A DNA stretch of 43,586 nt from Halarchaeum acidiphilum MH1-52-1 (GTDB taxonomy: Archaea; Halobacteriota; Halobacteria; Halobacteriales; Halobacteriaceae), in contig NZ_BATA01000013.1 of NCBI RefSeq assembly GCF_000474235.1, positions 1 to 43,586 on the forward strand. Reading direction: 5' to 3'. The translations under genes and the position numbers were made by a program. Every line of letters starts with the position of its first letter. The first letter of the stretch is position 1. The notes beneath the pieces are model-generated. The model saw only the letters and a program-made list of their open reading frames with translations. It did no database searches and was not told the DNA's origin. Below, piece by piece: positions 1 to 43,586 of this stretch.

Positions 1-100
1 TTTGTGAGGTACTGATTCTGGAAAACGGAGTGATAGTCTCCGGCTAACTGTTCCGAGATGGAGAGTGGCCCCGACTCATCAGGCATACACAGGATATCAT

Positions 101-426
101 CTCACTTTGCAATAACCCTTTCGACGGTTTGCAGAGTTAGAGCGAATACCCCCGCCCCGTTTGCAAAGTGAGCCAGGAAATAAGAAGAAGTGGTGGCCAA
201 AACAGAGCTGAACACCATCTGGATATGACTAGCAGTTATTAGAAGAATATATCGCGTACTGCACTACGGGTGTGGTACATCTAGTAAATACATAAATCCT
301 TCTCCTATCTAGGGTCGCTTCAGCCGGTTTTCAAGGTTCATTCTTGCGGGTTCCCTGGTTACAGCAGAATCGGGCTATCTATCGCTCGTTCTCTTTCGCT
401 AGCTCACTTTGCAAACGGGGAGGGGG
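101..426. repeat. ORB-like inverted repeat pair at left edge (candidate origin)
   Basis: A 25-nt sequence at 149-173 (G-string, then GTTTGCAAAGTGAGC) recurs in inverted orientation at 402-426 with one mismatch. A shorter copy, CTCACTTTGCAA, lies at 101-112. Each long copy joins a TTTGCAAA dyad to a G-rich string, as archaeal origin recognition boxes do. The pair faces outward around an A+T-rich stretch at 174-400. No convincing gene lies in 1-453. Origin function is inferred and no initiator gene is adjacent inside the window. Confidence 0.45.
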
Positions 427-453
427 TGGAAAACGGCCATCACTTAACGACGA

Positions 454-1251
454 CTACACTGGAAGGCGACCATCCGGCCGCGGGACTCGTCCGTGCTTGA
501 TTTCGTGGTCGACGCGACGGAGGTGCTTGCAACCGCCGTCAGGTTCTCGCTTCTGGTAGTCCGGACAGGTACACGTCTCGGCGATGATGTCGACGTCGTA
601 GATGCTTCCCGAGGCTGAGCGAACCTCGTACTGGCCGCCCTTCGCAAGGAGGGAGACGTCCATCTCCTCGTCGATCGCGCGCTGCGTTCGGGCTTCGAGG
701 CCTCCCGTCTGCGCTTGGTCGCTCACGGCTTCGCGAGCTCGGACGTCGCCCGCACAACCACCGTCGGGCGCAACGGCCTGTGTGTCTCGTTCGAGGCGCT
801 CGTCGAGTTGGTCCTCGACGGGGTGGCCGAGTGGCCAGCAGTAGTGGACTTCGCGACGACCTCGGTGGTTGTAGGCGCCGATGTCGACGGCGTCACCCGA
901 CCAGACGCGCCAGGCGCCGAGCGCACCCATCACGTCACTGACTGCTCTCGGGACGTGTGCGACGTCGTCGGGGTAGAAGACGCGGAACCGCGTGCAGTCC
1001 TCCCGGGCGGGCATTTCGTCCCACCAGGGGACTGTTGAGCGCCAGGTGTCCGCCATCGCCGCGTCCCTCCCGTACCCGACGGTCACGTCGACTGCCGATG
1101 AGCGCTGGTCGGCGTCGCCTTCGAGGAGTCGGAGGACGGCGTACCGCAGGTATTCGTGGAGCGAGTCATCGACGCCGCTCGCGACCGCCAGGTAGTCGTT
1201 CGCGACGTGCACCGCTTCCTCAAGGAGCGTCTCGAGATCGTGTTCGGGCAT
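454..1251 (-). CDS. SWIM zinc-finger domain protein
   Basis: A 265-aa protein. I chose the ATG at 1251 (MPEHDLETLL) because the upstream extension reads through a leader hairpin and palindrome. The C-terminus has a SWIM-type zinc finger, with CTCPDY followed by GCKH giving the C-x-C...C-x-H ligand pattern; SWIM domains bind nucleic acid or protein. The N-terminal ~190 residues are acidic and match no family I know. The gene stands alone: a leader hairpin and palindrome copy 1 lie directly upstream and candidate origin repeats lie downstream. The SWIM call is firm and the cellular role is unknown. Confidence 0.75.
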   Translation of the reverse strand: MPEHDLETLLEEAVHVANDYLAVASGVDDSLHEYLRYAVLRLLEGDADQRSSAVDVTVGYGRDAAMADTWRSTVPWWDEMPAREDCTRFRVFYPDDVAHVPRAVSDVMGALGAWRVWSGDAVDIGAYNHRGRREVHYCWPLGHPVEDQLDERLERDTQAVAPDGGCAGDVRAREAVSDQAQTGGLEARTQRAIDEEMDVSLLAKGGQYEVRSASGSIYDVDIIAETCTCPDYQKREPDGGCKHLRRVDHEIKHGRVPRPDGRLPV

Positions 1252-1270
1252 CGTTCGAAAACCGGGGTCT

Positions 1271-1303
1271 GTGCGCCCCGCCCCTCGCGGGCGCCGACAA
1301 ACC
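1271..1303 (-). promoter_or_regulatory. 5'-leader hairpin, copy A
   Basis: On the minus strand GTTTGTCGGCGCCCGCGAGG and a G-rich arm form a G+C hairpin ending about 20 nt before the SWIM gene. It belongs to a family of eight similar elements in this window. The GAGGGG part could act as, or hide, a ribosome-binding site. Confidence 0.5.
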
Positions 1304-1346
1304 TTAACCAACAAGACGCAGATCCTATCCCTATATGTTGGTTAAG
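1303..1346. repeat. Dispersed palindrome TTAACCAACA-N22-TGTTGGTTAA, copy 1
   Basis: Perfect inverted arms at 1304-1313 and 1336-1345 (11 bp counting flanking C/G) are separated by exactly 22 nt. The same arms and spacing occur at 7307-7348, 12814-12855 and 15714-15755, while the spacer sequences differ. This copy lies just upstream of the SWIM gene leader. It is probably a protein-binding site, either an operator or a partition-type site. Confidence 0.8.
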
Positions 1347-1405
1347 ATGCCGGCGCGTTGTGGCTACTCTGTGAGGCCACATGGCAACAGCCTCGTTAGG
1401 AGCGT

Positions 1406-2266
1406 CTATGGTCGCGTGTCAGGACCGACTTGCTGTTCCGTGCGTCGTGCTGCGGTTGGGTCCGGGTCGTAGCCAGCGTCTTGGAGAGACGCGAGTACCT
1501 CGGTGATCGTTTGGAGAGTGTCATGGAGATTCTCAGTTGTGCGGCCACTGCTGAGAAAGCGGTCACTGTCGGTGTTTTCGACGAGGAGGTTGGCGTGTGC
1601 GACGTCGTTGCGGAGTTCGGTGACGTCGTGGAGTCGCGCATCCGCGGTTTCATCTCGTGAGAAGCCACACGCCTGCCAGCAGGCCTCGACGTCGGTGACG
1701 ATAGTTTCGAGAGTCGAGAACTGCGCGTAGTGGATCTCCTCAAGGGCGACATTCGCGGCTTGGGCGTCCTCGTAGCGCTCTTCGATCGCCTCGATTTCGC
1801 TGACGGTGACGGATGTCCGCTTCCAGTCGGGTGCCTCCATGAGGACGAGTTTGCGGAGGTGTTCTTCGAGGTAGGTGATGCGGTCGAACAAGTACATGCG
1901 GGCGGGGGCAGTGTTGAGGTCGGCGCGGGTGAGGACGCCGCTGACGTGATTGTGGCCACCAAGGAAGTAGGCGGAGTGCTCGATGAGGGCGGCGAGGACG
2001 GCAGGGAAGGCCGCGTCCCCGCTGATCATGTGAGTAATTGTGAGCGGCGTGAGGTAGGCGTCAAGCGTATCGCCTGTGGTGTCAGTGGTGACGTCGTCTT
2101 CGTGGATGAACCCGACGGGGTCGCTGTCTCGGTAGACGGGTGCGGCGTCGTAGCCATTCTCTGTGAGCCACTCGGCGGCGTCACTCGGCGACGTGTCGTG
2201 GGGGAGGTGTTCGACGGGCTTGGTGGCGAGTTCCGCTGCAGTACAGTCGTAGAGATCGCGAGGCAT
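1406..2266 (-). CDS. CBS-domain pair protein
   Basis: A 286-aa acidic protein. Residues ~1-125 look like two CBS modules: EHLPHDTSPSDAAEWLTENG then APVYRDSDPVGFIHEDDV, and a second unit ending GGHNHVSGVLTRADL. Paired CBS modules usually bind adenine nucleotides and regulate a partner domain. Residues ~125-286 are helical and charged, perhaps coiled coil, and resemble nothing I recognise. Start ATG 2266. The gene is monocistronic and divergent from the small gene at 2378. Ligand and partner are not predictable from the sequence. Confidence 0.7.
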   Translation of the reverse strand: MPRDLYDCTAAELATKPVEHLPHDTSPSDAAEWLTENGYDAAPVYRDSDPVGFIHEDDVTTDTTGDTLDAYLTPLTITHMISGDAAFPAVLAALIEHSAYFLGGHNHVSGVLTRADLNTAPARMYLFDRITYLEEHLRKLVLMEAPDWKRTSVTVSEIEAIEERYEDAQAANVALEEIHYAQFSTLETIVTDVEACWQACGFSRDETADARLHDVTELRNDVAHANLLVENTDSDRFLSSGRTTENLHDTLQTITEVLASLQDAGYDPDPTAARRTEQQVGPDTRP

Positions 2267-2377
2267 ACTGTGAGGTTCTCGACCAGGCTACTCAACGCTG
2301 GGGGTCGTGTGCCGCGGCCGGATCTGTCTGTTCCACCATAAGACTAATGCATATGAGACATATATTATCACTTGATT

Positions 2378-2734
2378 ATGCCCAAGGGACATTTCGGGCG
2401 GTCGGGGGCGAGTATCGACCACGGGGACGCGAAGGTGCTCTTCCCAGTCGACGAACTCGACGGAACGGTGTTCCAACATCGCGACGCCGAACTCGCGCTC
2501 GGCGACGTCGAGAGTGAGAACGTCATCGTCATCGTACCGACGAGTCTAGCGAGCAGTTACAGCCTCACTCAGCGTCCTCTCACCGCCATTCCCGTTGCCG
2601 ACCTCCCCTTGGATGTCCGATCAGAGCTTGCCGACGCGCTCGACGCCCCCATCGACTCCTACGAGTTCATCCAGATCGGCAAGTGGACCGTCGATAGTCC
2701 TAATCACTCGCTCGCCGAATACACGAACGCGTAG
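2378..2734 (+). CDS. Hypothetical small protein
   Basis: A 118-aa protein starting at ATG 2378 (MPKGHFGRSG). The frame extends two codons upstream to a TTG, which I reject. The upstream sequence is A+T-rich (ATATATTATC), suggesting a promoter and a short or absent leader. No recognised domain: a glycine/basic N-terminus, a hydrophobic strand (NVIVIVPTSL) and an acidic tail. It ends 14 nt before the next gene, so the two are probably co-transcribed. Confidence 0.65.
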   Translation: MPKGHFGRSGASIDHGDAKVLFPVDELDGTVFQHRDAELALGDVESENVIVIVPTSLASSYSLTQRPLTAIPVADLPLDVRSELADALDAPIDSYEFIQIGKWTVDSPNHSLAEYTNA

Positions 2735-2748
2735 CAGACGACCACACC

Positions 2749-3018
2749 ATGCCCGACCAACTCGCGGAGCAGTATCCCGAAGCGGCACCATACATCCAGC
2801 AAGCCGTCGCGGAGCACGGCGAAGAGTGGGTGCTGGAACACTACGACGAGCAACTGTACCCACTCGGGCGGATCATGGCGATGCCCGATAAGGACGAACT
2901 GCCGTTCTACGACGACGACGAGCACGACACGATGACGGAGGACGAGAAGGTGGAGATGTACCAGGCGTGGGCAGCGTACCGAGAGAACCTCCGCACGGGT
3001 ACGAAACCTGAGGAGTGA
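2749..3018 (+). CDS. Hypothetical acidic small protein
   Basis: An 89-aa, very acidic, helix-rich protein (DDDEHDTMTEDEKVEMY) typical of soluble haloarchaeal proteins. It starts 14 nt after the preceding gene, implying one transcript, and the ADP-ribosylglycohydrolase gene follows 42 nt later in the same direction. No family recognised and no cysteine motifs or membrane segments. Confidence 0.65.
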   Translation: MPDQLAEQYPEAAPYIQQAVAEHGEEWVLEHYDEQLYPLGRIMAMPDKDELPFYDDDEHDTMTEDEKVEMYQAWAAYRENLRTGTKPEE

Positions 3019-3060
3019 CCGCGACCCTACACTTTTCTCAGCGGTCGTCCTTGGTGACGT

Positions 3061-3978
3061 ATGGACGCAGATAGAGCTCGTGGTGTATTTCTCGGGCTTG
3101 CATGTGGTGATGCGCTTGGCCGGCCGGTTGAGTTCGCCTCGGCGTCGAATATCGTTGCCGAGCACGGTCGTCTCGACGAGATGGTCGGGCACGGCACGTG
3201 GAATCAGCCTGCTGGCACGATCACTGACGACACCGAGCAGGCACTCTGCATCGCGCACAGCCTCGTCGACCAACAGACGTTCGATCCGGCGGATATCGCG
3301 GAGCAGTTCGTCGCGTGGTACGACAGTGGCCCGTTCGATATCGGTCGGATGACGATGCGTTCGCTCAGCCGCCTCAAGCATGGTGACGCGTGGGATGAGG
3401 CCGGCCAGCAGGTCTGGGCGCAGAGTCCAGAAGGCCAGAACGCGGGGAACGGCAGTGTGATGCGGTGTCCACCGCTCGCGCTTCCCTACATGGAAGATCG
3501 GGCGCAACTCGTTACGGTGAGCCGGCAGTCCTCGCAGATCACGCACGCCGATCCGCGATGCACCTACGGCTGCGCGATTCTCACTCTCACCATCGCGGGT
3601 CTGCTCCATGATGTTGACACACCGCTTGGCGACGCGCTCGACGACGTTGGTGCGGACGCACCAGACGAACTCATGGCTGCATTCGAACCGATCGCCCGCG
3701 GCGACCGCCCTGCGTCACTGGAAACGTCCGGATACGTCGTCCATTCCCTGCAAACAGCGCTACACGACGGCCTGCACACCAGTAGTGCTGAGGAGGCAAT
3801 CGTGACTGCTGTCAATCGCGGTGGTGACACCGACACTATCGGCGCGATCGCCGGTGCAGTCGCCGGCGCGCGCTTCGGTGCGTCGTCGCTTCCTGAGCGC
3901 TGGCTCTCCGCTATCGACGAGACTGCGGAAATTGAAGAACTGGTCGATCAGCTCGAGATCGCGGGACCCTCCGAGTAG
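3061..3978 (+). CDS. ADP-ribosylglycohydrolase (DraG/ARH family)
   Basis: A 305-aa protein with the ARH fold signatures: LGLACGDALGRPVEF at residues ~11-25, TDDT at 55-58, the GNGSVMR segment near 125, and the C-terminal NRGGDTDTIGAIAGAVAGA metal-binding signature. These aspartates bind the two Mg ions in the family. Members remove ADP-ribose from proteins or small molecules. The length fits. Two small upstream genes may share its transcript. In a plasmid setting it could reverse toxin-mediated ADP-ribosylation, but no ADP-ribosyltransferase is visible nearby. Confidence 0.9.
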   Translation: MDADRARGVFLGLACGDALGRPVEFASASNIVAEHGRLDEMVGHGTWNQPAGTITDDTEQALCIAHSLVDQQTFDPADIAEQFVAWYDSGPFDIGRMTMRSLSRLKHGDAWDEAGQQVWAQSPEGQNAGNGSVMRCPPLALPYMEDRAQLVTVSRQSSQITHADPRCTYGCAILTLTIAGLLHDVDTPLGDALDDVGADAPDELMAAFEPIARGDRPASLETSGYVVHSLQTALHDGLHTSSAEEAIVTAVNRGGDTDTIGAIAGAVAGARFGASSLPERWLSAIDETAEIEELVDQLEIAGPSE

Positions 3979-4015
3979 AGCGGTTCAGAGTGGCCCGTGC
4001 CGCTAATTCGTGTCT

Positions 4016-4300
4016 CTACAGGTCGACGTACTGGTTTTCCCACTCGCGGCGTGCTTCGAGCTCGCGTCGGCCACGTCGCGTGAGCGCGTAGGAGTTGGTG
4101 CGTTCGTCGATCTTCCCCTTGTCGACGAGACCCTTCTCAACGAGCTCATCGAGGTTCGGATAGAGACGGCCATGGTGGACTTCGGTCTCGTAGTACGTTT
4201 CGAGTTCGTCCTTGATTGCGAGGCCGTGCTGCTCGTCCAGCCCCGCGATGACGTAGAGCAGGTCGCGCTGGAAGCCAGTGAGATCGTTCACTATCCCCAT
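4016..4300 (-). CDS. PadR-family transcriptional regulator
   Basis: A 94-aa winged-helix regulator of the short haloarchaeal PadR type, starting MGIVNDLTGFQRDLLYVIAG at 4300. The frame is open further upstream, but that extension has no family character. The HTH segment (HGLAIKDELE) and wing (HHGRLYPNLDELVEKGLV) are intact. Such proteins act as dimeric DNA-binding repressors. It converges with the ARH gene and sits downstream of the ArdC-like gene. A dyad ACTAT-tgg-ATAGT upstream is a candidate operator. Confidence 0.88.
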   Translation of the reverse strand: MGIVNDLTGFQRDLLYVIAGLDEQHGLAIKDELETYYETEVHHGRLYPNLDELVEKGLVDKGKIDERTNSYALTRRGRRELEARREWENQYVDL

Positions 4301-4382
4301 TTGGACTTGTCTATATATTAGCGTATCGGATACAGCCGCCTCAAGTAGGAAAATTGCCATCACACCGGCTTTCGCTTCCATT

Positions 4383-4395
4383 ACTATTGGATAGT
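4383..4395. promoter_or_regulatory. Dyad upstream of padR
   Basis: ACTATTGGATAGT forms a 5-bp inverted repeat with a 3-nt spacer, 83-95 nt before the PadR start. PadR proteins commonly bind such dyads in their own promoters. Autoregulation is inferred. Confidence 0.35.
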
Positions 4396-4436
4396 TTACT
4401 GAATTGGCCGCCTCTTGGTGTGGAGAATTCGGATCG

Positions 4437-5372
4437 CTATGCGGTCTTTGAATCGACGACGTCGATGAGTTGCTCAGCCGTTCGGCTGATTCGGCCGAGT
4501 CGCTCTCGGATTGCCTCCGGGTCGTCGCCGGCCCAGGCGGCGAGGTAGAACGACGAATTACTCGTGTCGAGGCCATAGTGTCGGCCGACGATGTACGCGA
4601 CGGCCTCGGCTTCGAGTTCCTGCTCGGAGCGCGCCAGTGGGTCGCTGATGGCGCCATGGAGGAGGGCGTGTGCGAGTTCGTGGACGAGCGTCACCGCGAG
4701 ATCCGCCTCGTTCGCCCGGTCACGAACCGCAACGAGTGGTGATTCGTCTGACTGACGTGGCTTGCAGATACCTTCTGCCTGCCCATGGATCCACTCGTCG
4801 GCGTCGACGAGACGCACCTCGACGTCGAGTTCCGAAGCTGCGTCTTCGAGGACGGTGACGAGGTCGCCGGCGTCGCCGGTCGCCGCCGTCTCGAGTTCGG
4901 GGAGTGGCTCGCCCTCGGTCTGTGAGACATCGAAGACCGATGCCGGCCGAAAGCCGACGAGTCCCTCCGACCACTCCTCCGGTGGCGTCTCGTCGTACGC
5001 ACAGTCGCTTTGTTCGTGGTAGCTCGGCGAGTTCCCGCACTCTGGGCATTGCGTGGTGATGATGGGTGCCCAGATCCAGATGGCGCTCTCGCCCTCCTGG
5101 ACGTATCGGTCGAACTCCTCTTGCCACGCTCGGTAGCCTGCCACCTTCGTTGCCTCCGGACACTGGAGGGTGATTAAGAGGGTGTTCCGGTAGGAGTAGT
5201 CGTGGAACCGACTCTGGACATCCAGCCACTCTTGGAACGCTTCACTCTCACGTGCCTCCTCGACGTGTGTGATGAGGTCCTCGACCCACGCCTCGATCGT
5301 TTCGGTCATCGATTCACTTCGCGAGCTCGAATCCTCGAACGCGACCGCTGACTCCGATTGTGCGTCACTCAT
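4437..5372 (-). CDS. ArdC-like antirestriction protein with zincin domain
   Basis: A 311-aa protein. Residues ~25-110 match the ArdC N-terminal ssDNA-binding region (RFHDYSYRNTLLITLQCPEA, then AGYRAWQEEFDRYV, then AIWIWAPI). A zinc-binding CPEC...C loop follows. The C-terminal metallopeptidase motif HELAHALLH is at 231-239, with downstream glutamates near 252-256 as the third ligand. ArdC proteins from conjugative plasmids protect incoming DNA against restriction. The gene stands behind a leader hairpin (5411-5433). Its presence supports a mobile, plasmid-like origin for this half of the window. Confidence 0.82.
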   Translation of the reverse strand: MSDAQSESAVAFEDSSSRSESMTETIEAWVEDLITHVEEARESEAFQEWLDVQSRFHDYSYRNTLLITLQCPEATKVAGYRAWQEEFDRYVQEGESAIWIWAPIITTQCPECGNSPSYHEQSDCAYDETPPEEWSEGLVGFRPASVFDVSQTEGEPLPELETAATGDAGDLVTVLEDAASELDVEVRLVDADEWIHGQAEGICKPRQSDESPLVAVRDRANEADLAVTLVHELAHALLHGAISDPLARSEQELEAEAVAYIVGRHYGLDTSNSSFYLAAWAGDDPEAIRERLGRISRTAEQLIDVVDSKTA

Positions 5373-5410
5373 GGATTTGGTCGCGACGACGCGCCGCGTG
5401 GGCGCGCCCG

Positions 5411-5433
5411 CACCCCTCCCGGGGCCAACAAAC
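5411..5433 (-). promoter_or_regulatory. 5'-leader hairpin, copy B
   Basis: Minus strand GTTTGTTGGCCCCGGGAGG then GGTG: a CCCC/GGGG stem about 40 nt before the ArdC-like start. Same family as copies A and C-H. Confidence 0.5.
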
Positions 5434-5589
5434 TCTGGCGCTGTGTCCCGACCGACGTCACTGCTTTTTCGAGTCGGCCGTCAGGACTCATCACTCGATG
5501 CTGTTGCTGAGACGGGATTGCTGGCGCTGTTCTCCTGGCCGCCGACATGGAACCAGAATCTACACGGCGTTCTCTCCCGAGCGTACGGT

Positions 5590-5865
5590 ATGGCTAAGAC
5601 CGTCGACGACCTCCGAAACGAGATCCGGGTCGCCACGGGCCGCTTCGAGCGCGAGATTTCGGCGACGTTCACGAAAGAGGACCTCGCCGCCATTTGCGAT
5701 GCCGTCGGCTACGAGATCGACACCAACTCGCTGCCGCCGACAGCACAGATGCGCGCCGGTATCCTCGCGAGGATCGATGAACGCGACGACGATGCGACGA
5801 ATGAGATCGGTCGGGCGTTCCGGAAGGGCGAACTCGAAGCGATTGCCGACGCGCTCAGCGAGTAG
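5590..5865 (+). CDS. Hypothetical helical protein
   Basis: A 91-aa protein from ATG 5590 (MAKTVDDLRNEIRVATGRFE). The same frame is open upstream, but that stretch overlaps the ArdC leader and has shadow-like composition. The sequence has a repeated pattern: FTKEDLAAICDAVGYE in the middle and FRKGELEAIADALS at the end, suggesting two related helical units. No named family recognised. Divergent from the ArdC-like gene and convergent with the next gene. Confidence 0.6.
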   Translation: MAKTVDDLRNEIRVATGRFEREISATFTKEDLAAICDAVGYEIDTNSLPPTAQMRAGILARIDERDDDATNEIGRAFRKGELEAIADALSE

Positions 5866-5907
5866 CTTTTCTCCCTCTCACTAACTGTCCATGTCGGGTA
5901 GTCGCAG

Positions 5908-6210
5908 CTAGTCGTGGAAGAGGCAGCGTGTTGCGGCGTTTTCGCCGGTGAGTGTCTGCTGGTCTTCGGGGGTATCGGGGAAGAGCGCGGCCTGCTCGTC
6001 ATCCTCACTGGAGTCCTGTACTTCGGGGCGGTCGTCGACGCCGAACTCACTAGCCTTGGGTCGATCGCGTCGTGATTCGCGATCGCGATGGTCGACATCG
6101 GCGCCAAAATCCTCGAGAGACGTTTCGACGCTCGACTCCTGGACTTCAAGCCCGCCATCGTCACTGAACGCTGCTTGATGGTGAATCTCTGGGTTTGGTG
6201 TATCGCTCAT
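5908..6210 (-). CDS. Hypothetical acidic protein
   Basis: A 100-aa low-complexity acidic protein from ATG 6210 (MSDTPNPEIHHQAAF). The longer open frame is rejected because it runs through a leader hairpin. Rich in Asp, Glu, Ser and Arg and probably disordered. It is the first of several short minus-strand genes each preceded by its own leader element. Confidence 0.55.
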   Translation of the reverse strand: MSDTPNPEIHHQAAFSDDGGLEVQESSVETSLEDFGADVDHRDRESRRDRPKASEFGVDDRPEVQDSSEDDEQAALFPDTPEDQQTLTGENAATRCLFHD

Positions 6211-6222
6211 CACTGAATGCCT

Positions 6223-6248
6223 CCACCCTCTCGGGTGGCTCGATAAAC
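6223..6248 (-). promoter_or_regulatory. 5'-leader hairpin, copy H
   Basis: Minus strand GTTTATCGAGCCACCCGAGA then GGGTGG gives a CCACCC/GGGTGG stem ending 13 nt before the start at 6210. A GTTTATC variant of the family. Confidence 0.45.
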
Positions 6249-6282
6249 GTCTCGTCGGGCCACACACTGAGGCGCCGACTAT

Positions 6283-6495
6283 CTAGCTCTCGTCGCGGAC
6301 TTTCGCGGCTTGTTGCGCGAGTAAGTGGAGGATGGGCTCGCGATTCTGATGCGCGTTCTCGTACGCGACACACTCTTGGACGGTCTCGACGTCGGGAATC
6401 GTTACGATACAGGCGCGGAGGACGTCGGAGCTCGCTGGCGTAAGTCGCTGTTCGGGCGTGAGCGTACTCGTATTCTCGCTTTCTCGGTTGGGCAT
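6283..6495 (-). CDS. Hypothetical small protein
   Basis: A 70-aa protein from ATG 6495 (MPNRESENTSTL). The 11-codon extension crosses a leader hairpin and is rejected. The C-terminal half (VETVQECVAYENAHQNREP) is helical. The pattern of residues ~20-65 suggests a small helix-rich domain. No family recognised. Confidence 0.55.
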   Translation of the reverse strand: MPNRESENTSTLTPEQRLTPASSDVLRACIVTIPDVETVQECVAYENAHQNREPILHLLAQQAAKVRDES

Positions 6496-6500
6496 GATGG

Positions 6501-6531
6501 ACGCCTCGCCCGCTCCCGGCGTCGACAAACC
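6501..6531 (-). promoter_or_regulatory. 5'-leader hairpin, copy C
   Basis: Minus strand GGTTTGTCGACGCCGGGAGC then GGGCGAGGCGT forms a GACGCC/GGCGT-type stem ending a few nt before the ATG at 6495. A divergent member of the leader family. Confidence 0.4.
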
Positions 6532-6557
6532 GATATCGAGAGCTTCCAGTAGCGTTC

Positions 6558-6821
6558 CTACTCGGTTTCAGCCTCGGGTTGGATTTGGCGTGCGTCCTCG
6601 GCGACCCGGTGCAGATACTCCCGAAGGACGTCCATGTCTTCTTGGGCGTCGTCGAGTGTCTCGGCTTTCACTTTGCCCTTGATCTTGTCCTCGTCGCGTG
6701 TTCCGGAGCCGCGTTTGAGTTGGACGGTGATCGAGACGCCGACGTCGGTACGTTCGACGTGCTGGGTTTCAGTCGGCTGTTCGGCGCGTGCGTCGCTCGA
6801 AGAGTCAGTCGTATCGGACAT
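6558..6821 (-). CDS. Small haloarchaeal protein (DUF7389-like)
   Basis: An 87-aa protein: an acidic N-terminus, then a basic core (ERTDVGVSITVQLKRGSGTR) and a helical tail (DAQEDMDVLREYLHRVAEDA). The core resembles a small family found beside plasmid genes in haloarchaea, which I recall as DUF7389; the number should be confirmed. Function unknown. It lies 18 nt downstream of the next gene in the same direction, so it is probably co-transcribed with the DUF6166-like gene. Confidence 0.65.
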   Translation of the reverse strand: MSDTTDSSSDARAEQPTETQHVERTDVGVSITVQLKRGSGTRDEDKIKGKVKAETLDDAQEDMDVLREYLHRVAEDARQIQPEAETE

Positions 6822-6839
6822 CGTTGGTGTGAGAGATGG

Positions 6840-7223
6840 CTAGGCAGTCGGTGCGACGTCGTCGTGGAGGACGTGTTCGATATCGGCGTCGGTGAGCGTC
6901 CAGGTGCCATCGGCGCCGTACTCGAGTTGGCTGATGACCTCATCTTTGAACGTCTGATAGTGTTCGCGGGCGAGCGCTGCGTTGTCCGTGTAGTTGAGGA
7001 GGACGGCGAGTGCGAGCTGTGCCGGGCCGCTGCCGCGATAGCCGACGGCGAATCCGCTCGGACTATGCCGGGCGATCTGGAGGCTGCGCTCCGGTGTGAG
7101 GCGCTCCCCACCGGGGTGCGTCGTCACGACCGTCTCGCCCTGCTCCCGGGAGCCGACGTAGCGAATCTCGCCCTGGTGATGTGTGGTCTGTGCCGTCGCG
7201 TGGTCGTCGAAAGTTCCACTCAT
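6840..7223 (-). CDS. DUF6166-like protein
   Basis: A 127-aa protein from ATG 7223 (MSGTFDDHATAQ), the start that places the leader hairpin and palindrome upstream. The core HSPSGFAVGYRGSGPAQLAL, then REHYQTFKDEVI, fits a small family I know as DUF6166, common on haloarchaeal plasmids and in bacteria. Function unknown. Regulatory layout, reading 5' to 3': palindrome copy 2, leader copy D, then the gene. This is the same order as for the SWIM gene. Confidence 0.7.
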   Translation of the reverse strand: MSGTFDDHATAQTTHHQGEIRYVGSREQGETVVTTHPGGERLTPERSLQIARHSPSGFAVGYRGSGPAQLALAVLLNYTDNAALAREHYQTFKDEVISQLEYGADGTWTLTDADIEHVLHDDVAPTA

Positions 7224-7256
7224 CGTTCGGTTCGAGAGCACCACTCAGGCACTCCC

Positions 7257-7280
7257 GCACCCCTCTCGGGGGCGACAAAC
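7257..7280 (-). promoter_or_regulatory. 5'-leader hairpin, copy D
   Basis: Minus strand GTTTGTCGCCCCCGAGAGGG GTGC: CCCC-GAGA-GGGG, the clearest form of the family, 34 nt before the DUF6166-like start. Confidence 0.55.
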
Positions 7281-7306
7281 ACGACGGCGGTCGCGGCCCG
7301 GCCAGT

Positions 7307-7348
7307 TTAACCAACACTGCCCTATTCCCGCTCTCAGATGTTGGTTAA
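7307..7348. repeat. Dispersed palindrome TTAACCAACA-N22-TGTTGGTTAA, copy 2
   Basis: Arms at 7307-7316 and 7339-7348 are perfect inverted 10-mers with the invariant 22-nt spacer. It lies 84 nt upstream of the DUF6166-like start and just beyond its leader hairpin. Confidence 0.8.
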
Positions 7349-7433
7349 CACTCCGTCATCCAAACTTCCAAATCTGTCTAAGAGATCGTAAAGCGCCATC
7401 CAGGTGGATATTTACACTTTGCATACGGGGTGT

Positions 7434-7613
7434 CTACACGTCGCTCGTTCTCGAGAGTTCGTTCTCGAAGTAGCAGTCCGCACAGCGCTGATCACCCTGT
7501 GCGGCGTAGACCGGGTCCGCCGGGACCTCCCGACAGCTCGTACAGTAGCCGAAGGCGGTTTTCGGGATCGGCTTCTGCCACGGCGGCCGTCGACGAGTCG
7601 TGTAGCCCGCCAT
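7434..7613 (-). CDS. Small zinc-ribbon protein
   Basis: A 59-aa protein from ATG 7613 (MAGYTTRRRPPW). It has two CxxC knuckles, CTSC and CADC, separated by about 17 residues: a minimal zinc ribbon, probably for nucleic-acid or protein contact. The basic N-terminus (TTRRRPPWQK) fits nucleic-acid binding. It starts 2 nt after the stop of the upstream gene, so translation is likely coupled. Just after it, 7408-7427 holds ACACTTTGCATACGGGG, similar to the candidate origin repeats at the left edge. Confidence 0.7.
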   Translation of the reverse strand: MAGYTTRRRPPWQKPIPKTAFGYCTSCREVPADPVYAAQGDQRCADCYFENELSRTSDV

Positions 7614-7615
7614 CG

Positions 7616-8107
7616 TCAGTAGTGGACGTCGGCGGGGACGATCCAGCACGACTCGGCGCCGCCGAGAATCGTGTTGAGCCGGTCTCGGTCCCGAATCCCC
7701 TGTCCGTGTTCGTCGTAGAGGACGACTGACGGCCCACGATAGGCACCAAGGTTGTGGCAGGCGTGCCGGACGAGGTCCTCGTCACGCATGATTGCCTCGT
7801 CGTCGAGTTCGTCCAAGCCCTCGCGAACAGCCGCGAGATTCTGCTCGAACGCCTCGATGGTCGCCTCCCAGCCAGCCTCCAAGAGGTCTTGGCCGGCGTT
7901 CGACTCGACCGGCGTCGCGGCCGGCCGCTCACCCCACCGTGCCTGGCCCGCCCCGGTGACGTCCGTCTCGTCAAACGTCACGTAGTAGTCGAACACGGCG
8001 TCGGCGTCTGGGGCGGCGCCGACCAGTCGGTCGAACGCAGATATGCCTGCTGCCAGTGCTTCGTCGCGCGTCGATGCCTCTACCAGCGCGTAGATGAGCA
8101 TGTGCAT
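7616..8107 (-). CDS. Haloarchaeal hypothetical protein
   Basis: A 163-aa acidic protein. It could also start at the second Met, at 8101 (MLIYALVEASTRDEALAAG). The C-terminal ~50 residues (RHACHNLGAY, VVLYDEHGQGIRDRDRLN, WIVPAD) resemble the middle of the protein at 8942-9928 (LHQACDR, YLYDHAGDAINSRQRL, LWLVPA), so the two share a module. No catalytic motif seen. It heads a probable two-gene operon with the zinc-ribbon gene, preceded by leader copy E. Confidence 0.7.
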   Translation of the reverse strand: MHMLIYALVEASTRDEALAAGISAFDRLVGAAPDADAVFDYYVTFDETDVTGAGQARWGERPAATPVESNAGQDLLEAGWEATIEAFEQNLAAVREGLDELDDEAIMRDEDLVRHACHNLGAYRGPSVVLYDEHGQGIRDRDRLNTILGGAESCWIVPADVHY

Positions 8108-8120
8108 CTTCGAGTCCGAC

Positions 8121-8165
8121 GCACGCCCCCTCGGGTGCGCGTCACCCCTCTCCGCACGATAAACC
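8121..8165 (-). promoter_or_regulatory. 5'-leader hairpin, copy E
   Basis: Minus strand GGTTTATCGTGCGGAGAGGG GTGACGC, then CGCACC...GGGGGCGTGCG: a longer, more complex leader with an inner GCGCACCC/GGGTGCGC-type stem, ending ~14 nt before the start at 8107. Confidence 0.4.
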
Positions 8166-8299
8166 TCTCAGAGACTACCGCAGGATACAGGATATCTCTC
8201 TCGTGATGGGGGCGATTTACACTCGACATCTGGAGTGTCTCGCTGTCGTCGTCGTACTCCTGCTGGTGCGACGTTGAGCGTTAGATAGAGAGGTCTAAC

Positions 8300-8542
8300 T
8301 TAACGGCCGTAGAGTAAGTACGAGAATAGAGAAAATGCCAGTATTGCACTAATAAAGAAGATAACTAATCCGAGAAATCCAGACCACATCGCCCCCACAA
8401 CAGCGCCGAAAACAAATCCGACAATAGCCGAGCCGAGTAGAAGGATAGCTCCCATCTGCCACTCTGCAAGAAATGCCACAACCTTTTCTCTCATACCATC
8501 ACTTCCATTATTCTTTCCCATACTGGCACTTTCATTATACAT
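8300..8542 (-). CDS. Small two-TM membrane protein
   Basis: An 80-aa protein with two hydrophobic helices: about residues 31-52 (MGAILLLGSAIVGFVFGAVV) and 56-77 (LGLVIFFISAILAFSLFSYL). The N-terminus is polar. Base composition is clearly more A+T-rich than the neighbours, which suggests separate acquisition. Start ATG 8542 or 8521. No family assigned. A possible 47-aa membrane protein lies next upstream on the same strand. Confidence 0.65.
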   Translation of the reverse strand: MYNESASMGKNNGSDGMREKVVAFLAEWQMGAILLLGSAIVGFVFGAVVGAMWSGFLGLVIFFISAILAFSLFSYLLYGR

Positions 8543-8649
8543 TCGAATAGTCTTTTCGACAGTAGATATACAGTCTGGTTCGGCCTCGTCGCGCTGGAAT
8601 TATCCACACTCCCGATTCGGTCAATACAGGCGACTAATCTCTCGGTTTG

Positions 8650-8793
8650 TCAGGCGGCTGCTGGAATGTTCGGAGCGATAGCGCTCGCAATGAATAAATC
8701 TGCGATAAAAAGAAGAAATGCAAATCCGCCGCTGAACTCGTGGGTATCAGTAGTGAGTGATGCATGAACGTACGCAGCCAGACTTACCACCAT
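8650..8793 (-). CDS. Putative 47-aa membrane microprotein
   Basis: An ATG at 8793 opens a 47-codon frame ending TGA at 8650-8652. It begins MVVSLAAYVHASLTT and contains a hydrophobic stretch (GGFAFLLFIADLFIASAIAP) at about residues 22-41, a likely single membrane helix. The region is A+T-rich like the 80-aa membrane gene downstream. A 7-bp dyad ends just 2 nt before the start. Too short for homology inference by eye, and could be chance. Confidence 0.35.
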   Translation of the reverse strand: MVVSLAAYVHASLTTDTHEFSGGFAFLLFIADLFIASAIAPNIPAAA

Positions 8794-8794
8794 A

Positions 8795-8810
8795 ATTCAA
8801 GAACTTGAAT
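8795..8810. promoter_or_regulatory. Dyad ATTCAAG-AA-CTTGAAT
   Basis: Perfect 7-bp inverted repeat with a 2-nt centre immediately upstream of the putative 47-aa gene. Candidate operator; nothing else is visible in 8811-8941. Confidence 0.35.
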
Positions 8811-8941
8811 GTAAGTCAATAAGTCCACTGGAACCGCATGTTCAGTAGACCCTGCGTCCCGATACAATCGCAGACCCACCTAACGGTTGTTTCATCTAAT
8901 ATATCGCAGCAGGAAGGATAACGGTCTATCTGCGCTCCGGG

Positions 8942-9928
8942 TTACGATGGGTTCGGACCGTGGCGTGATGTCCCACAGACTCGACAGTCCCAGATAGGCT
9001 GCCCGGCCCACTGGTCGGCGGGACTGGTTTCGGTGCCGTGGAAGCGATGCCGGGTTTCACGCTCGCAGCGTCGACACATGAGTGTCTGCCGTGTCGGCGT
9101 CGCGGACGACCGCTGTCCTGTGTCGTCGGGACGCGACGGCTGTTGGAGTGCGAGCGCGGGGACGAGCCAGAGGGGGTCCGCTGCTTGCTCACGCACTGCG
9201 GTGAGTCGCTGCCGCGAGTTGATCGCGTCCCCGGCATGATCGTAGAGGTAGGTCGGGTGTCCGCCCGAGTCTGCATCATCCTCCCACTGTGTGCGGTCAC
9301 ACGCTTGGTGAAGCAGGCGCTCGCCGACGTCACTCTCCACTTGGACGACGTCGGGAAGGCTGCCCCAGTGGTTGGTGAGCGTTCGCGACGGCGAGCCATC
9401 ACCATCCGCGACGAGTTCGCACTCGTGGATTGCGGTGTCGCCTTTTGTGACGAGGAGTGAGTGTGCGGCGGTCCCCTTCGCGAGCGCTGCGTACTCCGTT
9501 CGTGCTGGGACGAGCGTGAAGACGAGATGGAGGAACTCCAGTTCTGTCTCCTCCCCCTGTTGAATCGGTGTCTTCGACGCCGCGTGTTCACGGCGACACG
9601 ACGCACACCGCTCACTCGTCGGTGGGACAGACGGGCCACACTCCGGACACGTCGACGATGCCTGTACAGACCCAGGATAGTCAGTACTCGCCAACTGGTC
9701 GCGTGGCTCCTCGTCTTGTTCGAGGACGTGATCTGGCTCTCGGGTTGCTTCGCCTCTGGGCCGAAATGCGTCCTCGTCGCGACGGCGATCAGGGTCTCGC
9801 GTCACACGATCTGTTCGCTCGCCTCTACAGATATATCTGGGCCGGTGGTGGTCTGATTGCAAGTTGGGTTCGTGTTCTGTGTTCTCGGTCGGTGCCCTAT
9901 TCTCGCGGGTCACCGACCGGGACGTCAC
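8942..9928 (-). CDS. Hypothetical protein with terminal zinc ribbons
   Basis: A 328-aa open frame; the first ~80 residues are Arg/Glu/Asp-rich and the start is uncertain. From 9928 it overlaps the upstream gene by 32 nt, and a GTG at 9805 is an alternative. Zinc-ribbon halves are CPEC...CASC near residues 94-112 and CRRC...CRVC at ~287-320. Between them, residues ~195-260 resemble the C-terminal module of the 7616-8107 protein. Likely a nucleic-acid or protein adaptor; no function assigned. Confidence 0.6.
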   Translation of the reverse strand: MTSRSVTRENRAPTENTEHEPNLQSDHHRPRYICRGERTDRVTRDPDRRRDEDAFRPRGEATREPDHVLEQDEEPRDQLASTDYPGSVQASSTCPECGPSVPPTSERCASCRREHAASKTPIQQGEETELEFLHLVFTLVPARTEYAALAKGTAAHSLLVTKGDTAIHECELVADGDGSPSRTLTNHWGSLPDVVQVESDVGERLLHQACDRTQWEDDADSGGHPTYLYDHAGDAINSRQRLTAVREQAADPLWLVPALALQQPSRPDDTGQRSSATPTRQTLMCRRCERETRHRFHGTETSPADQWAGQPIWDCRVCGTSRHGPNPS

Positions 9929-10301
9929 CGTACTCGGGACAGTTCACCCAGCCCTGCCCGAACGCCGCTCCAAACCCCTCATCGGGGTACCACTCGTGTT
10001 TTTCTCCGCAGTTTGGGCAGTCGACGTGTGGGGGCTGGATCTCCGCGGCCTCCTGTTGGAGATAGTGATTCCCTTGGTAGGCGTGACAGTGCTGGCAGAC
10101 GTTGCCCCAGACTCGCTTCTCAAGAGTCCTACTATATACTCGCTCGACTGGCGTTTCATACTCCGCGAGCAATGCTCCGAGTGGCGTATCCAGATGGTCG
10201 TTGCGGGGCCACACAACCGGCGTGTCCTCACCACACTTCCAGCACTCCGTCTGCCACGTCACGAACTTCTCGTGATCTGCGGGGAACTCTTCCGGGAGCA
10301 T
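9897..10301 (-). CDS. Zinc-finger hypothetical protein
   Basis: A 134-aa protein from ATG 10301 (MLPEEFPADHEKFVTWQTEC). Three CxxC knuckles are seen (CWKC, CQHC, CPNC), the first two pairing around a ~45-residue spacer. A short C-terminal acidic tail overlaps the downstream frame. Probably co-transcribed with it; TFB lies upstream in the same direction, 91 nt away. No named family. Confidence 0.65.
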   Translation of the reverse strand: MLPEEFPADHEKFVTWQTECWKCGEDTPVVWPRNDHLDTPLGALLAEYETPVERVYSRTLEKRVWGNVCQHCHAYQGNHYLQQEAAEIQPPHVDCPNCGEKHEWYPDEGFGAAFGQGWVNCPEYGDVPVGDPRE

Positions 10302-10392
10302 TGTTGCTCCCCTTGTTCGCTCTATTCGTATTTGGCTGCTTCTACGCCTTGACGCAGTATTCTCCCCGCCTAACTACAGAAGTAGATTCGGA

Positions 10393-11313
10393 CTACTGGA
10401 GTTCGCTGCGGAGCGTCTCGCGATGCGTCCGAATCGTCGTCGTCGTGACGCCCGCGACGTCCGCGACTGCAGCCTGTGTGAGCCGGTACTCGGTCTCCTG
10501 CGCTACGTGATAGAGGCAGGCCGCAGCGAACCCCGGTGGTGATGCGCCCCGCGCGAGAGATTCGGCCTCGGCGCGTTCTGCGAACATCCGCGCCTGTCGC
10601 CGGACGCTGTCGGGGACATCGAGGTCGGAGGCGAGACGTGGGAGGTACGCGTGTGGCTGCACCGGCTGGGCCGGCAGTCCGAGCTCTTTGTTCAGGGTCG
10701 CGTAGGCGTTGGTCACACGATTCTCCCCAACACGTGCGGCCTCAACGACGTCCGCGAGTGGGAGTGAGCGGCCGTTGCATCGGCAGGCGGCGTAGACGCT
10801 CGCTGCCGCCACCGCCTCGATCGACCGCCCTGGGAGGAGTCCCTCGGAGTGGGCGCTGCGGAAGAGCTGGCACGCCTGCTCCTGGAGCGTGTCGTCGACG
10901 TCGAGCACGATCGCGACTCGCTGTACCTCTCCAAGTCCGTGGCTCAGGTTTCGCTCCTGTTTGGAACGGAACCGCCCCCGTTTCTGCTCGCGACGTAGTC
11001 GGCCGAGCTGCCGGCGCTTCTTCGCCGAGAGCGCATTCCCCTTCCCGTCGCGTTTCCGCCCGATCGTCGTCGAGAGTCCTCGGTCGTGGCGCGATGTCGT
11101 CAATGGAGCACCTGTTCGCTCGGTCTCCTCCTCGTACACCGGCTCCCCGCTATGGTCGATTGCGTGTTCTTCCAGGACGAGTCCGCACGCCTCGCAGACT
11201 GTCTCCACCGTGTTCGTCGCCACTCGCCCACCGCATTCCGGGCAGCCGTTCGTCTGATTGTCAGTCTGGACGTCCTCGTCGAAACCGTTCGCGTAGATCT
11301 CTCTCGAAGCCAT
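10393..11313 (-). CDS. tfb: Transcription initiation factor TFB (TFIIB homologue)
   Basis: A 306-aa protein from ATG 11313 (MASREIYANG). N-terminal zinc ribbon C24-x2-C27...C40-x2-C43, then a B-reader/linker segment (HDRGLSTTIGRKRDGKGN), then two cyclin-like repeats. The C-terminal HTH (YRLTQAAVADVAGVTTTTIR) contacts the BRE in this family. TFB recruits RNA polymerase to TBP-bound promoters. Haloarchaea keep many TFB paralogues, often plasmid-borne. This one may direct transcription of plasmid genes, possibly those with the shared upstream elements. Leader copy F precedes it. Confidence 0.95.
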   Translation of the reverse strand: MASREIYANGFDEDVQTDNQTNGCPECGGRVATNTVETVCEACGLVLEEHAIDHSGEPVYEEETERTGAPLTTSRHDRGLSTTIGRKRDGKGNALSAKKRRQLGRLRREQKRGRFRSKQERNLSHGLGEVQRVAIVLDVDDTLQEQACQLFRSAHSEGLLPGRSIEAVAAASVYAACRCNGRSLPLADVVEAARVGENRVTNAYATLNKELGLPAQPVQPHAYLPRLASDLDVPDSVRRQARMFAERAEAESLARGASPPGFAAACLYHVAQETEYRLTQAAVADVAGVTTTTIRTHRETLRSELQ

Positions 11314-11359
11314 CCTGATCACGAGGTATCCGGGGAGCGCGTCGGTCCGCCGAACTCCT

Positions 11360-11383
11360 CACCCCTCTCTGGGGGTGACAAAC
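11360..11383 (-). promoter_or_regulatory. 5'-leader hairpin, copy F
   Basis: Minus strand GTTTGTCACCCCCAGAGAGG GGTG: a CACCCC/GGGGTG stem 47 nt before the TFB ATG. One of the cleanest family members. Confidence 0.55.
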
Positions 11384-11398
11384 AGACTGTGGAGTCAG

Positions 11399-11845
11399 CT
11401 AGTCGGTCCAGAAGCCACGCTGGCGGTCCTCAACTTCGCTTAAGACTGCTGCAAGAACGTCCCGCCAGTCAGCGGGATGGCTGGTATCCTCCCCCGGCGT
11501 CGGCGCGTCCGGCCCTGGGTGAATGTGATCTAACGCGTTGTGCGTCGAGGGATGCCGGTCCCACCGATGGTCAAACTCGCTCTCGGCATGGCTTTCGTGG
11601 TAGTGAATGGAGAACGTTCCATTCTCAAACCAGACGATGTCGAGACGTGCCTCGTTAACCTGTACTGGGTAGAGCGCGGAATCGAAGACACAGACGAGCC
11701 GCTCTGGTGCGGTCGGCGGCGACTCCTCAATTCGAGCGAAGCGAGCATCGTTTCCGAGACGCTCAGCGATGATCGAGAGCCGTTCGAAATCGACCGGTGC
11801 ACCATCACCGACGTCGAGCTCGGGCGTCTCGCCACCGTCGCTCAT
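11399..11845 (-). CDS. TumE-like putative toxin
   Basis: A 148-aa protein. The core (DIVWFENGTFSIHYHES, RWDRHPSTHNALDHIHPGP, then DWRDVLAAVLSEVEDRQ) resembles DUF6516/TumE-type toxins, which pair with an HTH antitoxin. It overlaps the upstream HTH gene by 4 nt (ATGA), so the two are translationally coupled. The conserved His/Arg/Asp pattern is intact. Family assignment is by eye; it could instead be an uncharacterised accessory protein of the HTH gene. Confidence 0.6.
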   Translation of the reverse strand: MSDGGETPELDVGDGAPVDFERLSIIAERLGNDARFARIEESPPTAPERLVCVFDSALYPVQVNEARLDIVWFENGTFSIHYHESHAESEFDHRWDRHPSTHNALDHIHPGPDAPTPGEDTSHPADWRDVLAAVLSEVEDRQRGFWTD

Positions 11846-12417
11846 GCCGGCGACTGCTGGCCAGCAGCACCGTCGTCCACACCAGTGAGCGCGCGTTCGA
11901 GGAGTGCGATCCGCCGTCGCGTCGTCATCCAGAAAGAGACGTCCTCCCAGACGTCCTCCACCCGTTGGTCGTGTTCCCGTGCGTACGCCGTGATCGAGAC
12001 GTCCTCGGGTGTGTCGACGTCGAACTCGGTCGCGTACGACTCATCGCGGGCCGTCGCAGTCTGGAGAAACTCGAGCAGTTCGTCCTGCGAGTACTCCTCT
12101 TGGAGGTGCTGTATGCGCCGCCACTGGAGATATGCCTCGTTGCGCTCGTACGTCGCCGGCGCCTCCGTCACCCGCGTGACGACGCCCATGCGCTCGAACC
12201 ACTCCAAGTACTCACGTGCGGCATCCACACCATGCTCGGCACGCTCCGCGACCTCCTCGACGGTCGTCGGGCTATCAAGAGTCAGGATCGCATCAAAGAA
12301 GTCGTCGCGCGTCCGTCCTCCGCGGACGACGTCCTCGGGTGGTGTGAGCGCATCGAAGTTCGGAGCGTTCCGCTGCTCCGCCGCGTCGGCTTGCAACTCC
12401 TCACGCGGTTTCTTCAT
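11842..12417 (-). CDS. HTH protein (DUF7342-like), probable antitoxin/regulator
   Basis: A 191-aa protein from ATG 12417 (MKKPREELQADAAEQRNAPN). The longer frame upstream crosses an operator. Residues ~45-105 form a winged-HTH (PTTVEEVAERAEHGVDAARE, LEWFERMGVVTRV). The C-terminal half is helical (LQWRRIQHLQEEYSQDELLE) and resembles haloarchaeal DUF7342 proteins as I recall them. Paired with the TumE-like gene through a 4-nt overlap. The palindromic site just upstream suggests autorepression. Confidence 0.7.
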   Translation of the reverse strand: MKKPREELQADAAEQRNAPNFDALTPPEDVVRGGRTRDDFFDAILTLDSPTTVEEVAERAEHGVDAAREYLEWFERMGVVTRVTEAPATYERNEAYLQWRRIQHLQEEYSQDELLEFLQTATARDESYATEFDVDTPEDVSITAYAREHDQRVEDVWEDVSFWMTTRRRIALLERALTGVDDGAAGQQSPA

Positions 12418-12445
12418 ACTACTCCCAACGCAATCAGACGGGATA

Positions 12446-12471
12446 AATATTCCTCTAGGCGGAATATTCCG
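12446..12471. promoter_or_regulatory. Operator-like palindromes upstream of HTH/TumE pair
   Basis: AATATTCC-N7-GGAATATT (12446-12468) overlaps a perfect CGGAATATTCCG dyad (12460-12471), 29-54 nt before the HTH start and touching the 3' end of the HicB gene. Placement at the promoter supports autoregulation. Confidence 0.55.
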
Positions 12472-12472
12472 T

Positions 12473-12739
12473 CTACTTGAGGAAGTCGGGACGGTCGGTG
12501 TCGCGAGTTGTGGTCGCCTCGGGGTCGATCCCCAGCTCGCGGAGTTCCGCATCGGTCGGTTCGTGGCCGATCTCGCCCTTGTGGAGCGCGACTGCCTCAT
12601 CGAGATTCTCGAGGGCGTCTACTCGTGACTTTCCTTGGGTCGTGACGCCGGTCTCGACGTCCGTCGCGATCCACCAGTCGTCCTCACGCCACAGCCGAAT
12701 CTCCCCCGGACGCGGACTCTCCTTCGACGACCCAGCCAT
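12473..12739 (-). CDS. hicB: HicB-like antitoxin, no HicA partner visible
   Basis: An 88-aa protein. The core IRLWREDDWWIATDVETGVT, then QGKSRVDALENLDEAVAL, is the partial RNase-H fold of haloarchaeal HicB antitoxins; the tail EPTDAELRELGIDPE is also typical. HicB normally neutralises the HicA mRNA interferase encoded beside it, but no HicA-like frame is adjacent: downstream is the HTH/TumE pair and upstream is palindrome copy 3. It may act as an orphan antitoxin or regulator. Confidence 0.78.
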   Translation of the reverse strand: MAGSSKESPRPGEIRLWREDDWWIATDVETGVTTQGKSRVDALENLDEAVALHKGEIGHEPTDAELRELGIDPEATTTRDTDRPDFLK

Positions 12740-12813
12740 TATCGCCTAATTCGGCCGCTAACCGGTAACTATCCGGTGCTGTCAACCACCCGTTGTGCGG
12801 AACGACACCGATC

Positions 12814-12855
12814 TTAACCAACACATGGCGGTGTTCCTAGTTCAGTGTTGGTTAA
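12814..12855. repeat. Dispersed palindrome TTAACCAACA-N22-TGTTGGTTAA, copy 3
   Basis: Arms at 12814-12823 and 12846-12855; the spacer is exactly 22 nt. It lies 75 nt upstream of the HicB-like gene, with no leader hairpin between. Confidence 0.8.
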
Positions 12856-12909
12856 TCGAAGCGGGCCCTCCACTGGTTCCGGAGTTAACTCACGTACAGT
12901 AGCGTCGTG

Positions 12910-13059
12910 TCAGGAGATACGGTGGCAGATGATTTCGGTGCTCCCGCAGACAGGGCATTCGTTAGTCGAAGGATCAACGGTCGCACCGCAGCGCCGGCAC
13001 TCCACGACTCTCTCCGGTTGTGCTGTGGGCGAGAGCACTCGCTTGAGTAAGCGAATCAT
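12910..13059 (-). CDS. CPxCG-type small zinc-finger protein
   Basis: A 49-aa protein from ATG 13059 to TGA 12910: MIRLLKRVLSPTAQ, then CRRCG and CPVCG separated by ~13 residues, ending IICHRIS. Two CxxCG knuckles form a complete zinc ribbon typical of haloarchaeal microproteins. The coding frame is clean and a C/G-rich hairpin (13065-13085) precedes the start. Function unknown; such proteins often regulate through nucleic-acid or protein contacts. Confidence 0.7.
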   Translation of the reverse strand: MIRLLKRVLSPTAQPERVVECRRCGATVDPSTNECPVCGSTEIICHRIS

Positions 13060-13214
13060 GTGTTAGGCCCCCTTGGGAGCGGGGACGCGGCCAGAGGAGG
13101 GGCTAGCCGATGTTGGAGCGTGTGACAGTGGGCGCGAAGCGCGCTCCCCCTCCTAGCTGGTTCGATGCACTCGAGGCGGATATAGTCCAGTGACTTCCGT
13201 GGCCGGCACCTCCC

Positions 13215-13243
13215 ACACACCACTTTTCACGAGTGTTTGTGGG
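13215..13243 (+). repeat. ORB-like repeat 1
   Basis: CACACCACTTTTCACGAG followed by TGTTTGTGGG; shares CACCACTTTTCACGAG with copies 3 and 4. Confidence 0.7.
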
Positions 13244-13271
13244 CGAATGGCATAGCGGTGGCTGGTAGGGA

Positions 13272-13300
13272 GACACCAGATTTCACGAGAGTTGTTATGG
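13272..13300 (+). repeat. ORB-like repeat 2
   Basis: GACACCAGATTTCACGAGAG then TTGTTATGG; same core with AGATTT in place of CTTTT. Confidence 0.65.
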
Positions 13301-13316
13301 ACTCCAGAGGGGGAGA

Positions 13317-13343
13317 GACACACCACTTTTCACGAGAGTTTCC
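13317..13343 (+). repeat. ORB-like repeat 3
   Basis: GACACACCACTTTTCACGAG then AGTTTCC; nearest repeat on the left side of the A+T-rich element. Confidence 0.7.
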
Positions 13344-13502
13344 ATGATCAAGGGCCGGGGCGAAACAAGATACAAGGTTCTCCTAGAAAGAGACTAGACA
13401 GAAATAATCTTATTTCTACCCACTACGGATACTGTTTCTGCACTCTCTACTTATTCTTTTCCCATTCAATGGGTTGTCGTAGGCTGCTCTACTCTTGTAG
13501 CT

Positions 13503-13530
13503 CCAACACTCGTGAAAAGTGGTGTGTCTC
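13503..13530 (-). repeat. ORB-like repeat 4 (inverted)
   Basis: Reverse complement reads GAGACACACCACTTTTCACG then AGTGTTGG, facing copy 3 across the A+T-rich segment. A weaker inverted half, AACTCTCGTGAG, follows at 13547. Confidence 0.7.
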
Positions 13531-13604
13531 TGTTTTATATACCGCTAACTCTCGTGAGACTCGCGACTCTTATGAAGCATGGGTGTTTAAGTAACTCCTG
13601 TCCC

Positions 13605-14819
13605 ATGTCACCACCAATGGGGCTCGCACCGTTCGCACCCGACAATACCATCTTCAAGAACGAAACCGCGCTCCGAGACAGCTACCGGCCCGACGAACTC
13701 CTTGAACGCGACGAGGAACTCGCCGCCTACCAAAGCGCCCTTCGTCCAGTCATCAACGGCGCCCAACCCAAGAACATCTTCCTCTACGGCGAAACCGGCG
13801 TCGGAAAAACCCTTGCCACCCGAATGGTTCTCGACCGCCTCCGCCAGGACCAAGCCGACTACGACCATCTTGACCTCCATACCGTCAACCTCGTCTGCAA
13901 GTCGATGGGGTCCAGCTACCAGGTTGCTGTCAATCTTGTAAACGAATTCCGCGACCCACACGAGGAGATTAACTCCACTGGCCACCCCGCCAGCGACGTC
14001 TACAACAAACTCTGGACGCACCTTGAGGAGCTCAATGCTACCCACTGCCTCATTGTTCTCGACGAAATCGACGCGATCGGCAGTGATGACAACCTCCTCT
14101 ACGAACTCCCACGCGCCAACGATAACGGGAATGTCGAGAGTACCTGGGTTGGCGTTATCGGTATCTCGAACGACTTTACGTTCCGGGAGAGCCTCAGTGC
14201 GCGCGTCACAGATAGCCTCTGCGACGAGGAGATTCACTTCCCGCCCTATGACGCGAACCAACTCCGCAAAATCCTCACCCAACGCTCCCAGGACGCCTTC
14301 CGCGACGACGTGCTCAGCGGCGACGTCATCCCTCTCTGCGCTGCCCAAACCGCCCAAAAGTATGGGAGTGCACGGCAGGCATTGAAGCGTCTCTACAAGG
14401 CTGGCGACCTCGCTCGCGATGAGGGTGCTGACGAGGTCACTGAAGACCACATCCGACAGGCTGACGATCTGGTTGAACGCGATAAAGTCCAAAGCGAACT
14501 CTCCAAGCTCCCTACCCAGGCGAAAATTGCGCTCTACGGCCTCCTCATGCTCGACGACGACGGGAAGACGCCCGCGAAGCGCTCCAAGATCTACGAGCGC
14601 TACTCGATCGCAGCGAAGCAACTTGGTGCGGACGTCGTCTCCGACCGCACCATCCACGACAACCTCAGCCAACTCACCCTCAAGGGCTTCCTCGACGTCA
14701 ACGAACAAAACGAAGGCCCGAACGGCGGCAGCTACTACGAATACGAATTCAGCATCCGCCCTGACCTTGCTCGCGATGTCCTCCGACACGACGGCCGCAC
14801 CGGCGACCTCTGGGAATAG
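13605..14819 (+). CDS. orc1: Orc1/Cdc6 replication initiator
   Basis: A 404-aa protein from ATG 13605 (MSPPMGLAPFAPDNTIF); a second ATG at 13617 is possible. The AAA+ domain has Walker A GETGVGKT near residue 64, Walker B CLIVLDEIDAIG near 147, a sensor 1 region (VGVIGISNDFTFRESL) and the PPYDANQLRKIL stretch typical of Orc1. A C-terminal winged helix (~310-400) binds ORBs. It loads the MCM helicase at origins. ORB-like repeats on both sides imply it initiates replication here. The long reverse-strand frame opposite it is a shadow. Confidence 0.96.
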   Translation: MSPPMGLAPFAPDNTIFKNETALRDSYRPDELLERDEELAAYQSALRPVINGAQPKNIFLYGETGVGKTLATRMVLDRLRQDQADYDHLDLHTVNLVCKSMGSSYQVAVNLVNEFRDPHEEINSTGHPASDVYNKLWTHLEELNATHCLIVLDEIDAIGSDDNLLYELPRANDNGNVESTWVGVIGISNDFTFRESLSARVTDSLCDEEIHFPPYDANQLRKILTQRSQDAFRDDVLSGDVIPLCAAQTAQKYGSARQALKRLYKAGDLARDEGADEVTEDHIRQADDLVERDKVQSELSKLPTQAKIALYGLLMLDDDGKTPAKRSKIYERYSIAAKQLGADVVSDRTIHDNLSQLTLKGFLDVNEQNEGPNGGSYYEYEFSIRPDLARDVLRHDGRTGDLWE

Positions 14820-15122
14820 TTCCCGTTAGGTTCTGTAGAGCCCTAGCCGGTTATTCGTCAGTAGAACAGCGTACCCGTATCACGATTTTGAATACAGCCC
14901 TCTGGGCTGTCTGTACTCCGCTATTCTCGCCACTAGCGGTCTTCCGCTGCACCGGAAATAGTACTCTCTCCCTCCCCCTGATTCCTCTTTTCCTCCACCT
15001 CCCGGATATACTGCTCCTTCACCGGCCGGTCAGCGTATTTCTCGCCCCCCACAGTAGTTAACTACTCAACAAGAAATACCACTCCCCACTGGAAACGCCA
15101 CTTCAGCTAATCTAATAGGGGT

Positions 15123-15145
15123 TCGCTAACTCGTGCAATCTGGGG
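15123..15145 (-). repeat. ORB-like direct repeat, copy 1
   Basis: TCGCTAACTCGTGCAATCTG followed by a G-string; identical 23-mer at 15519-15541. The core ACTCGTG-x-AATCTGG matches the reverse complement of ORB 2 (ACTCTCGTGAAATCTGG). Confidence 0.6.
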
Positions 15146-15518
15146 GGTCCTCTGTCGCCGCGAAAGACAACGAGTGCTCGCCGAGCAATCAACTAGCAGG
15201 CGGCAACACAAAACACGACTGCGATGACACCATCACCGAAGCATACGTTGCGGCAATTCGTGACCAGGTCAATCGCGGCCAGCTCCGGAATCGGATTCAT
15301 GACTAGCCGACTCATGCCTGCCTGGTGCTTGCAGGTGTCGCTCACGCAATCGAATCAACCCCAGCCTAACACTCGAAACGACCTCTGTCTCCCCCATCTC
15401 GGAATATAGCGATATACACGCTCTTTGACCGCTAAGAACGCCGTCTATGGAATACAGAGGGGTCGTTTCGAGTGCTTCAGGGGACGGTCTCTCTAGTTCT
15501 GTGGCGACAGTCGCTCGG

Positions 15519-15541
15519 TCGCTAACTCGTGCAATCTGGGG
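15519..15541 (-). repeat. ORB-like direct repeat, copy 2
   Basis: Exact copy of the 23-mer at 15123-15145, 396 bp apart, again with a trailing G-run. Confidence 0.6.
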
Positions 15542-15713
15542 TCCCCTACTTATCCATAGCGCGCCGTCGATCCCTGTCTCAGAGATCGCCCCGCGAAGCG
15601 TACGTTGAGACACGTCGACTGAGACTCGCGGATTTTTGCACTGGAAATTCTACTCCCCACTGGAAACACCACCCGGGGGTAGTGGCACTGGAACCACCAC
15701 TCTTGCTCCCAGC

Positions 15714-15755
15714 TTAACCAACACTCCGCGCATTACTGCTCGTACTGTTGGTTAA
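15714..15755. repeat. Dispersed palindrome TTAACCAACA-N22-TGTTGGTTAA, copy 4
   Basis: Arms at 15714-15723 and 15746-15755 with the same 22-nt spacer. Unlike copies 1-3 it lies in the gene-poor origin region, just after the CACTGGAAA repeats, with no convincing gene start next to it. Confidence 0.8.
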
Positions 15756-15879
15756 CGCGATGGCGCGCTCTCACAGATTCGTTGTATCCGCCAGATTGGG
15801 TGCTCCACTGACCGGCAGCAGTCCTCCCCAGTCGTCGACGTGACCTTCTCGCAGAGACTCACGAAATACGAGGGTGGCA

Positions 15880-16131
15880 CCCCCCAGATTTCATGAGTCT
15901 CTCTTGCCCTTCGGACGGGCTTTGAGGGGCTACAGCCCCATCTCCGGTTGGTTGTGGTGTCGATAACTGTTTCCGACGAGTAGTTGCTCCAGTCTGCGAG
16001 TGGTGAAAGCTCCGGAAACGGTGGAGGGGATGGACCCGTGCTTCGGCACCCAACTCTGTGAACTCGTCCCATATTATGCGGACACGGTGGGGTGTGTATC
16101 CTTGACTTCTCATGAAATGTGGGGGGTCCCC
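15880..16131. repeat. Inverted ORB-like pair with G-strings
   Basis: CCCCCCAGATTTCATGAGTC (15880-15899) faces GACTTCTCATGAAATGTGGG (16104-16123), which continues into a G-run. The cores resemble ORB 2 with CATGAG in place of CACGAG. A weaker copy, GACTCACGAAATACGAGGG, is at 15856. A second outward-facing pair downstream of orc1. Confidence 0.5.
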
Positions 16132-16376
16132 CTACTGCAATCCCCGTGATATGACGTGAATCCCGCATTAGCACTCCCTTCGTGGAACATCCCCTCAAGA
16201 GTCCTGCGTACGGCGCCGTCGTTCGCGACGACCCTGCACATCGCGGCGCCCGTTGACGACTTTCAGCACGTCGAACCTCCATGAACCCTCGCCGTTGATT
16301 GATTCACCCTTGTATCAGCATCTGCCCAGCGAGCAGCTTGGCTCAGCCCCACTCTGAAACGGGGGGTAGATAGCGA

Positions 16377-17771
16377 TCAGTGCTTGGGGAGCGGTGCGGG
16401 CTCGAAGTCGAAGTCCGTCCGATTAGCGGGTGCGTCCTCAGGAATCTCCTTGTGGTTGAGGAGGGCGTCTGGGTATGCATCGTAGGCGAGTCCAATGAGG
16501 AGGGCTTCGACCTCCGCAAGGTAGGCTGGATAGCCGTATGGTCCGGGATACTCGGCTGGATCCCACGCGCGCACCCAGAGGTAGAGTTCGTCTGTGAGCT
16601 GGTGGGTGCCGTCTTCGACGAGTTCGCTCGCCCAGCTCAGCTTCTTCGATGCCTCCCCGAACACTGTCTCCGAGAGCTCACCAACGTGCCAGTAACTTCC
16701 GTCTCCCCAGCGGGCGAAACTCCGCGTCCCGTCGCGATTCTGCGCGATCTCCTCGAAGTTCGCGCTCACCTCGTTCTTCTTCCCGTACGCTTCCGCCTTC
16801 CCGATATATCGCGGCACGATATCCCCCACCCCTGGGTCGTCTTCGTCGGCGAGCTGGTAGAGTACATAGAGGAGGCCGTTCGGGCCGTCGGTCACTCCAT
16901 CCTCGTCGACGCATTTCCGCCCCTCGCTGCGGATTCGGTCGTCGATTTCGGCCGTCCGCTCGAACACCGTCGAGGATCCGATCTCGGTCAACGACACCGT
17001 CAAGTCCGCGTCCGTCTCGAACAGTGGGATCGGATCCGCCAGCGATTCGTCCTGCAGCTCCGCGTGAATCGTCTCCCTGACCCAGGCCTCCCAGAGGTCA
17101 GCCTTCGTCTCCCCATCGCGGTCACGCGTCGGCGGTTCCCCGGCCAGCATCGCTTCCTCGCTCTGCTCGTCCGTGTCGAACGCAACCCATTCCGGCCCAA
17201 GCGCGCCCATGCGTTGTGCGACGCGATTCGGGACGAAATCCCGATTCGCCAAGACACGATCGAACCCCGGATACGAGTGCGCGAGCCCCACCAGTTTCCC
17301 CTCGAGCTCGTGGCGATACGTCGGATAGCCATACGGGCCCGTTTCGATGTCGTCGACGTCGACGACCCACGCGCAGAGTGGCGCCGTCGACTGCTCGTAG
17401 ACGGTGGCGATATGGTCGTACTTCCCGTAGCTCCCCCAGGAGCCATCATCCTCCCAGTCACCGATCGGCACCGCATCACGGAGCCGCCGGAAATGCTCAA
17501 GCAGCCGACTCGCAACGCTTCCCGTTTCGCCGATATAGACCGGGCGAATCGACTGTGGGCCATCAACCGGCTCTTCGAGCAGATAGAGCAGGTAGAGATA
17601 GTCCCCAGATCCCCGGCCGAGGCGATATGCATCGTATGCCTCAGTCATCTCGAGTTCCGGCCCGGAGGCGTCGATCATCCGGACGGGATCCGGCGTCTCC
17701 ACGTCGCGAATATCCGAGAGCACCGTCGCCTCAACCCACGCCTCCCAGACATCCGCCTTCGTTCGCTCCAT
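16377..17771 (-). CDS. Tandem GIY-YIG-like domain protein
   Basis: A 464-aa protein from ATG 17771 (MERTKADVWEAWV); a GTG lies one codon earlier. Two similar halves: each begins KAD(V/L)WEAWV, has a LLY(L/V)LY strand, then a YIG strand (VYIGETGSVASRLLEHF; PRYIGKAEAYGKK) and ends GPYGYPxY with an acidic helix (RHELEGKLVGLAHSYP; LAEVEALLIGLAYDAYP). This fits the GIY-YIG nuclease core; the Arg after YIG and the late Glu look present in half 1 and less clear in half 2. Possibly a nuclease with one degenerate domain. Not a known restriction enzyme. Confidence 0.65.
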   Translation of the reverse strand: MERTKADVWEAWVEATVLSDIRDVETPDPVRMIDASGPELEMTEAYDAYRLGRGSGDYLYLLYLLEEPVDGPQSIRPVYIGETGSVASRLLEHFRRLRDAVPIGDWEDDGSWGSYGKYDHIATVYEQSTAPLCAWVVDVDDIETGPYGYPTYRHELEGKLVGLAHSYPGFDRVLANRDFVPNRVAQRMGALGPEWVAFDTDEQSEEAMLAGEPPTRDRDGETKADLWEAWVRETIHAELQDESLADPIPLFETDADLTVSLTEIGSSTVFERTAEIDDRIRSEGRKCVDEDGVTDGPNGLLYVLYQLADEDDPGVGDIVPRYIGKAEAYGKKNEVSANFEEIAQNRDGTRSFARWGDGSYWHVGELSETVFGEASKKLSWASELVEDGTHQLTDELYLWVRAWDPAEYPGPYGYPAYLAEVEALLIGLAYDAYPDALLNHKEIPEDAPANRTDFDFEPAPLPKH

Positions 17772-17833
17772 CACTATGCTTCAAGTATCGGCCTCAGACA
17801 TACAAAAACACTCGGCACAACCGGCAATCGAAA

Positions 17834-18466
17834 CTACTGCAGCACGACGTGGACATCAGCGTCGGCACTCCACTCACGGAACATCCGTTCGAGATACGCG
17901 AGCGCCTCCCCCTCACTCGCGAAGACGCGGCGGTCGAGGAAGTCGCCGACGATGGCTTTCAGCGCGTCGAACTCCCCACGAACGTACTCGTCGTTAGTGG
18001 GGTCGCCGTCGCGCCAGGTGACTGTCCGGAGTGCGCCATGGCCGACGGTTGGCGCACGGCGCGCCGTCGTCGCGACGTCCTCCAACCCGAACCAGAACAC
18101 GCGATACGCCCTCACCCGCAACTGCCAGTCGTCACAGCGCACGACGTAGAACGCCTCGTGAGCGAGGTAGTCGACGTACTCTTGGCGGATCTCCCGGAGG
18201 CTGAGGCCAACAGCACACGGCTCAACCTCGACTCGTGTCGGTATCTGACTCTCCCCGCACTCTGATGTGGGAATCCCGCGATCTGAGGCGGTTCGTAAGT
18301 ATTCGTAGACGTGTTTCGTCCACTCGTTCCCGCTCGTGTACTCTCCGAATGGCGTCTCCAGCGTAAGCAGCTGCTTCAACTGGAGATTTTTTGCCCCGCG
18401 ATGCGAGTAGTGGAGGTTGTACTGTCCGTCTGATCGTTCGTAGGCAACGAGAGTGCGATGTCCCAT
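17834..18466 (-). CDS. DUF6735-like haloarchaeal protein
   Basis: A 210-aa protein starting MGHRTLVAYERSDGQYNLHY. This opening and the following SHRGAKNLQLKQLL are typical of a haloarchaea-restricted family I recall as DUF6735. It contains several aromatic strands (YRVFWFGLED) and no catalytic signature. Function unknown. It has its own leader hairpin (18501-18524), like other plasmid-half genes. Confidence 0.7.
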   Translation of the reverse strand: MGHRTLVAYERSDGQYNLHYSHRGAKNLQLKQLLTLETPFGEYTSGNEWTKHVYEYLRTASDRGIPTSECGESQIPTRVEVEPCAVGLSLREIRQEYVDYLAHEAFYVVRCDDWQLRVRAYRVFWFGLEDVATTARRAPTVGHGALRTVTWRDGDPTNDEYVRGEFDALKAIVGDFLDRRVFASEGEALAYLERMFREWSADADVHVVLQ

Positions 18467-18500
18467 ACTGATTCCGCGCGACGTCCCTCAGGACGCCCCG

Positions 18501-18524
18501 CACCCCTACAGGGGCGACAAAAAC
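18501..18524 (-). promoter_or_regulatory. 5'-leader hairpin, copy G
   Basis: Minus strand GTTTTTGTCGCCCCTGTAGG GGTG: a CGCCCC-TGTA-GGGGTG stem 35 nt before the gene at 18466. Confidence 0.55.
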
Positions 18525-18568
18525 ACAGACGGTGGATAGAGCCGCGACTACTTTCCGTCTCGCTCCAG

Positions 18569-18832
18569 CTATTCCGAGTTCTCCGCAGGGACGAGATCTC
18601 GATGGCGAAATGAGACGCCGAGTACTTCGCCGGTCTGGGCATCTTTCAGCGTGTATGAATACGCATCCAGCTCTCGGCCTGTTTCAGCACTCAGATTGTC
18701 CTCCGTGACGTCTACAACGATACAGACCAACCCGTGGAATCGGCTATCGAGATCATCCTTACCGAGATAAATCTCAACCCGGTCACCAACTGAGTACGAT
18801 TCTGTTGCTGGATTCGGGATGTCTTCCATCAT
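18569..18832 (-). CDS. Small beta-rich haloarchaeal protein (DUF8139-like)
   Basis: An 87-aa protein from ATG 18832 or 18829 (MMEDIPNPATESYSVGDRVE). The pattern SVGDRVEIYLGKDDLDSRFH, GLVCIVVDV, ELDAYSYTLKDAQTGE, then RHRDLVP, suggests a small SH3-like barrel and matches a haloarchaeal family I remember as DUF8139 (number to be confirmed). The upstream open frame is rejected. It is the last minus-strand gene before the plus-strand defence island. Confidence 0.65.
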   Translation of the reverse strand: MMEDIPNPATESYSVGDRVEIYLGKDDLDSRFHGLVCIVVDVTEDNLSAETGRELDAYSYTLKDAQTGEVLGVSFRHRDLVPAENSE

Positions 18833-19007
18833 GCTCTTTCTTGCCTGCCAGCGTATATGTGTTGGTGGCAAGTCTTTCCCGTCTGGTGGACCCCGTTTAA
18901 CTAAACATGATGTCTGAAATCTGCACAACGCTTATAGATGGCTCGCTCCTCCAGCAGAGGTGACGTGACACCCACTCGACCTGTGTGCTTCTCCCAGAGA
19001 CTTCGGA

Positions 19008-20057
19008 ATGAGGGACGGTAGGATGGACGAGGAGCAGATTGAAGCTATCTCGCGTGCACTTCGATCCGACGAGTATCGATCCAGAGGGATCAAACTGATT
19101 TCGAAAGTTGAACCTCTGTCGAAGGAGCTTGCTGACGCGTGGGCTGACGACGTAGCATTCGCGCTACGAGACGAATCGAGTGCGTACACTCAATACCAGC
19201 TACTTGAACAACTATCTCGGATCGCCCGCCGAAGCCCTCGGTCGGTCGTACCGATCGTTCCAGTCATCGTCTCACACGTCGCTGACGGCCTTGAGAACAC
19301 TGGTAGTGACGACCCCGATGGGAATGCTAAGGTCAGATACGGAACTACCATCCTCCGGGCGGTCGTAGATGGTACGGGTCCCGAAGAGGGTACGTTTGAT
19401 GTCAAGCGAACGGACGTCGACGCGTTCTTCCAGTGGGGCGGTTCGGAGCATCGTTCTCTCGCGTATCGGTTGCTCGGTCGTAGTGCTTCTCCGGACTCTG
19501 TGAGTGAACTCGTCCACGACGTCTCCTACGAGTTTGAAGGCGTCATAGACGCACGCCGTGCGGCGCTTGAGGACGCCGGTCGATTAGTGCTCGCCTCCAC
19601 CAAGGGACAGGGACCACTGAGCTCGGCGGATACTGTCGTCTCGTTCGCCAAATTATATGCGCACGAGTCACTTGAGCCCGACGTTGAGGTACGACAGCAC
19701 GTGGTTGATCTGCTCTTCGAAGCGCTCGCCGACGCCCGGAGTGACGAACGGGCGGACCTGCTGACTGCCGTCGAACGACTCTCTCGAACGGACCCCGACT
19801 TCGCGAAGTCGATAACCCGTCGAGCGTGCGAGTACGCAGGTGGTGACTATCTCCAGCAGGACGACGGATGGCACGTCCTCCAGCGGGTCGCGGAAGGAGC
19901 ACCCGAAGTGATCGCCGACCGATCCGAGTGGCTTGCGAGCGAAGCAAGTCCCGACGGTGCTTACAGCATCCGTGCCTTAGAAGTCGTCTCCACGGTTGCC
20001 GATCGGCTATCTACCGTCCCCCCCCGTCCTCGCCGAAACCGCGATACGTGCGCTTGA
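19008..20057 (+). CDS. HEAT-like repeat N-terminal part of a frameshifted DrmE-like protein
   Basis: A 349-aa frame (ATG 19008; ATG 19023 is equally possible) made of repeated amphipathic helices of HEAT/ARM character (DEEQIEAISRALRSDEYRSR; LLEQLSRIARRSPRSV). It leaves frame in a run of eight C at 20018-20025 and then reads PRPRRNRDTCA to a stop. Removing one C joins it to the next frame, where the helical repeat continues without interruption (VLAETAIRALDSGDKHVV). I infer one gene of about 1,250 aa, 19008-22770, broken or switchable here. Confidence 0.75.
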   Translation: MRDGRMDEEQIEAISRALRSDEYRSRGIKLISKVEPLSKELADAWADDVAFALRDESSAYTQYQLLEQLSRIARRSPRSVVPIVPVIVSHVADGLENTGSDDPDGNAKVRYGTTILRAVVDGTGPEEGTFDVKRTDVDAFFQWGGSEHRSLAYRLLGRSASPDSVSELVHDVSYEFEGVIDARRAALEDAGRLVLASTKGQGPLSSADTVVSFAKLYAHESLEPDVEVRQHVVDLLFEALADARSDERADLLTAVERLSRTDPDFAKSITRRACEYAGGDYLQQDDGWHVLQRVAEGAPEVIADRSEWLASEASPDGAYSIRALEVVSTVADRLSTVPPRPRRNRDTCA

Positions 20058-22770
20058 CTCGGGCGACAAACACGTCGTCATCGCGGCGATTGACGCGATC
20101 GTATCTATGGGCATCCATCCCCCGCCCCCGAAGCTAGCCGAGCTGGACGACGGAAACACCGATGTCGCGAAAGCTGCATCCGATGCTCGGCGACGGCTCT
20201 CGAAAATGGGTGGTACCGAGTCTTCGCACATAACTGACGCACTTCGGGACGACCCTCGTATTGGGTTCTTCGCCGAGGACGGAGAGAGTGACCTCTATCT
20301 CAAACGCCGGACAGACGGCGGGATATGGGAAGACCTCTCCCTTGGTGATGTTCGGAGAGGGGTTGTCGAAGAGACGGTCCAGGCGGTTGAACGGGGAGAG
20401 AATGTTCCCGTCGTACTCCCGTACTACCGGCCTCATGACGTGGTACTGGTCGGGGTCGTACTTGAGTTGGCTGACCCCGGTGTGAACCGACAGATCGGTC
20501 TGTACACTCCCGGATCTCGGACACAGTGGGGGATGAAGGGCCAAGTTCGAGAGGAGCTAGCTCGATTCGGGCTCTCGGACGTCTCTGGCGACGTCGTCAG
20601 TGCGACGCCTATCCCCGATGTCGTTCCCCACGCGTACGTCTGGGAAGGAGAAGTTCGCGAAGATTCAGACGGTACGGCCCCCGGCAGATTCGTCGTCTGC
20701 AAGCAGCTCCACGACTTCGAAGAAGTTGGAGATCTTGACATAGCGGTCCTTAATATGACCGCGCGGACGCGCGAAGATACGGCAGCACGGATACAGGACG
20801 TAGAGGAGAGTCATCCCGACGCCACCCTCGTCAACGCGTACAGCTACTACACGAAGAACGAGATAGAGGGGCGACCACCGTACGGTCCACCGACGGGGTT
20901 GGAGGATGCGTCTACACTGCCGAGTGTGGCGACACTCGATCCTGTCGTTGAGCGAGGCCCCCTCCCAGCGCAGACCCGATCGGGACGCGACACCGACGAC
21001 GCGAATACCGAAGAGAGTGCGAGCGCATCTACACTCACAGAGAGAGCCTGGACGGGTGGTGACGACGACGTCCGTGCGCTAGCAACACCGGCTACAGTCA
21101 AGATTGATCACGTGGAGGCGGACGACGTCTCTACGCTCCTTGATCAGGTCTTCGAACAGTCGGCGGAACTACGCGGTGTTGACGACGGTGGCGCTGGCGG
21201 ACTGATATTCTCTCGACAGTTGTTCTTCGAGCGCCTCCCCGTCCCAACGGCGGACTTCGACGAGTGGGTCCGTGAGCGCTACTACGACGGCGAACGCTTC
21301 CTCCCACCGATCATCCAGGAGCGTATCGATGACGTTGAGAATCTCGCTAACTCGATTGAGCAGCTACAAGCCGTCCGTCCGTTGAACAAGTCGGCACAAA
21401 TCCTTGAGCGGATTGACGAACGCCTGCGTGATCAGAACCCGCTCTTCGACCGGCTCTCTCACTACGTCCGCGGCGCACTTGAGACGGGCCGCCGCCTCCT
21501 CGTGTTCAGTGAGAGCGTGAAGCACGCAGAAGTCCTCCGCTACTCGTTGGAGGAGCACGACGTCGTCTCTCGAGAAGAACTGGAGTCTGGCCCAGTGTCC
21601 GTCGTGTCTCCCGATACAGCCAGAGACGTCGGACCTCACGATACGCTGTTAGTGTTCGGTGCGCTCCACCAGGAGAACGCGGGGTTCTACGTACACCCCC
21701 GCGTCTCTGAAACAGTCGTCCTTACCTACGATCGAGCGTGGTCGTCGATGGTCGAACGGCAGGCTAGTGAGTTCGTTGAGACACTGAACGACGTCGTCGG
21801 AGGCTCCGACTACGCACCGTATCCAGATCCACAGGTCGTGGGTGACGTAGAACCCGAGACCGAGGAGATTCCCGAATCCGCTAGCGCAGCGGAGAGTGTA
21901 CCACCCGCGACAGAGCGGTCTGGAGAGCGCGAGTCGTCAGGTGGCGCTTCTCGAAGCCAGACGGGTTCGAAGTCGAAGGCTGAGATCCTTGAGGACGCGA
22001 TGGATTCGATGTCGACGCGCGAGTATCGGGAGGAATCTGGTCGGTATGAACGGGAAGTCCGCCACTACCTGGTTAAGACTGGGGACGGTGAAATGTTCGA
22101 TCTCACTAACCACGACACGGTCCTTCGGCAACGTACGACCGGTGGAAGGAAGCAGTATCACTGGGTGGGTCCCGACCGTCTCACGTCCGGTGATACCTTC
22201 GTCACGATCCCCGACGAGATTCAAGAGGAGATCTGGCGCGACCAACTGCGAGACTTCTACAAGGATGAGGTGAACGCGGACGAAGCGGTCGACCGTCTCA
22301 AAGAGTGGGTAGATGCTCTGAACGAAGCCTGGGTGCGTGTTGAGGAGGAATTGTCCACTGGCGTACTTCCCACACAGAAAGCAGTCCATGGGGAGATCTA
22401 CCAGCGGCTCACCGAGGCGAACGACTCCTTTGACCGCGCCCCCGGGACCCTCAAAGATTGGTTCGACTCCGTTCGCGAAGCGGACGGGCCGGTTGACCTC
22501 GTTGAAGACCCCTCACTCACCATCGGTCCACGGTCCTTCCGCGACATCCAAGCTGTCGGGCGTACGTTCGGCTTCGCGACACTCGTAGACGACGCGAAAG
22601 AAATTGAGGCCGCGATGGAGGGGCTCCGGACCATCAATCGACAGCAGGGACGCGAGCTACACACCGAGATCCGCGAACAGATGAACACCGGTATCGACAA
22701 CCGTATCGCTAACGCAGCACGGCGTCACGTCGTGAGAGATATCGAGGAGGTAGACGAAGAATCCGAGTGA
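19996..22770 (+). CDS. DrmE-like DISARM protein (C-terminal part, frameshifted)
   Basis: This frame has only a TTG near its beginning (19996), supporting continuity with the upstream HEAT frame. After residual HEAT repeats it carries two Rossmann-like regions: VVLPYYRPHDVVLVGVVLEL...GLYTPGSRTQWGMKG and, later, RLLVFSESVKHAEVLRYSLE...NAGFYVHPRVSETVVLTYDR. The second looks like a helicase C-terminal half without a Walker motif. A paralogue lies at 30423-32783. It sits immediately before drmA, where class 2 DISARM places drmE. The DrmE name is inferred from context and gross features. Confidence 0.65.
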   Translation: MPIGYLPSPPVLAETAIRALDSGDKHVVIAAIDAIVSMGIHPPPPKLAELDDGNTDVAKAASDARRRLSKMGGTESSHITDALRDDPRIGFFAEDGESDLYLKRRTDGGIWEDLSLGDVRRGVVEETVQAVERGENVPVVLPYYRPHDVVLVGVVLELADPGVNRQIGLYTPGSRTQWGMKGQVREELARFGLSDVSGDVVSATPIPDVVPHAYVWEGEVREDSDGTAPGRFVVCKQLHDFEEVGDLDIAVLNMTARTREDTAARIQDVEESHPDATLVNAYSYYTKNEIEGRPPYGPPTGLEDASTLPSVATLDPVVERGPLPAQTRSGRDTDDANTEESASASTLTERAWTGGDDDVRALATPATVKIDHVEADDVSTLLDQVFEQSAELRGVDDGGAGGLIFSRQLFFERLPVPTADFDEWVRERYYDGERFLPPIIQERIDDVENLANSIEQLQAVRPLNKSAQILERIDERLRDQNPLFDRLSHYVRGALETGRRLLVFSESVKHAEVLRYSLEEHDVVSREELESGPVSVVSPDTARDVGPHDTLLVFGALHQENAGFYVHPRVSETVVLTYDRAWSSMVERQASEFVETLNDVVGGSDYAPYPDPQVVGDVEPETEEIPESASAAESVPPATERSGERESSGGASRSQTGSKSKAEILEDAMDSMSTREYREESGRYEREVRHYLVKTGDGEMFDLTNHDTVLRQRTTGGRKQYHWVGPDRLTSGDTFVTIPDEIQEEIWRDQLRDFYKDEVNADEAVDRLKEWVDALNEAWVRVEEELSTGVLPTQKAVHGEIYQRLTEANDSFDRAPGTLKDWFDSVREADGPVDLVEDPSLTIGPRSFRDIQAVGRTFGFATLVDDAKEIEAAMEGLRTINRQQGRELHTEIREQMNTGIDNRIANAARRHVVRDIEEVDEESE

Positions 22771-22793
22771 CTTCCTGTTCAGGGTTAGAGTTA

Positions 22794-22914
22794 CTGTTGA
22801 AATCCCTCAGCCGTGACATTGAGAAGAGCTACTCTTCCTCCGGAAATTCACGGACGTGCTGTGAAATTAGATCCTCAGAAAATCACAAGATGGCATGAGG
22901 GTTTCAACAGAGCC
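22794..22914. mobile_element. MITE-like element, left of drmABC
   Basis: About 121 bp bounded by CTGTTGAAATCCCTC (22794-22808) and GAGGGTTTCAACAGAGCC (22897-22914), imperfect terminal inverted repeats. A related element at 29615-29737 has matching ends in inverted orientation, with some internal similarity. No ORF. It lies between the DrmE-like gene and the drmA promoter. Confidence 0.6.
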
Positions 22915-23016
22915 AAATCATCATATATTTGTCTATTATATGTGGTGTTTCGGTAGTAAATCGGTGAGAAGAACCCGAACTTCATACTCAATGCGAATTA
23001 CCAACTCAACTAAAGG

Positions 23017-23022
23017 TTTATA
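23017..23022 (+). promoter_or_regulatory. TATA box of drmA
   Basis: TTTATA, preceded by purine-rich AAAGG (BRE-like), ends 24 nt before the GTG of drmA. This spacing puts the transcript start at or next to the start codon, so drmA is probably leaderless. Confidence 0.6.
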
Positions 23023-23046
23023 CAGTCGGGCTGAAAATCCGAGGTT

Positions 23047-26000
23047 GTGCCTCCCCGTTTCGATACTATCCCGCCGAACAGCGACCCGGAATACGTCCGA
23101 CCGCCGGACGACGCCTATCAGGTGTCGGATAACCCGGAATATCGGCGGCATCAGACAGTTAATAAGGTCGTCACGCAGCGACTGATCGACAGGATCACTG
23201 GGCGTGGTGACGGCCAGGAGACGGTCTACGGGATTGATCCGCAGGAGCAATTCTTTGCGGGTGTACTCGCGAGCCAGTATCCGTATCGTGAAGCGCAAGC
23301 CGAGGATGACGCGTACCAGAACTTCGCGGCGAAAGTCGCGCCATTCACGCTCGGGGTGAAGTTCCGCGTAGACGAGGACGTCGCGGACGACGCGACGGTC
23401 ACGATCACTCCGGACGCGAAGGTGTTCTACCGTCGCTTCCCCGAATACGATGAGCAGACCGAACACGGGGAACTCGCGAACGCGACCGAAGACGCGGAGA
23501 GAGAGGATATGCGGGAAGACGCCCGTGCTGACGGCGGTACGAGCGCCGAGGACGCCCGAACGCAGAGCCTCGTCGGGGTCTACGAACGCGTAGAACCGTC
23601 GCTCCCCACGATTGAACTCACGGGCGCTGACCTCAAGGAGGCGGCGGAGAATGGTCAGCCGGTGACAGAGAGCCTAGACGACGCGCTCGCGAACGCACGG
23701 AGCGAGTTTGAGGACGACCCGCGGGCCTTCTGCGAGCCCGACCCAGGCGCGTCCTATCGGGAGCAGAGCGACGTTCCCCCCGAGGCTCGAGAGGACGAAG
23801 ACGCGTTCTCCCAGTATCTGGATCGCGTGTTTACCGGTGAGCCGGTCCCGACACCGTGGCAGGCCGACGTGCGAATCCGATGCAGTCGCCGTCCAGACGA
23901 GGGCACGCTATCGGTCTCCGTCCAGCTCGTCAACACGCATGGCGAGGACTTCGCGAACGCAACCGAGTGCGACGCGGAGTGGCAGACGTACCTCTTCGAC
24001 ACCCAGATCGGCGTTGGCGTGGACGGTGTGGACTTCCTGCCATTTGAGTCCCAGGAGATCCGCGACGAGTACCAGTACGACGGCGAGATCTACGCGGTCG
24101 GTGAGAACTGTGCGGTCGACTCGCCGGATGGCGACGACGTAGACCACGTTAAGACGACGACCGTCCCGCTACACGAACAACCGAAGTACCGGTCTCGTGA
24201 GACGGTCCCCGCGCCGTTCGGCGAACTCTCTGGAGACGGTATCGACTCGGTCCTCGGAACCATCGCGACCGAGATGGAACGCGCAGCAGAGCAGTACGAC
24301 GAAGTACGTGACGAGGTCCTTGAGGGCAAGTCAGAGGACGCGGAAGAACAGTTTGAGGAAGCTCTCGAAGAGTTCGTCGCCGAACGTAAACGATTCCAGC
24401 GTGGACGTGAGCTGATCGCCGAGGACGACGACGTTGCGAGAGCGTTCCGTGCGCTGAATGAGACATTCTCCCGGATGGGCGAGGAGTTCACCGAGTGGCG
24501 TCTCTTCCAGATAATCTTCATCGTGATGAGCGTCCCGGACATCGTCGCCCAAGCCGACCCCAGCCGCGACGTGGACGACCAGTTAGACATCGGCGACGTG
24601 ATCTACTTCCCGACTGGTGGGGGGAAGACCGAAGCCTACCTCGGGCTCGTCGTCTTCACGGCGTTCTACGATCGGCTCCGAGGGAAGGACTTCGGGACGA
24701 CCGCATGGACGAAGTTCCCACTCCGACTCCTCTCCCTCCAGCAGCTCCAGCGGATCGCAAACGTCCTCTGCCAGGCCGAAACCGTCCGGCGTGAGGAGGA
24801 CCACTTCGGCGGTGAGGAGTTCAGTGTCGGCTATTTCGTCGGGAAGAACAACACCCCGAACAAGGTGATTGAGGACGGTGGGGACGTCAACAACGCCGCG
24901 AAGGCACGGGACGACGAGGAGATGCAGGAGGACTGGCTCATCGTCTCTGAGTGTCCGTACTGTGGCGAGGACTCCGTCGAAGTGACAGGAGACGAGCGCC
25001 GCCTCCGGATCGTCCATCGATGTACGAATTCGGAGTGTCCCGAAGTCCGGCAGCAGGGTGGTGAAACCGCCGAGCTGCCGGTGTACATCACCGACGAGGA
25101 AGTCTACCGATACGCCCCGACTTTCGTCGTCAGCACGATCGACAAGATCGCCATCATGGGGATGCAGCGTCGGGCACGCACCCTCTTCGGGCGTGTGAAG
25201 CACCGTTGCCCAGACCACGGATACACCGGTGAGAACCGATGTCTGTGCGACGAGTTCGGATATCCGGACCGCGTTAAGTGCGACAGCTCGTCACTAGAGG
25301 AGGTCGGACCGGTTGACCCACCGTCGCTCTTCATTCAGGACGAACTCCACCTACTCCGTGAGGAATTCGGTGCGTTTGACTCTCACTACGAGACGTTCCT
25401 TCAGGAGTGGATGAGTGAGGTGACCGACAGCCAGTGGAACCCCAAGTACGTCGCGGCGACCGCGACGATCGCTGGGGCCGAAGAACAGGTCCGCTCACTC
25501 TACTGGCGCGACGCGAAGATTTTCCCCTCGCAGGGTCCGCGGCTGAAGCAGTCGTTCTACGCCTACGAAGACCCGCACCAACTGGGTCGTCAGATGGTCG
25601 GTGCAGTCCCGCGTAGCGTCTCGCGGACGTTCGCGATTAACACGGTCATCAAGGAGTACGCACAGATAATTCAGGAGTTTAAGGCCGACCTGGACGATCT
25701 CTACGAGGCGCTCCTCGAAGCGGACGCGACGAGTGGGCCACTCGGTATCCCCGACGATCCCGACAAACGCGACGAACTCTTAGAGAACCTGCTGACGCAG
25801 TACGAGACGCAGATATCGTACAACATCTCGAAGAGTAACAGCGACATGCTCCAGCGGTCGGTCAAGACGATGATCAACTGGCAGCTGGAGTCACACGGAG
25901 ACCCGTACGAGGCCCTCACACCCGTCTCACTGACTGGCGAGACCCCAATGAGCGTGGTTCGCGACGCCCTCGCTCGTCTCGAGTCTGACGATCCGGATCG

Positions 26001-26712
26001 CCCGATCGACATAGTCATCGCCACGTCAATGATCTCGCACGGCGTTGACGTGGATCGGTTCAACTTCATCTCGTTCTTCGGGATGCCACGGAACACAGCC
26101 GAGTACATCCAGGCGTACTCGCGGGTGGGTCGGAAGCACACTGGGAGCGTATTCCTCCTCTTCGACTCGATGCGGGCACGTGACCGCAGTCACTACACGC
26201 GGTTCGACCACTATCACCGCTATCAAGACCTACTCGTCGAGGCGACACCGCTCGAACGGTGGGCCGAGTTCGCCGTGGAGTGTACGCTTCCCGGTATCTT
26301 TGCCGGCCTGATCATCCAGTACTACGACGAACTCCTTGAGGACGAGTACGACGACCGAGTCTACCTCCACGAAGGTCTCCAAGAAGCCGCGCGGAACGGG
26401 GACATTGATCGCGAGGAGATGCGGGATATGGTCCTGCGGTGCTACGCCGTGACGGAGGACTACGACCGGGAGTGGGCCGACACGACGGGCATGCAACTCT
26501 ACCGTGAGAAGGTGGAGAGCTACTTCGACGAACTCTGGACGCGCGCGATGAAGAAACCACTTGACCCCAAGAAGAGCTGGATCGGGTTCCTCCTCGATCG
26601 GAAGGACGACCACCGGGGCCCGATGCGGAGCCTTCGTGATATCGACGAGCAGATCCCAGTCTACCCCACACCGAACTCGGCACCGCTACTGAACATGTTG
26701 TCCGACGAGTGA
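23047..26712 (+). CDS. drmA: DISARM helicase DrmA
   Basis: A 1,221-aa SF2-type helicase with a GTG start. Walker A FPTGGGKTEAYL (GGGKT 524-528), a DExH-type box IQDELHLL (DELH 765-768) and motif VI AYSRVGRKH (R1026, R1029). Cysteine clusters between motifs I and II (CPYCGE...CTNSECPE; CPDHG...CLCDEF...VKC) suggest zinc binding. DrmA, with DrmB, forms the DNA-translocating core of DISARM, a methylation-linked anti-phage system. drmB follows after 16 nt. A long N-terminal region (~1-480) is usual for DrmA. Confidence 0.88.
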   Translation: MPPRFDTIPPNSDPEYVRPPDDAYQVSDNPEYRRHQTVNKVVTQRLIDRITGRGDGQETVYGIDPQEQFFAGVLASQYPYREAQAEDDAYQNFAAKVAPFTLGVKFRVDEDVADDATVTITPDAKVFYRRFPEYDEQTEHGELANATEDAEREDMREDARADGGTSAEDARTQSLVGVYERVEPSLPTIELTGADLKEAAENGQPVTESLDDALANARSEFEDDPRAFCEPDPGASYREQSDVPPEAREDEDAFSQYLDRVFTGEPVPTPWQADVRIRCSRRPDEGTLSVSVQLVNTHGEDFANATECDAEWQTYLFDTQIGVGVDGVDFLPFESQEIRDEYQYDGEIYAVGENCAVDSPDGDDVDHVKTTTVPLHEQPKYRSRETVPAPFGELSGDGIDSVLGTIATEMERAAEQYDEVRDEVLEGKSEDAEEQFEEALEEFVAERKRFQRGRELIAEDDDVARAFRALNETFSRMGEEFTEWRLFQIIFIVMSVPDIVAQADPSRDVDDQLDIGDVIYFPTGGGKTEAYLGLVVFTAFYDRLRGKDFGTTAWTKFPLRLLSLQQLQRIANVLCQAETVRREEDHFGGEEFSVGYFVGKNNTPNKVIEDGGDVNNAAKARDDEEMQEDWLIVSECPYCGEDSVEVTGDERRLRIVHRCTNSECPEVRQQGGETAELPVYITDEEVYRYAPTFVVSTIDKIAIMGMQRRARTLFGRVKHRCPDHGYTGENRCLCDEFGYPDRVKCDSSSLEEVGPVDPPSLFIQDELHLLREEFGAFDSHYETFLQEWMSEVTDSQWNPKYVAATATIAGAEEQVRSLYWRDAKIFPSQGPRLKQSFYAYEDPHQLGRQMVGAVPRSVSRTFAINTVIKEYAQIIQEFKADLDDLYEALLEADATSGPLGIPDDPDKRDELLENLLTQYETQISYNISKSNSDMLQRSVKTMINWQLESHGDPYEALTPVSLTGETPMSVVRDALARLESDDPDRPIDIVIATSMISHGVDVDRFNFISFFGMPRNTAEYIQAYSRVGRKHTGSVFLLFDSMRARDRSHYTRFDHYHRYQDLLVEATPLERWAEFAVECTLPGIFAGLIIQYYDELLEDEYDDRVYLHEGLQEAARNGDIDREEMRDMVLRCYAVTEDYDREWADTTGMQLYREKVESYFDELWTRAMKKPLDPKKSWIGFLLDRKDDHRGPMRSLRDIDEQIPVYPTPNSAPLLNMLSDE

Positions 26713-26728
26713 CGGAGGATACGAGACA

Positions 26729-28621
26729 ATGAGCTATGAGAATGCGGAGATGGAGCGCGGTGTCGCACAGGTGCTGGCGAACTTCGTGCCGGGCGACTTG
26801 TTCGACTACGCCCGGTACGGGATCACCATGATGGTTGACGAGTGGCAGCACCAGGAGATGGACGTCGACCAACGGCGGATCGCTAACCACGTTCAGGGAC
26901 GTGTGTCGAGCTTCCCGAACGGAAATCGGCCACCGTGGTCGGAGCTTGACGACGCGCAGATCGACGTGTTCCGACCCCAGAAAGTGTACGGCGAGATATT
27001 CCCGACGACGCTCGTCTGCAAGCGCTGTGATCACGTTGAATATCGAAACACGTCAAAGGGACTCCAGTACACTAACGGTCGGTGCACTCGGTCGGGATGC
27101 AACGGGGACCTCCAGCAGGTCTCCTTCGTGGCGACGCACGACTGCGGTGAGGTCTTCACGCTGAAACCGTCCGGCTGTGGCGCTCACGACCACCAAGATA
27201 TCCGCCTCAACCGTGGTGTACCCGAGGACATGCGGACGTGGTCGTTCGAGTGTGGGATCTGCCATCAGCGGACCGGCGACCTCTCGGCATACTGCGATCG
27301 TTGTGACGAGTGGGTCCAGTCGATACAGCCGACGAACGCGGGGTCGGTCTTCTACCCCCAGCGGGAAGTCATCGTCGACATCCCACATGTGGACGTTGAC
27401 GAGGACGCGATTCCATACGGAGAAGAGTGGACGCGTATCCTTATGGCGGCACACCTTGACGACGTCGATCTAGAGGAGAGTGGCGTCACACTGGAAGACA
27501 TCGCCACGAGTACCCAGTCCGAAGAAGACGTACTAGAGGACCTATACGAACAGTTCGGTCGAGAGTGGGTTGAGGAGAACAAGGAGCAGGCACTCCAGAT
27601 CGCGATGGGGAACTCCCCGACGAAGGGGACCGTCGTGGCACAAAATCGGGATCGTGTAGAGTTACCGGCAGAGCATCGCGGAGAGGACGTCGGGAGCGCG
27701 TACACCGTGGTCGCCCACGAACTCTTCACGTTCTTGCGCTCAACGCGTGGGTACGAAGGCGGATCGATGCGCGAGAACGTTGAGGACCGCCATCCGACCC
27801 CGCGCCCACTCTCGACGTTCGTGGACGACGACGAGTTCGTCGAGAAGTACCCGCAGTCGAAGCTCTACCGAGAGAAACTTGACCGAGTCAACGTCACAGA
27901 CGCGTGGATCGTAGACAACTTCCCACTCCTGAACACGGTCTTCGGATACACGCGCGACTCGCCAGACGCGAGTGAGACGACGCTCCGAGCCTTTGACCAC
28001 CCGTGGGGACTTGACGCGCTTACCGTGTGGGGTGACCGCTCCCCGTCGGAGGCGATCGTCCTCGAACTTGATCGGGGGGCGATCGTTGAGTGGCTCGTGG
28101 AGAACGACTACCTGGATTCGTCAGAGGCTCCTGACACGGACGACGACACCGAACTGAAGCGGTGGTTCTTGAACAACTTCGACGCCACACAGACACAGAA
28201 CCCATTCGCACCCATTGAGGACGAACTCACGAACATCGTCTACCGTCTCGTCCACTCTAGCAGCCACGCTCTGATGAATACGGCTAGTGAACAGTGTGGA
28301 CTTGACACCGACAGCATCTCCGAGCTCCTACTCCCGACGGTCCCGGCGATCGTGCTCTACGCTCAGAGTATGGAACACTTCGCTCTCGGTGGGATGTTCA
28401 CGTTGTTCAAGACCCGACTTCACCCCTGGATTGACGACGCGGTTGACCACGCGTCGCAGTGCATCTACGACCCCGCGTGTCTCGAAGACGACGAGGGCGC
28501 GGCCTGCCATGCGTGTCTCCACGTCAGTGAGTTCACGTGCGAGTACTACAACGGTGCACTTGACCGAGAGCTGCTGGTCGGTGGCGACGAACACACGCCG
28601 TTCTGGGACGTCCAGAGGTAG
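26729..28621 (+). CDS. drmB: DISARM protein DrmB (DUF1998)
   Basis: A 630-aa protein with GGAGG about 10 nt before its ATG. N-terminal zinc-ribbon cysteines (CKRCDHVEY...CTRSGCNG; CGICHQ...CDRCDEW), then the C-terminal DUF1998 region: HSSSHALMNTASEQCGL, ELLLPTVPAIVLYAQ, FALGGMFTLF, and a Cys cluster (QCIYDPAC...CHACLHV...TC). DrmB partners DrmA. drmC begins 4 nt after its stop, so drmABC form one operon. Confidence 0.88.
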   Translation: MSYENAEMERGVAQVLANFVPGDLFDYARYGITMMVDEWQHQEMDVDQRRIANHVQGRVSSFPNGNRPPWSELDDAQIDVFRPQKVYGEIFPTTLVCKRCDHVEYRNTSKGLQYTNGRCTRSGCNGDLQQVSFVATHDCGEVFTLKPSGCGAHDHQDIRLNRGVPEDMRTWSFECGICHQRTGDLSAYCDRCDEWVQSIQPTNAGSVFYPQREVIVDIPHVDVDEDAIPYGEEWTRILMAAHLDDVDLEESGVTLEDIATSTQSEEDVLEDLYEQFGREWVEENKEQALQIAMGNSPTKGTVVAQNRDRVELPAEHRGEDVGSAYTVVAHELFTFLRSTRGYEGGSMRENVEDRHPTPRPLSTFVDDDEFVEKYPQSKLYREKLDRVNVTDAWIVDNFPLLNTVFGYTRDSPDASETTLRAFDHPWGLDALTVWGDRSPSEAIVLELDRGAIVEWLVENDYLDSSEAPDTDDDTELKRWFLNNFDATQTQNPFAPIEDELTNIVYRLVHSSSHALMNTASEQCGLDTDSISELLLPTVPAIVLYAQSMEHFALGGMFTLFKTRLHPWIDDAVDHASQCIYDPACLEDDEGAACHACLHVSEFTCEYYNGALDRELLVGGDEHTPFWDVQR

Positions 28622-28624
28622 TCT

Positions 28625-29508
28625 GTGAGCGACCGAGGGTTCAACGACGACCCGGACTTCACCGTAGCTCGTGGAGTATCGGTGCCCGTCATCGTCGCTC
28701 TCCGAGACTACTTCGCCGAGAATCCGTCTGAACGAATCGAGATCACCCGCCAGGACCTTGAATCGTTTGCTGGGATATCGATTGCCAAACCAGAAGCTGA
28801 ATCGATATTCACCGGACTAGTGCTGAACGGTGTGGCGGAGCAGGCTAGCCGTGGACGGTCGTTCGCGGACTACTCGTTCGTCGTTGACTGCGAGCGCGCC
28901 GCGCGAGTGTTCGAAGGACAACGCATCGCTCGCGCTGCATTAGAGGAGGTGGGAGTTCTTGAGCGCGATACCGAGGCCGACACCGAGCTGACTGCGACGT
29001 TCCCGGCGGGAGTCGATCAATCCGCTATGCAGTCCGTTCGCCCGCTCTCAAGTGACCTCCGTCGGATGATGTTCGACGCGGACACCATCGTCCGGATCGC
29101 GAATCCGTACTTTGACCCGAAGACATCCGCGGTCGGTGACATCGCGGGTCTCGCGAACCGCGGTATCGATACCCGAATCCTCACCCGTGAGACCAGGTCC
29201 GACGACGAACGGCTCCGAGCTGCGTTGAACGCGATCTACGACCGTATCGATCCGCCGAACCGGCACCTCCTTGAAGTTAGAGATCTCTACGAGCGTGACG
29301 AGACGGGGCGACAGGCCTACGCGACGCACGCCAAGGTCACGATCGCCGATCGCGACGTCTGCTACGTTGCAGTGCCAACCTGACCGAGACGAGCCTCTCG
29401 TCGAACTTCGAGCTGGGCGTCCTACTCCACGGTGAGAACGTTAACGTCGCGATTGGCGTGTTCGACACCGTCTTCGACTTCGCTCGGGAGGTTTCACTGC
29501 CGCTCTAA
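28625..29508 (+). pseudogene. drmC: DISARM nuclease DrmC (PLD family), frameshifted
   Basis: GTG start 28625. The frame runs 252 codons through the phospholipase-D HKD motif (HAKVTIAD: H-x-K-x4-D) and CYV, then meets a stop at 29381-29383. In the +2 frame the expected continuation SANLTETSLSSNFELGVLL appears at once and ends with TAA 29506-29508. Inserting one G at about 29369 (GTTGC to GTTGGC) restores CYVGSANLTETS and a 294-aa protein. The deletion removes the strand after the HKD motif and the C-terminus. DrmC is reported as non-essential in characterised DISARM. Confidence 0.85.
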
Positions 29509-29537
29509 GAGTGCCTGTCGACAGATCCTGATTATGT

Positions 29538-29555
29538 CCCCATCTCTCGGTGGGG
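29538..29555 (+). terminator. Hairpin after drmC
   Basis: CCCCA-N8-TGGGG about 30 nt after the drmC stop. A second short dyad, CTGAATAATTCAG, follows at 29583-29595. Possible transcript end for drmABC. Confidence 0.3.
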
Positions 29556-29614
29556 TAAAGGGGTAGCTCTGCATCGTCAGTCCTGAATAATTCAGAGCTA
29601 AATATAGACGACTT

Positions 29615-29737
29615 GGCTCTGCTGAAACCCTCTCCGCGTCTCGCGGTTTCGTATACGTACTGGTTCCAGTTGGTCTGGCCGTGAGCAGCCAGGAGAGCAT
29701 TCCTCTTGGATGTCAATAGCGAGGGATTTCAACAAAG
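29615..29737. mobile_element. MITE-like element, right of drmABC
   Basis: About 123 bp from GGCTCTGCTGAAACCCTC (29615-29632) to GAGGGATTTCAACAAAG (29721-29737). The ends match, in inverse order, those of the 22794-22914 element; GGCTCTG(C/T)TGAAACCCTC is shared at 17 of 18 positions. Together they bracket drmABC. No transposase; probably mobilised by an unrelated full-length insertion sequence. Confidence 0.6.
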
Positions 29738-29795
29738 ACGACGACTTGTATTTTTGGGAGGGGCACGATGGAAACCCCCTGTTTATGATATTTAT

Positions 29796-30310
29796 CTACC
29801 GCGACCATTCGTCTTTAGCTAATACTCACAGTAATACCGAACAGCTGCGTTTCACAGGCGAATTACGTCGCAACACGTTCGATACGGGGCAAAAACACGG
29901 TTTTCAGACGCCGTGGACTGCCTATTCTCAGTAGCAAGAGCGTCTCAGTCCCTGGTTTCGCTCTTCTAATACTATAGGGAATAATACAGAGTTGGAATAT
30001 TACTACTAGTCTTCAGCGTGTCATAGAAGTCTTCACATGGTACAGTCATATTCATTATCTTTTCAGAGAGTAACAGACGTAAAAGAGCGTGCACCAGGTG
30101 CACGACTCTTAGAATCGTTCAAAGATAGGGTTTTTATTCCCGTATAGTGACTATTCTTGCTCAGTTGGCGTTATTCGACGTATCGACCGTGATTTCTATA
30201 GAGCCGCAGACAGCAGGCTTGGAGCCGGTAACGCTGAATCCGTCGATAGCCATGAGAACAGTTCTATGACACCCTCACTAGTCTTAGCTAAAGACGAATG
30301 CTACCGCGAC
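29796..30310. mobile_element. 495-bp non-autonomous transposon with 10-bp target duplication
   Basis: Perfect 17-bp terminal inverted repeats, CATTCGTCTTTAGCTAA (29806-29822) and its complement (30284-30300), bound a 495-bp A+T-rich unit. CTACCGCGAC occurs directly outside both ends (29796-29805 and 30301-30310): a 10-bp target-site duplication. Long duplications like this fit IS4-type insertion sequences. No transposase gene, but a 36-codon ATG frame (30037-30147, reading ...VKERAPGARLLESFKD...) may be a transposase remnant. Confidence 0.8.
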
Positions 30311-30422
30311 ATTTATCCCTCCCCTTAGCCAATCGGCAGTGTATGGGTCTAGTCATCACACAGCGCGAGGAGAGAGGACTACTCCGGTGTGTTCGAACAG
30401 AAGGTTCGGCATCTCCAGAGGG

Positions 30423-32783
30423 ATGACTGGTGGAGACCCCCCGATTCAACGGGTTTCGGTCGATCGAGTAGACGCCCGTGGCATCGGTCACCATGAATCG
30501 AGCGATGCCAGCCCGCTCCGGCTCGGCCCTCTCCCCGAGTCGGTCGTTGGTGAATCGCTACTCGTCGAAATCTGGGGGCTAGGAGAAGGACGAGTAGTAG
30601 ACCAGCGATACAGACCTGAGATAGAACCGCCGGCAGTCTCGATGGATCGATCTATGGTCGAATCGATTCTAGCACCTGCCGGTGAGCTGTCGTCTGGCGA
30701 CTACGTCCTCGGTATCACTGAGGGATTCCGTGGTGACGTAACGCCTCGGATGATCGCTGGTGGATACCGGATCCAGATTCCCGGAACTGATGAAAAGAAC
30801 GTCGTACTAGCACGCGTCAAGGAGGCACGACGAAAGACCTTCGGTGCTAACGAAGCGAGCGCAGTTCGAGTCGACTCTCCGTCCCTCTTCCGGACGACTA
30901 CTGAACGCGGTATCGGTCTCCGTCGCTTGATGGCAGACGGTAAGTGGCGTGAACCCATCGTTAGCGAATTAGAGTTACGGACGCTCGAAGAGTTAGTTGA
31001 GCGCGTTGATAATGGTCGCTCCGCCTCAATCCTCTACCCTGGGTTTGATCCCGACGTCTCTCTCCAGGCAGCGATCGAACTCCTCTACCACGCCCGACCG
31101 AGGTCAAACGTCGCATTGTTGACCTCTGGAAGTTCGATCCAGTGGGGTCAGAAAGGAGAGATCCGAGACGCGTACCGTGGATACGGCCTATCGACCGATC
31201 CCGTCCCAAGTGAAGACGTCATACCCCTCAATCGAGTGTTCTCTCACGGCTACGTTCACGGCGGTGAGATGAAGACGTCGTCCGGGGCGTTGCTTGATCG
31301 TCACCTCATCCTGACGAAGGATAATGGCGAACTCTCCGCGATACCTAACCTCACGGCCATAGTCGTGGATTACACGTCAAGGAAGCCGGGCATAGACGAG
31401 GAGACCATTGAACGTGTCCGTGAGCGGTTCCCGAACGTCCCGATCGTTTCCATCGGGAGTGTCTTTACGAAGAACGAACGGGATGGTGTCCCCCGATACG
31501 CTCCTCCCGCCTTCTTTGAGAACGAGGAGACATTCCCATCGATCTCGGACATTGGGGATGTGATGGGAGCGTACGATCCACAGGTCGGGCGGACGACGTC
31601 CGGGTTACGGACGACAAAGTACACGAACGACTCGTCCGGGAGCCCGACATCACCGATCACTACCGACCAGCTCGGCCTCCTCCGAGAACCCACGATGGCC
31701 GTCACGCCGGTCGATAGTGGTGATCTATCCCGTTGGTTTGAGCTCGCGACCGAGAGATTCGAAGAGTTACTCGATAGTGGCGTTGATCGAGCAGGTCACA
31801 AGGTCTACTCGAACGAGATGTTCTACGAGCGACTTCCCGTGCCCGTGGAACGGTACAACGATTGGATTCGAGACGAGTGGGACGCCGGAAAGCGGTTCGT
31901 CCCGGATACGACAGACGCCGTACTTGACGACTTGGAGACGTACGGAGGGAAGATAGACGACCTCCAAGCACCGGCACACGTATTCGCTGCGCACAAGGCT
32001 CTCTCCGAAATCGACTCGGCCCTCCGAGAAGAGAACCCACTCTTCGAGCGCGTCTGTGAGGAAGTCACGGATGCGCTCGATAGAGGCTACCGCCTCGGAG
32101 TCTTCTGTCCACGAAAGAGTTGGTCCCACGTCCTCCAGGAGGCGTTAGTGGAGCGTGGGTTCTCCACAGACGCGATCGGATCGAACGTCGTACTGCTTGA
32201 TCCAGACTCGATCCGGGACACACCTCCTTGCCATCGGCTCGTCTTCACAGGTCCGCAACGTCCCCAGTACGCGGGGTTCTACTTCCACCCACGCGCGACC
32301 GAGGTCGTAGTGTATACTTACGACGGACGGTGGGAAGGGACTGTGGCTAGACACGCTCGCGAGTATCGCCAGCGGTTGAACGTCGCCACGTCGGGATCGA
32401 ATGCAGAGCCGTATCCGGTCCCTGACTGGGGAGACGCGACAGACGACGTGACTTCCGACGTGGCCGATGTAGAGACATCAGAAGACGAAGAATCGGAGAG
32501 CGAGCCTAGTACGGACACCACTAGCAGTTCCAGTCGCAGGGAAGCGATAGTCGAGAGCGATAGCATAGACGACGAAGAGCTCCACCGACTAGCTCAATTG
32601 GTGGAACACGCACCGACGAAGAACCGGGAGCTAGCTGACCTGTGGGGATACGACTCCGGTTCCGAGGTCTACCAGTACTTGTCGACGCACCTGCGCGAGT
32701 ACTACGAGCGTAACGAGGACAAGCTGATAGTCCCGACTGCGGAAGGAGAGCAACTCGTAGAGGAGCGTACCGCGAAGCGGTGA
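30423..32783 (+). CDS. Second DrmE-like protein
   Basis: A 786-aa protein; I prefer ATG 30423, preceded by GAGGG, over the GTG at 30339. It is a clear paralogue of the 19996-22770 product. Shared stretches: SGSSIQWGQKGEIRDAYRGY, FYERLPVPVERYNDWIRDEW, REENPLFERV, YRLGVFCPRKSWSHVLQEAL and YAGFYFHPRATEVVVYTYDG. It lacks HEAT repeats. A low-complexity acidic linker (~690-725) precedes a C-terminal winged-helix-like tail (LVEHAPTKNRELADLWGYDS). Intact, so it could replace the frameshifted paralogue. Confidence 0.65.
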   Translation: MTGGDPPIQRVSVDRVDARGIGHHESSDASPLRLGPLPESVVGESLLVEIWGLGEGRVVDQRYRPEIEPPAVSMDRSMVESILAPAGELSSGDYVLGITEGFRGDVTPRMIAGGYRIQIPGTDEKNVVLARVKEARRKTFGANEASAVRVDSPSLFRTTTERGIGLRRLMADGKWREPIVSELELRTLEELVERVDNGRSASILYPGFDPDVSLQAAIELLYHARPRSNVALLTSGSSIQWGQKGEIRDAYRGYGLSTDPVPSEDVIPLNRVFSHGYVHGGEMKTSSGALLDRHLILTKDNGELSAIPNLTAIVVDYTSRKPGIDEETIERVRERFPNVPIVSIGSVFTKNERDGVPRYAPPAFFENEETFPSISDIGDVMGAYDPQVGRTTSGLRTTKYTNDSSGSPTSPITTDQLGLLREPTMAVTPVDSGDLSRWFELATERFEELLDSGVDRAGHKVYSNEMFYERLPVPVERYNDWIRDEWDAGKRFVPDTTDAVLDDLETYGGKIDDLQAPAHVFAAHKALSEIDSALREENPLFERVCEEVTDALDRGYRLGVFCPRKSWSHVLQEALVERGFSTDAIGSNVVLLDPDSIRDTPPCHRLVFTGPQRPQYAGFYFHPRATEVVVYTYDGRWEGTVARHAREYRQRLNVATSGSNAEPYPVPDWGDATDDVTSDVADVETSEDEESESEPSTDTTSSSSRREAIVESDSIDDEELHRLAQLVEHAPTKNRELADLWGYDSGSEVYQYLSTHLREYYERNEDKLIVPTAEGEQLVEERTAKR

Positions 32784-32966
32784 AGACCGCTTTCATTTCG
32801 ACTCGTATACTGTCGTCACGAACTCAGAAGACGCCCTCGTGAAGATCGTCGCATGACCATTCTCTCGATTAGTGCCACGTCTACGCCACCACCGTGGCGA
32901 ATCACCGAAACACCACGATTGACACATTTATGTACCTGCTGTAAGATGATACGTTAGAAACGACGT

Positions 32967-34898
32967 ATGGGAACGGAGTCTACACTACCCGACCGCTGGT
33001 TCTTCGAGGAGCAACCGGCGGGTCGGTCTCACAGCCCAGGGCTCCTCCAGAAGAAGACCCTGGACCGGAGCCTCGATACGTTCGTCAGGGAGGTGCTCCA
33101 GAACGTCAACGACGCTGGTCTCAACAACGACGACCCCGTCCGAGTCACGTTCCGGCTAGTTGATCTCACCGACGACGAAGAATTCCGTGATGCTATCCGC
33201 TGGGACGACCTACTGACGCACGTCCGCGGTGCGGCGAAGGAACAGAACGGGCCTGGCCTCGAAGAGTACCTCGAATACCTCGACGACGGAGGCTCTTTCC
33301 GCGTCCTCGTCGTTGAAGAGGAGAACACGACCGGCATACAGGGAGACGAAATCTCCCCCGGGACGGACTACACCGCCCTCGTTCGGGACCCCGGTAGTAG
33401 CAACAAGACTGGAGAGACTGCCGGTCGTCACGGCCTTGGGAGTTCGGTCCTCTGGGTCGCATCTGGACTTCAGACGGTCTTGTTCAACTCGGTGCTAGCC
33501 GACGAAGCGCCCGGACAGGAGTCCCCCCGGTTCATCGGTCGATCGTTCATCCCTACCCACGAGACTCCGGACGGAGCGTGGCACGAGAACGAAGGCTGGT
33601 TTGGATCTCCAACCGGGTTCGACGACGACGACTTGCAACGGCCCGAATCGGTCTGGGACGGCCCCGCACGCGATCTCGCGAGCCGTCTTTGTCTCTCGCG
33701 TCCGGACGTCTCCGGAACGAGTACGGCAATCGTCGGGTTCCGTGACCCCTCTGACCCATCGATGTCTGACCAGCCGAATCCGCCGGAGATCGCAGATACG
33801 TTTGAGGAGACCGCTGCAGAGTACTTCTGGCCGGCTATCAGCCAAGGTGACCTCGAAGTCCATCTCGACATGGAGGGTGACGAGCGGACGGTTGACTCCG
33901 ACACGATTGAGGACTTTGACTCTGTCGCCCCGTTCATCAAGTGCTACGAGGGCCGGACGGACGCACCCAAGACACTCGGCGGCCCAGGACAAGTCGCTAG
34001 TCTCGAATTTCCGTACGAGATCCGGAGTAAGCGGAAGGAACAGACGCCGTCCGAAGGGCAGATCTCGCTCGCGGTCCGGCGAGCGTACCCCGACGAGGAG
34101 GAACGCATTGGCGACATCGCGATGTTTCGAGGCTCGGGAATGGTGGTGAAGTACAAACCGGCTCACCACCTCGGTTTCTCCGGGAAGTTCCACGCCGTGC
34201 TAGCCTGCGGGAACGCCCGCTCTGGGCCCAACGAGGACCCGACGCCAGCAGACCGGGCTATCGAGGAGTTCCTCGCAATGGCCGAACCACCGGCTCACGA
34301 CGAGTGGTACGGGAAGAACAACGACGAATTGAAAGGAGCCTACGAGGACGGCAGCGTGAAGTGCGTTAGGAAGCTTAAGACGGGCCTTCTCCGCGAATAC
34401 CTCTCGGACTTACTCTACGGTCACGAGGACGAAGGTGGAGAGACGCTGAATCCAGGTCGGTCGATACTCCCACGTACACGGAGTTCCCGCGGTCGCTCGG
34501 AACGCGAGGGAACACCGTCTATTCCGAGCCCCTTCGACTACACTGTCGACTCGGAGGTCGTCCACGACCACTGGGTCTTCCGTGGTGTCGTCGGTCCCGA
34601 CGAGGGCGTCGGCGACGTCGTCGATTGGTCGGTCACCATCGGTCTGAAGGCGATGTACGAGGACAACAGCGAAGCCGACGAGATACCGATCGCCGACGTG
34701 GACCTCCGTGGGTCTCCCGATGCGACGTACTCTATCTCCGACGGCGAGGCAGAGGTGATAGTCGACTCTGCAGTGGATGAGATCCGATTCACGATCGAAT
34801 CCGAGCGGTTCCGAGACACCGACCCCAGGCTCGGGGACGTCGGTGAGACGAAGTTCAAGATCACGGACGGCACGATCCACGTTGAGGAGGGTGAGTGA
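32967..34898 (+). CDS. GHKL-type ATPase of a three-gene cassette
   Basis: A 643-aa protein. An N-terminal GHKL (Hsp90/MutL-type) ATP-binding fold is indicated by N-box REVLQNVNDA (41-50), a G1-like VEEENTTGI (116-124) and G2 GRHGLGSS (153-160). The usual D-x-G-x-G of G1 is altered, with EENTTG in its place. The C-terminal ~130 residues are beta-rich. The stop overlaps the next gene's GTG by 4 nt, so the three genes to 36636 form one operon. Similar ATPases occur in anti-phage systems. The cassette matches no named system I know. Confidence 0.7.
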   Translation: MGTESTLPDRWFFEEQPAGRSHSPGLLQKKTLDRSLDTFVREVLQNVNDAGLNNDDPVRVTFRLVDLTDDEEFRDAIRWDDLLTHVRGAAKEQNGPGLEEYLEYLDDGGSFRVLVVEEENTTGIQGDEISPGTDYTALVRDPGSSNKTGETAGRHGLGSSVLWVASGLQTVLFNSVLADEAPGQESPRFIGRSFIPTHETPDGAWHENEGWFGSPTGFDDDDLQRPESVWDGPARDLASRLCLSRPDVSGTSTAIVGFRDPSDPSMSDQPNPPEIADTFEETAAEYFWPAISQGDLEVHLDMEGDERTVDSDTIEDFDSVAPFIKCYEGRTDAPKTLGGPGQVASLEFPYEIRSKRKEQTPSEGQISLAVRRAYPDEEERIGDIAMFRGSGMVVKYKPAHHLGFSGKFHAVLACGNARSGPNEDPTPADRAIEEFLAMAEPPAHDEWYGKNNDELKGAYEDGSVKCVRKLKTGLLREYLSDLLYGHEDEGGETLNPGRSILPRTRSSRGRSEREGTPSIPSPFDYTVDSEVVHDHWVFRGVVGPDEGVGDVVDWSVTIGLKAMYEDNSEADEIPIADVDLRGSPDATYSISDGEAEVIVDSAVDEIRFTIESERFRDTDPRLGDVGETKFKITDGTIHVEEGE

Positions 34899-35902
34899 CC
34901 GTGCGAGAGATCCGCCTCAACAAGAATCTTACCTATCGGACGTTCCCGTACCGGTGTGAACCGGACTCACTAGAGTTCCGGATCGACCAGTTCGCCGTAG
35001 ACGACGGGTCGTTCACGGAGCCCGAGCAACCACACTACTTGGACCTCGACGAGTACCGAGGGTGGGATACGCTCCACCTCCGCATCGAGATCCGCATCCC
35101 CGACGGTCTACTTGGGAAGGTCTTCCCAGAGTTCGACGACATCCCCGGAATGCTCGTCGTCGCCGCACACTGCCGTACGACGTATCTCCGGGAAGGGATC
35201 GTCGTCGAAGACGAGCCCATTCGGTCAGGCACGTACACTCGCGACGTCGAATTGTCGTCGGACTCCGTCGCAGGGTCCCTCGACCTCCGTCCCCTCCTCG
35301 TCCGGACGACGGACACGGATGCAGGCGACGAGTACGCCACGGAAGCGGGTGTATTCGTGGCCGACGGTCCGCGTGGACGCGTCGACTTCGAGGACGACAA
35401 CGCGGGTGACGAGGGCCTCCTGGAAGTCCGAACACGAACATTCAGTGAAGAGGGAGAGGATAGTCGGTTCCCACCGGAGGACCGTCTCCACTACCTTGAC
35501 CTAGAGAGTGATCCGGGGCAGCCGATCGTGTGGGTCAACGACGACCACACACAGGTCGCGAGTCTGATGGCAGGTGACGGCGGGAGCCAGTACGACCGCC
35601 TCACGCGCGATCTCGTGTGGAACCAAGTCATGTCGCCGGTGTGGACGCGTCTCGTCACCATCGCGGCGATTGAGTACGACGCCGACACCGACGAGTGGGA
35701 CCCCGAATGGCAAGCAGCAGTATTCGAGGATCTCCACGATGAACTCTACGACGACCTGACACCGGAGAAAGCTGCCGAGCGTCTGCAAGAAGACCTGACC
35801 AAAGCACCCGTAGACGCGACGAGACGGGTCGAAGACGCCGTCCAGAGTGTCCTTGATCCGGCGACCTGCTACATGAAACATATCCAGGGATTGACCGACT
35901 GA
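34895..35902 (+). CDS. Uncharacterised middle gene of GHKL cassette
   Basis: A 335-aa protein from GTG 34895 (or GTG 34904, MREIRLNKNL). The N-terminal ~240 residues are beta-rich and acidic (YLDLDEYRGWDTLHLRIEIR; FPEFDDIPGMLVVAAHCRTT). The C-terminal third is helical (WNQVMSPVWTRLVTIAAIEY, DLTPEKAAERLQED). No nuclease or nucleotide motif seen. It overlaps both neighbours (GTGA upstream; TGATG downstream), implying a fixed-ratio complex with the GHKL ATPase and the DUF6339-like protein. Confidence 0.7.
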   Translation: MTVREIRLNKNLTYRTFPYRCEPDSLEFRIDQFAVDDGSFTEPEQPHYLDLDEYRGWDTLHLRIEIRIPDGLLGKVFPEFDDIPGMLVVAAHCRTTYLREGIVVEDEPIRSGTYTRDVELSSDSVAGSLDLRPLLVRTTDTDAGDEYATEAGVFVADGPRGRVDFEDDNAGDEGLLEVRTRTFSEEGEDSRFPPEDRLHYLDLESDPGQPIVWVNDDHTQVASLMAGDGGSQYDRLTRDLVWNQVMSPVWTRLVTIAAIEYDADTDEWDPEWQAAVFEDLHDELYDDLTPEKAAERLQEDLTKAPVDATRRVEDAVQSVLDPATCYMKHIQGLTD

Positions 35903-36636
35903 TGAGCGAAGACCGACTTACACGACTTGACTCCGGAGCACGGACACTTCTCGAAGACGACCCCGGATTCCTCCGTGGTGAGGAGGGATCGAAGTGGCTT
36001 AACGAGGACGACCTGAGCCGATACACCCACGAGACCGATTACACTGCCGACTTAGACTCTCTCGGTGACCGGCTGCAGGATATCGTCGACGAGTACTCGA
36101 AGTACACGGGCGAGATGGACACGAAGGCTGCGAAGGCGGTCCACGAGGAGATCGACCTATCCCGCGCTGCGGCGAGCGACTCGGGAATCTGGAACGCTCT
36201 CGCGATGAAATACTATCCGTGGTTCGTCCGTCATCGGTGGAAGTACGAGAGCAAGACGGGGATGAAGAAGAAGTTCTGGACCTACGGTGCCGCGCTGGAC
36301 TCGAACTCCAGTACCTTTGAGCGTCTCTGGTGGATCGCCGAGCTCACCCACGAGGGGGACGACTATACGAACACTCGTCGTGCGTTTAGGAGCCGACGGT
36401 TCTGCTTCCGGGTGTTCGACATCCAGCTCGGGCGCTACAAGCCAGCGGCCCTCGCCCTCCTTGACGTACTCTACGACGAAGAGAATGGGTCGTTCGTGTC
36501 TAACGACATCATCGACGGTACTGTGAAACGATTCCGACGCGCGGGTTCGACAGTGCCCCTGGAGGCCAGAACTCAAGACGAACTCGTGCCGATGATCCAG
36601 GGGATTCGAGAGGACGTTAAGGAGGCGACCGAATAG
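35902..36636 (+). CDS. DUF6339-like protein of GHKL cassette
   Basis: A 244-aa helical protein. The segment SGIWNALAMKYYPWFVRHRW, then FERLWWIAELTHEGDDYTNT and RVFDIQLGRYKPAALALLDVL, resembles a family I recall as DUF6339, seen near defence genes in bacteria. It starts at ATG 35902, overlapping the previous stop by one base. Basic and aromatic surface residues would suit nucleic-acid or partner binding. It converges with the methyltransferase gene 6 nt away. Confidence 0.65.
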   Translation: MSEDRLTRLDSGARTLLEDDPGFLRGEEGSKWLNEDDLSRYTHETDYTADLDSLGDRLQDIVDEYSKYTGEMDTKAAKAVHEEIDLSRAAASDSGIWNALAMKYYPWFVRHRWKYESKTGMKKKFWTYGAALDSNSSTFERLWWIAELTHEGDDYTNTRRAFRSRRFCFRVFDIQLGRYKPAALALLDVLYDEENGSFVSNDIIDGTVKRFRRAGSTVPLEARTQDELVPMIQGIREDVKEATE

Positions 36637-36642
36637 CCTCGC

Positions 36643-37380
36643 CTATTGGTTCGAGAAATCCGCTAGGTCGGCGTTCTCCATCCGCGACCGACGTTCGTCC
36701 ATCTCGGCGTCGTAGTTAGTGTAGTCCCGAACACCCTGTGTAGCGTCGGTAGCGGTGAGCCACGCGCGGACGAGGTGTCGGACGAACGGTGCAGGGATGC
36801 AGTTCTTCGCCATGTGTTCCTTCGGATACTTGCCCGTCGGATACCCTTTCGCTGCTGCCCACCACTCTGGAGACCGTTCACTGTAGAAGAAGGGAGAGGT
36901 CTCGGTTTTGCTCCCGAGGTGCCCGATCGTCGGTGGTTGGTTGACCGGGAACGACGTCTCGAACGCCCGCTCGTATCGGATGGGGAGCCCAAACATGCGC
37001 CCTTCGAGGACTGTCTTCTTGTGTTCCTTCAATGGTGCCGTCGGCTTGTTCTCAATGATGTAGTGCGTACCGTAGCGCCGTCCGATCTCGCGTGCTTCGT
37101 CTATGAGTTCAGGAGCGTCGCCGTCCTTGTTCGCACTCGGCATATCACTCCACGCCGTGCAAGGTGGGTGGGCGACTACGAGATCGAACGTCCCGTATTC
37201 GAAAGGTAGTTTCTCAGGATCCGATGCGTCTCCCCGAATCACGTGGCTGTGGTCGTACGCCCTCGGATTGAGCGTGTATCGCGTCACGGTACCGAAATCC
37301 TGTAATACCTCTGCCTCGGTTCCGTGATCGGCGAAGATGTGGAGGATCTGTCGGTCTGGGCCAGAATCGTATGATGACAT
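36643..37380 (-). CDS. Compact phage-type C5 cytosine methyltransferase
   Basis: A 245-aa protein from ATG 37380 (MSSYDSGPDRQILHIF); a 47-codon upstream extension is rejected. C5-MTase elements appear in order: SAM loop HIFADHGTEAEVL, catalytic HPPCTAWSD (C74), IIENKP (ENV motif, E110-N111), MFGLPIRYERAF (motif VIII-like) and NCIPAPFVRHL (motif X-like). The target-recognition region is very short. Such minimal enzymes occur in haloviruses and prophages. No cognate nuclease is adjacent. It could methylate host DNA for the DISARM genes or be a phage-derived protector. Confidence 0.72.
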   Translation of the reverse strand: MSSYDSGPDRQILHIFADHGTEAEVLQDFGTVTRYTLNPRAYDHSHVIRGDASDPEKLPFEYGTFDLVVAHPPCTAWSDMPSANKDGDAPELIDEAREIGRRYGTHYIIENKPTAPLKEHKKTVLEGRMFGLPIRYERAFETSFPVNQPPTIGHLGSKTETSPFFYSERSPEWWAAAKGYPTGKYPKEHMAKNCIPAPFVRHLVRAWLTATDATQGVRDYTNYDAEMDERRSRMENADLADFSNQ

Positions 37381-37627
37381 GGTTAGATGCTCTCTCCGAC
37401 GACCGATACGGGGGTATACTGCCGACTCTCGTGAGTCGTATCTCGAGAGGGTGAGGAGACACGTAGACGTTCCCGCAGACGACGTAGATCGTCCGTCCAC
37501 AGTCGCAGTGACTGTGACCACCTCGTCGTCAGACCCGTAGCGATCACGTTAGTCTCTCTTTGCACCACCACCAGTAAGAGTGCGTCGCCTGAGATACGAC
37601 TTGGCCTCAGGATATCCTTAGAGGATT

Positions 37628-38260
37628 CTATCGGCGGGCAGCTGCATAGTAGGTACAGTATTCTGGTGCGAAGCAAATCTCACACCGTGGGTCGCCGGTA
37701 CAGACGGCTGCCCCGAAGTCGAGGAGTGCGAGATTGTACGTCCGTGCTTCGTCCTCAGGAAGTAGATCGTGAGCGAACGCCTCCTGGTCTGACGGCGTAT
37801 CTGGCCACCGCGCACCGAATACGCGTCCGTAGATCCGTTTGACGTTCCTGTCCAGGACGGGGAGTGCCTCACCACACGCGAAGCACACCGTCGCGTTCGC
37901 GACGTACGGACCGACACCGGGGAGTTCCATAAGCTCGTCCGGGTCTCTCGGCAACGAATCGTACTCCGCGGCGATCTGTTTCAGCGACGCCGCTCGCATG
38001 TTGTGGAATCCGATCGACTCTATAGCCGCTGCGAGTGTTTCCTCGTCGGTCTCCTTGATCGCGGCTAGCGATGGGTACCGTTCGACGAACTCGGGGAACA
38101 GCCGATTGACGTTGTCGGCTGGCGTCTGCGTCAGGAAGAACTCTGCGACGAAGACCTCGTAGAACGTCGCGTCCGTGTCTCGTCACGGGTACTCTCGTAG
38201 ATTCTCGTCGGCCCACGTGAGTAGGTCGTTCCGGAAGCGTCGTATCGTCTCTCGGTCCAC
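37628..38260 (-). pseudogene. Mig-type G/T mismatch glycosylase (HhH-GPD), nonsense mutation
   Basis: The frame from GTG 38260 reads MDRETIRRFRNDLLTWADEN then LREYP, TGA (38183-38185), RDTDATFYEVFVAEFFLTQT. The stop stands where the family has Trp (YPWR); one base change, TGG to TGA, explains it. Helix-hairpin-helix LPGVGPY with Tyr as in Mig enzymes, catalytic Asp in PVLDRN, and a C-x5-C-x2-C-x5-C iron-sulphur loop (one residue shorter than usual). Family members repair T:G from 5-methylcytosine deamination. The part after the stop could restart only at ATG 37999 or similar, losing a third of the protein. Confidence 0.85.
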
Positions 38261-38379
38261 TAACAGACGATTCTCCCGCCATAGTACATATAGTCTGGCT
38301 CGGTGAGGGATGTACGAGTCTGACGTGTGTCTCTCGAAGGGTGGCAAAGTATTACGATGACTCGTCGTGAGGGGAGGAC

Positions 38380-38913
38380 ATGGTCAAAGTCGTGAAAGAG
38401 GGGTTTCTAAATCAGGAGATTCGAGATACGAAGACCTCCCGTTCGTTCCCAGAGGACCAATACGAGCGCATACTTTCCTCCGTCGAAGAGGCACCGATCC
38501 ACATACTCGAAAAAGATAGTGACGAGGACTTAGACCGACACATAGCGCACGGACTGCCCGACTATCACTTCGAACAGGACGCGAGGACTGGAAGAAACCC
38601 GCGGTGCAAATTGTGGTGTCCGGATTTCGATCACAGTGTCGACCTATACAACACAGACGAACGGATTGCGATTGAGATTGAGAAGAGCCAGCGGAAGCGC
38701 GTGAGTGACGACGTTCTGAAATTCATCAGAGGTGGGAAGACTCACGAGAATAACCGTAAGAAGATTGAGTTTGGGTGCCTTGTCGTCCCGGTAAATTGGG
38801 GATCGGGTAATAACGACCTATTCAATGAGGCTATGAACTGCATGAGGTTCATAAGAAGTGTGTTACACGTAGAAGATATCGCGGTCATCGGATACAGGAT
38901 TCCGTCAGAATAG
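38380..38913 (+). CDS. Putative PD-(D/E)XK nuclease
   Basis: A 177-aa protein with GGGGAGGA just before the ATG. The segment VDLYNTDERIAIEIEKSQRK gives D88...E99-x-E-K102, the core of PD-(D/E)XK enzymes, followed by a helix (VSDDVLKFIRGG) and a late strand (FGCLVVPVNWG). It is the only plus-strand gene inside the methyltransferase/MORC/glycosylase module and converges with the MORC gene. It may be the restriction nuclease, or may supply cleavage for the GHKL ATPase. Specificity cannot be read from sequence. Confidence 0.65.
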   Translation: MVKVVKEGFLNQEIRDTKTSRSFPEDQYERILSSVEEAPIHILEKDSDEDLDRHIAHGLPDYHFEQDARTGRNPRCKLWCPDFDHSVDLYNTDERIAIEIEKSQRKRVSDDVLKFIRGGKTHENNRKKIEFGCLVVPVNWGSGNNDLFNEAMNCMRFIRSVLHVEDIAVIGYRIPSE

Positions 38914-38970
38914 TGCCGCGTGTTGGATCGCGGGTTTTCGGTGATGGTGAGCCTCACGCCACCCTCGGGG

Positions 38971-40992
38971 TCAGTTGAACACGTCGCCGGTCTCTATGTC
39001 GTTGATGAGACGCGAGACGCGTCCCGCGTCACGATCGCGTTCGACGTGCTGGTCGTACATAGAGGCAGTCTGTTCCAAGAGGTCGGAGTATCGTCGGACG
39101 ACGACACCGTTCCGTGATAGGAGCCCTTCGAGGTCGTCCCAGGTATCCATCTCTGGGACGACGAACACGACCGTCGGGTCTCGCTCGGGTCGGTCAGCCT
39201 CTTTGAGGACTGTCTTGAGGGCGACCCGGTACACGTCGACGACTTCGAGCAGCTCGTTCTGTGCGGGCTCCGTCGGATGGCGGAGACTCACGAGCGCGTA
39301 TCCGGTCGCCGTCCGGACGCACCGAAAGTGCGCTCCTCTCTCGTCTTCTTCCGCCGCGACGGGCGTTCCTTCTTCGAGGCGTTTCTCCACGGCGTCGCGG
39401 ACGTCGTCGTCGATCGGTGCTCGTTCCCACGACGGATCGAGGAGCCACGGATGGTCGACGAGGTGTCCGTATAGTTCCTCATCTACACCCTGCTGCCGAG
39501 TACGTCTCGCGAACTCGCCGGCGACGTGCTTCCGATGTTTCGCCATCTGGTGGTACTGCGAAGACTCGATATCGTCAAGGTCGGAGAGAACCCGGCGGAC
39601 GGTACGATCGCTCGCGTCGTCAAGCGTCTCCAAGTCGCGGAGATTTTCTTCGTACTTCAGGTTCTCGAAGGCGAGTACCCCGTGCTTGAACAACTCCCGC
39701 CGCTCGTCTTCGTCATCGACGGTCATCTGGTTGATCTTCCCGAACAACTTCTTCGCACGCTCGCGATTGTTCGGCTCCAGACTCTGGTACCACATATCGA
39801 TAGCACTGATCTGCCGTGCTTCCTGCGACCCCTGTTGGTTCCGTAGGTCGTTCCATCGACCAGCGATGTGGTTGAGCTCGACACGGAGCCAGCTGAGCAA
39901 GTCCTGGTACCGTGGGTCCTCCTTAACGACGTCCTCGCGGTTCGAAGTCGCGATGTCCTCAGCGTCGTCGTCGTCAAGGAAGTCGGCGTGGATCTCGCCG
40001 ACGAGATACTTCGTGAACATCCGACTGTCGTTGAAGCTCTCTAGGAGGTCTGGCTTCGCCATCCGGCCACGGATCATGAGCGAGACCTTGTTCAGGTCGT
40101 CCGAACTAGCGCCCTCGCCTGGGTAGTCTTCGACGAGGTCGTTCGGTTTCTCCACCGTGCCGATCCAACCGTGGATCCGATGACCGTCTTCGGTCTCACC
40201 GCTGCGTGGCTCGTGGCCTTCGAGTCTCGACTCGCGGCAGTGTTCGACGTACTCATCGTCCTCAAACGTCCAGAGGAACTGAAGTTTGTGGAAGTAGTCT
40301 CGATCGGTGGCGGTGACCTCTTCACCGTTGATACTCACCGAGAAGTTGAACTCCGAGTCGAGGATACTGAACCGGCGCGCTAGCCGTTTCCGGAGTGCGC
40401 TCTCGGTCGTATGGACGCGCTTCGTGAGGTCCTCAAGGACGATCTTCGTACCACTGTTGAGGTCGTCCGGGAAGTCGTTGAGTACCGTCGGGGTGTACGT
40501 GCGCTTCTCGGATGCTGCGCCTACCTCTTCGGAGCCGATCGCGTCCTCAATTTCTCCGACGTCCATTCGGAAGGCATTCTCGTCACCGTCTTTGATCGTG
40601 TAGACCTTGACTGTCTCCGCGATCGACAGGAGTGAGAGTTTCCCGATACCCTTCCGGCCCATCACCGGTCGGTTGTGTTCCGGTGTCCGATTTGGACGCT
40701 CCTCGTCTTGGCGACGCTGGTAACCGACGTGGAGATAGCGATTATTCACGTCGTGTGCGTCCATCCCGTGTCCGTCGTCTACGATTGTTACCCGCCCTTC
40801 GTCTGCGTCAATGTCTACGGAGACATTCTCGGCATCGGCGTCCCAGGCGTTAGCGACCGCTTCCGAGAGGACTGCTGGAACGTTGCTGTAGAGATTTAGC
40901 CCGAGATGATTGAGAACGTTAAGACTAAGAGACATCTCGTACGGTGTCTCCTCCTCGTCAACTACCTCCGTCGGCTGATCAGGCTGCGACAT
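38971..40992 (-). CDS. MORC/MutL-like GHKL ATPase of restriction-modification module
   Basis: A 673-aa protein from ATG 40992 (MSQPDQPTEVVDEEE); a longer start lies inside the methyltransferase gene. GHKL motifs are canonical: N-box LSEAVANAWD (42-51), G1 DDGHGMD (72-78), G2 GRKGIGKLS (112-120). The C-terminal ~150 residues (LYGHLVDHPWLLDPSW...FRCVRTATGYALVSLRHP) recall Shedu/DUF4263-type nuclease folds, but the usual E-x-K is replaced by VSLRH, so this domain is probably inactive. It overlaps the C5 MTase gene by 14 nt. MORC-type ATPases are known partners of C5 MTases in R-M-like loci. Confidence 0.82.
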   Translation of the reverse strand: MSQPDQPTEVVDEEETPYEMSLSLNVLNHLGLNLYSNVPAVLSEAVANAWDADAENVSVDIDADEGRVTIVDDGHGMDAHDVNNRYLHVGYQRRQDEERPNRTPEHNRPVMGRKGIGKLSLLSIAETVKVYTIKDGDENAFRMDVGEIEDAIGSEEVGAASEKRTYTPTVLNDFPDDLNSGTKIVLEDLTKRVHTTESALRKRLARRFSILDSEFNFSVSINGEEVTATDRDYFHKLQFLWTFEDDEYVEHCRESRLEGHEPRSGETEDGHRIHGWIGTVEKPNDLVEDYPGEGASSDDLNKVSLMIRGRMAKPDLLESFNDSRMFTKYLVGEIHADFLDDDDAEDIATSNREDVVKEDPRYQDLLSWLRVELNHIAGRWNDLRNQQGSQEARQISAIDMWYQSLEPNNRERAKKLFGKINQMTVDDEDERRELFKHGVLAFENLKYEENLRDLETLDDASDRTVRRVLSDLDDIESSQYHQMAKHRKHVAGEFARRTRQQGVDEELYGHLVDHPWLLDPSWERAPIDDDVRDAVEKRLEEGTPVAAEEDERGAHFRCVRTATGYALVSLRHPTEPAQNELLEVVDVYRVALKTVLKEADRPERDPTVVFVVPEMDTWDDLEGLLSRNGVVVRRYSDLLEQTASMYDQHVERDRDAGRVSRLINDIETGDVFN

Positions 40993-42031
40993 CGTGTTCC
41001 TCCAGATGCGAGACGATACTCTGTCCAACGACCTCAGCTAGCCTGACTGGCACGGCGTTCCCTACGAACTTCCCGATGGTCTTGAACTCCACGCTATCAC
41101 CATTCGCGACGAACTCGTAGTCTTCGGGAAAGGTCTGCAGTATCGCCCCCTCCCGTAGTGAGAGTGCCCGATCCTGTTCCGGGTGGCCGAAACGTCCGCT
41201 TCCGTAGTTATAGAACTGCGTCGTCACGGTCGGCGAGGGGGCATCCCACTCCATGCGACCATAAACGGAGTCGAAGGATTGGCCGCTCTCTTTCTTGTGG
41301 CAGTCGAGACGGATGTCGGGATTCCAGTCGCGCCACGTTCCGCCGGGTTTCGACTGACGGATACGTTCGAGATTTCGGTCTACGAGCGTTCGTGATTGAT
41401 GAAGTGGATCCGATTCGTGCGTCTCGCCGGCTTCCACTTCGGGTAGGTCTCCGATGGCATCGCGCACCGTCGGGTAGTCCATCGGAGCGTGTGTCGGGTC
41501 TTTGAGTGAGATGTCGCCGAGCCTTGACGCGAGGAGGACGAACCGACGACGACGTTGTGGGATTCCATATGCGGGACACTCTACAGTGTCGAACCACATC
41601 TGATACCCCTCTCGAAATAACGTATTCATGAAGTCAGAGTAGACGGGTTCGTTCGTTACTTCGGGGACGTTCTCCATTGAGACGACTGCGGGTCTGATGT
41701 CCTCTACGATGTCACCGAACTTCGTGAGGAGGGTGTAGTCGTCTCGTTCAGAGACGTCAGCACCGTTGTTCAAATTCGAGAAGGGTTGGCATGGAGCGCA
41801 CCCAGATAGAATTTTCGCAGCCCCGTCGGGATAGAGAGATTCAACATCTCCACCGTTCATATCCGAGACATTACGATTTACGAATTCGGCAGTGTTGTTC
41901 AACTCATATGCGTGCCGGCAATCGGGATTCAATTCGACCCCTGCAGACACGGGGACTCCAGCTCGTTCTAGCCCGTGAGTAAGTCCCCCGACACCACAGA
42001 ACAAGTCCACGGCTGCCGCATCCGTTTCCAT
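40979..42031 (-). CDS. C5 cytosine DNA methyltransferase
   Basis: A 350-aa Dcm-type enzyme with all motifs: DLFCGVGGLTHG (I, 9-20), GCAPCQPFS (IV, Cys81), MENVPEV (VI, 119-125), QRRRRFVLLASR (VIII), PSPTVTTQFYNYGSGRFGH and LREGAILQTFPEDYEF (IX), GNAVPV (X). The target-recognition domain (~residues 190-265) is short. It leads an operon with the MORC-like ATPase. It may serve both that module and DISARM, whose class 2 form needs a C5 MTase (DrmMII). It has a leaderless-type promoter with a dyad upstream. Confidence 0.93.
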   Translation of the reverse strand: METDAAAVDLFCGVGGLTHGLERAGVPVSAGVELNPDCRHAYELNNTAEFVNRNVSDMNGGDVESLYPDGAAKILSGCAPCQPFSNLNNGADVSERDDYTLLTKFGDIVEDIRPAVVSMENVPEVTNEPVYSDFMNTLFREGYQMWFDTVECPAYGIPQRRRRFVLLASRLGDISLKDPTHAPMDYPTVRDAIGDLPEVEAGETHESDPLHQSRTLVDRNLERIRQSKPGGTWRDWNPDIRLDCHKKESGQSFDSVYGRMEWDAPSPTVTTQFYNYGSGRFGHPEQDRALSLREGAILQTFPEDYEFVANGDSVEFKTIGKFVGNAVPVRLAEVVGQSIVSHLEEHDVAA

Positions 42032-42057
42032 AGTCCTGAATCTACCACACCACTCAC

Positions 42058-42063
42058 ATAAAG
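42058..42063 (-). promoter_or_regulatory. TATA box of C5 methyltransferase
   Basis: Minus strand TTTATG within TTAATCTTTATGTG, 27 nt before the ATG at 42031, which predicts a leaderless transcript. Confidence 0.5.
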
Positions 42064-42086
42064 ATTAACATCGACTGCGCTAAGTA

Positions 42087-42110
42087 ATGTCACGCCATCT
42101 AATGTGACAT
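42087..42110. promoter_or_regulatory. Dyad ATGTCAC-N10-GTGACAT
   Basis: Perfect 7-bp arms with a 10-nt spacer, 24 nt upstream of the methyltransferase TATA box. Good position for an activator or repressor controlling the module; no controller gene is recognised nearby. Confidence 0.5.
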
Positions 42111-42530
42111 GTTCGATTTTTGGCTCACTTCTTGAACCACCACCCGTCAACCGGATTATTGTGGGAGGTTTGGCTAAATCGCCCTCGTTTGTCTACAACC
42201 ATTAATAATACGCCACTGGTCTCTTCAGATATCTCCGCCTGGTCGTCTCTGTGTTCCGAACCATTCACCTAAGAGTCACACGTATGAATGGTTATCTTCG
42301 CTGCCGTCATGACTCACGATGCTGACGTAGCGTCGCGCCCGTTCGGGCGCAAAATAGATACTCTCTTCTCTGAGTTCTATACTGTTCTTCAAATACCATC
42401 TATCTCTCGTAGCACTCGGTCGTGGCTGCGCGCGCAGCGACCCGTGTGGGAGCAAGCACGGAGCGGAGGGTGGGGCGGTGGGGATTGGGTCTGGTCCGGC
42501 AGACAAAAAGAAAGAGGCTACCTGGTCGTG
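42111..42530. other. Intergenic region
   Basis: About 420 nt with no credible gene. It holds a hairpin GCGCCCG-TT-CGGGCGC (42335-42350) followed by AAAATAG, and A+T-rich promoter-like sequence near 42180-42220. The short minus-strand frame here is Pro/Arg-rich and looks like chance. Confidence 0.5.
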
Positions 42531-43421
42531 CTACTCCCAGTAGCGGCCGCGCTCAGGGAAGTTGATGGTGGTCCAGCCAGTGCAGGTGACGGATACCCGG
42601 CCTTGGTACCAGCTTCGGGCAGCCCCCCGAATGCACACGGTCTCGCCTTCGGCGACTGCTGGTTGCGCGCTCTTCTCCCAGACCGTGAACTTGACCGTCC
42701 CAGAGTCATCTTCGAGGAGGCCGACTTGGGCGATCTTTGCACTCGAGGGCGTCCAGAGCGTCTTCACGCGTCCGCGAACACTCACCTCCTGCCGATCGAC
42801 GTCCCCAACCCGATCGATGGGGATGATCTGTCCGGGTGCGGCCTCGAGTGCGTCTTTCACGTCGAGGACGGCACTGGGAATGTCCGCACCATCACGCACC
42901 GCCTGGGCGAGCCGCCGGCTGATCGCCGCCCGCGACCACCCATCGAGCTCGTCCGCCAACCTGGAGGCTTGCTCGTTCACCGCCCCGAGTTCCGCCTGCG
43001 AGAGCCTCTCGCGAGGATCGTTGTCGGGACTCAGCGACTGGTCCACGCTGGCGGCCCGCCGCTCGAACTCCCTGGTCCACGCGGCACTCCGTTCGGCCGC
43101 GACGTCACGCGTCCGCTCGGCACGCTCCTCCTGCCCTCCGAGTTCTGCCTGTGCGCTGATCCGCTCCAACTCTGCTTCGCGCGCCTTGATGCGTTCCTCT
43201 TGTGCAAGTGTCACACCGGGAATCCGCTCCTGACTCGCGTCCGCGATTCCGTCCGGGTGGTTCGCGTCGACCTTCGCCTGCGTCTCCGCTTGGACCGTGG
43301 CCTGGAACGCCGGCGTCTCCGCCACCACCGTGAAGCCGTCCTCATCGACCGTCTCGCGCTCGCCGTCGCCAAACTGTTCATCCACCGAAACAACCTTCTG
43401 ACTCGCGTTCTGACTCGACAT
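42531..43421 (-). CDS. RPA-like OB-fold DNA-binding protein
   Basis: A 296-aa protein. Residues ~75-165 are charged and helical, then an HTH-like helical stretch (LDGWSRAAISRRLAQAVRDG). Residues ~200-296 form an OB-fold: EVSVRGRVKTLWTPSSAKIA, QVGLLEDDSGTVKFTVWEKS, ETVCIRGAARSWYQGRVSVT. This is the arrangement of haloarchaeal plasmid-borne RPA/SSB-type proteins, which bind single-stranded DNA in replication or repair. Start ATG 43421. It probably belongs to the plasmid backbone beyond the window. Confidence 0.82.
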   Translation of the reverse strand: MSSQNASQKVVSVDEQFGDGERETVDEDGFTVVAETPAFQATVQAETQAKVDANHPDGIADASQERIPGVTLAQEERIKAREAELERISAQAELGGQEERAERTRDVAAERSAAWTREFERRAASVDQSLSPDNDPRERLSQAELGAVNEQASRLADELDGWSRAAISRRLAQAVRDGADIPSAVLDVKDALEAAPGQIIPIDRVGDVDRQEVSVRGRVKTLWTPSSAKIAQVGLLEDDSGTVKFTVWEKSAQPAVAEGETVCIRGAARSWYQGRVSVTCTGWTTINFPERGRYWE

Positions 43422-43455
43422 TGCAGTATTCTCTGAAGGCGCTTACGCGCTGACG

Positions 43456-43564
43456 CCCGCGATGCTACAACATCGCGGGGGCCTCGGCACAACGACCGAC
43501 AGTGACGTCTCTGCGCTCTCGCTCGCGCCTTCGCCTCGCCCCCAGCGGGGGCGAGCGAGAGCGC
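43456..43564. repeat. G+C-rich hairpins upstream of the RPA-like gene
   Basis: CCCGCGATG-N6-CATCGCGGG (43456-43479). A nested structure follows: GCGCTCTCGCTCGC (43513-43526) pairs with 43551-43564 and encloses CTCGCCCCC-AGC-GGGGGCGAG (43535-43555). They may be leader structures or terminators of a gene outside the window. Confidence 0.5.
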
Positions 43565-43586
43565 TCAACACAGCGGCCACTATCCA

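What the first reader, a model, noticed from the sequence alone, without database searches (positions are those of the whole stretch)
32967..36636. Three-gene overlapping GHKL-ATPase cassette that may be an undescribed defence system
A GHKL ATPase with an atypical G1 motif, an uncharacterised beta-rich/helical protein and a DUF6339-like protein are joined by 4-nt and 1-nt overlaps, so they very probably form a complex. They sit inside a defence island between DISARM and an R-M-like module. No nuclease is visible in the cassette, so its effector mechanism would be new or supplied by neighbours.
Basis: inference. Interest (0 to 1): 0.74.

Follow-up and report, generated by a model that had tools for sequence, protein, structure and literature searches.

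The report
GHKL-ATPase trio with cytosine-methylase partners
Three overlapping genes in a salt-loving archaeon form the archaeal branch of a listed but untested defence candidate (PADLOC PDC-M33); they travel with DNA cytosine methyltransferases rather than with the neighbouring DISARM system, so they are probably the attacking half of a methylation-based restriction system that carries no recognisable nuclease of its own.

Summary
The three genes exist exactly as described (32967-34898, 34895-35902, 35902-36636, +). They are not an unlisted system. Genes 1 and 3 match PADLOC PDC-M33A and PDC-M33C; gene 2 is homologous to PDC-M33B by profile comparison. Gene 1 also carries the ExxxH signature of paraMORC2, a GHKL family tied to restriction-modification in 2008. 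I found no published function.

New here: (1) all 61 cassettes in 30 haloarchaeal genomes keep all three genes, often 2-3 cassettes per locus. (2) A C5-methyltransferase, or a minimal methyltransferase family (window 36643-37521), lies within 5 kb of 57/61 cassettes; DISARM is absent from half of the genomes. (3) In 12 loci with both, the methyltransferase tracks the trio (partial r 0.99), not DISARM (0.02), although PADLOC names it DrmMII. (4) The minimal methyltransferase occurs almost only beside the trio, and in haloarchaeal viruses.

Best reading: trio plus methyltransferase is a mobile, 5-methylcytosine-licensed restriction-like unit. The trio is the ATP-driven restricting side; nucleases are exchangeable or perhaps unnecessary. 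A confident model of the PDC-M33B family shows no nuclease fold. Restriction, mark and effector are untested. New variant of a known kind.

The parts
32967..34898 (+). Gene A: GHKL ATPase, PDC-M33A / paraMORC2-like, 643 aa; N-box E42/N46/D49, atypical G1 (E118-x-N-T-x-G-I), G2 GRHGLG, ExxxH motif E440-H444 (then W447)
   Evidence: PDC-M33A 1.7e-22; profile vs bacterial family: 100%, 2e-44; ExxxH definition
34895..35902 (+). Gene B: PDC-M33B homologue, 335 aa; the family model is a fibronectin-III/Ig-like beta part plus a C-terminal helical part
   Evidence: no library hit; profile-profile match to bacterial PDC-M33B 96.5%, 7e-10; AlphaFold model of the bacterial family, pLDDT 88.5
35902..36636 (+). 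Gene C: DUF6339 / PDC-M33C, 244 aa, mostly helical, conserved R-x-WW and T-x(n)-Y-x-x-T
   Evidence: 2.6e-18; 2.2e-12; 99.4%
36643..37521 (-). Likely partner: minimal C5-methyltransferase-like protein (start probably 37380, 245 aa), convergent with gene C with a 6-nt gap; motif IV HPPC and motif VI IEN (PPCQ and ENV in a viral homologue)
   Evidence: phrog_363 DNA methyltransferase 2.8e-7; 22 of 26 genomes with it have it at the trio locus
37628..38260 (-). Remnant of an HhH-GPD (MutY/MIG-type) glycosylase gene, broken by an in-frame TGA at 38183-38185; intact relatives recur beside the trio
   Evidence: (intact relative PF00730 5e-16)
32920..32966 (+). End of the 183-nt gap after the DrmE-like gene, with a TATA-like element (ATTTATGT, about 40 nt before the ATG): the trio probably has its own promoter
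   Evidence: read by eye; inference
38971..41028 (-). Neighbour, not part of the trio: BbrUII/HgiDII-family type II restriction enzyme with its own GHKL domain
   Evidence: (NF050001, 679.1 bits vs cut-off 550)
40979..42031 (-). Neighbour: C5-methyltransferase, presumed partner of the HgiDII-type enzyme (overlapping genes); the only PF00145 protein in this assembly
19996..32783 (+). Neighbour: DISARM (DrmE-like 19996-22770, drmA 23047-26712, drmB 26729-28621, drmC 28625-29383, second DrmE-like 30339-32783)

Best explanation
The trio is the archaeal branch of PDC-M33 and works as the restricting side of a mobile restriction-modification-like unit. A partner cytosine-C5 methyltransferase, in this window most likely the minimal enzyme at 36643-37521, marks the host's own DNA. 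Unmarked incoming DNA is engaged by the A-B-C complex. The GHKL protein A closes on DNA as an ATP-driven dimeric clamp, as MutL and MORC proteins do, and either delivers the DNA to a nuclease encoded nearby (GIY-YIG, DUF262/HNH in relatives) or blocks it by entrapment. Shown here: the trio is one unit; it is homologous to PDC-M33; ATP-site residues are kept; it is tied to C5-methyltransferases by position, exclusivity and co-divergence; it is independent of DISARM; the PDC-M33B family shows no nuclease fold. Inferred: complex formation, protection by the mark, DNA clamping, and the effector.
For: A C5-MTase or minimal MTase lies within 1, 3 and 5 kb of 38, 54 and 57 of 61 cassettes, against 12 for drmA/B/C within 5 kb. 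29 of 30 trio genomes have a PF00145 MTase at the trio locus; the thirtieth, on a short contig, has the minimal MTase. C5-MTases are common in haloarchaea (51 of 70 trio-less genomes), so it is the location that tells. Partner type follows the cassette's clade: divergent MTase in 22 of 23, a GIY-YIG-like gene in operon in 11 of 12; 5 changes against 26.9 on shuffled labels. Divergent MTase and gene A co-diverge (r 0.99) as tightly as A-B and A-C. In 12 loci that also hold DISARM, MTase~A given DrmB is 0.988 (p 5e-4) and MTase~DrmB given A is 0.018 (p 0.38). The minimal MTase is in 26 of 392 genomes, 22 of them at a trio locus (Fisher 1e-25). In Synechococcus the order is A-B-C-C5-MTase in one overlapping operon without DISARM. 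C5-MTase with Vsr is near the trio in Deinococcus, Arthrobacter and Planococcus, and C5-MTase + small gene + A-B-C recurs in Clostridia. Homologues of the minimal MTase in the haloarchaeal viruses HRPV-9, His2 and Hardyhisp2 fit viral self-protection. Iyer et al. place paraMORC2 in R-M systems and propose DNA looping.
Against: Only 18 of 43 bacterial loci with full flanks have a C5-MTase within 10 kb. Bacillaceae loci without one carry SauUSI-type modification-dependent enzymes (10 neighbours), McrBC (4) or other defence genes, and other loci hold N6-adenine R-M, so the tie to 5mC is not universal. Several bacterial loci already have a complete type II system (Sau3AI, AlwI) beside the trio, which would leave it an accessory role. 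Distance co-divergence shows co-inheritance, not a shared reaction; the haloarchaeal loci are horizontally mobile and not fully independent. The window cassette belongs to a clade of nine whose MTase partner varies (minimal enzyme or PF00145). The minimal MTase lacks an obvious target-recognition domain and its activity is unproven. No restriction assay exists.
Confidence: 0.52

Rival explanations
1. The trio is an accessory to whatever restriction system is nearby (type I, II, IV or DISARM), for example a guard that acts when restriction is inhibited or when cut DNA ends appear, and does not itself read the methylation mark.
For: Bacterial trios sit next to very different systems: AlwI-type with adenine MTases, Sau3AI, type I, SauUSI-type, McrBC. 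In the window a complete HgiDII-type R-M and DISARM are both within 10 kb. No nuclease is seen in the trio.
Against: Several lineages have trio plus MTase and no other restriction gene seen at the locus (Synechococcus; divergent-MTase haloarchaeal clade). MTase and trio co-diverge as tightly as the trio's own members.
Confidence: 0.27
2. The trio is a subunit or add-on of class 2 DISARM.
For: DISARM drmB and the trio co-occur far above chance (14 of 30 against 7 of 362 for the close DrmB type, Fisher 7e-13), usually in one locus; in 8 genomes the only PF00145 MTase is at the shared locus, so DISARM may use it.
Against: Half of the trio genomes lack drmB; bacterial loci read here have no DISARM; the MTase tracks the trio and not DrmB.
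Confidence: 0.06
3. A hidden nuclease: PDC-M33C (DUF6339) or the C-terminal part of the GHKL protein is an unrecognised DNase, so the trio is a complete restriction enzyme.
For: DUF6339 keeps invariant polar residues (R, E, D, N, W); its fold could not be modelled (single-sequence model, pLDDT 41).
Against: No PD-(D/E)XK, HNH, GIY-YIG or PLD motif seen in any of the three; the modelled PDC-M33B family has only weak fibronectin-III/Ig-like matches; related cassettes bring a separate GIY-YIG-like gene.
Confidence: 0.13

Closest known systems
PADLOC PDC-M33 (phage defence candidate, genes A-B-C)
   Same: Same three families in the same order; bacterial homologues score 1e-209, 1e-81 and 2e-94; window A and C match directly, B by profile comparison.
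   Different: The archaeal branch is divergent (gene B below PADLOC detection), occurs in 2-3 paralogous cassettes per locus, lacks the ~75-aa gene that precedes A in many bacteria, and is tied to C5-methyltransferases. PDC-M33 has no published function that I could find.
paraMORC2 GHKL family in R-M neighbourhoods (Iyer, Abhiman, Aravind 2008, PMC2292703)
   Same: GHKL followed by an S5-like region with the family's ExxxH motif; bacterial range includes Gram-positives and a cyanobacterium; R-M context with DCM and Vsr genes.
   Different: The text read does not describe the B and DUF6339 partners, haloarchaeal members or the minimal methyltransferase (the figures could not be seen).
DISARM class 2
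   Same: Shares the locus and possibly the methyltransferase in part of haloarchaea.
   Different: No homologous genes; not obligatory; the shared MTase co-diverges with the trio.
BbrUII/HgiDII GHKL restriction enzymes
   Same: GHKL ATPase in a cytosine-methylating restriction-modification system, present in the same window.
   Different: Single-chain enzyme; no profile match between the two proteins.
VcSduA, GHKL-Shedu (PMC12137116)
   Same: GHKL domain proposed to control a defence nuclease.
   Different: Nuclease fused in one protein; none in the trio.

Membership tests
PADLOC PDC-M33 | PDC-M33A gene | tested here: met
   PDLC04582, 1.7e-22 over residues 35-214; profile match over 435 columns, 2e-44
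PADLOC PDC-M33 | PDC-M33B gene | tested here: met
   No direct PADLOC hit; profile-profile match to the bacterial B family 96.5%, 7e-10, with non-matching pairs below 1%
PADLOC PDC-M33 | PDC-M33C gene (DUF6339) | tested here: met
   PDLC04586 2.2e-12; PF19866 2.6e-18
PADLOC PDC-M33 | A-B-C contiguous in one direction | tested here: met
   4-nt and 1-nt overlaps; 61/61 cassettes
paraMORC2 | N-terminal GHKL with ATP motifs | tested here: met
   E42/N46/D49, G2 GRHGLG; G1 atypical family-wide
[quoted passage not shown]
   E440-PPA-H444; E, H and W invariant in the aligned bacterial members; the S5 fold itself was not modelled
paraMORC2 | Direct sequence match to the 2008 family members | not tested
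   The published alignment is a figure and was not readable
DISARM | Obligatory linkage to drmA/B/C | tested here: not met
   15 of 30 haloarchaeal trio genomes have no drmB match; bacterial loci without DISARM
DISARM | Shared descent of the MTase with DISARM core genes | tested here: not met
   Partial correlation MTase~DrmB given A 0.018, p 0.38
Type II-like restriction-modification | Cognate DNA methyltransferase | tested here: met
   Linkage, clade-specific pairing, co-divergence, near-exclusivity of the minimal MTase; for the window's own pair by position and exclusivity only
Type II-like restriction-modification | Endonuclease subunit | tested here: inconclusive
   None recognised in the trio; GIY-YIG-like or DUF262/HNH genes in some relatives
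Type II-like restriction-modification | Cleavage or loss of unmodified DNA | not testable with these tools
   Needs experiment
BbrUII/HgiDII restriction enzymes | Match of gene A to NF050001 | tested here: not met
   No NCBIfam hit for gene A; no profile match

The most novel reading that the evidence does not exclude
A new kind of restriction without an endonuclease of its own: a GHKL-ATPase/beta-sandwich/DUF6339 complex that reads the absence of a cytosine-5 mark and disables DNA by ATP-driven, MORC-like entrapment, with cutting optional and outsourced to whichever nuclease lies nearby. Several such cassettes, an HgiDII-type enzyme and DISARM would share one or two methylation marks in a single locus, and haloarchaeal viruses would carry the matching minimal methyltransferase as counter-defence.
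Probability: 0.2. Interest if true: 0.85.

Novelty: new variant of a known kind. Interest (0 to 1): 0.6.

Why it matters
It turns an unexplained candidate (PDC-M33) into a testable hypothesis with a named partner enzyme, a candidate mark and candidate viral counter-genes. It suggests that PADLOC's DrmMII call in haloarchaea labels an enzyme that descends with another system, so DISARM there may depend on a borrowed methylase. It bears on the 2008 question of what MORC-like ATPases do in restriction systems, from which eukaryotic MORC silencing proteins are thought to derive. If cutting is not needed, it would be a restriction principle outside the present types.

Tried and rejected
Nuclease in gene B: rejected for the family by a confident model with only weak fibronectin-III/Ig-like matches. 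Gene at 38380-38913 as the trio's nuclease (it has an IEIEK stretch like PD-(D/E)XK by eye): rejected, because it is common on haloarchaeal plasmids (46 records), in unrelated settings in the two looked at, and absent from other trio loci. DISARM subunit: rejected. Solved structures: no relative for A, B or C. Viral contigs: no trio homologue found with a bacterial GHKL profile. Other classes of the phylum: no trio in the sample. Minimal MTase against the C5-MTase profile by hhalign: no match; the case rests on motifs, PHROGs and the viral homologue. Literature: no paper with DUF6339 or PDC-M33; paraMORC2 only in the 2008 paper.
Full report
OBSERVATION. The three open frames are real and placed as stated. 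They overlap by 4 nt (34895-34898) and by 1 nt (35902). The trio starts 183 nt after the preceding DrmE-like gene, and a TATA-like ATTTATGT stands about 40 nt before the first ATG, so it is probably its own transcription unit; this is read by eye. Gene A has the GHKL N-box (E42, N46, D49) and a G2 box. Its G1 box is atypical throughout the family, archaeal and bacterial, so this is a family trait and not decay.

IDENTITY. PADLOC profiles match gene A (PDC-M33A, 1.7e-22) and gene C (PDC-M33C, 2.2e-12; Pfam DUF6339, 2.6e-18). Bacterial plasmid homologues are full matches to PDC-M33A, B and C (1e-209, 1e-81, 2e-94). Profile-profile comparison of the haloarchaeal and bacterial families gives 100% (2e-44) for A, 96.5% (7e-10) for B and 99.4% (4e-21) for C, with the cross pairs below 1%. 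Gene A carries an invariant ExxxH (E440-PPA-H444), the motif by which Iyer et al. 2008 characterised paraMORC2, a GHKL family of restriction-modification neighbourhoods in cyanobacteria and Gram-positives (PMC2292703). The finding is therefore a member of a listed candidate, not an unlisted system. No paper in the library names DUF6339 or PDC-M33, and only the 2008 paper names paraMORC2.

UNIT. In 392 haloarchaeal genomes, 30 have gene A. Their loci hold 61 cassettes and all 61 keep A, B and C together in one direction. Most loci hold two or three diverged cassettes; the window's contig ends at 43586, so further cassettes may have been lost, and the rest of this incomplete assembly holds none. 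A second sample at phylum level gave no member outside the haloarchaea, whereas a bacterial profile found 166 relatives, mainly Bacillota; of the 80 kept, 77 have B and 73 have C, some contigs being cut.

PARTNERS. The nearest C5-methyltransferase, either PF00145 or a minimal family, is within 1 kb of 38, 3 kb of 54 and 5 kb of 57 of 61 cassettes; drmA/B/C is within 5 kb of 12. A PF00145 enzyme lies at the trio locus in 29 of 30 trio genomes; the other genome, on a short contig, has the minimal enzyme. PF00145 enzymes are common in haloarchaea in general (51 of 70 trio-less genomes have one), so it is the location and not the presence that is telling. On a tree of gene A, partner type is clade-specific: a divergent MTase in 22 of 23 cassettes of one clade, and a GIY-YIG-like gene in the operon of 11 of 12 of another; the labels need 5 changes against 26.9 when shuffled. 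For 23 pairs, gene A and the divergent MTase co-diverge (r 0.986), as tightly as A with B (0.992) and A with C (0.965).

DISARM. The trio and DISARM drmB co-occur above chance (14 of 30 against 7 of 362 for the close DrmB type), but half of the trio genomes have no drmB. Where both are present, the MTase that PADLOC calls DrmMII (2.6e-255 for the divergent MTase) follows the trio and not DISARM: partial correlation 0.988 (p 5e-4) against 0.018 (p 0.38) in 12 loci. G058, for instance, has a DrmB 2% different from that of G375, while its gene A and MTase are 31% and 28% different and instead resemble those of G037, whose DrmB is 54% different. In eight DISARM-plus-trio genomes, this one included, the only PF00145 enzyme is at this locus, so DISARM may be borrowing the mark. 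In the seven DISARM genomes without the trio, a C5-MTase lies within a few kb of drmB in six.

THE GENE BEHIND THE TRIO. 36643-37521 (-), six bases from gene C, belongs to a family without a Pfam, NCBIfam or PADLOC family match of its own. PHROGs links it to phage DNA methyltransferases (2.8e-7). Its motifs HPPC and IEN correspond to C5-MTase motifs IV and VI, and the homologue in Halorubrum pleomorphic virus 9 reads PPCQ and ENV. Full-length members occur in 26 of 392 genomes, 22 of them at a trio locus (Fisher 1e-25); the eight trio genomes without it have PF00145 enzymes at the locus instead. Viral homologues in HRPV-9, His2 and Hardyhisp2, and in actinophages where they are annotated as DNA methyltransferase, suggest self-protection by the virus. 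That activity is inferred.

DEAMINATION REPAIR. An HhH-GPD glycosylase gene recurs at these loci (24 genes, 23 loci). In Synechococcus the C5-MTase in the trio operon has a C-terminal extension with the cysteine pattern of EndoIII-like enzymes (by eye); Deinococcus, Arthrobacter and Planococcus have Vsr. Such genes fit the repair of deaminated 5-methylcytosine and are an indirect sign that the loci methylate cytosine. In the window the glycosylase gene is broken by a TGA at 38183-38185.

EFFECTOR. The three proteins show no known nuclease motif. A confident AlphaFold model of a bacterial gene B (70 sequences, pLDDT 88.5) shows a beta-sandwich part and a helical part with only weak fibronectin-III/Ig-like matches (TM about 0.25). 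DUF6339 could not be modelled. Related cassettes have a GIY-YIG-like gene (invariant GLY, Y-x-G, R, E, N; by eye, no Pfam match) or a DUF262/HNH gene as a close neighbour. Iyer et al. propose that such GHKL proteins loop DNA between recognition and cleavage sites; C. elegans MORC-1 entraps DNA (abstract of PMC8277788). I therefore propose an ATP-driven clamp with an exchangeable or dispensable nuclease.

LIMITS. In bacteria the tie to C5-MTases is weaker: 18 of 43 loci with full flanks. Bacillaceae loci without one often carry SauUSI-type enzymes or McrBC, and some loci carry adenine R-M. A general accessory role near restriction systems is therefore the main rival. Co-divergence proves co-inheritance only. 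Nothing here shows restriction, methylation or a complex experimentally.

VERDICT. Real; already listed as a candidate, but functionally unexplained. Best placed as the restricting side of a cytosine-methylation-licensed unit that is independent of DISARM. New variant of a known kind; interest 0.6.

Noticed in passing
window 37628-38260 (-): HhH-GPD (MutY/MIG-type) glycosylase gene interrupted by a single in-frame TGA at 38183-38185 where relatives have Trp; decay, a deamination-like change or an assembly error.
   Followed up: partly
window 38971-42031 (-): Complete BbrUII/HgiDII-type R-M: GHKL-containing REase (NF050001, 679 bits) overlapping a C5-MTase gene by 50 nt.
   Followed up: partly
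window 19996-22770 and 30339-32783 (+): Two related DrmE-like proteins flank drmABC; the second has a C-terminal DUF5797 domain. Both score weakly with current DrmE models.
   Followed up: no
window 38380-38913 (+): 177-aa protein with an IEIEK stretch like PD-(D/E)XK nucleases (by eye), found on 46 plasmid records, mostly haloarchaeal, not tied to the trio.
   Followed up: partly
L184 1357-2055; L187 148-753: Haloarchaeal viruses HRPV-9 (ORF25) and His2 (ORF7) encode homologues of the minimal methyltransferase next to the trio; annotated as hypothetical.
   Followed up: partly
PADLOC PDLC02651 (DrmMII) versus L048 12520-13635: The DrmMII model fits the trio's divergent methyltransferase almost perfectly, also in loci without DISARM; the label is probably misleading in haloarchaea.
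   Followed up: yes
L072 3895-5820 (Synechococcus elongatus plasmid): C5-MTase with a C-terminal extension that has an EndoIII-like cysteine pattern, in one operon with A-B-C.
   Followed up: partly
L079 7643-7876, L076 7728-7958 and about 30 other bacterial loci: A conserved ~75-aa gene (liGNLaNrnNYeY) directly precedes PDC-M33A in many bacteria and has no family; possible fourth component.
   Followed up: no
L121 13419-16211, L143 13425-15833 and similar: A protein of about 800-1200 aa often follows PDC-M33C in Clostridia-type loci; family not identified.
   Followed up: no
L102 13582-16321, L096, L098, L104 and other Bacillaceae: SauUSI-type PLD-helicase (mREase_IV), often with a 108-aa gene before it, repeatedly close to the trio.
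   Followed up: partly
L052 10589-12600 (G003, record 215588-217500): A further GHKL-domain gene with a downstream 253-aa gene sits between the cassettes.
   Followed up: no
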